64,000 bases of DNA from Mesostigma viride. Its lineage: Eukaryota; Streptophyta; Mesostigmatophyceae; Mesostigmatales; Mesostigmataceae. The stretch spans positions 2,200,448-2,264,447 of the forward strand of contig RPFO01000104.1 in the NCBI GenBank assembly GCA_009746045.1, written 5' to 3'. The translations under genes and the position numbers were made by a program. The notes below the pieces were generated by a model. The model was not told the DNA's origin, made no database searches, and worked only from the letters and a program-made list of their open reading frames with translations. Below are positions 1-64,000 of the stretch, piece after piece. Numbering within the stretch: position 1 is the stretch's first letter; each line of letters opens with the position of its first letter.

Positions 1-92
1 CCAGAAATCGGGAGAATCCGGACCATGGTAGCTCGAGCCTGCCGTTATCTTTTCCGCGTTTTCGAGTCGTTCAGGATGATGAAGATGAATTG
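1..92 (+). repeat. Short dispersed repeat, copy 1 (cut by window start)
   Basis: This stretch matches the reverse complement of about 18990-19105, and its first 57 bases match 16450-16510. In all three places the core reads GGGAGAATCCGGACCA, then a CTCGAGCCTGCCG block, then TATCTTTTCCG. No coding potential is seen. The copy inside the LINE at 16450 has a clean target-site duplication, so this is a mobile sequence of unknown class. Confidence 0.75.
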
Positions 93-349
93 TGCATTGA
101 AATTATGGCTGGCTTACTTGTGGAGCGACTAGATGACCTAGACGGTGGGGCCGGAAACAGCATGCTTGATCAGGGCGTGTGTTTCGAGCCTAACTGGCCG
201 GGAGTGTCTAGTGGTGAGCACCATTGCTGCGATCGCTCTCCCACCATTTACGAGGAAATAGATAGACCGTGGCGGCGTGCATGGCCATGTATACATGTAC
301 GCCTCCTACAGGCACTATACCAGCTGACTCACGAGCATTATTTAACCAT

Positions 350-616
350 TACACACAGATCTCGAGTGATTTATCTAGTACCAAATCCGAAAGGCTTGCA
401 TCACTCCCCGGACAGGAGAACTTTTGCGGATGACTGTAGGTGTAAGTTGGCGATGCCATGGTAACCGGAGACGTCCGTCCTATAGTCAGCAAAATTGGTG
501 CGAGAGGTCCCCAGTTCGATTCCGGTCGGATTCATTTGCAGATCGCGTTTTCCGCGTTTTCCGCGGCCCGGCACTGAACGCAAAGGTTTTCACCTTTGCG
601 GAGTGTCTGATCAGAA
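350..616 (+). repeat. 386-bp repeat family, 5'-incomplete copy
   Basis: This copy is nearly identical to the last two thirds of the complete copy at 629-1008, giving a tandem period of 393 bases. It carries a B-box-like TTCGATTCC near 512. The 5' portion of the unit is missing here. Confidence 0.85.
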
Positions 617-628
617 TATACGCTTGGC

Positions 629-1008
629 TGATTTCGATAGTACCGGCTACGCCCCCTTCTAAAGAAGGATTCAGCCGTGTTCAGCCCGTCTCACGGTGCG
701 AGACTGAACAAGTCTCGCGTGCAGACACGTGTGTAGTACTCCTACACACAGATCTCGAGTGATTTATCTAGTACCAAATCCGAAAGGCTTGCATCACTCC
801 CCGGACAGGAGAACTTTTGCGGATGACTGTAGGTGTAAGTTGGCGATGCCATGGTAACCGGAGACGTCCGTCCTATAGTCAGCAAAATTGGTGCGAGAGG
901 TCCCCAGTTCGATTCCGGTCGGATTCATTTGCAGATCGCGTTTTCCGCGTTTTCCGCGGCCCGGCACTGAACGCAAAGGTTTTCACCTTTGCGGAGTGTC
1001 TGATCAAA
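629..1008 (+). repeat. 386-bp repeat family, complete copy
   Basis: The limits are taken from the copy at 40637-41022, which has a 10-bp target-site duplication. Inside are a strong hairpin (stem GCGAGACT/AGTCTCGC near 697-717) and a B-box-like TTCGATTCC near 905. I could not fold it into a tRNA. No open frame is conserved between copies in a recognisable family, so the class (SINE-like or Mutator-like) is open. Confidence 0.8.
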
Positions 1009-1011
1009 ATT

Positions 1012-1366
1012 ATTTAACCATGTACGTGTGTGCCTATGATGTGCCACACTCCAGACCGCGATGCCTAGTTTTATTTAGTTCAGCTGTGCCCATGCAGAGA
1101 GCTGCTCTCTGCTGAGAGGCCACGCCTAGCTTTTGTATAGCTATGCTGATCTTCCCCCCCATGACAGGCTCCCCCTTTAATAGCTGGGCATAGCTTGATA
1201 GATCATGGGGCTGCAGGTGCCCTGGGGCACCTAGAGCAAGTGTCGTTTACATTCCCACCCTTGCAAGAAGTAGCTTAGAATGTATTAAAAGCCATATGCC
1301 CCTTCTCTGGGATATGTGCTACATATTCTCCCAACGGAGTTATGTTACAATTCAATTCAATTCAAT
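1012..1366 (+). mobile_element. ORF1-only retroposon family, 3'-end copy
   Basis: This is a 5'-truncated copy of the family seen in full at 7722-8857 (minus). It ends in the family 3' hairpin (ACTCC-CAAC-GGAGT type, here degenerate) and a CAATT-repeat tail at about 1350-1366. The conserved blocks are the CTCTCTGCTGAG hairpin region, the AGCTATGCTGATCTTCC block and ATGCCCCTTCTC. No protein is encoded. Confidence 0.85.
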
Positions 1367-1576
1367 GGGGCTCGTGTCGTTGCGTCATGTTGTGAAGGGC
1401 TCTCATTTTTCCCACTGCGTTGTACTGCGTTGTGTTTGTGATGCTAATGAAAAATAGCTCTGAGTGGCCCAATGGTGGGCCTGAGTTTTGTTCCACAAAG
1501 CCTGCATATGTTGCCCATAGTAGCTCGTGCAAGAAGCCAGATTTTTTCATGAACCGTTTGTGAATTAGCACATGAC
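1367..1576. other. Unassigned spacer
   Basis: I see no gene, repeat copy or RNA signal that I can support here. A short minus-strand open frame shows no recognisable similarity. Confidence 0.5.
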
Positions 1577-2250
1577 TTGTGACCTAGCCGGCCTCACCGC
1601 TCAGGCGGTGAAGGACATCGCCGCCCAGCCGGCGCCTGCTGGCCCGGCCGGCGATGCTCCCTCCAGCTCAGTGAGCGGACTTGCTTAAGCAGCATACCAC
1701 CTCCACCACCTCCACCATCTCGGCACAACTCATCAAGCAACAAGCCCTCGACCTTCGCGAGGAAGCCGACATCGCCCGGCGCAGCCACAATGTCATCGTC
1801 AAGCACTTCGACCAGCCGGCAGGTGAGACCTCCACGAGCCTTCTTGAGGCATTTTTGCCCCCATGCTACTCACTGGTGAGCTGGACATGTCGGCTGTCCG
1901 CCTCCCCCGCGCGCGGGGGAAGGCTGGCCCGGCCCCCGTGCTCCTCACCTGGGGTTAAGTACATGGCGGACAAGCTGGCGTTCCTGCTGGGGTTAAATGC
2001 CGCAAGAAGGTCTCGAGGACTCGCTTCACGCTGGACGACGACTTGACCCTCAGTGGCCCAGCAACAGCGGCGACGCGAGCTATGGCCGGCCGACCTACCT
2101 TCAGCTCCGGCAGAGCGCAGGGGGGAAGCCGGTATACTGGAGCCCTGGGGCGGTCATATCCACGTTGACCACAAGCCCTGGCAGCCCCCTCCTGCCACCT
2201 CAGATTAGGAAATCCATACCAGTAGGGTAGATTAGTCAGGCTTAGCCTAG
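1577..2250 (+). pseudogene. L1-type ORF1 remnant
   Basis: The translation contains the N-terminal blocks of the ORF1 family seen at 8345-8857: GLTAQAVKDIAAQPAPAGPA, then LDLREEADIARRS followed by NVIVKHFD. A later frame holds FTLDDDLTL. This order (coiled-coil-like segment, RRM start, C-terminal domain) matches L1 ORF1 (Transposase_22) RNA-binding proteins. Stop codons and frame changes near 1685, 1850 and 2050 show that it is dead. The 3' UTR is missing and another element's tail starts at 2266. Confidence 0.75.
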
Positions 2251-2265
2251 CATGTGGCCCACGCG

Positions 2266-2575
2266 TGCATTAATTAATTAATTAATTAATTATCAACATC
2301 ACTCCGTTGGGAGTAGATGTAGCACATAGCCCTGAGAAGGGGCATATGGCTTTTAATACATTCTAGGCTACTTCATGCAAGGGTGGGAATGTAAGCTACC
2401 CCTGCTCTAGGTGCACCAGGGCACCCGCACCCTCATGGTCTATCACGCTATGCCCGGGTAAGGGGGGAGCATGCCTGTGAGGGGGAAGATCATCATGGCT
2501 ATACAAAAACTAGAGCGTGGCATCTCAGCAGAGAGCAGCTCTCTGCATGGGCACAGCATTACTAAATAAAACTAG
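2266..2575 (-). mobile_element. ORF1-only retroposon family, 3'-end copy
   Basis: The TTAA-repeat tail lies at the left (2266-2292), followed on the minus strand by the CAAC-loop hairpin and the family 3' UTR blocks (ATGCCCCTTCTC, GCACCTAGAGCA). The copy is 5'-truncated and has no coding sequence. Confidence 0.85.
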
Positions 2576-2790
2576 GCATCGTACTAAATAAAACTAGGCC
2601 CACGCGCATGTGCGCCCATAATGGCCCCCATGCATGGATGTTGCCTTCATAATTTAGCCACGCCATGCCTATAATGGGACCCCCATGGATGTTGCATTAA
2701 GAAATTAGCCATGCTATGCCTATGCAGAGAGATGCTCTCTGTTGAGAAGCCATGCCCTAGCCCTTGCATGTATAGCCATGATGCACATCA
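2576..2790 (+). repeat. Second retroposon subfamily fragment
   Basis: The blocks CCCACGCGCATGTGCGCCCA, CCCCCATGGATG and the CTCTCTG.TGAG hairpin recur at 32770-32980 and, inverted, at 35140-35400. No coding potential is recognised. Confidence 0.7.
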
Positions 2791-3303
2791 GTCCGACGCC
2801 GCGCCTTGCGCACCCCGGTAATTCCCGCGCGAAATTTGACGAAATTCGGTGTGCCGTGCAATGTTGACTGAAATTCGGTGTGCACGGCTATGGTGACGCG
2901 AAAATTTATTGCGAGCTGATTACGCAACCATTTTGGACGTTATTTCGCTTGTTCGGACGGCAATTACATAAGGAAAATTATCGTACATTAAAAAACCTGA
3001 AAAACAGTTTCTTTTTTTTCTGCAGCGAGGGCACGTGGGCAGCAGGCGGGCGTTTTGCACACCAACCGGCCCGACCCGTGTGTGTGCAAGGTAAAACACA
3101 GACAGGAAAAACATGCTCTCGTTGGTTATGGACACATTCTACCAGTTCCTAACATCATTTCAAAGAAACCCAGCGATGGATTTCCCTTAATTTTGCGTTT
3201 CCGATTTTTACGCCCCTTCCGCGAAAAAGTGAGAATTATAGGAGCGCTGACAGGGGCAACACTGCATGTCGTGCTTTTAATCGCTTTTACGTCTTTTCTT
3301 GCA
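2791..3303. other. Unassigned sequence
   Basis: No gene is recognised. A small local duplication of GAAATTCGGTGTGC occurs near 2842-2885. The last 30 bases (3275-3304) are pyrimidine-rich and end in TTGCAG, a convincing 3' splice-site shape just before the frame at 3309. Confidence 0.4.
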
Positions 3304-3308
3304 GCTAT

Positions 3309-3476
3309 ATGACTTACCTTGGGCGCAGCAACATCGCCCGGTGTTTATCCTGCGGGCGGGGCTTGCTGGCCCCGTCCGGAGTGTGCTCGGGGTGCGGGAA
3401 AAACCACAGCTACTGGTTTATAACGTCGACAACCCCCCATTTTCTGGTCATTAACCGGCGTATTCTTGTTGTTTAA
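3309..3476 (+). CDS. Small zinc-ribbon-like open frame
   Basis: This 55-codon frame has two CxxC pairs, CLSC and CSGC, separated by ten residues. That spacing is typical of zinc ribbons or treble-clef knuckles. It is immediately preceded by a pyrimidine tract ending TTGCAG (3275-3304), so it could be an internal or last exon and not an independent gene. After the second CxxC the residues look non-conserved. No partner exon was found, and the region upstream is repetitive. The zinc-binding pattern is visible; any function is not inferable. Confidence 0.3.
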
Positions 3477-3785
3477 GCTTCCGGCGACGGGCGAAAAGAG
3501 CTCTTACCATGACGGCATGCTCTGGGGAGGCGTTCCGAGAAGGACTGGGGCGGGCAGGCAAATTTACACGCGACAGTGCCCGCACGTCGCCTGCGCACCC
3601 CGGCGTACAAGGGAAAGCGCAGTGTTTCCCTCCTGGACGGCCCATCGCTGCCTTTGCCGGGCGGCATGTTGGGGAGGCGGCTCCTTCTTCCTTTCTTACC
3701 GCCCGTTTCATAGTTCATACCCCGTGAGTTTCCCAACGGAGGCGTGTTAATGATGAGCGGCTGCATGCATGAATGAACGGGTGTA
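3477..3785. other. Unassigned spacer
   Basis: Nothing I can support lies here. The sequence is GC-rich and non-repetitive up to the microsatellite. Confidence 0.4.
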
Positions 3786-4894
3786 TGAATGAGGGAGGGG
3801 GAGGGAGGGAGGGAGGGAGGGAGGGAGGGAGGGAGGGAGGGAGGGAGGGAGGGAGGGAGGGAGGAGGAGGAGGGAGGGAGGGAGGGAGGAGGGAGGGAGG
3901 GAGGGAGGGAGGGAGGGAGGAGGGAGGGAGGAGGGAGGGAGGGAGGGAGGAGAGGGAGGGAGGGAGGAGGAGGGAGGGAGGGAGGAGGAGGGAGGGAGGG
4001 AGGGAGGGAGGGAGGGAGGGAGGAGGGAGGGAGGAGGGAGGGAGGGAGGGAGGGAGGGAGGGAGGGAGGGAGGGAGGAGGGAGGGAGGGAGGGAGGGAGG
4101 AGGGAGGGAGGGAGGGAGGGAGGGAGGAGGAGGGAGGGAGGGAGGGGAGGGAGGGAGGGAGGAGGGAGGGAGGGAGGGAGGGAGGGAGGAGGGAGGGAGG
4201 GAGGGAGGGAGGGAGGAGGGAGGGAGGGAGGGAGGGAGGGAGGGAGGGAGGAGGAGGGAGGGAGGGAGGGAGGGAGGGAGGGAGGAGGGAGGGAGGGAGG
4301 GAGGAGGGAGGGAGGGAGGAGGGAGGGAGGGAGGGAGGGAGGGAGGGAGGGAGGGAGGGAGGGAGGGAGGGAGGGAGGGAGGGAGGGAGGAGGGAGGGAG
4401 GGAGGGAGGGAGGGAGGAGGGAGGGAGGGAGGGAGGGAGGGAGGGAGGGAGGGAGGAGGGAGGAGGGAGGGAGGGAGGGAGGGAGGGAGGGAGGGAGGGA
4501 GGGAGGGAGGAGGGAGGGAGGGAGGGAGGAGGGAGAGGGAGGGAGGGAGGAGGGAGGGAGGGAGGGAGGGAGGGAGGGAGGGAGGGAGGGAGGGAGGGAG
4601 GGAGGGAGGGAGGGAGGGAGGGAGGGAGGGAGGGAGGGAGGGAGGGAGGGAGGGAGGGAGGAGGGAGGGAGGGAGGGAGGGAGGGAGGGAGGGAGGGAGG
4701 GAGGGAGGAGGGAGGGAGGGAGGGAGGGAGGAGGGAGGGAGGGAGGAGGGAGGGAGGGAGGAGGAGGGAGGGAGGGAGGGAGGGAGGGAGGGAGGGAGGG
4801 AGGGAGGGAGGGAGGGAGGGAGGGAGGAGGGAGGGAGGGAGGGAGGGAGGGAGGGAGGGAGGGAGGGAGGGAGGGAGGGAGGGAGGGAGGGAGG
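3786..4894 (+). repeat. Long imperfect (GGGA)n array
   Basis: About 1.1 kb of GGGA units is interspersed with GGA units that reset the register. The plus strand is purine-only, so triplex, G-quadruplex and slippage structures are likely. Long open frames across it (Glu/Gly/Arg on one strand, Pro/Ser/Leu on the other) are compositional artefacts. Confidence 0.97.
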
Positions 4895-4901
4895 GTATGA
4901 C

Positions 4902-5060
<159 letters not shown>

Positions 5061-5168
5061 TTACGTGTATGCATGGGTGGGTGGATACATGTGTACGTGT
5101 GTGTGTGTGTGTGGGTGGGTGGGTAAGGGATCGACGTGTGTGTGTGTGTGTATGTGTGTGTGTGTGCT
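5061..5168 (+). repeat. (GT)n-rich microsatellite tail
   Basis: GT runs at 5097-5112 and 5136-5166 are separated by GGGT units. They form one compound simple repeat with the two preceding arrays. Confidence 0.9.
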
Positions 5169-5590
5169 TCTCTGCTTAGGCGTTGGAGCACACGCATGTA
5201 CTGTAGGAAGGGGGTGATGAAAACCCAGACCAACTGTCGCACCCACGGTCCCCTCCACCTTCACCAAGCGTAAGGCCAAGCGTGCCATGGGGGTAGGGTA
5301 GCTGACGCAAGTCACCAACGTCAGGGTGCTCACCAGGCTGGTGGATGAGAAGGTGGGGGCAGGCCCCTGTCAGATGCAGAGAAGAAGAAAAGGAAAAGGA
5401 TGCAGGGCCGTGAGAACGTGCCCCCGGGTGTGGCATTAGCCACTATATAGCTAGCTAGCTGGCTAGAGCTTTGTTATTAATGCATTGTACTATAGGCATG
5501 TGCCCCCAAGTATGCCTTCCTGCATTGTAAATATGATGCATAATGTAATGATGTGTTGTTTGGAACCTTCTGTACACCAAGGTGGAATGA
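5169..5590. other. Unassigned spacer
   Basis: I see no supported gene. Short AGCTAGCTAGCTGGCTAG runs occur near 5448-5465. Confidence 0.4.
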
Positions 5591-5593
5591 TTG

Positions 5594-6335
5594 CCATGAA
5601 ACCCTTGGAAGAACATAGAAAGCTGCTTTTTCTGTGGTATTTATGCTAGCATCTGTCACCAATTTGTTATCCAACCAGCCTGAAGCTTTGTGGGCAGGCT
5701 GCATGGGATGTGTTTCGAACATGTGCCAAGTTCCAGGTCCAACTGAGTTCATTTGATGTCATTATATATGCACATGTGTGATGAAACCCTTGAAAACCAT
5801 GAAAAACTGCATTTTTGTGGTATTTATGCTAGCATTTGTCACCAGTTTGTCATCCAACCAGCCTGAAGCTTTGTGGGCAGGCTGCATGGGATGTGTTTCG
5901 AACATGTGCCAAGTCCCAGGTCCAACTGAGTTCATTTGATGTCATTATATATGCAAATGTGTGATGAAACCCTTGGAAAACCCTGAAAAACTGCATTTTT
6001 GTGGTGTTTATGCTAGCATCTGTCACCAATTTGTCATCCAACCAGCCTGAAACTTTGTGGGCATGCTGCATGGGATGTGTTTAGAACATATGCAAAGTTC
6101 CACGCCCAACTGAGTTCATTTGGTGTCATTATATATGCATATGTGTGATGAAACCCTTGGAAAACCCTGAAAAACTGCATTTTGGGGTATTTATGCTAGC
6201 ATCTGTCACCATTTTGTGATCCAACCAGCCTGAAACTTTGTGGGCATGCTGCATGGGATGTGTTTATAACATGTGCAAAGTTCCAGGCCCAACTGAGTTC
6301 ATTTGATGTCATTATATACGCATACATGCCAGAAA
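5594..6335 (+). repeat. Satellite-like tandem repeat, about 183 bp x 4
   Basis: The block ATGAAACCCTTGG recurs at about 5596, 5781, 5963 and 6148. Each unit also holds CTAGCATCTGTCACCA, CATCCAACCAGCCTGAA and GAGTTCATTTG. Identity between units is high. Unit length and some motifs (GAGTTCATTTG, GTCACCA) resemble the 173-177-bp satellites at 41-46 kb. Confidence 0.9.
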
Positions 6336-6524
6336 GTGCTGAAAATTCGGTATTTTTATGCTAGCAAATGTCACCATGTTACCATGCTGCCGACTCCCAA
6401 AAAATTATTTGACCACATGCCACCATAAGATATCTGATTAGGCACCTTGGTGCCAAATTTGAGGCCAAACTAATCATTAGCCTATCCTAGAATAATTTTC
6501 AGGGTGGAAAAATGGCTTTTTGGA
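6336..6524. other. Unassigned, decaying satellite flank
   Basis: The first bases resemble a degraded satellite unit (GCTAGCAAATGTCACC). Nothing else is recognised. Confidence 0.35.
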
Positions 6525-6767
6525 ATGATGTGTGATCTTCCTCCCCCGTGCCGGGATCCCCTTAGTTGGGTTGCCGGAACCCGAGATCGACAGCATGGTG
6601 GTGCCGGTGCCCTTGAGGCACCTATAGAGCAAGTGTTGCTTACATTCCACTCTTGCAGGAAGTAGCCCAGAAGAATGTATTAAAAGCCGCATATGCCCCT
6701 TCTCCGGGATATGTGCTACATGTACTCCCAACGGAGTCATGTTTCTAATTAATTAATTAATTAATTG
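6525..6767 (+). mobile_element. ORF1-only retroposon family, 3'-end copy
   Basis: A diverged 3' UTR copy ends in TACTCCCAACGGAGTCATG and a TTAA-repeat tail at 6748-6767. It is non-coding. Confidence 0.8.
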
Positions 6768-6929
6768 TGACCTAGGGTCAACAAATCGCGGTCATGGTCA
6801 GACCCCCCTGTATTGAAACCAGTGTATCTCTCTAATGAATTAGCATGTTGTAAGTCTGAGTAGCTAAAAACAAACTTTGATTTATGGGCTTTCAGGAAAG
6901 TATAATATACATGACTGCTTATCTTTGAG

Positions 6930-7645
6930 AGCCCAGCGGATAAGATTTCGTTTCTCAGACGCCGCAAGCGGCTCGAGAAGACTCACTTCACCGTGGACGA
7001 CGACTTGACCCTGGCACAGCACTGCAACGGCGACGGGAGCTATGGCCGACCTACCTCCAGCTGACGGGCAGACCAAGGCGGGCCAGCCGGTGTACTGGAA
7101 GGGGGCGGCCATCTACGTCGGCCACAAGCCCTGGCACGCGACCCCCTCGAGACCACCGCGGCCCCAGCAACTCCAGCCCCAGCCTAGGGGAATCAGCAGC
7201 AGTATAGTGTAGAATAGTTAGACATGCAGTGGCCTTGTACATGCCCGCCTACTACAGGCACTATACCAGCTGAGGCCTAGCCTTTTTAGTCATGTACATG
7301 TGTGCCTATGATGAGCCACCCTCCAGATGCTGCCTACTTTTATTTAATTATGCCGTGCCCATGCAGGGAGTCCCTCCCTGCTGAGAAGCCATGCCCTAGA
7401 GCTCTCTCGTATAGCCATGATGATCTTCCCCCACCTGGCATGCTCCCCCTTTACTGGGCATAGCGTGATAGACCATGAGGGTGCAGGTGGCCTGGTGTGA
7501 CCTAGAGCAAGGGTAGCTTACATTCCCGGCACCCTTGCATGAAGTAGCCTAGAACTGTATTAAAAGCCATATGCCCCTTCTCAGGGATATGTGTTACATT
7601 TACTCCCAACGGAGTGATGTTGATAATTAATTAATTAATTAATAT
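6930..7645 (+). mobile_element. ORF1-only retroposon, 5'-truncated but with ORF1 C-terminus
   Basis: The coding part starts inside ORF1: the translation of 6936-7010 reads ADKISFLRRRKRLEKTHFT and then VDDDLTL, and a later frame gives GQPVYWKGAAIYVGHKPW (7070-7130). These are the end of the RRM and the C-terminal domain of an L1-type ORF1. A short indel near 7020 breaks the frame. A 3' UTR follows, then the CAAC-loop hairpin and a TTAA-repeat tail (7625-7645). No reverse transcriptase is present between ORF1 and the tail. Confidence 0.85.
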
Positions 7646-7721
7646 ACATGACCATGAAAAAAAAATTCCTTAGGTGCTATACGCGTTCTAAAAAAAGCTT
7701 ACAACGCGATATTAATTAGGA

Positions 7722-8857
7722 ACATAACTCCGTGGGGAGTATATACATGTAGCACATAGCCCTTGAGAGGGGGCGTATGGCCTATCATACATTCTAAGCT
7801 ACTTCCTGCAAGGGTGGCCGGAATGTAAACACACTTGCTCTAGGTGCCCCAGGGCACAGGTCTGCACCCTCATGATGTATCACGCTATGCCCAGCTATTA
7901 AAGGGGGAGCATGGCATGTGGGGGAAGATCATCACAGCTATACAAAAGCTAGAGCGTGGCATCTCAGCAGAGAGCAGCTCTCTGCATGGGGTCGGCATAA
8001 CTAAATAAAGCTAGACATCATCTGGAGTGTGGCACATCATAGGCACATGTATGTACATGGCTAAATGAGACTCGTGAGTCAGCTGGTATAGAGCCTGTAG
8101 GAGGCTTACATGTACATACATGGCCACGGTCTATCTATTCTGCACGCACTACTACTGCTGTACATATTCCCCTAAGCTGGGGCGTCTGGAGTCGTTGGGG
8201 CCGGCCGCGGGGGTCGGGCCTGCCAGGGCTTGTGGCCGACGTAGATGGCCGCCCCCTTCCAGTACACCGGCTGTCCCGCCTTGGTCTGCCGGAGCTGGAG
8301 GTAGGTCGGCCATAGCTCCCGTCGCCGTTGTTGCTGCGCCAGGGTCAAGTCGTCGTCAAGGGTGAAGAGAGTCTTCTCGAGCCGCTTGCGGCGTCGGAGA
8401 ATTTAAGAAATCTTGTCCGCCGGGTTCTTAAAGGTGAGAAGGAGCGGGGGCGCCCCTGCCTTACCGGCCCGCGCGCGGGGAAGGCGGCGGGCGACCAGCT
8501 CGATCTCACCAGTAAGGCCCATGCGACCAAGGATTTCTCTCTCAAACGCACGCGCAAGCCGTTCTCGGAATTCTCACCTTCCACCAGGTCGAAGTTCTTG
8601 ACAATGATCGACCGGTTGAGGCTGCGCTTGACGAGCTCGGCCTCCTCGCGGAGGTCAAGCGTCTGCCGCTGGAGCTGGGCTGCGACGGCGGAGGAGGTGG
8701 AGGTGGTGTGCTGCATGTCCGCCCAGGTCGTAATGGGAGGAGCATCGCCGGCCAGGCCAGCAGAGGCTGGCTTGGCGGCAATGTCCTTCACCGCCTGGGC
8801 GGTGAGGCCCGCGGTGTTCTGCAGGACCTCGATAGCGATGGCATTACAACGCGACAT
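7722..8857 (-). mobile_element. ORF1-only (HAL1-like) retroposon, near complete
   Basis: Reading the minus strand, an ATG at 8857 opens an ORF1. The translation shows a coiled-coil-type N-terminus (QNTAGLTAQAVKDIAAKP), LDLREEAELVKRS, the RRM start SIIVKNFDLVEGENSE and, after a frameshift near 8565, an RRM body and TLDDDLTLAQQQRRREL with GQPVYWKGAAIYVGHKPW (about 8380-8215). A 3' UTR with the family blocks follows directly and ends in the CTCC/GGAG hairpin near 7725. No endonuclease or reverse transcriptase lies between. Mammalian HAL1 elements have this ORF1-only plan. The copy is inactive because of at least two frameshifts. Confidence 0.8.
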
Positions 8858-9244
8858 TAATTAATTAATTATTTAACTATCTTGACATCACTCCGTTGGG
8901 AGTAAATGTAGCACATATCCCTGAGAATTAAGGGGCATATGGCTTTTAATACATTCTAGGCTACTTCATGCAAGGGTGGGAATGTAAGCTACCCTTGCTC
9001 TAGGTGCACCAGGGCACCTAGGTAAGCTGCACCCTCATGGTCTATCACGCTATGCCCAGTTAAGGGGGAGCATGCCAGGTGGGGGAAGATCATCATGGCT
9101 ATACGAGAGCTAGGGCATGGCTTCTCAGCAGGGAGGGACTCCCTGCATGGGCACTGCATAATTAAATAAAGCTAGGCATCATCTGGAGGGTGGCTCATCA
9201 TAGGCACACATGTACATGATTAAAAAGGCTAGGCCTCAGCTGGA
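8858..9244 (-). mobile_element. ORF1-only retroposon family, 3' UTR copy
   Basis: The TTAA-repeat tail at 8857-8872 is followed (minus strand) by the hairpin and a full-length 3' UTR up to the CTCAGCTGG block near 9240. The copy is 5'-truncated, without ORF1. Confidence 0.85.
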
Positions 9245-10245
9245 TATTAATTAATTAATTAATTATCAACATCACTCCGTTGGCCGGAGTAGATGTAGCA
9301 CATAGCCCTGAGAAGGGGCATATGGCTTTTAATACATTCTAGGCTACTTCATGCAAGGGTGGGAATGTAAGCTACCCCTGCTCTAGGTGCACCAGGGCAC
9401 CCGCACGGCCCTCATGGTCTATACTATCACGCTATGCCCGGGTAAGGGGGGAGCATGCCTGTGAGGGGGAAGATCATCATGGCTATACAAAAACTAGAGC
9501 GTGGCATCTCAGCAGAGAGCAGCTCTCTGCATGGGCACAGCATTACTAAATAAAACTAGGCATCGTCTGGAGTTATTTAATTATGCAGCACTTGCCCATG
9601 CAGGGAGTAACTCTCTGCTGAGACGCCATGCCCTAGCTTTTTGGTATAGCTATGCTGATCTTCCCCCCCATGACAGGCTCCCCCTTCGCTGGGCATAGCT
9701 TGAAGATCATGGGGATGCAAGTGCCCTGGTGCACCTAGAGCAAGGGTCCTTTACATCCCCACCCTTGCAGGAAGTAGCTTAGGATGTACGATAGGCCATG
9801 TGCCCCCCTCTCAGCCCTGGGCTATGTGCTACATATACTCCCAACGGAGTTATGTTACAATTCAATTCAATTCAATCGTCTGGAGTGTGGCACATCATAG
9901 GCACACATGTACATGGTTAAATAATGCTCGTGGCTCAGCTGGTATAGTGCCTGTAGGAGGCGTACATGTACATGGCCACGGTCTATCTATTCTACACTAC
10001 TACTGCTGTATTCCCCTAAGCGCATGGGGCGTCTGGAGTCACTAGCTGGGGCCGCGGGGGTCGCCTGCCAGGGCTTGTGGCCGACGTAGATGGCCGCCCC
10101 CTTCCAGTACATCGGCTGCCCCGCCTTGGTCTGCCGGAGCTGGAGGTAGGTCGGCCATATTTGATCGGCCATATAGCTCCCGTCGCCGTTGTTGCTGCGC
10201 CAGGGTCAAGTCGTCATCAAGGGTGAAGAGAGTCCGACTCCGAAG
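9245..10245 (-). mobile_element. ORF1-only retroposon, 3' half, split by two insertions
   Basis: This is the downstream half of an element whose ORF1 N-terminal half is at 15405-15643. The minus strand at 10240-10060 encodes FTLDDDLTLAQQQRRREL and the YVGHKPW block. The 3' UTR continues to 9573, is interrupted by the short retroposon at 9574-9874, and resumes to the TTAA tail at 9245-9263. The whole element was also cut by the 5-kb TIR element at 10246. Confidence 0.85.
9574..9874 (+). mobile_element. Short retroposon copy with 12-bp TSD
   Basis: The target-site duplication ATCGTCTGGAGT lies at 9562-9573 and 9875-9886. The 301-bp insert ends in the CAAC-loop hairpin and a CAATT-repeat tail. 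It is a 5'-truncated copy of the ORF1-only family, in opposite orientation to its host element. Confidence 0.92.
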
Positions 10246-13099
10246 CACATCACCTAAAAACGGCCTTTTTTGTTACATGGGGTCATATCTCCCACACATA
10301 TAGTCAGATCGGGGTGCCTTTCTGGACTTAAGGTCCCCCTAGGACCCTGTTCACATCACATAAATTGGGGGGCCAACTGACCTATTTTTAGCATCAAACC
10401 GTGACGTGGAAAAGTGCAAAAAACGATGTTTTCCAGGCATAAGGAGGCATAGCAGCCACACACAAGTAGTAAATGTAGTCCAATTCAGCTGGAAATGGTC
10501 ATGCTTATTAATTTATATCCAAAGACAAAAACCGCCCTTATAAGTATGCAATGTAGGACCAAACTATGTGCTATAATTCTGGCATACATGAGCCAAAACA
10601 CCGTTTTAGTGCATTATTTTCAAACTTATGAAGCCCCTGCCAGCACATATGCGGCCCAATCATGCCAGAATTCGTCACATTAATAGCACAATACTTGAAT
10701 TTACACTAGAACACAAGTTGGACATATTAGGACCACTGCCGGCCCACTAAAAGTGACGGATGCAAGCAGAAATAGAGCGATTTTTGCAAAAATACTCCAT
10801 ATTCTGCGCCATTGTCTTGGAAAACTTTGCATTCTTCACTCAATTATCGTCATGGCTGTCATGGGATTCATATACATGCCACTGGGGCTGGATACATTAG
10901 CCAACACAGACTAAAAAAGCGATCATCAAGGGATAAAATCACCATCAATCACAGTAGATGCTGGCATTCGGAACAAGCACCATAGTGCCTACAAGCCTCA
11001 AGAAGGGGAGCTTGGCTGACCAGTCGTGCCTGTCGGCTGACCAGTCTCTTTTCTAAACGGGCCCCGCTCGGCAGCACACACAATCTCCTTTGCAGTACTT
11101 GGCCCACTCTGCTGGGCACCCCTGCTGTGCGTGTCTTATAGCAGCTAATCCAAATATATATCTGCCAGGTGCCTCTCTGCTACATGGAAATACAAAGCGC
11201 AATCAAGGACAGCAGTGGCTTGGGCTGCTATTCAATTGAGCTCAGCACCTAGCTGCTGTACAACATAATTCTGCATCAGTGCCTGTCCTAATTGCGCCCC
11301 CCCGCCCCCTTGCCATCATCGTCATGCTCATCATAGTCTTTGGAACGTGCACTGAACTCCAACCCTTGGACAGTCCATAGGTCATTAAGAATCTGTGCAT
11401 GTAATGCTAGCTCTTCTCAGTTGAACTCATCTACCACCCTCTCATGGTCGTGTCATCTCTCATGTAATCCACCTAGGTTTATCGTGGCCACTGATCTTTC
11501 AGCCCCTCCTGACATCAAAATCTGGGCAAACACACTGTTGACATCGCCCTTCCGTTTTAGCCTGCATGGCTCCTCATGTTTACCCTTATCTCATCCCTCA
11601 ACACACCTATAACTGTCTATTCATCCCCCTTGCATAGGCGGTGCATAACTGCGGCATGATGGGGGCTTGCCAAAAATAGGTGTAAAATGCATGGGATGGC
11701 ACGGGGAGGCTCACACTCATCGGTTTACAATCACACTCATGTGCTAACAGTGTCCCTCTCTGCTTTTGACACTGCATGCACATGCATTTCCTACCGGCTA
11801 TATCAAGCCTTTAGTGTGGTTTGGTGCATCAAGAGAAATGGCAGGTCAGCTGAGTGCATCAGACCACATTTGTGTTAAGTGTACGCTTGCAACGCTGTTT
11901 GCCCACCGCATGGAGCTCCCCTTTCGGACAGTGGCGCAAGTAGCACTTACACCTTACTCCCAGCCGCTCACCCTGCCCATGCTAGCAACAAGAACAAATG
12001 CATGGTCCCCATCCCAACGTAAGGTGCATCACATGGATGGCCCTGCCATCACCTAGCAGTGTGCCACCCCTCTCCACCTCAACCTACTCTGAAAGGCCAG
12101 GGCCCCAACAAACCTTTCAAGACATGGCACTCCTCAAAGAAGGCAACCCCTCAAAGAAGGCGAGGCAGTTTAGGTCTAGGGGGGCTTTGGGTAAGTTAAA
12201 AGATGATAGAGTTCACTAACACATGCCACGGCAACGACAACCTGCCTCACCCGCTGCATCCATACATCACAAGCCATAAACTGCACAGCCTCGCATGATT
12301 GCCTAAGGGTCACGTGATCCAAGGTGCCCTTCAGGCTCACCCCAGCACACCGGCCCATCCTCACCACCCCACTGGTCATAGTCATCTACAGTGGCATCAA
12401 ACTCCTCTAGGACAGAGTGCAGTAAAGGCAACATAGACGTCCTGACACAATTGAATAAGAACGTGGCTGCTACCTACTGCCCTTAATAAAAAATGTCCAT
12501 GGCTTGCACAAATACGCATCCAATTCTTCAAGCAAGCATGCTAACACCTTCACAGCACATCCCAAGGTTTATATCCATCGAGCTTTGTCAACCAGAGTGA
12601 GATCGTACGTTATACGCGTTATACGGTCACGGTGGAGTATAATGTATAATACGGTATAATACGGTATAATACGGTATTATACGTTTTCGTACGGACACAC
12701 TCAGAATACTCTGATTTTACACATTTTAAGACACCCACCATCAATCCACATGTTTTTAACACTGTTTTGGACATAATCCAAGGTTGCCCTACCCTCGGCT
12801 ATACTCTATACGGTGGATATTGTGGACACGATCGATGTATTGCATGTAATACTGAGAATGTAAACGTGCGCATGCATAATTGTGTGTATGTATATATATG
12901 TGGCTTTATATTGGTTATGTTTACTTGGGTGCCTTCACTTTGATGCAAGTAATTATATATTTTAATATATATATGTGGCTGTGCATGCACGCAAATACTA
13001 CAGTAGTATACAATTAATGCATGTAGTATGTTTGCATGGTGCGATGCTATGTGAATATACTGAGCTGCATGTGACTACAGGTGTGTGACTCGTGGTGTG

Positions 13100-13200
13100 T
13101 ATTAATTAATTAATTAACTGAATTAATTAATTAATATTAATTAATCTCGTGTCCCCGTTGGGGAACCACGGAGGCTAAACAGGTGGGGATGTGATAAGTA
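13100..13200 (-). repeat. LINE-type 3' end with TTAA tail
   Basis: TTAA repeats at 13100-13145 are followed on the minus strand by TCTCGTGTCCCCGTTGGGGA, a CAAC-loop hairpin variant of the LINE tails at 32600 and 37270. Confidence 0.7.
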
Positions 13201-13452
13201 ACTCACATATTCTCACCTTCCATACAACAACCTTGTTTTCCAGCAGGCTGAAGAGCATGACAGGCGTCTATGAGCTCGCCAGCTCCTTGCAACGGTGATG
13301 CCGCTCCCAGGCAGCTAGGGTCCTTGACTACGCAATATAGAATGTCTACCGTGTGAAAACCTCCATACAGGAAGCGTAGCAAAGCCAGATAACTGCCCGA
13401 TCAATTCTGGGTAGCTTTAGGAAGCATGGCATACGCAGCGTAAGGAAAACCA

Positions 13453-13851
13453 TTGAAAGCTGCGGAAAATCTGATAGCACAACTGCAACAAGTGGAGAAC
13501 AAAATAGCAAGAAAAACCCAGAAACGGCGCAAAAAGTTTCATGCCAGGTTCATTAAGAGCGCAAACAGACTGGGCGGTGACATGCGGCAAATCAACGTAC
13601 CACGGCCGGCATTATTTCCTACCCAGGCGCGCAAGAAAAGCCAGCCAGCCATGGATGGATTAACCGCGGATCGCGCAGGCCTGAACGAAATCATTTTAGA
13701 AATGACAGGAAATGGCCGCAGATCGAAGATGCTTAGGTTATTTTCATGGTGTCCGTTACTAAACGGCTCTTGCTGCATCAAAATAACCCACGAATGTCGA
13801 GTTCTACCGTCGCAGGCACACATGCTAGATTATTCATCGCGGCCAAATTGA
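13453..13851 (+). CDS. Unrecognised open frame inside hAT-like element
   Basis: This 132-codon frame is rich in Lys/Arg at its N-terminus (KIARKTQKRRKKFHARF near residues 17-31) with no domain I recognise. It lies wholly in the hAT-like element and has no counterpart in copy B. Codon bias gives no clear support, so it may be chance. Confidence 0.2.
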   Translation: MKAAENLIAQLQQVENKIARKTQKRRKKFHARFIKSANRLGGDMRQINVPRPALFPTQARKKSQPAMDGLTADRAGLNEIILEMTGNGRRSKMLRLFSWCPLLNGSCCIKITHECRVLPSQAHMLDYSSRPN

Positions 13852-14882
13852 CGTTGGATGAGACCCCCGTGCAAATCGGTACCAACAAAGGCAGCGAATT
13901 TGCAAATAGTGCAGATCTTGCTATGAAACATCATAATAGAACATCACTTTTAACCATCGGCTTAATTTTTTCGCCTGTCGCCCGCTGGATTAGCCATATT
14001 TTAACGGAACGCACGTCGCCATGGCCACCTCCGCACGGTGCGCGCACTGTGCACCACAATGTCAAAATAAGATCGCGTCGAATTGTGAAAGTTCAGACGG
14101 GTCAGTACTTAGTAGAGATACGAAATCTGTGGCTTCAAATCGTTGCCCTGTCGTTCTGGCATCCTAGCCGCGCAAAACGTAAAAAAAACGCGGAAAACAC
14201 GGCATTATACGGTATTATACGTCATTATGCGCTAAAACGTATTACGTATGAAAAATTATACGCTAAAAGCCAGCGTATTACGTATTATACCGTATTATAC
14301 CGTCTTATACGGCGTATGATCTCACACTGTTGTCAACAAGCATGACTTCCTGAAGCAAACTTAGCTGTCAAGCTAGGAGGAGGAAAGCTAGGTAAAGAGG
14401 TGAGATAGACCCCCCCACAGCACCTCATTCCTGCACCAAAACCATGACAATATCATCCAGAGCTTGCTAAATACGTACAGCTAGCCGGTAGCGGGCGACC
14501 TTGCAGTCCAGGTTCAGCGCGAACATCTCCGTCGTGTCAGCACCCGGCGGAGATGGCGGACGCGAACCCACAATGCTATAAAAGCGAGTCATAAGACTAT
14601 TTCGGGGAGCGGTGAACGGCTTGGAACACCGAAGGTATGCCGCGACAAAAGCCTGAAGTTTTTCTCGGAAATACACGCCTGGATGTGGATTAGGGCACCG
14701 TTGTCGTGCTTGTGCTTGCGTTGCGAGCAGGCAACCAGTGTTTCTTGCAGTGTCGAGCAGTAACAGATGGTGGCGCGAGAGCAATATGTGACTTTTAAAT
14801 CATGGCTACACAGCTTACACCTCCGCAGGCATGTTGGAACAAGCCCCGCCATGCCGTGAGCCGAAAAAAAGGAAGAAACGCA

Positions 14883-15251
14883 TCAAGCAATTAGGACGGT
14901 CGTAAACGTCACTGAAAACAGCAAAATCTGACCTGCCGGCAGGTAATGCGACAGCCTGGAAAATGTGATTCGTTTCTCGAAAAACTGATTAGCGCTCGTG
15001 AAAGTAGACTTGAAGCCCATTCGGATTCCACCTTTTGGGAATTGTGAGCTTCCAACAAAAAAGTTTCCCCCACAATTAATAAACATGCATTTTCGCTGCC
15101 AATTCCAGATCTGGCCGACACAAAAAATCAGCGTCTCAGTTTGCGAATTATTTTGACGCATGAACATACGCGAATAATATCTACCATGCATCATCGCAAA
15201 GCAGGAGAGTTTACGCGTCGTTTGCATCCATCGCAGCGACTTAACATGCAT
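14883..15251 (-). CDS. Conserved open frame of the 5-kb TIR element
   Basis: A 122-codon frame is present in both copies of the element; the other is 37848-38213 (plus, 121 codons). The two are almost identical, including start and stop region. It contains several Cys and aromatic residues but no motif I recognise. Conservation may only reflect recent duplication of the element, so it is weak evidence for coding. Confidence 0.25.
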   Translation of the reverse strand: MHVKSLRWMQTTRKLSCFAMMHGRYYSRMFMRQNNSQTETLIFCVGQIWNWQRKCMFINCGGNFFVGSSQFPKGGIRMGFKSTFTSANQFFEKRITFSRLSHYLPAGQILLFSVTFTTVLIA

Positions 15252-15404
15252 AATTGACTTTTGACTGATATTCCGGCGGACATAGGGTCGACAGCCATGC
15301 GAGGTGGAATTTTTCTGGTCCCGTCGTCCTCAACGCGACGCGTTCGCGCCAAAATTCCCAGGATCTCATGTAACCGGACGGACCGATTTTAGGTGATGTG
15401 GGCT

Positions 15405-15643
15405 TCTCGAGCCGCTTGCGGCGTCTGAGAAAGGAAATCTTGTCCGCCGGGGTCTTAAAGGTGAGAAGGAGCGGGGGCGCCCCTGCCTTACCCCGCGCGC
15501 GGGGAAGGCGGTGGGCGACCAGCTCGATCTCACCAGTAAGGCCCATGCGGTCAAGGATTTCTCTCTCAAAAGCGCGCGCAAGCTTCTCGGAATTCTCACC
15601 TTCCTCCATCTTGAGGTTCTTGACAATGACGTTGAGGCTGCGC
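15405..15643 (-). pseudogene. ORF1 N-terminal/RRM part of split retroposon
   Basis: The minus strand reads MEEGENSEKLARAFEREILD, then a segment with VAHRLPRARGKAGAPPLLLT and ADKISFLRRRKRLEK. The order and motif (AHR followed by a long beta-strand and FL...RK) match the L1 ORF1 RRM. The frame ends at the edge of the 5-kb TIR element, and the C-terminal part resumes at 10240. Confidence 0.85.
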
Positions 15644-15817
15644 AGCTGGATATATCGCGTTCTAATTTTAAAAACACGGGTTAAGTAAGTAAGTAAGTAA
15701 GTACTTGCGTGTCATGCGCAAAGGCATGCCACGGAGTACTATGCTAATCTCATTAGAAAAATAATTACACAAAAGTTTAAACAAATATCGTCTGCATCAT
15801 CCCCCAACCGTGAAGCA

Positions 15818-17650
15818 CTAGATGGGGATGTAATCATCATCCGAGCTGTCCTCTACTGTAATGGCAGACGAGGCGGTAGTGTAGCGGCTATCCTCAGGAC
15901 CAATAACCTCCACCTGCGGACTTCTACCCTGGCTAGCAACGGGCCGCGGGGCCCGTGGGGAGAAAACAGGAGCATACCCCTCGGGAAGGTGCTTATCGCA
16001 GATGGCAGCCCATTTCTCCTTGTCAATCATGCGGGCGCGGAGTACGGATAGTCCCAGAAGCGCTGCATCTTCAAGCAGTTGTGTCACATAGGTCCGGGTC
16101 GCGCCGCGCCGGTGCCCGGCGCGCGCAAGTTTGCCAGTGGGTTCAGTCGATGGGACAAGGGGACCCTGCCATAGGAGGAGGTGTCTACCTGGTTGGCCCG
16201 TCTTAAGCCCCCCGGCAGGGCCCACATCGGTATTCACCTGGTCTGTGCGGGCAAGATGGCCGGCAAAGAGGAGGCGGCGGTGTCGGATGGTATGGGTGAC
16301 AAGAGGGAGCTCGCAGTAGAGCTCGGCCCGGGTGCGGCGTTCTTAATTGGTAGCGGACGCCGAGGATATGACGGAGCATTCGAGTGACGGTGCCGTCAAG
16401 CTGCTGGCTCAGCGCCTGGTCCAGGGTCCACGCCTCGCAGCCATAAAGGCGGAAAAGATAACGGCAGGCTCGAGCTACCATCATTGGTCCGGATTCTCCC
16501 GATTTCTGGCCTGCGCTGGTTGTCTCTTTGATAAAGGAGGATGCTGAGGACAAGGGCCTTGAACAGAATGCGCTTGCGTCGCTCACTCAGGTAGCGACAG
16601 GTACAGAACCTGTCGAGGCGGCGGAGGGCCGCCCAGGCCTGGCCAATGCGGGTGTTGATGTCGTCGGCCGTGGAGGGAAGCCAGCTGCCAAGGAGCTTGA
16701 AGCGAGTCGCCGGGGGGACGGGGCTGCCGTCCAGCAAGAGGAGGGTGGGTGGGGCTATCCCAGCAGGGAAGCCGATGGCCATGACCTCCGTTTTCTTGCT
16801 GATCATAAGCCCCACCGCCCGCGCTTCCAGTGATAAGCTGTCTAGCCACAGTTGGGCTGACTCTGGGGTTTCCACGAGTGTCGTGTCATCAGCGTAGATC
16901 AGATCGCTCAGGCGGTAGGGTGGGTCAACCCCGCCGTAGCTGGCGTACTCCGTGATCTCGATCCCCGGCGGGCGCCCCTCCACCCGGGCGAAGCGGGCTT
17001 GTGCACGCCGCATAATATAGTCCACCATAATGATGAATAGATATGGGGAGAGCACACAGCCCTGCCACACCCCGGTGTGCAGGGGGAACGCCGGAGTGAC
17101 GCCGTCGGCGGTACGGACCTGGGCTTGGGACCCTTCATAGAACTGGCGGATGATCTCAACGATGTACGATGGGACACGGAACAGGTGAAGGACCACCCAC
17201 AGGGCGTCCCAGGTAACCGTATCGAATGCCTTGGTGTAATCCACGAAGATCAATAGCAATGGTGGCAAGAGGCCGGGGGCCAGGCGACCCACTTCCTCGA
17301 TCAGGCGGCGCGCGGTAATAGTGACCATAACACAATTGCGACCAACACGGAAGCCCATCTGGGACTCACCTAGGTGGGGATCGAGGCTGGCGCGCATGCG
17401 GTTCAGCAGGAGACGCATGAAGACTTTCAGCACGCAGCTTTGGAGGCATACGCTGCGGTAGTTGCCGGTATCCGCGGCGGACCCCTTGCCCTTGTAGAGC
17501 ATGACCCGTACAGCGGTCTTCCAATACGTCGGTGGGGGGAGGCCATCTCGTAGAATCCGGTTGCAAACACCCCGGAGGAAGGGCTCAAGCTCAGGCATCT
17601 TAACCACCTCCGGTGAAATATTGTCCACTCCCATGGCAGCATCATTGCGG
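15818..17650 (-). pseudogene. Non-LTR reverse transcriptase, broken
   Basis: RT blocks occur in order on the minus strand: GVDNISPEVV (17625), NYRSVCLQS (17460), GESQMGFRVGRN (17360), FVDYTKAFDTV with the first catalytic Asp (17240), GVWQGCVLSPYLFI (17060), and IYADDTTLVE with the catalytic DD pair (16885). The thumb follows with LLGSWLPSTADDINTRIGQA and ILFKALVLSILLY. An 81-bp insertion (16450-16530) then breaks the frame before CEAWTLDQALSQQLDGTV. At least one more frameshift near 16220 separates the last piece, which ends with KEKWAAICDKHLPEGYAP (about 16000). The endonuclease and ORF1 are missing because of the truncation. It cannot make an intact protein. Confidence 0.93.
16450..16530 (-). 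mobile_element. 81-bp insertion in the LINE reverse transcriptase
   Basis: ATAAAGG at 16443-16449 and 16531-16537 forms a 7-bp direct repeat around the insert. Removing 88 bp restores a continuous RT frame (LLY joined to GCEAW). The insert matches 1-57 and 19020-19105. It begins CAAAGAGACAACC on the minus strand and has no obvious TIRs. Confidence 0.88.
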
Positions 17651-17661
17651 ACACGGGTTAA

Positions 17662-17720
17662 AAGCCATATTGCCCCTTCTCTGGGATATGTGAGCACTAC
17701 ATATACTCCCAGTCGGGGTA
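17662..17720 (+). repeat. Retroposon 3'-end fragment
   Basis: AAAAGCCATATTGCCCCTTC and ACATATACTCCCAGTCGGGG match the end of the ORF1-only family. The rest of the unit is absent. Confidence 0.75.
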
Positions 17721-18330
17721 AAATTGGCTCTTTTTTAGAAAATTTAGCAAATTAGCAAATTAGCGGAGGCCGGGGGCCGAGATTAATTAAGAGGTACCTT
17801 GACATTAACCAAGTGGCATGGCTCTATCGAGATATATGTTTGGAGGCGAGTTTGTATTGGCGTTAATTTGTAGTATTGTACTCGTGACAACATGTCAAGG
17901 GTGACGGAAAGTACTGAAATCGCGGAAGTGTCGCGGAGACGTTTCTACTTTCTAGATCAATTGCGCATTCGACGGTTAAAAGGCAGAGGTGCGGTCGACT
18001 GGCAGTACTGTACGACGGTGTTGGACGGAATTTCCGGTCAGCGATGCGGTCTAAAGCTTTGCATCTCACGTTGTCGGATCTTAGCCCTTGCGTCGCGCTG
18101 TGCTGTGGCGAACTTATTCTCCGCCGTCAGATTGCACCGTCGATGAGCGTCGATGCTCGTCGATGAACCCAACGCAAGCCATGTGACGAAACGAAGTAAA
18201 AATTGGTGCGGCGGCAACTAAGGGCGAGTTTGGTAAGTTACGGAACTTGTATTGTAGCCCGGCGACTCCGCGTCAAGCAGTCCGCAGGTAGTCCGCCGGC
18301 GTTAATTTGTTAACTGGGAACAACCTACGG
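17721..18330. other. Unassigned sequence
   Basis: No gene or repeat is recognised. A small triplication of GTCGATG occurs near 18138-18165. Confidence 0.35.
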
Positions 18331-18334
18331 AGTT

Positions 18335-18960
18335 ATGCTCCCAATTACAAATGGAAAAAGAAAAAAGAAAAAGAAAGAAAGAAAAACGAAAAGAAAATGT
18401 AAATGGTACCTAATGATACAAGCAATAATATATAAGGACAAAGTAAATAGTAATAATTATAATAACAAAAGAAAAAATGAAATAAAGGGAAGGTCATTGC
18501 TGGGATGTGGTGAGGCACAGGGATGTTGGAGTATGGGTCAGGAGTTCGATTTTTCAGCCCCCATGGTGCCTGGCCGGGGGTCTCCTATCCAACAGGGTCT
18601 AAAGCCTCGTGCCCAGCTCACTCCAATGAAAAAGTGTAAGGTGAAAAGGGGTAGGCAGTGAAAAAAAAGATAAAAAGAAAGAAAAAAAAAGACAGGATGA
18701 ACAAACATCACAGTGAGAGTAATAAAGAGGAGTTAAGGCACAAAGAGAAGTGGTAAAGGAGAGAAAAAAGGAAAGCAAGCAAGAAAATAAAAAATAAAGA
18801 ATAAAGTAATAAAATAATGATAACAATGAAATGAGAAGAAGAACAAAGTATGACATATGAAAAAAAATTGTTGAATAGGCATACATAAGAAAGACAAGAA
18901 GAACAAGTAAAGTAAAAAAGAAAAAATGAAAAAGAAAATGAGGTGGGGATGGAAACCACT
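18335..18960 (+). repeat. A-rich, purine-biased low-complexity tract
   Basis: AAAGAAAAAGAAAG-type sequence is interrupted by a 170-bp mixed segment (18490-18660). The minus-strand open frames across it (Phe/Ser/Leu-rich) are compositional. Confidence 0.7.
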
Positions 18961-18989
18961 TGCAACAAACATTTCCATCTCCATGGATT

Positions 18990-19105
18990 CATATTCATCA
19001 TCCTGAACAAATTGAAAACGCGGACAAGATAGCGGCAGGCTCGAGCTACCATGGTCCGGATTCTCCCGATTTCTGGCCTGCGCTGGTTGTCTCTTTGACA
19101 CTACA
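18990..19105 (-). repeat. Short dispersed repeat, copy 3
   Basis: The minus strand matches window positions 1-92 and the LINE insertion at 16450-16530, including CAAAGAGACAACC at its start. Here it extends past the 81-bp core with TTCAGGATGATGAA, as at window start. Confidence 0.85.
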
Positions 19106-19157
19106 AGAGGGGGGGGGGGTCCGCCCAGGGAGGCACAGACCCTGCCGCGCACCTGGG

Positions 19158-19373
19158 CAGTGCCTAGCTGTCGAAGGCACTCAACAGGCCCAATCATGCA
19201 ATATAACATTGAGACCACGCACACAGTCACTCTTGCAAGTGCCATAAGTGGAATGCCCCGTGACGCAGTGCCTAGCTGTCGAAGGCACTCAACAGGCCCA
19301 ATCATGCAATATAACATTGAGACCACGCACACAGTCACTCTTGCAAGTACCATAAGTGGAATGCCCCGTGACA
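19158..19373 (+). repeat. 108-bp tandem duplication
   Basis: Two near-identical 108-bp units begin at CAGTGCCTAGCTGTCGAAGG (19158 and 19266). They differ at few positions. Confidence 0.95.
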
Positions 19374-19732
19374 TGCCCACGCAAACGGCACGCAAGTACT
19401 TCTGAGCAGGGCACACGTTACGGTGGAAGGCGGAAGGCGTGGAGTACTTGTGGCTAAGAACTTCATACATAGTCATGAGTAACCTACTTACCAACTTACT
19501 TACCAACCAACTCACTTACCAACCTAACAGTAACCATTTTGTTTGGCCAATACCTCCACAGCATCAGTCTGTACCATGCCACTGAGGCGTACGCATCCCA
19601 GTGTGGCCGCAGCATTGTCCCCCGATTCTCGTCGGCTCCAACTGACCAGTTCGAACACTGCCTGCAATCCCGCGTCTCGACGGCGCTCGGCGTACCACGC
19701 ACTACAGAGGGCACGGTGTATCCGTGCATTAA

Positions 19733-19866
19733 AGAGTGCAGGGCATATCCAACACATTAGCATAGAGTGCAGGGCATATCCAACACATTAGTATAGAGTG
19801 CAGGGCGTATCCAACACATTAGTATAGAGTGCGGGGCGTATCCAACACATTAGCATAGAGTGTGCA
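19733..19866 (+). repeat. 31-bp tandem repeat x 4
   Basis: Four units of GAGTGCAGGGCATATCCAAC plus ACATTAGCATA, with small changes. Confidence 0.95.
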
Positions 19867-20451
19867 AGGCGCACCAGACGCCGTGGTATAGAGTCAGTCA
19901 ACCACTGGGCTCACTGCCAAGTATCGCACGAGCGGTAAGGCCACAGTATCACACGAGCGGTAGCGGATCACTCCCCTCCAACCCCAGGGAGAAAACATGC
20001 GCAAGCAAGACACCACTATACTACAGCGAGCATGATAGGAATGAGACAGCTAGCGCTGGCCGGGAAGGACATGTGGCAGCCTGACGCATGCCCCAGCCCG
20101 GCTGCCAAGCCACCGATGGATCGACATGTGGCACCCCGCAAAACATGCACAACATTTTACCATGCCTACTATCAAGGAGACAATATTATAGCCTATTATC
20201 AAGGAGACAACTATTATAGCCTAATATAGTCAACCCTATATTGTGAAATGCTTCGTGGTGATTTGTTTTACCATAATTGTAGTCAGTGCTGGGCATGGCA
20301 TGCGAACTCCATTTCCACACGCACTTCAGCCAGGCCGACTACAGCCGAGCAAACATGCACAGGGGGGTGAAGAGGGGGGAGCTGCATGCAAACCTCGGAA
20401 TGGAAACAAGTGTAAGGAAAGGACAGTTCCTTAAGAAGGACAATGGCTTAC
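19867..20451. other. Unassigned sequence
   Basis: No gene is recognised. A short tandem (TATCAAGGAGACAA, twice, near 20170-20210) is the only structure seen. Confidence 0.35.
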
Positions 20452-20748
20452 CTTCTGGACTGCAGATGATGCAGGACCTGCTTCACCACAGGAAGCAGAC
20501 CCCTCATCAGCACCAGGTACACTATACCATGGTAGAGTGACCGTAAGGACACTGTAAGAGGAGGCTATGCCCCGTATAGCGGACCCCAGCGTAACCGCGT
20601 GCCTGGCTCCCTCCATGTCATAGACCCATCTGACTGCACTGCTAGTATCCACGTACCTCAAGTAACCAGACTTCCTCAACACATCTCCAAGTTTGGCAGG
20701 GAGCTCCCCAAACCTGTCCCATGCTTGTCGACAATTGAGCAGCCCCAA
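20452..20748 (-). CDS. Possible exon of an unknown gene
   Basis: The minus-strand open frame reads QAWDRFGELPAKLGDVLRKS near its start and SSAVQK at its end, where it meets a good 5' splice site, AAG|GTAAGC (last exon base 20452). Composition is balanced and not repetitive, unlike most frames nearby. I recognise no family, and no acceptor or partner exon could be fixed; TCTTACAG at about 20567 is one candidate internal acceptor. It lies downstream of H2B on the same strand. Confidence 0.25.
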
Positions 20749-21117
20749 ATTTACTGCCCATTACCATCGACTATATAAAGCAGCAGTGTCCACAGCCTGG
20801 CAATCGGCCGTCACCAGAAAGATGTCGAACGCGGAGCGTAGTACGTCAACCAGCGGCAACCTGTCCGGTACTCGAACGCACTGGGAAAAGGAATCATAGA
20901 ATCCCTACACCGACATGGATTGTAACAGAAGAGAGTCAGCATTGTAATCAAAACTACGGAATACACCAAAGAAAATCCATTCCTGCAGGGCGCTGCGGAG
21001 CTCTGATCCCATGAAACACGCAACTAAATTCAAACCAAAAAGACGTCAACAAAGGACAGCCAACCGCCTGGGGCTCCATTCTGGGCGGAATGGAGAGAAC
21101 GATCATCTTTAAGATGG
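20749..21117. other. H2B downstream flank
   Basis: No gene is recognised. A histone-downstream-element-like purine stretch (AAAGATGATCG on the minus strand, about 21101-21113) lies just beyond the stem-loop. Confidence 0.35.
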
Positions 21118-21137
21118 TGGTGTTTAAAGAAACACCA
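21118..21137 (-). terminator. Histone 3' stem-loop
   Basis: The minus strand reads TGGTGTTT-CTTT-AAACACCA, an 8-bp perfect stem with a four-base loop, 28 bases after the H2B stop codon. It is followed by CCATC and a purine-rich element. Replication-dependent histone mRNAs of animals and many green algae end in such a structure, bound by SLBP, in place of a poly(A) tail; land-plant histone genes generally lack it. The stem sequence differs from the animal consensus but keeps the geometry. Confidence 0.85.
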
Positions 21138-21165
21138 TGTAAAGAGATTTGAGGCGCTGGAAAAT

Positions 21166-21534
21166 TTACGCGGAGGTAAACTTGGTCACAGCCTTGGTGC
21201 CCTCAGACACGGCGTGCTTCGCCAGCTCACCGGGGAGGATGAGGCGGACAGCGGTCTGAATCTCGCGAGAAGTGATGGTGGGCTTCTTGTTGTAGCGAGC
21301 CAGCTTGCTGGCCTCAGTGGCGAGCTTCTCGAAAATGTCGTTGATGAAAGAGTTCATGATCGACATGGCCTTGGAGGAGACGCCGGTGTCGGGGTGCACC
21401 TGCTTGAGCACCTTGTAGATGTAAATCTTGTAGGACTCAGTCGACTTCTTCTTGTTCTTCTTGCCCTCCTTCTTGACGGCGGGCTTCTTCTCAGCCGGCT
21501 TCTTCTCGGCCTTCTTGGCAGCAGCGGGAGCCAT
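21166..21534 (-). CDS. H2B: Histone H2B
   Basis: A single-exon, 122-residue core histone that pairs with H2A in the nucleosome. The N-terminal tail is Lys/Ala/Pro-rich with [15 protein letters not shown] repeats (residues 9-23), the usual acetylated tail of green-lineage H2Bs. The histone fold runs from about residue 35: [20 protein letters not shown] (alpha 1), [20 protein letters not shown] (alpha 2) and [20 protein letters not shown] (alpha 3). It ends in [13 protein letters not shown], with the Lys ubiquitinated in H2B family members. Length and sequence are canonical and no change looks damaging. The start is the first Met, 83 bp downstream of a TATA box. A 3' stem-loop follows. No H2A partner was found divergently within 1.5 kb, although H2A-H2B pairs are common in algae. 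Confidence 0.98.
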
Positions 21535-21616
21535 GGTTAGGGAAGAGGAGGGTAGCTATGGAGGAAACTGGGTGTGTTGGGGCGAAGGACTTGGCTGAGT
21601 TCGAGCGGGAACCTGC

Positions 21617-21629
21617 TTTTTATATTGGG
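21617..21629 (-). promoter_or_regulatory. H2B TATA box with adjacent CCAAT
   Basis: The minus strand reads CCCAATATAAAA, 83-95 bases upstream of the H2B ATG. A further ATTGG (inverted CCAAT) lies near 21664. The placement fits a histone core promoter. Confidence 0.65.
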
Positions 21630-21639
21630 AGCGCGCAGG

Positions 21640-22000
21640 GCGTGACGCCCAAAAACCGGGCGGCCAATCAAATGCGAGGATTTGCGAGAATGGGTTCGAG
21701 CTCAACCCCTTCAATTGCCAGCGCCGCGCCGCCCCGGGTCTGCGTGCCGAACTCTTGTGGAGTTGGATCAGCAGGACCCTGGACCTGGGCCGGGCAGGAC
21801 CAGGGCTGTCCGGGGCCGTCCGGCCGTCCGGGCCCGTGGAAAGATCCAAACTCAGTGTGAAGATCCAAACATTGATGCTGTCACGACTCACGAGTCAAAT
21901 TCCCACACCTCATTGACCTCAACTCCTTCGGACCCGCGGGAATAAACTTTCCGGGTAAATGGGTATTTTTTATTAGCCAATAGGAATATCGGTAGGTTAA
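21640..22000. other. H2B upstream region, unassigned
   Basis: GC-rich sequence with a GGGCCGTCCGGCCGTCCGGG run (about 21810-21835). I see no second histone gene. Confidence 0.4.
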
Positions 22001-22027
22001 GAGGTACCACGTATCGACCAGCTGGTT

Positions 22028-22061
22028 ACCCGCGGGAATAAACTCAACTCAACTCAACTCA
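22028..22061 (+). repeat. (AACTC)n retroelement-like tail
   Basis: Four to five AACTC units end a stretch containing two ACCCGCGGGAATAAACT-like blocks (21937, 22028). The inverted form GTTGAGTTGAGTTGAGTT occurs at 52034-52052 with similar neighbours (TGTTGTTG), suggesting another retroposon family. Confidence 0.55.
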
Positions 22062-22360
22062 ACACCTGACACCGGTCGTTGCTTAGTTGTTGTTGTTGAC
22101 GTTGTTGAATGTTGACGCCGACGCCGCACACGGGCACCAGAGATTTTTTTTTCAGCGGTACCCCAGCTGCACCAGAGAATCTTTCTGCGGTACCCTGCAA
22201 CGTTACTGGGTACTTTCCCGAGTTTGTGACACTACTTGTACGCAGTGTAGAGCGGGCCTTTGTACGCACGCCTTTGACCTGACACGCGAGGTCCCGCGCG
22301 CATCGTTACCAAAATCTGACACGTTATTCTACGTGTATCGGGTAAGTGGGTATTTTATCA

Positions 22361-22561
22361 GGCGGAGCCAATTTTCGGAAGAACCGTCAGGTTCGCCAGA
22401 ATTGGCGAAGCTTATAAGGCCGTACACGTGAGAAAACATAGGAATAGGGGATGAAAATCCGTCAATCCATCCATACATACATCCATCCATACATACATCC
22501 ACCGAATTTGTCCCGAATTTGCAAGCATAAGGGTGAGGTTCTTCCGAAAATTGGCTCCGCC
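22361..22561. mobile_element. Foldback/MITE with 25-bp perfect inverted repeats
   Basis: GGCGGAGCCAATTTTCGGAA plus GAACC at 22361-22385 is exactly inverted at 22537-22561. The interior has a second small palindrome (CGCCAGAATTGGCG, 22392) and CATACATC repeats. No clear target-site duplication is seen. It lies 0.7 kb upstream of the OSCA start. Confidence 0.7.
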
Positions 22562-23289
22562 GTAGAGTTTCAACGGGCAAGTTGCAAACACGCACGTTAC
22601 TTGATTATCCAATTATAATTGGACCAGAGGGCATAGATGTAAAATCTGGCCATGATTTATTACCAGTTTTACCACCACGTGCCATGGTATGAGCTCACGA
22701 TGTCTTCAGTCGAGCAACAGATCTGTGCAAATAGCAACAGAACTGTGTGAGCAAATATGAAATGTACGGAAGTTGTGAACCAGAAGTCCAGAACACCGTT
22801 CTAGTTAGGTTCTAGTTAGACTTCCGGGGCGAATTTGGGCAGCTGTTGTCAGCACCGTTGTTTGCAGTGGATCTGAGCGGCTGAAATCAGATCCCGCCCA
22901 TCGAACGGAGCATTTTTCTGACCCAAGTTCAGCAAACACTGCCAAAAGTCTTTGGGAATGCGGATCCGCGAGTCAAAAAAGCTGCTCTAGGGCGTGTAAG
23001 GTTCAAAAACTGGGCATGGCCGACTGCGTTTCTCACCAGACCATATTCACGAAGTAAATGGCCCGAGGTGACTGTCCAACAGATTAGAACCTCCATTCGA
23101 AGGCGTGGAGATACACTTGACTCCGCCTCGATCGAGACGCGAGTCCAAAGTGTCTGCATTGCGATGGCCTGCGCTCTGGAATAGCTGTCCGGCAAGGAAA
23201 CGTCTGCTAATAATTCAAAAGTAAAGTAGTACTGTACTCGAGCTCTCCTCTTTCTTCAATTTTCAAGAAGTTGCATATACACCAGCATA
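22562..23289. other. OSCA gene upstream region
   Basis: No supported gene. A minus-strand frame (22929-23195) has no recognisable similarity. Repeated AGTTCTAGTTAGGTTCTAGTTAG (22796-22819) is a minor duplication. No TATA box is obvious near 23250. Confidence 0.35.
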
Positions 23290-26200
23290 ATGGGGCTCGC
23301 GGGCTTTATCTCAGCGGTAGTGCTCAACGGCAGCATTGCCGGTGTAGTTCTGATCATATATGCAATTTTGAGGAGATTGGACAGCCAATCACATGTCTAT
23401 TTTCCTAAGCAGAAAGAAGCTGGTGAAGACACAAAGCGGGCTCAAAAACAAAGCTTGCTAAAATGGGCGGAAGAGATGCTCAGGACGGATGAGGAAGAAG
23501 TAAGGAAAACCATGGGTTTGGACGGAGTGTCCTTTATCCGCATGTTCCGATTCGGGGTCGAGTTCTTCATATTCGCGACCATCATATGTATCGGCATCAT
23601 CATCCCCGTCAATGTCACGGACGAAGGTGTCGAGGTATGTTTCTCTGCTCGCGCCTCCCCACTCCAACTTCAGTCCACGGGTAAGCATCTGGCAGTGTTC
23701 CAGCCTGCACCGCCTCTTAACGACGCGGTGTTGTCGGACGAGTAGGAAATGGAAATCTTCTCGGGATGGCTGATTAATCATTTGTCTGTTTGTTTCTTTG
23801 TTTAAAGGATCAGAGATTGCCCCTCTTGCCTAGCTTGACTGTATCCACCTTTCCAGGCGTCTCAAGCCCGAATTCGATCACCTCAGGCACTAGGGCGCTA
23901 ACTAGCATGCTGCAGACACTCCGATTATCAATCCGCGTCTCATATTGGCCACGCGGTTGCAGTTTCATACATGTTCGATAGACTTTGCATTCACTCTGCT
24001 TCAATGACTCTTTCTTTTATCATTTTCTACGTATGTCAGATGTATCTTCTCACAAAGTCTAGGATAGATGGCGTGGCCTCGTTCTGCAGCAGCAGCCGTG
24101 GGTCATTCCCGAGATTGCTCCCATCCCGGCAGACCACCCATGATCAAGCACGGCTCCCTGGTGGCATCTATGCTTGCAGCACATTGCCCCGCCGGCACTT
24201 TGGTTGTGCCAGGCATGATTGCACGCCCATTCCTCGTAGCTTCCATGCCACTGCACAACTTGTATCCTGCCACCCACACATCGCACCCCTCCACCCCACG
24301 CACTCCCACGCTATCTCTCTCTATATTTATCTGCCTGCCTGCCTGCCCGCCCGCCCGCCCGCCCGCCCGCCCGCCCGCCCCGCCCCGCCCACCCCGCCCG
24401 CCCACCCCGCCCGCCAGCCAGCCAATACAGACGGCATCTCTCTTTTCCCAAACCACCACCAAGCTTGCTCCCTCACGCATTGATTCCCTCCCCCCACCCC
24501 CGCCCCCCTTCCCCCTTCCCTCTCCATCCCTCTCCGCCCGACCCTACCCTGTCTTTGCTTACATGCTCCCCTACCATTCCCATTCCGGTCCCACCCCCGC
24601 CCTTCCTTCCCCACACCCCCAGATCACCAACCGCGAGCTGACCACCCCGCCGCCACCACCCCTCTTCGTTGAGCCGGACAACTGCACATGCGCGTGCTTT
24701 GACGAGATCTGCCCTGCGCCCGAGTCCAACAGCACCAAAAACAGCACGGCTGAGGTCATCCTCCTCGACGACTTTGACAAGCTGTCCATGTCCAACATCC
24801 GCAAGGACTCCGAGCGCCTGTGGGCGCACTTCTTCTGCACGTGGCTGCTCACCCTGGCCGCCTTTTACCTCCTCCACAAGTACTACAAGCTGTACGTGGC
24901 CGACCGGCTCAAGGAGCGCTGCGACCCGAACGCGGCCGTTGAGTCTTATTCCATCTATGTCACCGACATGCCCAAGGAGATATTGGCCAAATCTGACGAC
25001 ACCGACGGCGAGCTGGCGGCCTATTTCAGGAGCCTCTACGGGAACAAGTACGTAGACTCGGTCGCGTGCCGGAACTACGCCGCGCTCGTGAAGCTCGTGG
25101 GCAAGTTGCGTGTTATGGAAGCGAAGCTCGAGAAGGCGCAGTGGGTGCTGGAGAACAAGAAGGAGACGCCGCAGCACAAGACCAAAGCGCTCGGGCTGTG
25201 CGGGCCCAAGGTGGACTCGATCCCGTACTGGGAGGAGGAGATCACGAAGATGAAGGGGAAGATCGCGGAGGAGTACGTGGTCGTTGTTGGGGAGAAGAAG
25301 AAGACGCCCGCCGGGTTCGTCACGTTCAGCGCGCGGGCGACCGCGTCGGTCGCCGCGCAGACGATCCACAACGCGGACGTGTACAGCTGGCGCACTGACG
25401 TCGCGCCGGAGCCGAGGGACGTGCACTGGCCCAACGTGCACTTGCGGTGGGTTGGGGGGAACCAGGTTTTCTGTGCGGGGGGGGGGGGGGGGGGGGTTGA
25501 AGGGATGAGGGCATGGCCGAACGTGCACTTGAGGTAGGTGGGCGGAAGGAAGGGGGGCTGGGGTAGGACAGGGGGCAGGGGCGTGCATGACAGGAGGGTG
25601 GAAGTGGGGAGGGAAAAAAAAGTTTATTTGACTGCGTGTAGGTGTGTTGCAGGCAGGGGCAGGGGCAGGGTTCGCGGTGGGGGAAGGGGAGAGACTGGAG
25701 GTGAGTGGTCCTTGTTGGCTCTCCTCTCATGGGTGAGTGGGAGGGGAAGAGCCAGAAGAGGGAGGGGGGGAAGGGGCGAGCGAGCGAGGGAGGGAGGGAG
25801 GGAGGGAGGGAGGGAGGGGGAGGGAGGGAGGAGGGAGGGAGGGAGGGAGGGAGGGAGGGAGGAGGGAGGGAGGGAGGGAGGGAGGGAGGGAGGGAGGGAG
25901 GGAGGGAGGGAGGGAGGGAGGAGGGAGGGAGGGAGGGAGGGAGGGAGGGAGGGAGGGAGGGAGGGAGGGAGGGAGGGAGGGAGGGAGGGACGGAGGGACG
26001 GAGGGACGGAGGGACGGAGGGACGGAGGGACGGAGGGACGGAGGGACGGAGGGACGGAGGGACGGAGGGACGGAGGGACGGAGGGACGGAGGGACAGAGG
26101 GACGGAGGGACGGAGGGACGGAGGCACGGAGGGACGGAGGCACGGAGGGGCGGAGAGACGGAGGGGCGGAGGCACGGAGGGGCGGAGAGACGGAGGGGTC

Positions 26201-29200
26201 GAGGGGCGCGGAGGGGCGGAGAAATGGAGGGAGGGAGGGAGGGAGGGAGGGAGGGAGGGAGGAGGGAGGGACGGAGGGACGGAGGGACGGAGGGACGGAG
26301 GGACGGAGGGACGGAGGGACGGAGGGACGGAGGGACGGAGGGACGGAGGGACGGAGGGACGGAGGGACGGAGGGACGGAGGGACGGAGGGACGGAGGGAC
26401 GGAGGGACGGAGGGACGGGGGACGGGGACGGACGGGGGGACGGGGACGGGGGGACGGGGACGGGGGGACGGGGGACGGGGGACGGGGGACGGGGGACGGG
26501 GGGACGGGGGGACGGGGGGACGGGGGGACGGGGAGACGGGGGGGCGGGGGGACGGGGGGACGGGGGGACGGAGTCAGGCAAGTCCAGCAAAGGCAATGAA
26601 AGAGACTGCACTCGGACAGGCGTAGACCCCCGTTGGTGTGCGGACAAGGATGCAGATCCACTCTCTCAGCGGTTCCTTTGTTTCTTTCTCGTGCTGTACC
26701 CCGTTGATCCCCCCCACCCCCTTCCCCTCCCCGTTTTTGCTCCCCATTGCCCACCCATGCCCTGTTATGCAGGTTCCAAGTTGCCCAAGTATATGTACAT
26801 TTCTTTCCCGCTCATTCCGTGATTGCCACCCCATGCTCATTCCCTGGCCGCCACCTCACACTTTTGTTCTGTGATCCTCGGATGATTCTCTCCTGGGCCG
26901 CCACATGGCAGGTACCTGGAGCGCACCACGCGCATGAAGATGGGCGCTGTCTTCCTGTTCTTGCTTGTCATTTTCTTCATGGTGCCCATCGCCTTCATCG
27001 CGGGGCTGAGCACGCTGGACAACCTGCGCAAGGCGATGCCCTTTATCGACACCATCCTCATCAAGTGCGTGCGCTTATATACTGTAGTAACCGCTACAGT
27101 GACCGCTGTACTGACCACTGGCATAGATAGGGGCTGAGCATGCTAAACAACCTGCGCAAGAAGATGCCGCTCATCGACACCATCCTCATCAAGTGCGCGC
27201 GCTAACCTCCTGCAGCAATACGGTCCGATATCTTTTGGCTCCCGACTGTGCTAATTTCCACAACGACCCCTGTTGATGCTGGCCCCTCAGTCATGTTGGT
27301 TCCCCTTCTCATTCATGCTTCTCCCTCATTGTAGCGGATTCTTCCCCCCACAGCGACGCCTGCGGGTGTCTGTTGCCCTGAGGCTTGCGCTGATCCTCTC
27401 ATTACTTTTGCTCGAACAATGTGTTGTCCACTTGTTCGTGCGGATCCTTACAGTGACACCGTCAAGGGCATCGTGGAGGGCATCCTCCCCACACTCGCAC
27501 TCCTCATATTCATGGCCTTCCTGCCGGCCATCTGTGTCGCCCTTGCCAAGGTAGACGGCTACCCCTCCCTCTCCACGATCGACCGCGCGGCCTTCTCCAA
27601 GCTCTACTGGTTTGTCGCTGTCAACATCTGGTTTGGCCAGATCGCGGGCGGCAGCATCCTTAACAAGATTGAGGAGATCACGGAGAACGTGAGCGACCTG
27701 CCCCGCATCCTGGGCCAGGCGATACCGACAACCGCGACCTTCTTCATCGACTTCACGCTGCTCAAGACGCTGGGCGTGCTGCCCATGGAGGTGCGGGGGG
27801 GGGGGGGGGGTTCGACATAGCTTTGATACTAGCATCGGTTAATTGCATGGATTAATCAGCCCTTCATGCTGCTCAGGATGCTGGGCGCTGGGTGTGCTCC
27901 CTTTGGAGGTGGGTTGGGGCGTTGATTTCGCTCGTTAGGCGTCACTAGTGTCACTCACGCAATGGGATCAGTCTCATCAAGTAATGGGATTAGTTAACCG
28001 CTACTAGTATCAGTCACGCAAGGGGATTAGCCGGCCCTGCACGACGCTCAGGACGCTCGGTGCGCGGGGCGTGGAGCTTGGTCGGGCCGCGGATGATGGA
28101 GCCACGAGCAAGGAAGGGGGTATAGTGTTTTCGTGGGTTTCGTGTCCTGCCACTATCGTGGGTGTGAGTGCGGGGGAGGGGCGCAATGGGCATAATCACA
28201 AGTATGTAGGGTTACTGTACTCATCAACGTGATTATTTGTTTCTATGTTATTATTACTGGCACTAAGTAATTATAATTAGCAGGTGGGAATATCCACACC
28301 TGATATGTCTAGGCTTCCCGAAGGCGGCCCCCCAGAGGGACCAGATTGCCTAGTTCTGGGCTGACTACTTGCCCCCTGTGCCTGTGTTACTACATGGGTG
28401 CCTGTGTTTGTGCGTGCGCGTGAATAACAAGCCCTCCTCATCGGCCTCGCCATCATCCGTCACGCACATGTCACTGTTCCGACGTTACTCCGTGGATGTG
28501 GGGGTCATGTGTGTGCGTGGGCTCGCTTATTGGGCGAACCTCATCGGCCCTGCCATCACATCTGGGATCAAGCTCACTTCACGGGTTCAGCTCACTCAGT
28601 TCACCGTATGTATATATATATATATATATTTTTCTTCAGGGTTCTTCTTCTTTTCCGGATTTTCCTTGTGTTGCATGCCCCTCTCACCTCTGTAACTTAT
28701 CATTCTCAATGAATATATATATATATTAAAAATTATAAGTGCTTACATCAGAGTGAAGGCACCCAATTAAACATAAACAAAGCCAACGCTAACAAGAGAT
28801 ACCACGACAAAATAACTGCAGCCGGCATGGGACACTCGATCCACACCTCGGAATGAAGCAAAACAGCAGGTATATATACACCTGGTCCTATTCTACTGTG
28901 TGCAATGTGCGGCTCTTCCCTGGCTTATCTCTTCGCGGTCGCAGGCACTCCTGATCGGCCCCGTCATCGTTTCCAAGATCAAGCTGAAGTTCCTGGCCAA
29001 GACAGAAAAGGAGATTGCCGCCGTCTGGGCACCCACGCCCTTTGCCTACGTGAAACACGCATCCAACACAATGCTCTTCTTCCTGCTGGTGAGGGACGCG
29101 GTCCCTTGGCACTGTTGTGTAATGCTGGCATTTTGGTGTAGGATGCAATTAGGCGCTCTGTCATGTCGTGTAAAGGACGTGTCCAACAACAATGCTCCTC

Positions 29201-30469
29201 TTCCTGCGGGTGAGTGGCGCACGCTGGCGAAATCAGTCACCTAGCACTGTGGTTTAATAGAGAGTTCTAGCTTGGTCCTTGATTTCGTTTTCACATTCAC
29301 TTTGGCATCAACGTTCCTGTGCTCCCCGGTCTGATAACGATCTTCCATCTATCTCAATCTTTAACTTCTAAATCCATTTCTCACATGTACCTTAAGTTTA
29401 TGTGGGCCATTATATCTATGTCTACCTTCATCGCTCTTCTCTTCATCCTCTTTCCCCCCCCCCGCAGGGCTTTGTCTACTCGGTCATCAACCCGATCATC
29501 ACGCCGCTGACGCTGCTCCACTTTGTGCTTGGTCTCATCGTCTGGAAGAATCAGGTGAGGCGACGAGTGCCGTAGGCAGTGCAATCGTGATGACAAAGGA
29601 ATTAGGTGAGACGACGAGTGCTGCAGGCAGTGCAATCGTGATGACAAAGGAGTCAGGTGAGGCGAGGAGTGCTGTAGGCAGTGCAGCAGCAATGCTAGAA
29701 GCTTGCCCTGCCCCCCACCCCCCGGCCCCCCTGATACCCTTTGATACCAGGGTAGTAGCTTGGTAGCTACTACCAGGTAACATTACGTTGACTCCCACTT
29801 CACGTCACGGGCATGTGCTCGATTGCCTCCCCCCCCCCCCGTGCCTACACTTGCTGCCCCTTATACCTTTGTGCTCATGACCACGCCACCCAGTATCTGG
29901 TGCCTGACATGATGCTGTCCCCATCGCACCCGTGGCTCTGTCGCATCCCCAGCTGCTGCCGATGGTTGCCCCCTCCTAGCCCGTGTGCCCACGTTTGCCT
30001 CCTCTCCTGTTGTGTGCCTACGATTTTTCTTTGCCTGTGGTCCTCCCCCCTATCCCACCCCCGACTTTACCCCCTATTCCTTCCCCCAAACCCCCAGCTG
30101 CTGCGCGTGTACACGAACGTGTACAATGGCGGCGGCGCTCTGTGGCCGATGATCCACAAGCGCATCCTCGTCTCCTTGCTGCTCATGCAGTTGACCATGT
30201 GCGGCCTGTTCTTCATCAAGTACACGTCACAGCCGATTGCGGGCATCCTGACCATCCCCCAGTTCCCTCTCACCCTCATCTTCCACCTCTGGACCAAGGA
30301 GCGTTTTGAGGACACGGACGGTTACATCCCGCTGGATGTCGCCAAGCTTCTGGATGATGACGGTACGGAGCCCGCTGGCAAGCTTGTGGCGGCGTACCAA
30401 CCAGATTTCATGAAGGAGGCCGAAAACTACAAGCCGGTCCCTGTGGACGAGGTCAAGGAGGTGCCGTGA
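23290..30469 (+). CDS. OSCA/CSC1/TMEM63-type cation channel, seven exons
   Basis: Hand-joined exons are 23290-23634, 24623-25446, 26912-27064, 27454-27790, 28945-29088, 29468-29554 and 30098-30469. All junctions are GT-AG and in phase, giving about 753 residues, a normal OSCA length. Exon 1 has TM0 (residues 5-27, [20 protein letters not shown]) and TM1 (about 86-110, [19 protein letters not shown]). Exon 2 begins with a Pro-rich loop with NCT/NST glycosylation sequons, then [20 protein letters not shown] into TM2, then the cytosolic PHM7-type domain ([38 protein letters not shown]). Exons 3-7 supply the channel domain (DUF221/RSN1_7TM): [57 protein letters not shown], the exon-5/6 helices and [23 protein letters not shown] proteins are mechano- or osmosensitive Ca2+-permeable channels of plasma or organelle membranes. 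The exon 1-2 join is least certain. Introns 2-6 carry copies of their own exon ends. Confidence 0.92.
24335..24425 (+). repeat. (CCTG/CCCG)n microsatellite in OSCA intron 1
   Basis: CTGC and CCCG units fill this stretch, with pyrimidine-rich sequence continuing to the exon 2 acceptor at 24621-24622. Confidence 0.9.
25477..25495 (+). repeat. G homopolymer run in intron 2
   Basis: About 18-19 consecutive G lie between the exon 2 donor and its echo. A similar G run follows the exon 4 donor (about 27794-27810). Confidence 0.95.
25509..25540 (+). repeat. Echo of exon 2 end and donor in intron 2
   Basis: GGCCGAACGTGCACTTGAG|GTAGGT (junction after 25533) copies the true exon end GGCCCAACGTGCACTTGCG|GTGGGT (junction after 25446). 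The 87-base offset is in frame, and translation is open from the exon to the echo. Confidence 0.85.
25785..26262 (+). repeat. (GGGA)n and (GGACGGAG)n arrays in OSCA intron 2
   Basis: GGGA units at 25785-25990, GGACGGAG units at 25989-26150, a degenerate part, and GGGA again at 26225-26262. The G-rich strand is the sense strand of the gene. Confidence 0.97.
26263..26575 (+). repeat. (GGACGGAG)n and (GGGGACG)n arrays in OSCA intron 2
   Basis: About 19 GGACGGAG units are followed by GGGGACG-type units that become more G-rich to 26572. Intron 2 (25447-26911) is therefore mostly simple repeat. Confidence 0.97.
27130..27204 (+). repeat. Echo of exon 3 3' half and donor in intron 3
   Basis: About 65 bases repeat exon 3 from GGGGCTGAGCA to ATCAA|GTGCG with about 85% identity; the junction equivalent is 27192. 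Translated, it would read [20 protein letters not shown], against the true [20 protein letters not shown]. The offset is 128 bases, out of frame. Confidence 0.92.
27858..27915 (+). repeat. Echo 1 of exon 4 end and donor in intron 4
   Basis: TTCATGCTGCTCAGGATGCT followed by GGGCG, a short insertion and TTTGGAG|GTGGGT mirrors the true TTCACGCTGCTCAAGACGCT...CATGGAG|GTGCGG. The junction equivalent is after 27908, out of frame. Confidence 0.8.
28031..28085 (+). repeat. Echo 2 of exon 4 end in intron 4
   Basis: GCACGACGCTCAGGACGCTC with GGCGTGGAG|CTTGG is a weaker second copy whose donor GT is lost. Its upstream flank (AATGGGATTAG, CACTAGT, CACGCAA) also repeats at 27945-28030. Confidence 0.6.
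28431..28460 (+). repeat. Echo A of exon 5 start
   Basis: GCCCTCCTCATCGGCCTCGC followed by CATCATC resembles the true exon 5 start GCACTCCTGATCGGCCCCGT CATCGTT at 28945. Confidence 0.65.
28537..28577 (+). repeat. Echo B of exon 5 start
   Basis: AACCTCATCGGCCCTGCCAT followed by CACATCTGGGATCAAGCTCA keeps both the LIGP-coding block and the IKL-coding block of exon 5. Confidence 0.65.
29161..29220 (+). repeat. Echo of exon 5 end and donor in intron 5
   Basis: GTGTCCAACAACAATGCTCC TCTTCCTGCGG|GTGAG mirrors GCATCCAACACAATGCTCTT CTTCCTGCTG|GTGAG. The junction equivalent is after 29209. The offset of 121 is out of frame. Confidence 0.85.
29549..29700 (+). repeat. 51-bp tandem repeat spanning exon 6 donor, x 3
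   Basis: The donor context TCAG|GTGAGGCGACGAGTG recurs at 29606 and 29657, exactly 51 bases apart, with GCAGTGCAATCGTGATGACA between. Unit 1 contains the real exon 6 end and unit 3 is most diverged. An in-frame TAG in the first unit would truncate any protein using a later donor. Confidence 0.92.
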
Positions 30470-31105
30470 GGGGTTCCGCGATGCCGCAGGGAAGAACGCG
30501 TGCGGAGAGATCCCACTAGTTGCATCATCTTGTGTTATTATCGTGTTAAAGTTTTTATTTTATTTTGGAGAATCGAAGAGTGTATGCTCAGGATCCTGGC
30601 TGCTCAGGACCCCGGCTGCTCAGGACCCTGACTGTTTATTGAGAGAGCTGACAATCAATGTGTGCACCCAGTTTCAAGAAACTGGATGGAGGTGACGGTC
30701 TCGGCGCGAATTTTTTGGCGCTGATAAAAATTGTGGTTCCCGTCTGTACCGTGAAAAGGTGGTGCACAGTGTGCGCACCCTTATCGGAGATGGCCGCAGT
30801 GGACGTGATTCCAGGCAAAAATAGATAAGAATAGCATATGAAATGGAGAAAAAGTGCATGCATCTAAAAGATTATCGTTGTGGTGTTGTTGTTTTTTAAA
30901 GTGGACTTTGCGTGTTTTGCACTGTCAAACATTTTATTGATGACCATCACTACAGGGGTCCTATATGCATATTTTGTCGCGAGAATGAGGAGGGGTGCCC
31001 CATCAGCCATTTTGCTCGTTCGGGTGCCATCCCCGTCGTTCCAATTTAGGACAGGGAGGGGCCTCTTGGTTAGCCCAAAATGGGTTTCGTCGGCCAGATG
31101 TGGGA
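30470..31105. other. OSCA 3' flank
   Basis: The early part is probably 3' UTR. A 16-17-bp triplet repeat (GCTCAGGA.CC.GGCT) lies at 30588-30634. At 30690-30800 a block (GTACCGTGAAAAGGTGGTGC, CAGTGTGCGCACCC) recurs at 33290-33350 and inside the hAT-like element near 14035. I see no gene. Confidence 0.45.
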
Positions 31106-31282
31106 AAGTAAGTACTTGCGTGTCATGCGCATGGGCATGCCACGGAGTACTATGCTAATCTCACTAGAAAAATAATTACAAAAAAGTTTCAAATATATCG
31201 ATCATCTGCATCATGCCCCAACCATATAATCGTGTAGTACTAAGTAAGTACTTGCGTGTCTTGCGCATGGGCATGCCACGGA
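31106..31282 (-). repeat. LINE-1-type 3' tails, two in tandem
   Basis: Minus-strand matches to the 3' UTR of the LINE at 15685-15817 begin at TAAGTAAGTACTTGCG (31106) and again at 31241. The second continues at 32651-32750, on the far side of the LINE inserted at 31283. Confidence 0.9.
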
Positions 31283-32640
31283 TGGTCATCAAAGCCTTCG
31301 ATTCGGTTTTCTGGCCTGCGCTTTGGGACATCCTCGAGTTGTTCCGGATCCCCCGCCCCCTGATTGCTGTCATCCGCAACCTGTATGAAGGGTCCACCAC
31401 TTCGGTGCGCACTTCTTACGGGACCACGCCCCCATGCCCTTTACAGAAGGGTGTGTGGCAGGGCTGCGTGCTGTCGCCCTACCTGTTCATTATTGTTGTC
31501 GAATACGTAATGATTCAGGCGCGCTTGAGCGATTTGCCCGCATCGTGGGCAGGGAACCAGGAGTGCAGGTTGCTAACAAATTCTGGCATGGCGGTGCGGA
31601 CACGGAGATTCGGCTAGCAGACATCATTTACGCAGACGACACCACCCTCTTCGAGGACACTGAGCACGTGCAGACATGGCTTGACTGCCTGGCTCTCGAG
31701 GCCCGTGCAGTGGGGCTTGAGGTCAGCAAGAAGACAGAGGCCCTGGCGGTAGGGCTCACCAACCCAGCGCCGCCCCTCTATCTCCTAGACGGCTCTCGAG
31801 TCCTGTATCGGGACCGCGTTAAGCTGCTGGGCAGCCTGCTCCCTAGCTGCGAGGTTGATGTGGACCACCGCATCTCCCTCGCCTGGCACGCTTTACGCCA
31901 GTACCGGGCCCTGTGGCGCAAGCCCCTGGGCAAGATCGAGAAACAGGACCTGTTCAAGGTCCTCGTCCTTCCTGTTCTCACGTATGGCGCCGAGACGTGG
32001 ACCCTCACCGCCGACCTGGCCCGCAAGCTGGACGGCGCGGTCACCAGCATGCTGCGTTCCATTTTCAGAGTAGGATATGCTGCTCATGTCCGCAATGAGG
32101 ACCTGTACCAGGGCATGCCCTATATCACCAGCACAATTAAGCAACGCCGCCTGCAGCTAGTAGGGCACCTAGCTCGCACCAACCAGGTAGACACCTCACG
32201 TGGCCCCCCCGCAGGACTGCGACCAGCCCAGCCTGGCCGGCACCTCCTGACGTGGGCTGGGCCCATTGATGTTAGACGCCGCAAGGCCCGCACCTTCAAG
32301 GAACAGCTAGTAGAGGACATGGGGGGCCTAGGCCTCTCCGTGATTTGGAAGAAGATGATGGACAAGGCCAAGTGGGCCCAGGTCATAGAGGACAACGAGC
32401 CCCCCCCAGTGGGGAAGCGCCCGCGTGTGCAATCCCGCGGGAGGCACGCTAGATAGCTCCCCCTAGGGCAGCGTGCGGCTGCCTAGATAGATGTTGTAGT
32501 TAGTAGATAGATGTAGTATGTAGCCAATGTAGATAGATTAGACCGGTAGGAATGTGTGCACCCATCCATCCATCCATCGGGGTTAATGCTCCGTGACTCC
32601 CCAACGGGAGCACGAGTCTAATTAATTAATTAATTAATTA
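31283..32640 (+). mobile_element. LINE 2, 5'-truncated
   Basis: ATGCCACGGA at 31273-31282 and 32641-32650 is the target-site duplication. The insert ends in CTCCC-CAAC-GGGAG (32599-32612) and a TTAA-repeat tail to 32640. It landed in another LINE's 3' UTR. Confidence 0.93.
31284..32456 (+). pseudogene. Non-LTR reverse transcriptase fragment
   Basis: The frame starts inside the palm (VIKAFDSVFWPALWDILELF; first catalytic Asp present) with KGVWQGCVLSPYLFIIVVEY. One frameshift near 31530 moves to the second frame, which holds IIYADDTTLFED (catalytic DD), the thumb (VDHRISLAWHALRQY) and a long C-terminal region: YGAETWTLTADLARKLDGAV, HLARTNQVDTS and a basic tail ending RVQSRGRHAR. After the shift the frame is open for 310 codons, so this copy is young. 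Endonuclease, fingers and ORF1 are missing by truncation. Confidence 0.93.
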
Positions 32641-32745
32641 ATGCCACGGAGTACTGTGCTATATAATCTCATTAGAAAATAGAAAAATAATTACACGAAA
32701 GTTACAAATATATCGTCTGCATCATGCCCCAACACCATATAGTCA

Positions 32746-33035
32746 GATGTAGATTAGATAGGCTTAGCCTTTGCAAGTGGCCCACGCGCATGTGCGCCCA
32801 TAATGCCTGGCCCCCATGGATGCTGCTTTCAGTATTTAGCCGCGCCCAGCCTACAATGGGACCTCCCATGGATGATGCATTAAGAATTTAGCCATGCGAT
32901 GCCTATGCAGGGAGTTACTCTCTGCTGAGATGCCATGTGTACACCAGCTATAGCCTAGCCACATACCCTCCACCCCATATGTCATGCAGGCCTTCTAGGC
33001 CCTCTCCTTAAGCCCCCCCTGGGTGCCTGTGCTTG
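32746..33035 (+). mobile_element. Second retroposon subfamily copy
   Basis: It shares blocks with 2576-2790 (GCCCACGCGCATGTGCGCCC) and continues to CCTGTGCTTG before a TTAA tail shared with the neighbour (33036-33056). It is non-coding. Confidence 0.7.
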
Positions 33036-33215
33036 TTAATTAATTAATTAATTAAAATCATAGCTCCGTTGGGAGCATATGTAACACATAGCCCTGAGAA
33101 AGGGGCATCTATGGGTTTGTAATACAATCAGGGCTACAACCTGCAGGTGGAGGATGTACAACTGTCACCTGCTCTGGGTGCACAAGGTGCACCTGCACCG
33201 CCATGATGGTTCATG
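33036..33215 (-). mobile_element. Retroposon 3'-end copy, tail-to-tail with previous
   Basis: The TTAA tail, CAAC-loop hairpin (GCTCCGTTGGGAGC) and a 3' UTR with CACCTGCTCTGGGTGCACAA form this copy. Its inverted counterpart is 37152-37275. Confidence 0.8.
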
Positions 33216-35140
33216 CCCAGGCTCGGCGCGGCGAATGCTGACTCGGCGCGGCGAATATTTTCCGCGCCAAAAAAATTCCGCGGTACCCTCCGTACCGTGA
33301 AAAGTGGGTGCACGGTGCGCGCACCCCTTGCGGAAGTGGCCATGGCGACTGCTTTTAGACGAAACGTGACAAATCTGGCTCGCGGAAAGCAGAAAAAATG
33401 CTCGATTCTTGGAGAAAATTAGTTAGTGATTCTAATTTATGGTGGGATAGTTGCGATCTATAATGTCGCGGGCTCTTTTTCTTTACCATCGGCAGGGGGG
33501 GTCCGGCCTGAATTTCTGTCGGGATGAATAAAGTATAATGGATGCCTGCAGGTGTGATTGTCGATTGTTGCCAGTTTTGATGGTCCTAATGGAAGCTAGT
33601 TTAATGATGTTTCTAAAGCCGTAAAAATTCCAGCTGCTATCTTTACCTTTCCCGTCATTTTTCGGTAAGATAACATTAGGCCTGCGCGATGCGCGCCCGA
33701 CCTCTCCATGAAAGGGTGGCCTTTCTTGTGCGCCTGGGCACGAGTAAATGCCCGTTATGGTACGTTCTTGTATTAAACGTCCTAAGATAGCGCTTTCCTG
33801 CTTTCTTAGCTCGTTGAGCGTAAGCTTTTTGCCTTCTTTCCGGCCAGATGCAGCCATGAAGTTGCGGGTCCTGGCGCTGCATCGCTGGATTCCTGGATGT
33901 TTTTTAGCAAGTTCGTCTGTGACGTGGCTGGCTTGCTGCAGCGCGTGGCCCACAACCTGTCGGGAAGGTGTAATGCTTTTATTTCCATGCTTCTCTGAAA
34001 TTTCTTTTGCTTTATAGACAGTTGTGTTCGAGGAAATTCACGCGGTCTTCCTAAGCAGCGGCATCATTTTCCCCAGACACTGACGAGCTGGCACCTGTCT
34101 CCTAAAGAAACTGGCTCGTGCTTGTTAGAAAGGAGGCAGTGTGCATTTTGCGGGACACAATGCTTTGGTGGCACATGCGTCAGGTAGGTTGTTCCAATGG
34201 TCTCTTCACCTTTCCCACTGAGTAAATGATAGCCTTTGTCATGCTAACCAGAGCAGCTAGCCACAGGTTGGCTGGATAAAAAGTCAGCTTATTTTCTCTT
34301 TATATACTGCGTGTGTGGTCCTCCACATGTCCGGCTTGTTGGGCATTTTGGAAGAGGGTTTTTAATGTGTTGTTGGGTGGAACAACTTGGTTGTTGGCCA
34401 GCACAAAATAACACATTATTAGCCTGAGATAGGCATGACATATGCTGCTCAGGCGTGTCGTCCTACCAGCCTTGTTGTTAAGGGTAGACTCACAAGGCTG
34501 GCTGTGCCGATGGAGGGGTGGGGCGTATGACGCTCCGGACATCCTCCTCACACCCCGTGATCAAAGTGGGCATGTTTTTGGGTGTCTAGGGTAGCAAAAC
34601 AGATGTCATTTTGGCTCAGCACTAGCTCAATTCTCTTTTAGCGTCTACCCAGGTGGCATCACAGGAAAATCAATAACTTGAGCTACGCTTGTCAGAATGA
34701 GCTCAAACTTTGGGGTTGTGTTTCCCCCCACTCAGTGGAATTTAAAATGTATGGATGACCCAATCTGATGTGTCAATGATTTGATTTTTTTTTTTGGCTC
34801 AAAAAAGTACCCATTTTGCGGGAAAATTAATAACTCAAACAAATGTGACCATTTTGGCCATGTAAATAGCCCAGCTTTTAAAAAAGTGGGGGAACTTTGC
34901 AAAAATGTATGGGCAGGTCATTTGGATAAGTGGTTTGTCTTGGGCAAAATATCCCATAAATAGCGTCTTTTTCTGTTTTTAGCTCGCCACCGGTGCGTGG
35001 TTGGGGGTAGTACCCCCAACAAGTGGTGGCATGAATGTCCAAACATCATATTTATGGTACTCAATCATCACTAGATGGTTCCCGAGTGCCCATTGGAACT
35101 GATATTCATTAAAGTCAGTTTTTCAGGCTTTTGGACGTGC
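33216..35140. other. Unassigned sequence, possibly a mobile element
   Basis: Both edges contain TGCTGACTCG-type sequence in inverted orientation (33236 and 35120), hinting at short TIRs. A 156-codon minus frame (33483-33953) is Lys/Arg-rich with no recognised domain. GTACCGTGAAAAGTGGGTGC near 33294 recurs near 30750 and 14040. Confidence 0.3.
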
Positions 35141-35421
35141 GAGTCAGCACAGGCACCCAGGGGGCCGGGGGCTTGAGGAGAGGGCCTAGAAGGCCTGCAT
35201 GACATATGGGGTATGTGGCTATAGGCTATAGCTGGTGTACACATGGCATCTCAGCAGAGAGTAACTCCCTGCATAGGCATCGCATGGCTAAATTCTTAAT
35301 GCATCATCCATGGGAGGTCCCATTGTAGGCTGGGCGCGGCTAGATACTGAAAGCATCATCCATGGGGGCCATTATGGGCGCACATTATGTGCTTTTTTCC
35401 ATGGGGGACATTATGTGCTTG
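35141..35421 (-). mobile_element. Second retroposon subfamily copy, part 1
   Basis: This is the inverted counterpart of 32770-33010. It is separated from its companion at 37152-37275 by the TIR element at 35426-37147. Confidence 0.7.
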
Positions 35422-35425
35422 TTAA

Positions 35426-37147
35426 CTCGTCGTCTGTCCCACTACCTCTGGAGAGGACTGAGTTTTTCTCAGTCCTCTCCTGAGGACCGAGTTTTGAGGT
35501 TCTGTACAAAATTCGTCCCGGTCAGAATGTTTGACAAAAAAATTCTCTCAAAATTTATTCAAATACTACGTGAAAAGATCTTTCTTGGACATATTTTTGG
35601 GATTTTTTTGGATTTGGTATGAGCGGCTAAATGTACGGTCAAAGTACAGGTGGTAAGGGTACTTTTCCACGTGAAACGCGAGTTCCGGAAATGCACGACC
35701 TAGCCATGGCGGCTCGCGCCCATGCATGCAGTTTACGTTTGCGGACGAGTTAGCTGTCCAAACTCAGGAAATAGATTTTATATGTCCTATAAATGATAAA
35801 GCCTAATTTTTAGCTCGCGGGGATGCGATTTACCCGGTGTCGGCCCTGTTCTTGCTGGAAAAAACTGCGATAAGGCAGGTCGACGGAATTGATGACTGCG
35901 CTCGCTTTCCGGCCCAATTTCAATGGCTGATGGGTTTCTTTCTACATTTTAACATGTATTGTATTAGAATAAATTGAGTGACAGTATAGATTTGATGATT
36001 TCGACCACTCTGTCACGTCATGGTCTATGTGCCGCAAAGTGCCACTTTTGCGGGCACCGCCTGGGCCAAGGTAACGCCAGCCGTGCCAGGTAAAGCCGGA
36101 TAATCGTTGCCTCTTCGTTTCTTGATGTTCTTACATAAGTTTAAGCTTGCCAGGCGTTGTCAGGTTCAAGTCTTGATGCTCTTTCTTGACCGTTGCCTGC
36201 CCCTCTCTAAACCCCCCTTTTCAGATGATGTTAGCAGGCATTTGCCTTGACCCAGTGTAGTTGTGCAGGGTTTTAGGAGCTGTGCAGGTTTATACACCTT
36301 CATAGATGTTAGTTATTCTTTTGCTACGTTCATACTGCATGATTGTGTGGCCACGGGCTGCGTCAAGGGTGCTTTCAAGCTTATTATACGGGTGAGTGAA
36401 AAGTCTTGGTGACAAACCACTGCCATCATGTGCCAGCAACTATGTTGGCCACATCATGGCAAGGCAAAACAGTTATAGTCATCTCTATTGTTGTTAGAAA
36501 CAATGGAAAGATGCTAACCTACCCATTATATTGGTGGTTGACACTTATAACATAACCCTTTGTTGGTAGGTATCCAAGCCCATTCCCTACGTGAATGCAT
36601 AGGCTCTCACTACATGATAAGGTATGATACAACTGCAGTATGATGATGCAGGTGTGTTGTCCTGTTACGCTTGAAGGGAAATGAGGTGATTGGGATGGTT
36701 GGTGGCCATGGTGGTGTGTAGTATGACCGCACTTACATGCTAGCAAAGTTAGCAAAAGCCCCATTCCTCTCCTGAGGACTAGGAGTTTTTTCATTGTTTC
36801 AGGCAGTGGCAGTGGCCAAATTGAGCCCAGTTTTTTGCCACGTTTCAAGAACTATATTGTTTACATGCCTATATTTTTCTAACGTGCACCATGATTTGAT
36901 TAAATTTTCCCCACTCGCTCTTATCCCGAAAAATGCAAATTCGCCGAGGGTGTCATATGTCCGAGTAATTTCCAGGTGTTTGGGTCAAGTTTTCACTAAC
37001 GCAGTATTTTTTCCAGCAAAATGACATCAAATACACCCTCGATCCACATCAAAACATTTGGGATGGACCCCCCACCTAGTCGCTACACGCGGTTGAAAAA
37101 GGTCAACTCAGTCCTCTTTTGAGGACTGAGTTGGGACAGACGACGAG
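35426..37147. mobile_element. TTAA-flanked TIR element
   Basis: The inverted termini CTCGTCGTCTGTCCCA are each bounded by TTAA (35422-35425 and 37148-37151). Just inside each end is a perfect 10-bp hairpin built from GAGGACTGAG/CTCAGTCCTC (35452-35477; 37107-37130). A TTAA target suggests a piggyBac-like element, but the TIR does not start with the usual CCC. No transposase frame is seen. The interior is AT-rich and single-copy within the window. Confidence 0.7.
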
Positions 37148-37151
37148 TTAA

Positions 37152-37310
37152 GGAGGCATGAACCATCATGGCGGTGCAGGTGCACCTTGTGCACCCAGAG
37201 CAGGTGACAGTTGTACATCCTCCACCTGCAGGTTGTAGCCCTGATTGTATTACAAACCCATAATTAATTAATTAATTAAACTCGTGCTCCCGTTGGGGAG
37301 TCACGGAGCA
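37152..37310 (+). mobile_element. Retroposon 3' end joined tail-to-tail with a LINE 3' end
   Basis: The plus-strand retroposon end (to 37261) and a minus-strand LINE tail (37262-37310, GTGCTCCGTGACTCCCCAAC on the minus strand) share one TTAA array. Confidence 0.8.
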
Positions 37311-37698
37311 CCGAAGTGCTTTTAATCCCTGTGTGTGCACTACAGGAGAAAGGGCAGAGACCCCCAGTCTCCTTCATGCCAAAGGCATGCCACAGCTGCA
37401 ATCGGGCGCGGCTAGCTAAAAGGACAGGCTAACGATCCGGCAAACTGTGGGTGCAATAAGACCCATGTGAGCATATCATAGCAAGGAGCGTGGGCAGGTA
37501 ATCTGAACATAGCCAGGGCGTGGCATGGCTGTACTAGGACTAGGCTAAGGCTATGGCTGGTTGTGTACCGTGCGTTGGCGGCACGTGACTAGGTGTGTTG
37601 GCACAGCTAGGCAACATTCTAGGCATGGCTGCCTTAGCGGCAGTGACGCCAATGGTTACAAGCTAGGGCTATTGCTATTCTAGCCCGCTGGGGGCGTC
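37311..37698. other. Unassigned spacer
   Basis: No gene is recognised. It may be LINE 3' UTR read from the minus strand. Confidence 0.3.
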
Positions 37699-37847
37699 CA
37701 CATCACCTAAAATCGGTCCGTCCGGTTACATGAGATCCTGGGAATTTTGGCGCGAACGCGTCGCGTTGAGGACGACGGGACCAGAAAAATTCCACCTCGC
37801 ATGGCTGTCGACCCTATGTCCGCCGGAATATCAGTCAAAAGTCAATT

Positions 37848-38213
37848 ATGTATGTTAAGTCGCTGCGATGGATGCAAACGACGCGTAAACTCTCCTGCTT
37901 TGCGATGATGCATGGTAGATATTATTCGCGTATGTTCATGCGTCAAAATAATTCGCAAACTGAGACGCTGTTTTTTTGTGTCGGCCAGATCTGGAATTGG
38001 CAGCGAAAATGCATGTTTATTAATTGTGGGGGAAACTTTTTTGTTGGAAGCTCACAATTCCCAAAAGGTCGAATCCGAATGGGCTTCAAGTCTACTTTCA
38101 CGAGCGCTAATCAGTTTTTCGAGAAACGAATCACATTTTCCAGGCTGTCGCATTACCTGCCGGCAGGTCAGATTTTGCTGTTTTCAGTGACGTTTACGAC
38201 CGTCCTTGCTTGA
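37848..38213 (+). CDS. Conserved open frame of the 5-kb TIR element (copy B)
   Basis: The counterpart of 14883-15251, with the same reading frame and only a few replacements (for example IFC to FFC, GGI to GRI). No domain is recognised. Confidence 0.25.
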   Translation: MYVKSLRWMQTTRKLSCFAMMHGRYYSRMFMRQNNSQTETLFFCVGQIWNWQRKCMFINCGGNFFVGSSQFPKGRIRMGFKSTFTSANQFFEKRITFSRLSHYLPAGQILLFSVTFTTVLA

Positions 38214-40636
38214 TGCGTTTCTTCCTTTTTTTCGGCTCACGGCATGGCGGGGCTTGTTCCAACATGCCTGCGGAGGTGTAAGCTGTGTAGCCATGATTTA
38301 AAAGTCACATATTGCTCTCGCGCCACCATCTGTTACTGCTCGACACTGCAAGAAACACTGGTTGCCTGCTCGCAACGCAAGCACAAGCACGACAACGGTG
38401 CCCTAATCCACATCCAGGCGTGTATTTCCGAGAAAAACTTCAGGCTTTTGTCGCGGCATACCTTCGGTGTTCCAAGCCGTTCACCGCTCCCCGAAATAGT
38501 CTTATGACTCGCTTTTATAGCATTGTGGGTTCGCGTCCGCCATCTCCGCCGGGTGCTGACACGAGATGTTCGCGCTGAACCTGGACTGCAAGGTCGCCCG
38601 CTACCGGTTAGCTGTACGTATTTAGCAAGCTCTGGATGATATTGTCATGGTTTTGGTGCAGGAAGGTGCTGTGGGGGGGTCTATCTCACCTCTTTACCTA
38701 GCTTTCCTCCTCCTAGCTTGACAGCTAAGTTTGCATCAGGAAGTCATGCTTGTTGACAAAGCTCGATGGATGTCAACCTTGGGATGTGCTGTGAAGGTGT
38801 TAGCATGCTTGCTTGAAGAATTGAATGCGTATGTGTGCAAGCAATCGACATTTTTATTTAAGGGCAGTAGGTAGCAGCCACGTTCTTATTCAATTGTGTC
38901 AGGACGTCTATGTTGCCTTTACTGCACTCTGTCCTAGAGGAGTTTGATGCCACTGTAGATGACTATGACCAGTGGGGTGGTGAGGATGGGCCGGTGTGCT
39001 GGGGTGAGCCTGAAGGGCATCTTGGATCACGTGACCCTTAGGCAATCATGCCAGGCTGTGCAGTTTATGGCTTGTGATGTATGGATGCAGCGGGTGAAGC
39101 AGGTTGTCGTTGCCGTGGCCTGTGTTAGTGAACTCTATCATCTTTTAACTTACCCAAAGCCCCCCTAGACCTAAACTGCCTCGCCTTCTTTAGGGGTTGC
39201 CTTCTTTGAGGAGTGCCATGTCTTGAAAGGTTTGTTGGGGCCCTGGCCTTTCAGAGTAGGTTGAGGTGGAGAGGGGTGGCACACTGCTAGGTGATGGCAG
39301 GGCCATCAATGTGATGCACCTTACGTTGGGATGGGGACCATGCATTTGTTCTTGTTGCTAGCATGGGCAGGAGAGCGGCTGGGAGTAAGGTGTAAGTGCT
39401 ACTTGTGCCACTGTCCGAAAGGGGAGCTCCATGCGGTGGGCAAACAGCGTTGCAAGCGTACACTTAACACAAATGTGGTCTGATGCACTCAGCTGACCTG
39501 CCATTTCTCTTGATGCACCAAACCACACTAAAGGCTTGATATAGCTGGTAGGAAATGCATGTGCATGCAGTGTCAAAAGCAGAGAGGGACATTGTTAGCA
39601 CATGAGTGTGATTGTAAACAGATGAGTGTGAGCCTCCCCGTGCCATCCCATGCATTTTACACCTATTTTTGGCAATCCCCCATCACGCCGCAGTTATGCA
39701 CCACCTATGCAAGGGGGATGAATAGACAATTCTTGGTGTGTTGAGGGATGGATAAGGATAAATATGAAGAGCCATGCAGTAGGCTAAAAAGGACGGGTGA
39801 TGTCAACAGTGTGTTTGCCCAGATTTTGCTGTCAGGAGGGGCTGAAAGATCAGTGGCCACGACAAACCTAGGTGGATTACATGAGAGATGACACGACCCA
39901 TGAGAGGAGTGGTAGATGAGTTCAACTGAGAAGAGATAGCATTACATGCACAGATTCTTAATGACCTATGGACTGTCCAAGGGTTGGAGTTCACTGCACG
40001 TTCTAAAGACTATGATGAGCATGACGATGATGGCAAGGGGGCGGGGGGGCGCAATTAGGACAGGCACTGATGCAGAATCATGTTGTACAGCAGCTAGGTG
40101 CTGAGCTCAATTGAATGGTAGGCAGCTAGGTGCTGAGCCCAAGCCGCTGCTGTCCTTGATTGCGCTTTGTATTTCCATGTAGCAGAGAGGCACCTGGCAG
40201 ATATATATTTGGATTAGCTGCTATAGACACGCACAGCAAGGGTGCCCAGCAGAGTGGGCCAAGTACTGCAAAGGAGATTGTGTGTGCTGCCGAGCGGGGC
40301 CCTTTAGAAAAGAGACTGGTCAGCCGACAGGCACGACTGGTCAGCCAAGCTCCCCTTCTTGAGGCTTGTAGGCACTATGGTGCTTGTTCCGAATGCCAGT
40401 AAGTACTGTGATTGATGGTGATTTTGTCCCTTGATGATCGCTTTTTGAGTCTGTGTTGGTTAATGTATCCAGCCCCAGTGGCATGTATATGAATCCCATG
40501 ACAGCCATGACGATAATTGAGTGAAGAATGCAAAGTTTTCTAAGACAATGGCACAGAATATGGAGTATTTTGGCAAAAATCGCTCTATTTCTGGTTTCAT
40601 CCGTCACTTTTAGTGGGCCGGCAGTGGTCCTAATAT

Positions 40637-41022
40637 TTGATCAGGCACTCCGCAAAGGTGAAAACCATTTGCGTTCAGTACCGGGCCGCGGAAAACGCGG
40701 AAAAACGCGATCTGCAAATGAATCCGACCGGAATCGAACTGGGGACCTCTCGCACCAATTTTGCTGACTATAGGACGGACGTCTCCGGTTACCATGGCAT
40801 CGCCAACTTACACCTACAGTCATCCGCAAAAGTTCTCCTGTCCGGGGAGTGATGCAAGCCTTTCGGATTTGGTACTAGATAAATCACTCGAGATCTGTGT
40901 GTAGGAGTACTACACACGTGTCTGCACGCGAGACTTGTTCAGTCTCGCACCGTGAGACGGGCTGAACACGGCTGAATCCTTCTTTTTAGTAGAAGGGGGC
41001 GTAGCCGGTACTATCGAAATCA
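40637..41022 (-). mobile_element. 386-bp repeat with 10-bp TSD
   Basis: GTCCTAATAT at 40627-40636 and 41023-41032 brackets the insert; the uninterrupted site is in copy A near 10728. The sequence is the reverse of 629-1008. The long TSD without a tail does not fit a typical tRNA-derived SINE. Confidence 0.88.
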
Positions 41023-41099
41023 GTCCTAATATGAGGGGATTCATAAGTGTTTGCTCAATTTCATAAATTTTACTCAATTTTTCCACATGTGATTAAATC

Positions 41100-42460
41100 C
41101 TTATATTTGTCAATAAAGCAGGGGTCATCCAGCCTTCAGACCATGAAAATAGACCACCCACAAAAATTGGGCTCATTCTGAGCTCAAATGGTGACATGTG
41201 ACAGCATACATGTGCAGTTTTTCGTCATTTTCCCCCTTTTCTTACATGAAACAAATATGAATAGTGAACAAATGAACTCATATCAGGCTGGATTCTTGCA
41301 GGCAGCATCTAGACCATGAAAATAGACCACCCACAAAAATTGGGCTCATTCTGAGCTCAAATGGTGACATTTGACCGCATACATGTGCAGTTTTTCGTCA
41401 TTTTCCCCCTTTTCTTACATGAAACAAATATGAATAGTGAACAAATGAACTCATATCAGGCTGGGTTCTTGCAGGCAGCATCTAGACCATGAAAATAGAC
41501 CACCCACAAAAATTGGGCTCATTCTGAGCTCAAATGGTGACATTTTTGTATAGCTATGCTGATCTTCCCCCCCATGACAGGCTCCCCCTTCGCTGGGCAT
41601 AGCTTGAAGATCATGGGGATGCAAGTGCCCTGGTGCACCTAGAGCAAGGGTCCTTTACATCCCCACCCTTGCAGGAAGTAGCTTAGGATGTATGATAGGC
41701 CATATGCCCCCTCTCAAGGGCTATGTGCTACATATACTCCCAACGGAGTTATGTTACAATTCAATTCAATTCAATGGTGACATGTGACAGCATACATGTG
41801 CAGTTTTTCGTCATTTTCCCCCTTTTCTTACATGAAACAAATATGAACAGTGAACAAATGAACTCATATCAGGCTGGGTTCTTGCAGGCAGCATCTAGAC
41901 CATGAAAATAGACCACCCACAAAAATTGGGCTCATTCTGAGCTCAAATGGTGACATTTGACCGCATACATGTGCAGTTTTTCGTCATTTTCCCCCTTTTC
42001 TTACATGAAACAAATATGAATAGTGAACAAATGAACTCATATCAGGCTGGATTCTTGCAGGCAGCATCTAGACCATGAAAATAGACCACCCACAAAAATT
42101 GGGCTCATTCTGAGCTCAAATGGTGACATGTGACAGCATACATGTGCAGTTTTTCGTCATTTTCCCCCTTTTCTTACATGAAACAAATATGAACAGTGAA
42201 CAAATGAACTCATATCAGGCTGGGTTCTTGCAGGCAGCATCTAGACCATGAAAATAGACCACCCACAAAAATTGGGCTCATTCTGAGCTCAAATGGTGAC
42301 ATGTGACAGCATACATGTGCAGTTTTTCGTCATTTTCTCGGTTATCTTGGTTATGAAACAAATATGAATATTGAACAAATGAACTCAGATCAGGCTGGAA
42401 ACTTGTAAGCAGCATGTAGACCATCAAAATAGACTGTTTACAGCTCAAAAGGTGACAAAT
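41100..42460 (+). repeat. Satellite array, left arm (about 173 bp)
   Basis: CCATGAAAATAGACCACCCA recurs at about 41140, 41313, 41487, 41899, 42073 and 42246, interrupted by a retroposon at 41544-41772. The last unit is diverged. Confidence 0.93.
41544..41772 (+). mobile_element. Short retroposon copy with 11-bp TSD in satellite
   Basis: AATGGTGACAT lies at 41533-41543 and 41773-41783. The 229-bp insert starts TTTTGTATAGC and ends in the CAAC-loop hairpin and CAATT tail. Confidence 0.93.
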
Positions 42461-42608
42461 GAAAGGAAAACAATGCAGTTTGATGCCATTGCCACTGTTC
42501 TCTTGAATAAAACATTTTTGTGCGACCAAATGAAATTCATGGGCATTCATTGACAATCCTCGAGGTTGAATCGTGCAGTCTGAATTTCGTACAACGGTAG
42601 TATGAAGT
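42461..42608. other. Spacer between satellite and 109-bp array
   Basis: Degenerate satellite-like start, otherwise unassigned. Confidence 0.4.
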
Positions 42609-43587
42609 TCAGACTGGACGGGCAGTCTCGGGTCTTCGATGAATGAATTCCAGTGAATGCAAGATGAATTGCCGAGACCGACCTGTTAGCAAGGAAATTC
42701 GTCCTTTTCGTATGTTCAGACTGGACGGGCAGTCTCGGGGCTTCGATGAGTGAATTCCAGTGAATGCAAGATGAATTGCCGAGACCGACCTGTTAGCAAG
42801 GAAATTCAAGTCCTTTTCGTATGTTCAGACTGGACGGGCAGTCTCGGGGCTTCGATGAGTGAATTCCAGTGAATGCAAGATGAATTGCCGAGACCGACCT
42901 GTTAGCAAGGAAATTCAAGTCCTTTTCGTATGTTCAGACTGGACGGGCAGTCTCGGGGCTTCGATGAGTGAATTCCAGTGAATGCAAGATGAATTGCCGA
43001 GACCGACCTGTTAGCAAGGAAATTCAAGTCCTTTTCGTATGTTCAGACTGGACGGGCAGTCTCGGGGCTTCGATGAGTGAATTCCAGTGAATGCAAGATG
43101 AATTGCCGAGACCGACCTGTTAGCAAGGAAATTCAAGTCCTTTTCGTATGTTCAGACTGGACGGGCAGTCTCGGGGCTTCGATGAGTGAATTCCAGTGAA
43201 TGCAAGATGAATTGCCGAGACCGACCTGTTAGCAAGGAAATTCAAGTCCTTTTCGTATGTTCAGACTGGACGGGCAGTCTCGGGGCTTCGATGAGTGAAT
43301 TCCAGTGAATGCAAGATGAATTGCCGAGACCGACCTGTTAGCAAGGAAATTCAAGTCCTTTTCGTATGTTCAGACTGGACGGGCAGTCTCGGGGCTTCGA
43401 TGAGTGAATTCCAGTGAATGCAAGATGAATTGCCGAGACCGACCTGTTAGCAAGGAAATTCAAGTCCTTTTCGTATGTTCAGACTGGACGGGCAGTCTCG
43501 GGGCTTCGATGAATGAATTCCAGTGAATGCAAGATGAATTGCCGAGACCGACCTGTTAGCAAGGAAATTCAAGTCCTTTTCGTATGT
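42609..43587 (+). repeat. 109-bp tandem array x 9
   Basis: Units start at 42609, 42716, 42825, 42934, 43043, 43152, 43261, 43370 and 43479. Inner units are practically identical; the outermost carry variants (first unit 107 bp). Each unit holds an inverted pair CAGTCTCGG/CCGAGACC and a doubled AGTGAAT. The array ends 55 bp before the Tudor-like gene. Confidence 0.97.
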
Positions 43588-43641
43588 GCGCGAAACATGA
43601 GGGGTGGGAAAACGGAATAAGCACAGAAAACGGAATCAGCG

Positions 43642-43932
43642 ATGGCGGAGAAGACGGCGATGGCACTTTTCAAATCGCATGTCATGGACGTGCACGAGCC
43701 GGAATGGTTGGTGGGGACCCCGGTATGCAAGATATTTTCAGGCCCAAACTCAGGGGAGAAGCGGTATCATGCCCATGTGACGGCGTTTAATAAGGAGCAC
43801 AACATGGTCCATGTGCTCTACACAGACGGGGACGATGAAATAGTAGGGTTAGATGAGGTGCGAGCTGCGCTTTGCGCATGCCCAGGTGTAGAGTTACCCA
43901 ATCTGCCACCCGACTCGACTGCGCGAGGTTAG
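43642..43932 (+). CDS. Small Tudor-like domain protein
   Basis: A 96-residue frame. Residues about 22-65 read LVGTPVCKIFSGPNSGEKRY, then HAHVTAFNKEHNMVHVLYTD and GDDEIVGLDEV. This is the plant Tudor/Agenet-like pattern G-x-V-x-K-x-F...Y-x-x-x-V-x-x-(F/Y)-x...V-x-Y-x-D-G-D-x-E, a beta-barrel that usually reads methylated histones. The ATG at 43642 is the first in frame and follows a GCGATGG context. Just downstream, another frame reads KRRPPHII then DDSDSD and a stop (about 44000-44060), a plausible nuclear C-terminus that would need a frameshift or a very short intron. The gene lies inside the foldback element, so it may be captured cargo. No second copy is seen in the window. Confidence 0.6.
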   Translation: MAEKTAMALFKSHVMDVHEPEWLVGTPVCKIFSGPNSGEKRYHAHVTAFNKEHNMVHVLYTDGDDEIVGLDEVRAALCACPGVELPNLPPDSTARG

Positions 43933-44149
43933 GCGGAGATAGTAGAGTGCGTTCGGATCGAAGCAGGTCGCACACCGGGGCACGGCTAGCAAGCAAGCGA
44001 AGGCGACCCCGCGCCACAAGCGCCGCCCTCCCCACATAATTGATGACTCAGACTCAGACTAGCCTTATTGATGTGAGTTTAAATTTTTCAGTTTTAGATC
44101 CCAGCGTGCAACATACAGGGATGAAAAGCACTTTAACATGTATTATTGT

Positions 44150-44215
44150 GCTCTGCGACTCCCCAATAGGAGCGCGTGTTTTATCAATGAATTATTTAAT
44201 TAATAATTTTTTCAG
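44150..44215 (+). repeat. LINE-type 3' end
   Basis: GTGCTCTGCGACTCCCCAAT followed by AGGAGCGCG and a TTAAT-rich tail: a diverged CAAC-loop hairpin end. Confidence 0.6.
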
Positions 44216-44327
44216 TTGGAAATGACGTCAAAACTGGGCTGAGTTTAAATGTTACTTATATATATATACTGTCCTGAGCCAGTAGACATCGCGCCTTACG
44301 CGGATCCGCGCTTTTTACGTTTCAGTT

Positions 44328-44527
44328 CAGACAACTGGTCTCAGACATGCACGGGGCTCGGCGTGCCATGCTTCCACGTTTGTTGTCTCTTTTCAGACAA
44401 CTGGTCTCAGACATGCACGGGGCTCGGCGTGCCATGCTGCCACGTTTGTTGTCTCTTTTCAGACAACTGGTCTCAGACATGCACGGGGCTCAGCGTGCCA
44501 ATGCTTCAGTCCACGTTTGTTGTCTCT
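44328..44527 (+). repeat. 66-bp tandem repeat x 3
   Basis: Units begin CAGACAACTGGTCTCAGACA at 44328, 44394 and 44460. The length is a multiple of three, so all forward frames stay open across it (RQLVSDMHGARRAMLPRLLS repeats), but no gene context is seen. Confidence 0.95.
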
Positions 44528-44529
44528 TT

Positions 44530-46230
44530 TCATATACTGTCACATGTCACCATTTGAGCTCAGATCGAATGAGCCCAATTTTTGTAGGTGGTCTAGTATT
44601 ATGGTTTAAATGTTGCTTGCAAGAATCCAGCTTGATATGAGTTCATTTGGTCATGATTCCTATTTGTTTCATGTAAGAAACCGGTGCAAATGGCGTAAAA
44701 CTGCATATTCATACTGTCACATGTCACCATTTGAGCTCATAATGAGCCCAATTTTTGTAGGTGGTGTAGTATTATGGTTTAAATGTAGCTTGCAAGAATC
44801 CAGCTGGATATGAGTTCATTGGTTCATGATTCCTATTTGTTTCATGTAAGAAACCGGTGCAAATGACAAAAGGTTGCATATTTATACTGTCACATGTCAC
44901 CATTTGAGCTCATAATGAGCCCAATTTTTGTAGGTGGTCTAGTATTATGGTTTAAATGTAGCTTGCAAGAATCCAGCTCGATATGAGCTCATTTGGTCAT
45001 GATTCCTATTTATTTCGTGTAAGAAAACGATGAAAATGGCGTAAAACTGCATATTTATACTGTCACATGTCACCATTTGAGCTCATAATGAGCCCAATTT
45101 TTGTAGGTGGTGTAGTATTATGGTTTAAATGTAGCTTGCAAGAATCCAGCTGGATATGAGTTCATTGGTTCATGATTCCTATTTGTTTCATGTAAGAAAC
45201 CGGTACAAATGACAAAAGGTTGCATATTTATACAAAAGGTTGCATATTTATACTGTCACATGTCACCATTTGAGCTCATAATGAGCCCAATTTTTGTAGG
45301 TGGTGTAGTATTATGGTTTAAATGTTGCTTGCAAGAATCCTGGCAGCTCGATATGAGTTCATTTGGTCATGATTCCTATTTGTTTCATGTAAGAAACCGG
45401 TGCAAATGACGAAAAGCTGCATATTTACACTGTCACATGTCACCATTTGAGCTCAGAATGAGCCCAATTTTTGTGGGTGGTCTATTTTCATGGTCTAGAT
45501 GCTGCTTGCAAGAATCCAGCCTGAAATGAGTTCATTTGTTCACTATTCATATTTGTTTCATGTCAGAAAAGGGGGAAAATGACGAAAAACTGCACATGTA
45601 TGCTGTCACATGTCACCATTTGAGCTCATAATGAGCCCAATTTTTGTGGGTGGTCTATTTTCATGGTATAAATGCTGCCTGCAAGAATCCAGCCTGATAT
45701 GAGTTCATTTGTTCACTATTCATATTTGTTTCATGTCAGAAAAGGGGGAAAATGACGAAAAACTGCACATGTATGCTGTCACATGTCACCATTTGAGCTC
45801 AGAATGAGCCCAATTTTTGTGGGTGGTCTATTTTCATGGTCTAGATGCTGCCTGCAAGAATCCAGCCTGAAATGAGTTCATTTGTCCACTATTCATATTT
45901 GTTTCATGTAAGAAAAGGGGGAAAATGACGAAAAACTGCACATGTATGCTGTCACATGTCACCATTTGAGCTCAGAATGAGCCCAATTTTTGTGGGTGGT
46001 CTATTTTCATGGTCTAGATGCTGCCTGCAAGAATCCAGCCTGAAATGAGTTCATTTGTCCACTATTCATATTTGTTTCATGTAAGTAAAGGGGGGAAATG
46101 ACGAAAAACTGCACATGTATGCTGTCACATGTCACCATTTGAGCTCAGAATGAGCCCAATTTTCGTGGGTGGTCTGTTTTCATGGTCTACATGCTGCCTG
46201 CAACAGTCCAGCTTTAGGTACCCTCAGATC
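44530..46230 (-). repeat. Satellite array, right arm (about 175 bp), inverted
   Basis: About nine to ten units of the reverse-orientation satellite (CCAATTTTTGTAGGTGG or GTGGGTGGTC blocks). Inner units (44530-45420) are more diverged from the left arm than the outer ones (45430-46190). Confidence 0.93.
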
Positions 46231-46779
46231 TGAAAGATTTTTTTTTTACTCATTTGAAGACTTGTGAAATTGAGCAAACACCTATGAATCCCCTCTATGT
46301 CCAACTTGTGTTCTAGTGTAAATTCAAGTATTGTGCTATTAATGTGACGAATTCTGGCATGATTGGGCCACATATGTGCTGGCAAGGGCTTCATAAGTTT
46401 GAAAATAATGCACCAAAACGGTGTTTTGGCTCATGTATGCCAGAATTATAGCACATAGTTTGGTCCTACATTGCATACTTAAGGGCGGTTTTTGTCTTTG
46501 GATGTAAATTAATAAGCATAACCATCTCCTGCTGAATTGGACTACATTTACTACTTGTGTGTGGCTGCTATGCCTCCATATGCCTGGAAAACATCGTTTT
46601 TTGCCCTTTTCCACGTCACGGTTTGATGCTAAAAATAGGTCAGTTGGCCCCCCAAGTTATGTGATGTGAACAGGGTCCTAGGGGGACCTTACGTCCAGGA
46701 AGGCACCCCGATCTGACTATATGCGTGGGAGATATGACCCCATGTAACAAAAAAGGCCATTTTTAGGTGATGTGTCCAC

Positions 46780-46935
46780 ATCTTGTGGTTGATCATCAGG
46801 TCCCCGCCCCTCCAGTACACCTTGGGCTTCTGGGGGTCCTGCTTATGGCGGAGGTATTCCGGCCACCGGTCGCGTCGCTGCTGTTGCTGAGCGGGGGTGA
46901 GGTCGTCATCCAGCGTCCAGGTGAGGTCGTGCAAC
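46780..46935 (-). pseudogene. ORF1 C-terminal fragment
   Basis: The minus strand encodes TWTLDDDLTPAQQQQRRDRW, then KVYWRGGDLMINHKMW: a diverged version of the ORF1 C-terminal domain seen at 10060-10240. It is cut by copy B of the TIR element. Confidence 0.8.
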
Positions 46936-46939
46936 CGAT

Positions 46940-47030
46940 ACAAACCCATAGATGCCCCTTTCTCAGGGCTATGTGTTACATATGCTCCCAACGGAGCTAT
47001 GATTTTAATTAATTAATTAATTAATATAGT
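46940..47030 (+). repeat. Retroposon 3' end
   Basis: GCTCCCAACGGAGCTATG hairpin followed by a TTAA tail (47008-47026). Confidence 0.8.
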
Positions 47031-47100
47031 CAGATCGCGTTTTCCGCGGACCGGCACTGAACGCAAATGGTTTTCACCTTTGCGGCGTGCCAAATCAGAA
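47031..47100 (+). repeat. 386-bp repeat fragment
   Basis: CAGATCGCGTTTTCCGCG, CACTGAACGCAAA and TTTCACCTTTGCGG match the last 70 bases of the 386-bp family. Confidence 0.85.
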
Positions 47101-47187
47101 TATAGTCACTATCGGGGGATATAATCCTCATCTGAGCAGTAGTATACGAGAATGCTCATAACTTTTTATTCAGGTCATGAAATTACA

Positions 47188-47442
47188 GAGCCACGCTTTA
47201 GCCTTTGTATAGCTATGCTGATCTTCCCCCCCCATGACAGGCTCCCCCTTCGCTGGGCATAGCTTGAAGATCATGGGGATGCACGTGCCCTGGTGCACCT
47301 AGAGCAAGGGTCCTTTACATACCCACCCTTGCAGGAAGTAGCTTAGGATGTATGATAGGCCATATGCCCCGGCCCTCTCAAGGGCTATGTGCTACATATA
47401 CTCCCAACGGAGTTATGTTACAATTCAATTCAATTCAATTCA
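47188..47442 (+). mobile_element. Short retroposon copy with 11-bp TSD
   Basis: ATGAAATTACA lies at 47177-47187 and 47443-47453. The 255-bp insert has a CAATT-repeat tail. Confidence 0.92.
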
Positions 47443-47963
47443 ATGAAATTACACCGGGTTGGTTGCAATAGAATCGTCTTCTCAAGACGAACACGTTGAT
47501 ATCATTTCCGGCAGCCATCGCCCAAGATTTCGCAAGCTATCAGAAAACTCGGCTCAGGCGAAGTTCGTCTTTTCCAGATCCAAGCTATGGTGGAATCACA
47601 GCCAGCAGCCTCCCACCCTCACGCAGATCGGGAGGAAACTGCGCCTACCACCGCGGCCATTTCGCAGCTGCTCGCAGATGTGGAAAACCTAGCGACACAG
47701 CCACCGGCTGACGGGGCGGCCATTACCGCCCCCTCCAAGCGGCTTTGCACCGGCCCAGCCGACGAGATGGACAGCTAGCCAGATCCCTCCGCCATTGGCT
47801 GCATTTTCCAGCGAGGTAATCGGCCGTGAGGAAGCCCCCCTGGACGACGCTATCGACGGTACGCTGTTTTTAACCCAGCGTCTTTCATGCCCACGGAGGT
47901 TGTATCCGAGCACGAGTTCTTTTCGCTTACCGCCGAGCAGGCGCAGGCCTTCCTGCGCTACAT

Positions 47964-49602
47964 TAATTAATTAATTAATAGACACGTGACTGCGTCACGT
48001 GAGCATAAGTCCTTGAGCAGTGGGAGGGGAACATGGGATGCGGAATGGATGGTATAAGCTATCTAGGTCCTAGTTACAGGGGTGTGGGCACCGCGGCCCG
48101 AATCCCTATGAATGCCATACTTGGTCACGTACGCGGAGCCCCCACAGGCTTGGGGGTGGTCTCCTTCATCACGACTTGCCATCTGTCCTTGCGCACCATC
48201 TGCCTCCTTATTACAGACAAACCAGGAGGCTGCCCGGCCCCTGCCCGGGGGTGAGCCCGTCACGTCTAGTGTAGCACATGTCCATGCCGAGTCGATCTAT
48301 CACGAAATGTCCACGGGTGCATGGCGGCCCTGCCGCGCGCGGCCGGGGGCACGCCAGGTTAGGACATATCGCCCAGGCTGGGCGGGCTTGGTGCCAGCTA
48401 GTCTATCTGAGGTATCTACCTGATCTGTGCGGGCCAGGTGCCCGGCTAGACCCAGGCGTCTGTGCCTAATAATGTGGGAAACATAGGGCAAATCAGCGTA
48501 CAAATTCTCATTACTACTGATGTGCAAACCGAAGGGGATGTTAAGGGCCTTGCGCAGCATCTTGGTGACGGCGCCGTCGAGTCGTTGCTCCAGCGCCTGC
48601 GTCAGTGCCCACGTCTCGGCGCCGTAGGTCAGGATCGTCAGAATGACGACCTTGAAGAGGTCACGCTTGACGATCCGGGGTAGGGCGGGGTTGCTCCACC
48701 AGCGGCGGTGGTCATGGAGGTGCGCCCACGCCATGCCGATCCGTGTCGTCATGTCGTCCTCGCAGTCGGGAAGCCAACTGCCGAGCAGCTTGAAGCGGCC
48801 TGAAGGAGGGCCGGTAGTTGACCTCGGCATCGTCTAAGAGGCGGAGTGTGGTTGGGGGCCCTGCCATGCCGAGGGCCAGGGCCTCCGTTTTGGGGCTGAT
48901 TTCTAGACCATGCAACCGCCCGAGCCTCGAGCGCCAGGCAGTCCAGCCAAAGTTGGGCAGACTCCGGCTTCTCGATGAGCGTGATGTCGTCGGCATAAAT
49001 GAGGTCAGCTAGTAAATTCTGCTGGTTAGTCGGCCCCCCTTCTCCAGGCTCGTTCGTGATCGCTAGGCCAGGGGCACGGCCTGCAATGCTAGCAAAGCGA
49101 GCACGTGCCTGGCGCATAACATAATCCACTACAATAATAAACAGGTACGGCGACAGGACGCAACCCTGCCAGGCGCCGGTCTGCAGTGGGCATGGCGGGG
49201 TAAAGCGGTGTTGAGTGCGCACCGAAGTGGTCGACCCCTAGCTCATCATACAGCGTGCGGATGACGGTAATCAGGAGAGTGGGGACGCGAGCGCGAGCAA
49301 GTACAGCCCATAGAGCGTCCCAGAGGACAGAATCAAAAGCCTTGATGAAGTCGACGAAGATCAGGATGGCGAGAAACTCACCAGGTTGCAGGAGAGCGAT
49401 TTCGTCGAAGAGGCGACGCGCGACGAAGATGGCCATGACGGTGTTGCGCCCAGGACGGAAGCCCATTTGACTTTCCCCAAGGTGACAGTCGAGAGCAGAA
49501 CGAAGGCGGTTGAGGATCATGCGCATGAACAACTTGAGTGCGGCGCTCTGGATGCAGACTCCTCTGTAGTTGGCAGGCCGGTCGTCAGGGGAACCTTTGT
49601 TT
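47964..49602 (-). mobile_element. LINE 3, 5'-truncated, nested in another LINE
   Basis: TTCCTGCGCTACAT (14 bp) at 47950-47963 and 49603-49616 is the target-site duplication. The 3' end at the left has a CACGTGAC-GCA-GTCACGTG hairpin (47982-48001) and a TTAA-repeat tail (47964-47979). Confidence 0.95.
48300..49600 (-). pseudogene. Non-LTR reverse transcriptase, broken
   Basis: On the minus strand: GSPDDRPANYRGVCIQSAAL (49590), LGESQMGFRPGRNTVMA (49470), FVDFIKAFDSVLWDALWAVL (49355), a frameshift near 49225, GAWQGCVLSPYLFIIVVDY (49170), LIYADDITLIEKPESAQLWL (49000), another frameshift near 48900, then LLGSWLPDCEDDMTTRIGMA, YGAETWALTQALEQRLDGAV and HLARTDQVDTSDR. All RT catalytic Asp residues are present but spread over three frames. 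The protein is of the same type as the other two RTs in the window. Confidence 0.92.
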
Positions 49603-51195
49603 TTCCTGCGCTACATGGCCGCCCGCAAACTTGTGATCTATGCACCAGGCAGGCCAGGCGACACCATCCCAGTAGAAGACATTGCCGACATGGATCGAGG
49701 AGCCACCGCTTCGACTTTCTGTATTCTTGAGCCACGCGCAGGCCCCCAGCCTCCGGGCACTCATTGCCGCCTTAGATACCAAGATGGCAGCCGAGCACGG
49801 CCCCGCCAACACTCCTAGCGCTTCCCCGGAAGCGGACCTGCAACAGCTCAACCAGAAAGTCGCGGACATGGCTGCCCAGCTAGGCGACCTGTCAACTGCA
49901 TCTCTGCGCCAGGACACCGCCAAGAGCTACGCACCAGCATGGCTGAGGTGAAGGCAGCCCTGGCCACCTCGCCCCAGCAAGCCGCCCCATCGCCTCCCAT
50001 GGCTAAGTCGGCACGTACCATGGTGAAGCAGGCGGACATTGCTAACATGATGGCGGACGCTGCACGGCGGGCCGGGGGCAGCGGCCCACAAGACCGCAGT
50101 TGAGGACGACCAACGATCACGCAGTATTGTGGTATGTTGCTTCGAGGCCGTGCCGGTCCCCAGGAAACGGACCTCATGCTTGCACAACGCCTGCACCGGA
50201 GCCTCATAGATAGTGGGCCGGCTGCAGTTGGGCAACGAACGCATCCGCATTCAGTCGGCAGCATGGATGGCAGGCCAACCTGGCCCCATCTGGGTGACCT
50301 TCACGGCGGTGTGGCCAGCAAGGTGAAAGTCCTCAGTGCAGGCCTGCAAGATCCTGGGCGGGCGAGGAGCGCCCAGCATCGACGTACGATCTACTCTCCC
50401 CAGCCCAGCTCGTCATCAAGAACGGCAGCCTTGCTGGGCAGCGAGGCAGCGGTCCAGGCCAGGCACGACCGCATTCGCACCTGCGTCCGCGCCTTGTCAA
50501 CGACACCCCCGTTCTCTTCATTAACGGGAAGCGCACGGACTGTGCAAGCTCCGAACAAGCGGCACAACTGCCACGCTCCCAGCCAGCCCCAGCTGCATCG
50601 TCGTCGTCAACGCACGTCCCCGGTATGGAGGGCGCCTGGTAAGGGCACACCCTCGCGGCCTCGCGGTACAATAGGCTTTGGGCACAGCCTTTATTAATAA
50701 ACAAGCCCCTTTCCATCCCCATGTCGCACCGTGCGAGCATTATCAGGATGCAAGGTCGCCAGGCACGCCACGGTCAACCCTTCCGCCAATTTACCAGCCT
50801 CGATCACACGCCTCCTGGGCCGCCTTGCATGAGCGGGATGAGGCTCAGTCAACACGCCAGCGACCCCAGACAGGACGGAGACGACGCATATCCGCCCTGA
50901 TGAAAGAAAGACTCCATGCGCTGAAAAGCATGAACCCCAATCGCCACCCTCCTCCCCCCCCACCCCCACCTCCAGCACTACCCTTCTCCACCCCCACCTC
51001 CACCCCCCGGCAGCCCCCCGCTAATTAATATAGGGCAACAGCCCATTCTTGGTATTGCAAGCTTTAATGTGCGCCCCCTCCCTGCAGATCCTTCTACGAG
51101 CGGCGGCACCCCAGCACGCCAACGCGTCGATGAGCTGATCGCCTTGTACGTGCGCCGACAACAAGATCGATCGCCCGGTCCTCTTCGACAACAAG

Positions 51196-51349
51196 CCATG
51201 CCCTAGCTCTTGTATAGCCATGATGATCTTCCCCCCCATGACAGGCTCCCCCTTAGCTGGGCATAGCTTGATAGATCATGGGGGTGCAGGTGCCCTGGCG
51301 CACCTAGAGCAAGTGTCGCTTACATTCCCACCCTTGCAGGAAGTAGCCC
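51196..51349 (+). mobile_element. Retroposon copy, part 1 (split by hAT-like element)
   Basis: It starts at GCCATGCCCTAGCTCTTGTA and runs to the AGTAGCCC target site. The rest is at 53176-53280 with hairpin and TTAA tail. Confidence 0.9.
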
Positions 51350-53167
51350 CAGTGTTTCTGCTAACGCACCGGTACCGGTAATTCTCCGGTAATTACCGGT
51401 GCCCCCCCGGCCGACCGGTATGCTATATGCCAAGCAGGAAACCCCCCCGGCCGACCGGTATGCTATATGTCAAGCAGGAACCCCCCCCCGACCGACCGGT
51501 ATGCTGTGTTCAGAGCAGGAACCCCCCCCCGGCCGACCGGTAAGCCATGCCCGGGCTGACCTGGTCGACCGGGAAGCAAATAATGCCGGCCGAGGTTCCC
51601 CTGTTTCCCCGTCAGACAAACCCGGTACTTATATACTGACTATTACAAAATATCAATTTCGATTAGTATATGTTACTATTCCCGGCACTTGCAAATAGTT
51701 TGCACATTGCTGCCATGCTAACACCTCCACCGAATGTAAATTCCGACACAGCAGAGCCCTACTGAATGCCCGACGAAAACCAGTGCGCCAGGGCATGGAA
51801 TCTCGCGCGACGGTCCTATCGTAGCTACAAGATACCTTACTGATGAGGTTAAAATAGTATAGTGCGTGACCCTCAGATGCAGTATTAAAAAAATAATCAT
51901 GGGCAACGGCTCGTCAAGGCTAGGCGAATTTGCACAAACATTGCTCGCTCGCGACTTGAGTTGTCGTTGTTGTTGCCCACTTTTAATACCGGCCGGCGTG
52001 AGCTTGACCAGCACAAATCTCGTTGTTGTTGATGTTGAGTTGAGTTGAGTTCTTGGACGTGCTAACAACTACTGTTGATCGAGGAGGGGCTAAAGTTTCA
52101 ACTTCAATTTGTGAGCAAATAGATTATCCGTACCCAAGTAACAAAAGGCGTGGCGCGGTGCAGATCTGACGTCCTATAACGAATGGGTCAGCACTCAGCA
52201 CTTGGCAGCCGGCAATTCCAGTCTGTCAAGTGCGTAGACTTGAGCGGGTAACAAATGCGCTGCAGAATGCCTGCAGCAGTAGGTACGCAACACGATGTAA
52301 AGGTGCTGAGCCGCTAGACGATGCATAAAGTTCACGGCAGTCGAGCCAGCTGACTTTGTTTTGCGTGTTTTCTAATCCTACATTTTTCGATAGTGCGCTA
52401 GAGAAGTGAATCATGACGAAGAAGAAAGAGCCCCCGATTCCCCTGGGCTACAAGTTCAAGGACCATTTCACATGAGGTGGTGGCGTTTTGACCTTGGCTG
52501 GCAGTACGAGCGGTCGCCGGGCTTTGGGCACGGTCGTTACACACCAGGCGCAGGCAGGCAACGAGTTAGAAGGGGACGACACTGATAAGACGAATGGGGA
52601 TGAGGGTGCCGTAGAGCAGGGCGATGCAGGTGGCTCGGCGCACCCACAGCGCGAAATTCATGGCGGTGATGTTCCGGAGCAGGCCATGTCGGAGCAGGTT
52701 GTTTCGACTCCGGCCTATGGGTGTATACGGTGCATGCAAACCCTAAGGCGGCATCGTGTGAGGTCACGCCAATAATGTATGGGTGAGCTACTGTGAGCTA
52801 CATAGCCTACAAGTGATGACAACTATGTTTTGTAACCTCCTATTGTGACTAGGCATGCTTGTATGCATGCTAAATTATCATTTTCGTATGTTTTATTAGG
52901 GAGCCCTGCGTATGCCAAGGCTATGTGAATCAGGAGTCAGGGCACAAGCAGCCCACTAAGGCAAGGCTTCAAAGTTTAGGATAAATTATATAACTGTATA
53001 AGAAATCCTATTGGGTTTTTATTTTTCTAAAAAAAATTCGCCAACATCCGGGGGGGGTGGAGCCCCCCCCGGCCCCCCCCCCCGGCCCCGGCCGCTTCGC
53101 GGCCTCGGCCGGACCCCCCCCCCTACCGGAGTTACCGGAACCCCCCCACCCCTTAGCAGAAACACTG
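51350..53167. mobile_element. hAT-like element 2, non-autonomous
   Basis: The 8-bp target-site duplication AGTAGCCC lies at 51342-51349 and 53168-53175, inside a retroposon. The TIR CAGTGTTTCTGCTAA is at the left; the right end is its inverse with AGG following. Subterminal GGCCGACCGGTATGC blocks repeat four times at the left (51400-51545), and a GGCC/CCGG-rich segment sits at the right (53050-53150). No transposase. A tiny frame at 52412 (MTKKKEPPIPLGYKFKDHFT) is unassigned. Confidence 0.9.
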
Positions 53168-53175
53168 AGTAGCCC

Positions 53176-53280
53176 AGAATGTATTAAAAGCCATATGCCC
53201 CTTCTCAGGGATATGTGCTACATGTACTCCCAACGGAGTTATGTTCCTAATTAATTAATTAATTAATTAATTAATGCAGA
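53176..53280 (+). mobile_element. Retroposon copy, part 2
   Basis: GAATGTATTAAAAGCCATAT, the CAAC-loop hairpin and a TTAA-repeat tail (53250-53274) complete the element begun at 51196. Confidence 0.9.
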
Positions 53281-53536
53281 ACAGCTCCTACTTCTTGCCT
53301 AAATGTTATTGCGCTTACTGTGTACAACCCCCCGACATTACAAAAACAAGCTGGCCTTTGACATCGAGCACTAAGCTCACTCATAGCTGAGAGGTCCCCT
53401 GCCAGGCATTCTATACGGCACGCAGCAATAACAGCTGCCCCTCTTGGATCCCCCAGGCAGTGAAGAGGCCGCCATCCTCTCCTCAGTCCTCGTAATGTGC
53501 ATGGGGATCCTCTATGCCAACAGCATGGTGTGGCAG

Positions 53537-53757
53537 ACAGGATCCCCCTGTGGGCAAGCCACCTCCCGGCCACCTCCCGGCCCCCAAGCGGAGGCGGCGT
53601 TTTGATGAGTAGTGTAGTTAGGATTTTTCTATACTAGATAGCTTAGAGTTAGGTTACTTCGATTACGCGGCTCCCTCCACTCCACCCATCCATCAAGGAA
53701 TATGTGCTACATGATCTCCCAACCGAGGCATGTTATAATTTAATTTAATTCAATTTA
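53537..53757 (+). mobile_element. LINE 3'-end fragment inserted in MFS last exon
   Basis: ATGGTGTGGCAG (12 bp) at 53525-53536 and 53758-53769 is the target-site duplication. The 221-bp insert ends CATCTCCCAACCGAGG-type hairpin plus AATTT-repeat tail, homologous to the 3' end of LINE 2 (CCCATCCATC block). It lies antisense to the gene, and its tail supplies the present stop codon. Confidence 0.88.
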
Positions 53758-56670
53758 ATGGTGTGGCAGCGCCCCTGTCCCCCCAGGAACCTTACTGTTC
53801 CCACTAAGAACATGCTCATCCCTGCCGGCAAGTAGTTGTGTTCCTGCTTCGTTCTCTACGGCAGAAGAGCTCGTCTTCTTTACAACTTTTGGTGATCCAT
53901 GCTCATCCAAGGAGTCGTGGCACACAGGGAGCATGGCGAATCCCTCAGCCACAGGTCTCCTGGATCTCAGCACATGGACAAACGCGAAGTAGGCCCCCAG
54001 GGTCACCAGCACAGCGATGGCCAGGCCGCGGAACATGGTGGCTGAGGGGTGATCAACAGGCACAGCACGCAGAGAATATAATAACAAAAATCAAAGTGAA
54101 TGACGCATCATTAGGTCAAGGAGACATGTTAACATTGAAGAAGATGGTAGCTGAGAGTGTGTGCACGCATTATATGCATCAGACAAGCAGCGAAATGAGG
54201 TATGGGCCGCGGGAATTATATGCATCAGACAAGCAGCGAAATGAGGTATGGGCCGAGGGAAAACTTTTATCTGTCATGGAGGAACTTTCCGATGATAATG
54301 GCGGCTGAGGAGGGAGGATTACCATGTCCATCATAGACATAGGACTATCAACAATATCCACAATAGGATCAATCAACAAATATGGTGTGTGGGTCATTCA
54401 GTGGACATTGCACAAAAACATGGCGGCTGAGGGAGGCGTGCGCATATTTAATCTAGAGTATTGTGAACCACTCATAATTGTTATACACACAGGAAGCACG
54501 ACCAGATCGGAAACCACCCCCATGTTAAGGTCCCCTGAAAAGGGCTGCCTTCCGAGGCGGTAGCAACACAATGATGCGCATGGGTCAAGGAGAAATTTCT
54601 ACATGAAGATGGCAGCTGAGACGGTGTGCACGAATAGGTTATACAGGGAGCCACAAGACTGCACCAAACCAGAAAATGTTGACGCCAAACCAGTGATGAA
54701 AATGAGTCCATGAACAACCAAGTTCATCCGACAGATACATTTATAATCCTTAGAAACATCGGAGACATATGATAAAGAAGAGATCATGGATACACAATCT
54801 TAAGAAACCACCAACAGAGAGGTATGATAAAGAAGAGATCATGGATACACTCTCTTAAGAAACCACTAATAGAGACATATGATAAAGAAGAGATCATAGA
54901 TACACTATCTGAAGAAACCACCGACAGCCCAACACTACGCACTTTCCCGCAGAAATTATATAATGCCCCTGCAGTCCAGGAAGCATATTTTCTTCAGACA
55001 GTAACTGCCAGCGACGATACATACAAGGCCTGACACTACGAATCTCAAGCAAGAGCGATGTTTCGTACCTTGCAAGTATTGTCTCCCTGTCTAGCATGAG
55101 CCATGGGAATAGCGCACGCCGCCCATCAGGGTTAGTGCTCCGTGACTCCCCAACGGGAGCACGAGTTTAATGAATTAATGGAAAACGCTAAGCCTAAGTT
55201 GCAGCTAATCCACACACACAACGGATTGTAACCGCCACAGAACTAGTATGTAGCGCAGCATACAAACTGTTCCACAACTTGCAACCTTTATCCACTCCAC
55301 TGCAACCACCTTCGTATCACGCTGCTTTCTGATCATTGCCTCTGCCAAATACTCATCCAACCAGCCGGCCAAATTAGCTATTCACCTTGTCCAACTGGCT
55401 TCCCCTGCCACGGGCGCCAGCAGTATCGTTGCGCAAGCTAGGCAGCCATGTCTCAGGTTGATTGCTATCCACTGACATCAGTGCTTCCCTGTGGCTCCGA
55501 GAGACTGAGCCATATCTCCAAACCATGGCCATATCTCCAAACCAGGTGTCCGCTATCCCTGCCTCACCTCCGCCAAACCGTTTGTAGACGAACCCAGCGA
55601 TGAGAATGCCCGTGCCGTTCCCGTACCCAAAATAGATCGATGTGAAGATGGACTGGCGGGGTGTAACGCGGAGGGGTTTTATGTGGCAGGGTGTTACGTT
55701 GCAGGGGCCATGGCGGGGTGTTGCATGGCAGGGTGCTGGTGGGAGGGTGTTAGTGGCGGATTGTTGATGCAGGGCAGGGTGTCCGTGGCAGGGTGTTGAG
55801 AGCATGCACGATTCGCATGGTCCCTTCAACGTGTCAGTAGAAAAAGATTAGGGATCACGGGCGCCTGCTCATCGTCGGCCTGGACGAATCCAATCATTGT
55901 CGGAGCAAATACTGTCCTCTCATTGTCGGAATAGGAGGACTGAGACTGATTGATGCCTGATGCCTGATGCCTGATGCCTGATGCCTGATGCCTGATGGCT
56001 GATGACTGATGACTGATGCGTTACAGCGATCAGGTTCATGCCGTCTCCTTACGATGTGGGGAGGAGCACGCGACCACTCAACCCAAAAATGTAAAATAAT
56101 AATAATAACAATTATTATAATTATTATTACAGTCATAATAATAGTAATAATAATTCAACAACGTAACACAACAGCGTGCTGCAAGAACTTCAAATTGTAT
56201 GCTCCAGGACAAGTAATAGCAGGTTCTGCAGCTGGGCAAAAAAAATGCACAGTGCACCAGAGAGCCTGAATTCGAAAATTTCTTCACATACATCGCCTGC
56301 ATGCCCTTGAGTACACCCTCATGCCCATGAACATTGAATATCCTAATATACGTGCCAAGTAGTTCCCATAAGCATCATTAGCCGTACTTTCCACGAATCC
56401 CACTATATCTAGCAAAATTCTCTCCCTATAGTATTGAATATTCTAATAACCAATTAAAAGACTCGGGTCGAACACGCGGGCCGCTAACATGGCGGGCACA
56501 CAGAGCTCGGCGATAATAGCATTCGCGCGTCCGGAAGTTGCCACCCGCTCGGAAGGCCAGAAATTTCTGTGCTTGGAGAAGAAGAGCAATGCTTGAACTG
56601 GAAATATTGCAAGGCGTGACAGGAACCGTTACAAACGTCGCGGATCTCTTTGTTGATTTGCCGTCAGTCA

Positions 56671-56707
<37 letters not shown>

Positions 56708-59700
56708 TCAGTGTATTACCACGCTGGTTAACTTACCGTGTCACACGATCCCGGACTATTGGGAGCTCCCCACCTTAAGTACGCGACTAATCTAAAACGA
56801 GGAACTGGCTGCTGGGCCAATCCGCGCGAAGCGCTCAGCGTGCCGGCAAGCGCGCGGCCGCTTCAGCGGCCTCCTCTCCGGAGCGCAGCAAAGGAGCACG
56901 TTACTCCGAACTACGCGTTGGCCTAAAACCTACAGCAGGGGCACCGCGGGCAGAGTAGCAGCGGGTAAATGGGCACGGGTGGCGTGATGGCCAAGGGTAA
57001 CCTTTGGGGCATCGCCAAGCAGTGCAGCGCCAGCGGGTGGCCGCGGGGGAGGGGGGGGGGCGGGACTGCGGGACTGCGGGCGCCGCGCGGCGGGCAAACA
57101 GGTGGCGTACCTGGCGGGCCAGCACTTAGCATGGCGGGCCACGGCGGGGCCTGAGGGCGGGCCAGCCTGCCGCTGCGGGAGGGCCCCGGGCGACCGGACG
57201 CTGTGTGGAGCCAGCGGGTCGAACTAGTATACTTGACTAATTTAGCTTTAGCCAAGCTAAATTAGTATACTTGACTAATTTAGCTGTGTGAGCCCATCGC
57301 AGACAATTGGGAGAGCACCTCAAGTACGCGACCAATCCACAGAGGGGAGAAAACAGCGGGCCAATAGTGGACGGATCCCAAATCAACGACCAATCCGGGC
57401 GCAATACACTAAACCGCGGGCTGCACGCGGGTTGCTTGGTTGCTTGCACTGACAATTTACGCTGGTCAGAGCCATGCAGCGCCGTCACTCTAATCCTAAT
57501 CTATGTCATGATTAGCCGCAGTTCCCAAGCATACAGAAAAAACAAACAAATGGGGGTGAAATGGTTTCCTCTGACGCTTCCAGAACTGCACATATCACCC
57601 TGCACATCCATCGATCAATTATTGATGCAATCAATTGTCCAACGCTACCCTTATCGACAGGTATCTGCAAACAAGGCATCCTGTTGTTAGTCAAATAGCA
57701 GATAGTAGAAACTAAATGCTGCTGGCATGTACCGTGACTAAATGCTGTGGCAACCCCATCATCTGGTTCTGAAATACAACGTCTCTCCCCCCCCCCCCCC
57801 CCCCCTGGGTTTAGTGCAACACAAGGTTCCGTACAGCAAAGGGTACTGCACGCCCATGGCTGACGGGGAGCAGCCAGCGGCGGCATTCTGACTGAGGACA
57901 TGTCATTGGGTCTCAACAACTCAAGCATCGTCCTCAACTCATCGTCCTCAACTAACTTAATCGTCCTCGATTAATCATCCTCAAATGGACCATAAAAAGG
58001 TTCGCACAAGCACTGCACCTGTAAACCACTGTACCTATGTGGCCTGGTATATGTACTGTACTGTACTGTACTGTACTGTACTGTAAACCACTGTACCTGT
58101 ATACCACGTAATTAAGCGTCATTAATGTAGATAGAGATATTAGTAGCTATTCGTGTAGATTTACCCCCCTGGTACCAACCTGGACGGTGTTGGCCAGTTG
58201 TGGGGGCGCCACCTGCTGCAGATGCAAAGTGCCTGTAAAGGGGGAGTGCCATGCACCACGCGCGACGCACAGGCCTGCAAGCATGTGAGCACGGTGTCGG
58301 CGATTTGAACGTGGCCGTCTTTTCTTGGTGCCTGCCATGAAGGGCACTGGAAGTGAATCAAAAATTAGAAAGGCTCAATCAGCCTCGAGTGAGTAGAAAG
58401 CAGGGCGCTTCGCCGCGTATCCTTAGGCCAATTGGGATACCTGCCAGGGAGCCACGTCACCAACCTGCTGCAAAAACTCCATCCCAGTCCATATAGCATT
58501 CCCCAAGATGATCCCTGATGGATTATATTAGTATTTTTTTAGCTATCTGCTCATTTTATAGATATGTTGCGGCGGGCTCAAAGGGGGCCGATCTGCGGCC
58601 TGTAGCGTAGCTCTACCGTACGTCACCTACACCATGTGAAGGTCCTTGTGTGACATACCACGAGAGTAGAAGGGGAACGGCATTGCGCCGGTACTAGTGC
58701 CTACTGTCAACCCGCCCTTTTGAGGGGGGTGCGGCGCCTTGAGCCATGTGCTTTGTTATTCATTTTCGCACCTTGGAGTGGTGTTGTGAACGTAGGGACG
58801 CCTTTTTGCAGCTCCCACCCACCCACCAACCCTCGCTGCTGTTGGGGAGAAGACTGGACCAAGGGGGCATGTGCTGGGCCCCAGCATGGTGAACTGGCCT
58901 AGCTTGACAATGATTTCTACAATGATTTTGAGGGCGTGGCTAGGCTCAACTGTTTACGCCCGCACACACTTATTGTAATGAACTTGTTTCTCTGGTAGGA
59001 AGGCACTCCAACGGACCTTCGCTCCAGCACCTATACCAGTGTTTGAATCAAACGCATGAGTATCGCTACCATGAAGAGGTAAGAGCACTCTCGCATTGCA
59101 GGTGAAGCTGGCATCTGCCCCTTTACGGGTCGCCGAGTGGCTGCCCAAACCATGACCTACGAGGAGTTCAGAACTATTTGCTTACTGAGTAGTAGTTGCA
59201 GTATTTGTGGTATCCGTGGCATGCCTTCAGTTCATGTTCACGCACTTACTTACCTACTTACCTATGTGTCGTATCACACCGAATTTGGCACTTGACCCCA
59301 CACTCCCATGCCACATATCCACGCATCTTAACATGAACTTCGTTTTAAGCTATATCCATATTAAGGTAATGATGAGATCACGTACCGGCCGTGTAGGCAC
59401 AACCAAACGTAACACCATGGAGGACCTCCACCGGCAGCACCGCCCAGGGGGTGGTCAGCAGGGAGTAGTAGCCAGCCCTGGGACATTTGGGGCAGGAAGG
59501 TCGGCACGTGGCACCCAAGGCCAGCGAAACGCATGTCGAAAACAAAGAAAAGACATTCTTTGATCGTTGAGCGAAACACAGATTAAGAGACATTATTAGA
59601 GGCAAATTGAGAGGCATTATTTAGAGGCAGAATATTCTCGGAGACCGTTGGATGTCTTGCAGCGGAGATCAGAAATACAAAACAAAAATAAATAAATAAA

Positions 59701-62197
59701 AGGCAGCTCCACAAAAAAAAGGTTATGAGAGCGGCGACAAGAGACAAAGGCTGGGCTGCCCACAGATAAATATTTTCACAAGAAGTTGCGATAAAAAAAA
59801 CCGAATGGCTGCGAGCGCGATGCACTTGTGAGTTCTGCAAAACGACAAGTGCAACGTGGGAAGTGGCAAGATGCAAAAGCCACAAGCTGCAAACACACGA
59901 GTGGCGAGATATGAAATGGACTCGGCATCCTCCATGCATTCCAAACCGCTCCCTCCCTTCTCTCTCTCCCTCTCTCCCTCCCTCCCTCCCTCCCTCCCTC
60001 CCTCCCTCCCTCCTCCCTCCCTCTCCCTCCCTCCCTCCCTCCCTCCCCTCCCTCCCTCCCTCGCTCCTCCCTCCCTCCCTCCCTCCCTCCCTCCCTCCCT
60101 CCCTCCCTCCCTCCTCCCTCCCTCCCTCCCTCCCTCCCTCCCTCCCTCCCTCCCTCCCTCCCTCCCTCCCTCCCTCCCTCCCTCCCTCCCTCCCTCCCTC
60201 CCTCCCTCCCTCCCTCCCTCCCTCCCTCCCTCCCTCCCTCCCTCCCTTGCGTTTCCGTCCCTTCCCTCGCCTCCCTGCCGCTCTCCCCTTTCCCCTCGTC
60301 CCTAACCTCAACGAAAATTGCAGGGACTAAAGAACCATCCGTGCCTGTGCGTGCAGTCGGGTGATGTACCCAATCCATGGCCACATCCAGACAGGCGCTG
60401 ACATCATGATTCGTTCATACCAGGCAGAAGACACCCCATCTCATCAGACGCTGGCGTCGTGACTGGATGCGGTGAACCCAAAGTGGAACGAAGAGTGTTT
60501 TCTTACAAGGCTTTTTTCTCTCCGGAACCCCCTTAGAAGAAACAATACAGGCTGGTGGACCAAGTACCCATGTCCAACCAAGGCTGGCTGACCAAGTACC
60601 CATGTCACAATAGGGCTGCTCGACCCATACCCGCCAACAATGCCGCAAAGCAAAATGAGCACCAAGCACAAAACACGTTCACAGCAAGTGGCAAGTTTTA
60701 CACTAGATGTTTAGAATACATACAGGTTTACAATACATACAAGTGGCAAATAGTTAGATAGATACTGCTATCTCCTTGACAGGGCTGATTACTCGATTCC
60801 CATCTCCTGATCAAGAAACAAACAAGCACTGCGAAGCAGACACTTGGGTCGTAAGTACATTCACGCCTTCGGGTCGACCCGATTAATCCGGCGAACCCAA
60901 CTCAATGCGGGAATGACTGTAGTGGATTTTGCATCCTTATTTGGTTTTCGGCAACATGTCCCCAATATTCCTGTTTCAAGGCTCGTTGACCTATCCCCAC
61001 CTCCCCCACCTCATCGCGGAGGAGATTAGCACAAGGAACCAGTCATTAGTACCCTAAACGGTAGGGTTTCTTTATATGGATCCACCCTTCCTCTCCCCCC
61101 CAGCCGTAGCTCGACATAAACGAGCACCAGGAGCCTGACACATGTACCATACTTGGGGGGGTTGGTTGACCCCCCCCCACCCCAACCCACCCCCCCCCAC
61201 ACACAACCCCCACCCCCACCACACACCTGATCACAAAGCAAATAAGCAAGAGGAACCTGACACTCAAGTACTGTACTTGGTGGTTTGGGTTTTGGTTGAC
61301 CCCCCCCCCCCGAAACACACCTGATCACAAAGCAAATAAGAACAAGGAACCAGACACACAACCCCACCCCCGACACACACCTGATCACAAAGCAAATAAG
61401 AACAAGGAACCAGACACACAACCCCACCCCACCACACACCTGATCACAAAGCAAATAAGAACAAGGAACCAGACACACAACCCCACCCCGACACACACCT
61501 GACCACAAAGCAAATAAGAACAAGGAACCAGACACACAACCCCACCCCCGACACACACCTGATCACAAAGCAAATAAGAACAAGGAACCAGACACACAAC
61601 CCCACCCCCACCACACACCTGATCACAAAGCAAACAAGAACAAGGAACCAGACACACAACCCCACCCCCGACACACACCTGATCACAAAGCAAATAAGAA
61701 CAAGGAACCAGACACACAACCCCACCCCCGACACACACCTGATCACAAAGCAAATAAGAACAAGGAACCAGACACACAACCCACCCCACCACACACCTGA
61801 TCACAAAGCAAATAAGAACAAGGAACCAGACACACAACCCCACCCCCGACACACACCTGATCACAAAGCAAATAAGAACAAGGAACCAGACACACAACCC
61901 CACCCCACCACACACCTGATCACAAAGCAAATAAGAACAAGGAACCAGACACACAACCCCACCCCCACCACACACCTGATCACAAAGCAAATAAGAACAA
62001 GGAACCAGACACACAACCCCACCCCCACCACACACCTGATCACAAAGCAAATAAGAACAAGGAACCAGACACACAACCCCACCCCCGACACACACCTGAT
62101 CACAAAGCAAATAAGAACAAGGAACCAGACGCCGTCGACGCCCAGCTTGTCGATCAGTCGCCCCGAGAAGAACATGGCAGGGATCTCGGCCGCACAT
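53755..62197 (-). CDS. MFS_1-like (MFSD6-type) transporter, C-terminal half
   Basis: Hand-joined minus-strand exons are 62197-62096, 59477-59386, 58232-58180, 55652-55568 and 54041-53755. All are GT-AG and every phase matches. The joined protein reads CAAEIPAMFFSGRLIDKLGV / VWFLVLICFVI-R / AGYYSLLTTPWAVLPVEVLH then GVTFGCAYTAG / TLHLQQVAPPQLANTVQ / SIFTSIYFGYGNGTGILIAG then FVYKRFGG / ATMFRGLAIAVLVTLGAYFA. These are the hallmark blocks of MFS_1-like membrane transporters: EIPxxFFSG before TM8, R..YSL..PW.VLPVExLHGxTFG, and APP...A...Q with an F/YxGxG loop. They correspond to about TM7-TM12. A basic/acidic cytosolic tail (HVLRSRRPVAEGF) follows. The N-terminal half should lie beyond 62197 but was not found. 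The substrate is unknown. The stop codon comes from a retroelement tail. Confidence 0.85.
54171..54262 (+). repeat. 46-bp tandem duplication in MFS intron
   Basis: TATATGCATCAGACAAGCAG followed by CGAAATGAGGTATGGGCCG occurs twice, 46 bp apart. Confidence 0.95.
54765..54925 (+). repeat. About 58-bp tandem repeat x 3 in MFS intron
   Basis: Units contain TATGATAAAGAAGAGATCAT, GGATACAC and TTAAGAAACCACCAACAGAG, with few changes. Confidence 0.93.
55115..55185 (+). repeat. LINE 3' end in MFS intron
   Basis: GTGCTCCGTGACTCCCCAAC then GGGAGCACGAG and a short TTAAT tail, as in LINE 2. Confidence 0.85.
55653..55800 (-). repeat. Repeated acceptor-like motif before the 55652 exon
   Basis: On the minus strand ACACCCTGCC or ACACCCCGCC recurs about seven times, ending in the real acceptor CCCCGCCAG|TCC. 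The real 3' splice site is thus one copy of a degenerate repeat. Confidence 0.6.
55950..56012 (+). repeat. (GATGCCT)n short repeat
   Basis: Seven-base units GATGCCT change to GATGACT at the end. Confidence 0.9.
56500..57480. repeat. MFS intron segment with internal duplication and hairpin
   Basis: 56755-56825 and 57300-57370 are diverged copies of one block (ATTGGGAG, AAGTACGCGAC, AATCC, GGGCCAAT). At 57235-57265 ACTAATTTAGCTT is exactly inverted around TAGCC, a 13-bp stem, then repeated directly at 57270. CAGCCAGCCAGCC runs lie at 56680-56705. No exon was recognised. Confidence 0.55.
58050..58086 (+). repeat. (GTACT)n microsatellite
   Basis: About seven GTACT units lie in the MFS intron. 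Confidence 0.95.
59957..60247 (-). repeat. (GGGA)n array in MFS intron, sense strand G-rich
   Basis: The plus strand shows CCCT units; the transcribed RNA of the MFS gene would carry GGGA, as in OSCA intron 2. Confidence 0.97.
60555..60620 (+). repeat. Short duplication in MFS intron
   Basis: GGCTGGTGGACCAAGTACCC, ATGTC and GGCTGGCTGACCAAGTACCC are imperfect tandem copies about 35-38 bp apart. Confidence 0.8.
60858..60919. mobile_element. Degraded mariner-like MITE
   Basis: Flanked by TA (60856-60857, 60920-60921). It starts CATTCACGCCTT and ends GGGAATGACTG, matching the ends of the element at 62900-63076 with a shortened interior. Confidence 0.6.
61227..62095 (-). repeat. Tandem array of exon end plus 5' splice site, 13-14 units
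   Basis: Each 58-60-bp unit repeats the last 34 bases of the upstream MFS exon (from TCTGGTTCCTTGTTCTTATT to TGATCAG) followed by GTGTGTG and a G-rich intron start. Junction equivalents are at 62036, 61976, 61916, 61857, 61797, 61739, 61679, 61619, 61559, 61499, 61440, 61381, 61321 and, more diverged, 61227. The real junction is at 62096. Further decayed traces occur near 61130 and 61028. Confidence 0.97.
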
Positions 62198-62754
62198 CTG
62201 GCAGGGGGGCGGGGGACATCATTGGCGGGCGGGACGGAAGACAGGCAAGGGGGCGGTGGCGGGGCTGTGAGTTTGGGGGGGTTGAGCACCTGGGAGAGGT
62301 TGCCGCCTTGAGAAGCACGAGAAAGAGGACAATCCTCTCCATGCTTTCCACTATACCAAGTACATGGTAGTACTAGTGGTAGTATTAGTATACTACCAGG
62401 TACCAGCTAGTGCCATATTAGTATATCTTGATAGTAGTATTAGTGTATCAAGGGTTCCACCTTATTGGCATTACGTGAATCATGTGCTGGGTTAAGGAAT
62501 CAATCAGACAACTAGCGCATATACTACGATATGAGAGCTTCATGGCAGTAGAAATATGCCCAGTTCCACAAATCGAATACCCTGTTGCTGAGTAAGGCTG
62601 TTTGAGAGGGACAGGATGGGCCAGGGCAACGAGTTACGAGGGGCAGGGGGGAAATGGGCGGGTGGGGGGAGGAGTGTGGGGCAGGGGGGCTGCGGTGGGA
62701 CATGGAAATGTGGAGCCTATAAACACTGTTGCAGCCAACAGGCTGGAAAAAAGA

Positions 62755-62792
62755 CATAATAATAATAATAACAACAATAATAATAATAATAC
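62755..62792 (+). repeat. (AAT)n microsatellite
   Basis: ATAATAATAATAATAACAAC followed by more AAT units. Confidence 0.95.
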
Positions 62793-62899
62793 CGGTGTGC
62801 CCTCGATAAGCCTTACCACAAAGACCCCATAAAGGCCCCACAAAGCCAAACTGGACCAGGCTGCCAGCGACTCAAAGTCAAGAAGAGGGAGCAATGGTA

Positions 62900-63076
62900 C
62901 AGTCATTCACGCCTTAAGTTGGGTTCGAGGGTTTACTCGGGTCAACCCAACTTAAGGCGTGAACCCAACTTATGGCTCTCAGAACTACTTTGAACTTAGA
63001 ATGCCGAAATACTATGCGACCCAACTTAACGCGTGAACACAACTTAAGCCAACCCAACTTAAGGCGTGAATGACTG
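62900..63076. mobile_element. Tc1/mariner-like MITE
   Basis: TA at 62898-62899 and 63077-63078 flanks 177 bp whose ends are perfect inverted repeats of at least 27 bp beginning CAGTCATTCACGCCTTAAGT. The interior holds further CCCAACTTAAGGCGTGAA copies, so it can fold almost completely. Non-coding. Confidence 0.85.
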
Positions 63077-63078
63077 TA

Positions 63079-64000
63079 CATTATTCGAGGAGAGTGAGTT
63101 AGATTTGGAATGTATGAGAATTTGACATGGTAAACGCGCCATGGTAAACGCGCAACAACAAGTGATGCCAGGGAGCAGAAGGAACCCTTCCAGACGCAGT
63201 CCACACAGCAGCCAAGGACATCGGCGCGACAGCCAGAAGCATGCAGCGACGACGTGGCATCCTACGGCTATACAAGGCAACCGTTCGCAAGGTTGGTTTC
63301 CACTCTTGTTGTCCAAGAAGGGGGCAGGGCGTCCAAGAAGGGGACATGGCATCCAAAAAGGGGGCAAGGCAGCACAGAAGGGGGCGACCGGAGCGACCCT
63401 GACCTATGTATAGATTGGGGGGTTGATGCAGGACAACACGGGAGACAAGAAGAGCGACAAGTAGGCTTTACAAGGGGAGGCCCTGCGTCTAAAGGGGTCG
63501 AATTCCTTAGCCCTAGAATGGACCCTGGTGGCAAGATGTGGCCGAGAAAAGGAGGTGGGGGCTACCATGATTGCAAGATGTGGCTGAGGAAAGGGAGTTT
63601 AGTGCGGCAAAGAGGGAGCGTAAGTGCTGGCTTACATTGGAGCGAAGGCCTATTCAAAGGTAGCCAGCTATCAAAGAACACTTGCTCATGTCACCGTGAA
63701 GGTCGGTTGACAGAGGCCCAGCTGGGCAAGATGGAGCTACCTTGCTAAAAACGATGGCTTCTGTCTGCTTTAAGGGAAATATAGCTTGCTGTGAAAAATA
63801 TGGCTCAGGCCATGGCCCAAATCAGTCAAAAGGGGCCTAGCTATGACAAAGCACGATGGCTTACGTCACGGTGAGGGTCAGCCCCATGAGCAGCTTTGAG
63901 CCCCCCATTTCTTCCAGGTACAAGAACAGGTGTGCTGACGAGGCAGGGCAAGGTAGTCAAACGCGGTACAACACACACACACACACTCACAGAGGGGGAG
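63079..64000. other. Unassigned sequence
   Basis: No supported gene. Overlapping plus frames (63141-63748) lack recognisable motifs. AAGAAGGGGGC/AAAAAGGGGGC units repeat at 63315-63385 and a CA run ends the window. Confidence 0.35.

Follow-up and report, generated by a model that had tools for sequence, protein, structure and literature searches.

A tandem array of an exon end and its 5' splice site in a Mesostigma viride transporter intron, and an excess of donor-spanning over acceptor-spanning copies in 52 introns

Introduction

UBC, the human polyubiquitin gene, according to Duan et al. 2024 (PMC10809524) carries a tandem array of dual-specific AGGT sites and is spliced to a variable number of monomers; the same text reports that introns with dual-specific sites are enriched in tandem repeats. 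A related idea, the AGGT tandem-duplication model of intron gain (Rogers 1989; Gao and Lynch 2009; Hellsten et al. 2011), is reviewed in Ma et al. 2016 (PMC4974935), which also reports that a duplicated segment in potato spans the boundary between an intron and an exon. In fission yeasts, 24-nt tandem repeats have been described in gained introns of two genes (PMC3629103, accessible part), and in long Drosophila introns, recursive splicing proceeds at ratchet points, which are zero-length exons (PMC8605326, accessible part).

Here we describe an intron of the streptophyte Mesostigma viride in which the end of the preceding exon, together with its donor, is followed by 13 further copies of itself. 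The intron lies in a 64,000-nucleotide stretch of contig RPFO01000104.1, referred to as the window. Judged by title and abstract, our searches of an open-access library listed no report of such an exon-end/donor array within an intron, nor of the excess of donor over acceptor copies of exon ends that we observe in a sample of 52 introns.

Results

A transporter exon end and its donor are repeated in the following intron

Six minus-strand MFS exons (63934-63865 to 54041-53755) join into one open frame, which matches the PF12832 MFS_1_like profile over positions 235-372 with an E-value of 3.9e-29, unbroken across the CFVIR/AGYY junction. This match supports the predicted exon 62197-62096 and its presumed splicing from the first donor (62096 to 59477). 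A PDB sequence search gave no significant match (best E 0.062).

63865..63934, minus strand: MFS exon upstream of the array exon; the 5' end of the gene lies outside the window
62096..62197, minus strand: MFS_1_like exon that closes with the 35 nt repeated in the array (...TTTGTGATCAG); phase 2 end, AG/G; continuous frame and PF12832
59386..59477, minus strand: next MFS exon, on the acceptor side of the array intron; joined frame and PF12832
53755..58232, minus strand: remaining MFS exons (58232-58180, 55652-55568, 54041-53755); joined frame and PF12832

Exon 62197-62096 terminates in ...GTCTGGTTCCTTGTTCTTATTTGCTTTGTGATCAG, followed by GTGTGTGTCGGGGGTGGGGTTGTGT, after which 35 exon bases and the donor are repeated 13 times, all within the one intron between this exon and exon 59477-59386. 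Together with the exon's own (last base 62096, GT from 62095), there are 14 copies of exon end plus donor on the minus strand. Tandem Repeats Finder (TRF) fits a 60-bp unit to 61302-62130, with 13.9 copies and 96% matches, as well as a 357 bp higher-order period that corresponds to six units. Successive donors are spaced by 60, 60, 60, 59, 60, 58, 60, 60, 60, 60, 59, 59 and 60 bp, and the units vary slightly, being of GTGTGTGTCGG or GTGTGTGGTGG type, differing in the lengths of their G-runs and showing two A-to-G changes. In the head-to-tail order of its units, their size of tens of bases, their number and their high identity, the array resembles a minisatellite. Further copies, which are older and more decayed, lie beyond it.

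61321..62095, minus strand: young array of 13 GT...AG units of 58-60 bp (TRF and unit count), with copies whose GT starts at 62035, 61975, 61915, 61856, 61796, 61738, 61678, 61618, 61558, 61498, 61439, 61380 and 61320
61200..61261, minus strand: older copy of exon end and donor, GT from 61226, 56/63 identical; unrelated bases separate it from the 61320 donor
60991..61042 (end approximate), minus strand: old decayed copy with a donor-like GT from 61009, 38/52 identical
60806..60841, minus strand: old decayed copy reading GATCAG/GA, its GT lost, 27/36 identical

To judge from these alignments, two phases are recorded in the intron: spaced copies that are older, and a 60-bp amplification that is young. 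The array is real, and chance is no issue. When the 440 Mb of the genome (2243 contigs) were searched with the array unit, a search that scores only the best candidates, all 14 reported matches fell inside the array, on one 7.88-Mb contig; the same search found no second haplotype of the locus among the candidates scored, and a scan of viral contigs for the unit gave 0 matches. The preliminary description of this DNA had reported 13-14 repeats of an exon 3' end with its donor in units of 58-60 bp, in agreement with the TRF copy number and with our count of 14, which includes the exon's own; the repetition of the exon part stands too, its length being 35 nt rather than the 34 bases claimed, and the exon at 62096, there taken for a genuine MFS exon, is borne out as such by the profile match.

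Elsewhere in this gene, a decayed copy of the donor of exon 63865..63934, of marginal support (p=0.007), lies at about 63704-63651. In intron 5, several CTCAG[C/T]..CCAT pieces at 54150-54660 on the minus strand look like the beginning of the last MFS exon (54041); the piece at about 54426, which is significant in the boundary-anchored comparison and absent from the hits of the exon-only test described below, is a possible acceptor-side counterpart.

Exon-end copies recur in a neighbouring gene

The window also contains a CSC1/TMEM63-type gene, in which five of the six introns (2, 3, 4, 5 and 6) hold an in-register copy of exon end and donor, 51-128 bp past the donor, with an additional, weaker copy near 28077 in intron 4.

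23290..30469, plus strand: CSC1/TMEM63-type gene, exons 23290-23634, 24623-25446, 26912-27064, 27454-27790, 28945-29088, 29468-29554 and 30098-30469; PF02714 (E 3.7e-69), PF13967, PF14703
25500..25548 (outer limits approximate), plus strand: copy of exon 2 end and donor in intron 2, GT 25534, 39/49 identical
27130..27218, plus strand: copy of exon 3 end and donor in intron 3, GT 27193, 74/89 identical
27862..27919, plus strand: copy of exon 4 end and donor in intron 4, GT 27909, 42/58 identical
29167..29220, plus strand: copy of exon 5 end and donor in intron 5, GT 29210, 44/54 identical
29548..29685, plus strand: 51-bp tandem array of 2.7 copies (TRF) across the exon 6 donor, GT 29555, 29606 and 29657

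Other features of the window include open frames that by eye are similar to LINE-type reverse transcriptases (YADD, FVD.TKAFD) at 16396-17751 (minus strand), 31389-32456 (plus) and 48300-49610 (minus), and several arrays of a 173-bp unit at 41138-46214, interrupted by 109-bp and 66-bp arrays (TRF). A histone gene at 21166-21552 (minus strand) forms one open frame (PF00125, E 1.9e-23), is H2B-like by eye and has a plant- or green-alga-like look. ACCGGT-rich repeats, again by eye, are present both at 51380-51545 and, outside the window, in kinesin region L059 just past its donor copy, and could be one family. At L054, 5000 of the 10000 bases adjoining the window are N.

Donor copies outnumber acceptor copies in 52 introns

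We compared exon ends and exon starts in 11 introns of the window and 41 introns of chaperonin (PF00118) and kinesin (PF00225) genes, which belong to unrelated families, from the same 440-Mb genome, a non-random sample of 52 introns from four gene families. Outside the window, introns were taken only between adjacent Pfam hits with fitting model coordinates (23 for chaperonins, 22 for kinesins). For PF00118, 57 of the 58 listed rows were used, one single-exon gene being omitted, and for PF00225 116 of 129, with full-length single-frame and isolated rows omitted; 12 of the 27 kinesin regions were sampled, picked before the analysis by list place, size and number of hit pairs. A copy was sought within 800 bp downstream of each donor and upstream of each acceptor, as a boundary-anchored match scored against shuffled introns (p<=0.004).

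In the window and chaperonin introns, donor copies were found in 15/34 and acceptor copies in 3/34, and in the kinesin introns, repeat allele included, in 6/22 and 2/22, respectively. These earlier counts retain the alleles L052 and L061, which repeat L050 and L059 and were removed from the 52-intron set. Without them, 20/52 donors and 5/52 acceptors have a copy (Fisher p=0.001). The excess is also seen outside the window (14/41 vs 3/41, p=0.005), where exon ends were inferred from Pfam hits and consensus, a procedure expected to lose true cases and not to create them. Taken by group, it is significant in the chaperonin introns (9/22 vs 1/22, p=0.009) and not in the kinesin introns alone (5/19 vs 2/19, p=0.40); the window introns gave 6/11 vs 2/11 (p=0.18). 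L050 (C887) and L052 (C1641), with about 2% mismatches, look like alleles of one chaperonin gene; one of their introns measures 912 bp in the former and 4087 bp in the latter, a difference of roughly 3.1 kb.

When the query was reduced to 43 exon bases stopping three bases before the splice site, copies of exon ends were recovered in 16 of the 52 introns (15 anchored, 1 local) and copies of exon starts in 3/52, while exon bases -106..-63 had copies in 0/52 introns. Among the 15 anchored exon-end copies, 12 have a GT at the predicted place, L041_4354 has it one base later and L062_1612 has GC; the copy in L063_1294 lacks a donor and may be due to chance. A tandem origin is plain from the alignments of the apparently young cases, with clean units of 76 bp in L051, 70 bp in L058, 58 bp in L056, 51 bp in CSC1 intron 6 and 60 bp in the MFS intron. 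In several older copies (L046_2535, L040_4899, L039_6646), the alignment covers the exon part and no more than a few bases of the intron; the match in L046_2535 (37/41) is too good for the remainder to have simply decayed, and this case calls for a spaced duplication or for replacement at a later time.

Selection at acceptors and mutation at donors as possible causes

When a duplication spans a donor, transcription would reach the correct donor first, leaving the copy within the sequence to be removed; when it spans an acceptor, transcription would reach the wrong acceptor first, and splicing to it would add intron junk to the message. We lean towards an explanation built on this asymmetry, to which we give somewhat more credence than doubt: short-range duplication is widespread in introns of this genome, donor-spanning copies persist, acceptor-spanning ones are mostly lost, and the MFS array is an extreme case. 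Short local duplications, with copies 47-248 bp apart, would arise widely in introns. One that crosses a donor would place the last 7-63 nt of the exon and the donor inside the intron, and would be retained because splicing continues from the original donor upstream, so that the copy leaves with the intron. A duplication crossing an acceptor would put a functional acceptor ahead of the real one; junk would then be spliced in, and most such events would be purged by selection. In the MFS gene, older rounds would have been followed by a renewed amplification of the unit, yielding 13 near-identical copies. These units are intron-shaped, with GT, a candidate CUUAU branch site, a pyrimidine-rich stretch and AG, and their junctions could serve dual-specifically. 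Two elements of this explanation are conditional, namely that the first donor presumably wins in copy-bearing introns, and that selection, rather than mutation, probably produces the excess of donor over acceptor copies. Points against it include that the exonic original is conserved, so that its copies stay detectable longer, that several older copies lack the intron part that simple tandem duplication predicts, and that comparisons of alleles over about 9 kb showed few tandem indels.

Local duplications are indeed abundant in these introns. Before the kinesin set was added, 53/386 interior positions had a copy without MFS intron 2, and 72/427 with it; in the exon-style test, the figure for all introns except MFS intron 2 was 76/460. 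Relative to this last background, exon ends are copied more often (16/52, p=0.02) and exon starts less often (3/52, p=0.04). In a per-class comparison, with one test per intron and class in the 51 introns of >=250 bp, copies were found for 15 exon ends, 8 pieces at +30..+73, 13 at +80..+123, 11 at -123..-80, 7 at -73..-30 and 3 exon starts. Exon ends thus differ from exon starts (15/51 vs 3/51, p=0.003), and not significantly from the adjacent intron pieces (15/51 vs 21/102, p=0.23), whereas exon starts fall borderline below theirs (3/51 vs 18/102, p=0.05; p=0.10 for complex queries only), so that the direction of cause is weakly fixed. As a whole, the class comparison leans towards a filter at acceptors over a hot spot at donors.

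It is nevertheless conceivable, although we consider it rather unlikely, that the excess is mutational: the G-rich sense strand after donors, through R-loops or G-run stalling, would raise duplication there, acceptors follow C/T-rich sequence, and selection at acceptors would be unneeded. G-rich sequence after donors does accompany the copies, as such a cause would predict. Over their first 100 bases, introns that hold a copy have a GC skew of 0.38, as against 0.15 in those lacking one (p=0.004), and the skew of the last 100 bases is -0.34, although the first of these results is partly circular, as the copy itself lies within the 100 bases measured. At interior positions, copies concentrate in the top third of G skew (44/155 vs 18/154 and 15/159, p=1e-5), and after removal of low-complexity queries they occur at 83/340 positions of positive and 40/271 of negative skew (p=0.003, the positions not being independent). 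The skew difference within introns, however, is not significant (p=0.11), and intron pieces beside acceptors (11/51 and 7/51) are copied about as often as those beside donors (8/51 and 13/51). We do not accept G-richness after donors as the whole cause, and retain it as a serious rival to selective loss of acceptor-spanning copies.

A more specific coupling is improbable in our estimate, namely that a transcription- or splicing-linked process directs duplication to 5' splice sites, which would leave an in-register echo of the exon end and donor in about a third of introns, its copies acting as downstream decoys or dual-specific junctions and the MFS array forming a 13-step splice ladder.

The array units as candidate splice sites

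Slightly less probable still is a functional splice-site bank or isoform ladder, in which inner donors, or dual-specific or recursive AG/GT junctions, would be used to add 20-60 residues or to remove the intron stepwise. The units are compatible with such use. Counted from its donor, each starts with GT and ends with AG, a shape that the preliminary description overlooked. On a simple consensus the junction scores 7.0 as a donor, where 52 inferred donors have a median of 6 and an upper quartile of 7, and its AG scores 2.21 as an acceptor, within the range of 52 inferred acceptors (25th percentile 1.86, median 2.57), a yardstick that is partly circular and biased upward outside the window, since acceptors there were picked with the same score. 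The 95th percentile for 280 AGs in exon tails is likewise 2.21. The exon end codes for a hydrophobic transmembrane helix and is therefore U-rich, reading like a pyrimidine tract, with CAG as its last bases, and CTTAT in the unit (CUUAU in RNA) is, by eye, a candidate branch site. Given GT...AG units whose AG lies in the acceptor score range, every junction of the array is a candidate dual-specific AG/GT site. A unit of this shape would be removable as an intron as well as keepable as an exon, and any junction-to-junction splice within the array could leave the message unchanged. UBC provides a precedent for an array of this kind (PMC10809524, accessible part).

Translation past the 62096 donor stays open for 20, 40 or 60 added residues, and the first three copies are spaced by 60 bp, just as the preliminary description had it; the first stop follows at 61863, and in frame terms 7/13 array copies are out of frame or beyond it. 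With a single unit of 20 residues added, the PF12832 score falls from 102.3 to 87.6 bits, and if the hydrophobic segments added were odd in number, the topology of the transporter would be expected to flip. In other genes, copies often lie at distances not divisible by three (128, 118, 121, 95, 74 and 47), and we rejected alternative coding exons as a general rule for them on this ground. Of the two readings offered in the preliminary description, a splice-site bank or membrane-helix switch has therefore gained no positive evidence, with the poorer profile fit and the frame shut after three units, whereas a neutral duplication array seeded on the donor is supported and can be widened beyond this locus, as 14/41 donors outside the window have an in-register downstream copy.

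An assembly artefact, in which read collapse or expansion produced the array or its length, is very improbable: although one contig carries the array, its units differ in sequence and length, the contig spans 7.88 Mb, and a kinesin donor copy (L059_1364) occurs on each of two contigs that differ by 1.9%. We rejected a mobile or introner-like element, as the 14 reported unit matches all lie in the array and the copies in other introns derive from their own exons.

Discussion

How splicing bypasses an equally good donor about a hundred bases downstream is an old question that has been studied with engineered duplications. The introns described here provide a natural series: past the donor they hold from 1 to 13 copies of exon end and donor, which vary in age, and acceptor counterparts are fewer. 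If the copies are retained owing to first-donor choice, this series measures that rule in vivo; if some of them are used, it gives a view of isoform ladders or of introns being created. For gene prediction it carries a warning, as exon-like, donor-bearing pieces of introns can be echoes rather than exons.

In form, the MFS array resembles the UBC, AGGT-duplication and fission yeast cases, and the statement in the preliminary description that no named class of this kind is known was too strong in view of the UBC array (PMC10809524) and of intron gain by AGGT duplication (PMC4974935), as far as the accessible parts of both papers describe them. It shares with UBC tandem units bounded by AG/GT that are readable as exon or intron, with acceptable donor and acceptor scores at the MFS junctions, the acceptor yardstick being biased upward outside the window. 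In the accessible part of that paper (PMC10809524), however, UBC is built of 228-nt coding monomers that all keep the frame, with splicing shown by RT-PCR, whereas the MFS unit is an intronic exon end with its donor, 58-60 nt long, in frame for the first three units only (stop at 61863), and its sites are candidates proposed from sequence. As in the AGGT model, the duplicated AG/GT supplies both GT and AG, and every MFS unit is GT...AG; in that model, as the accessible text presents it (PMC4974935), a new intron arises inside an exon, while the MFS copies appear to lengthen an existing intron. The fission yeast introns likewise have tandem repeats running on into the neighbouring exon, but there the proto-splice site AGGC lies within coding repeats, and the accessible part of the report describes no donor-only bias (PMC3629103). 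Like the ratchet points of Drosophila, the MFS junctions are intronic AG/GT sites preceded by a pyrimidine-rich stretch; in the accessible part of the source (PMC8605326), ratchet points are not described as a tandem array, and the MFS junctions are putative sites. Finally, the 58-60-bp unit, 96% matches and 357 bp higher-order period are those of an intronic minisatellite, from which the MFS array differs in that its unit includes a coding exon end and donor and starts within the exon.
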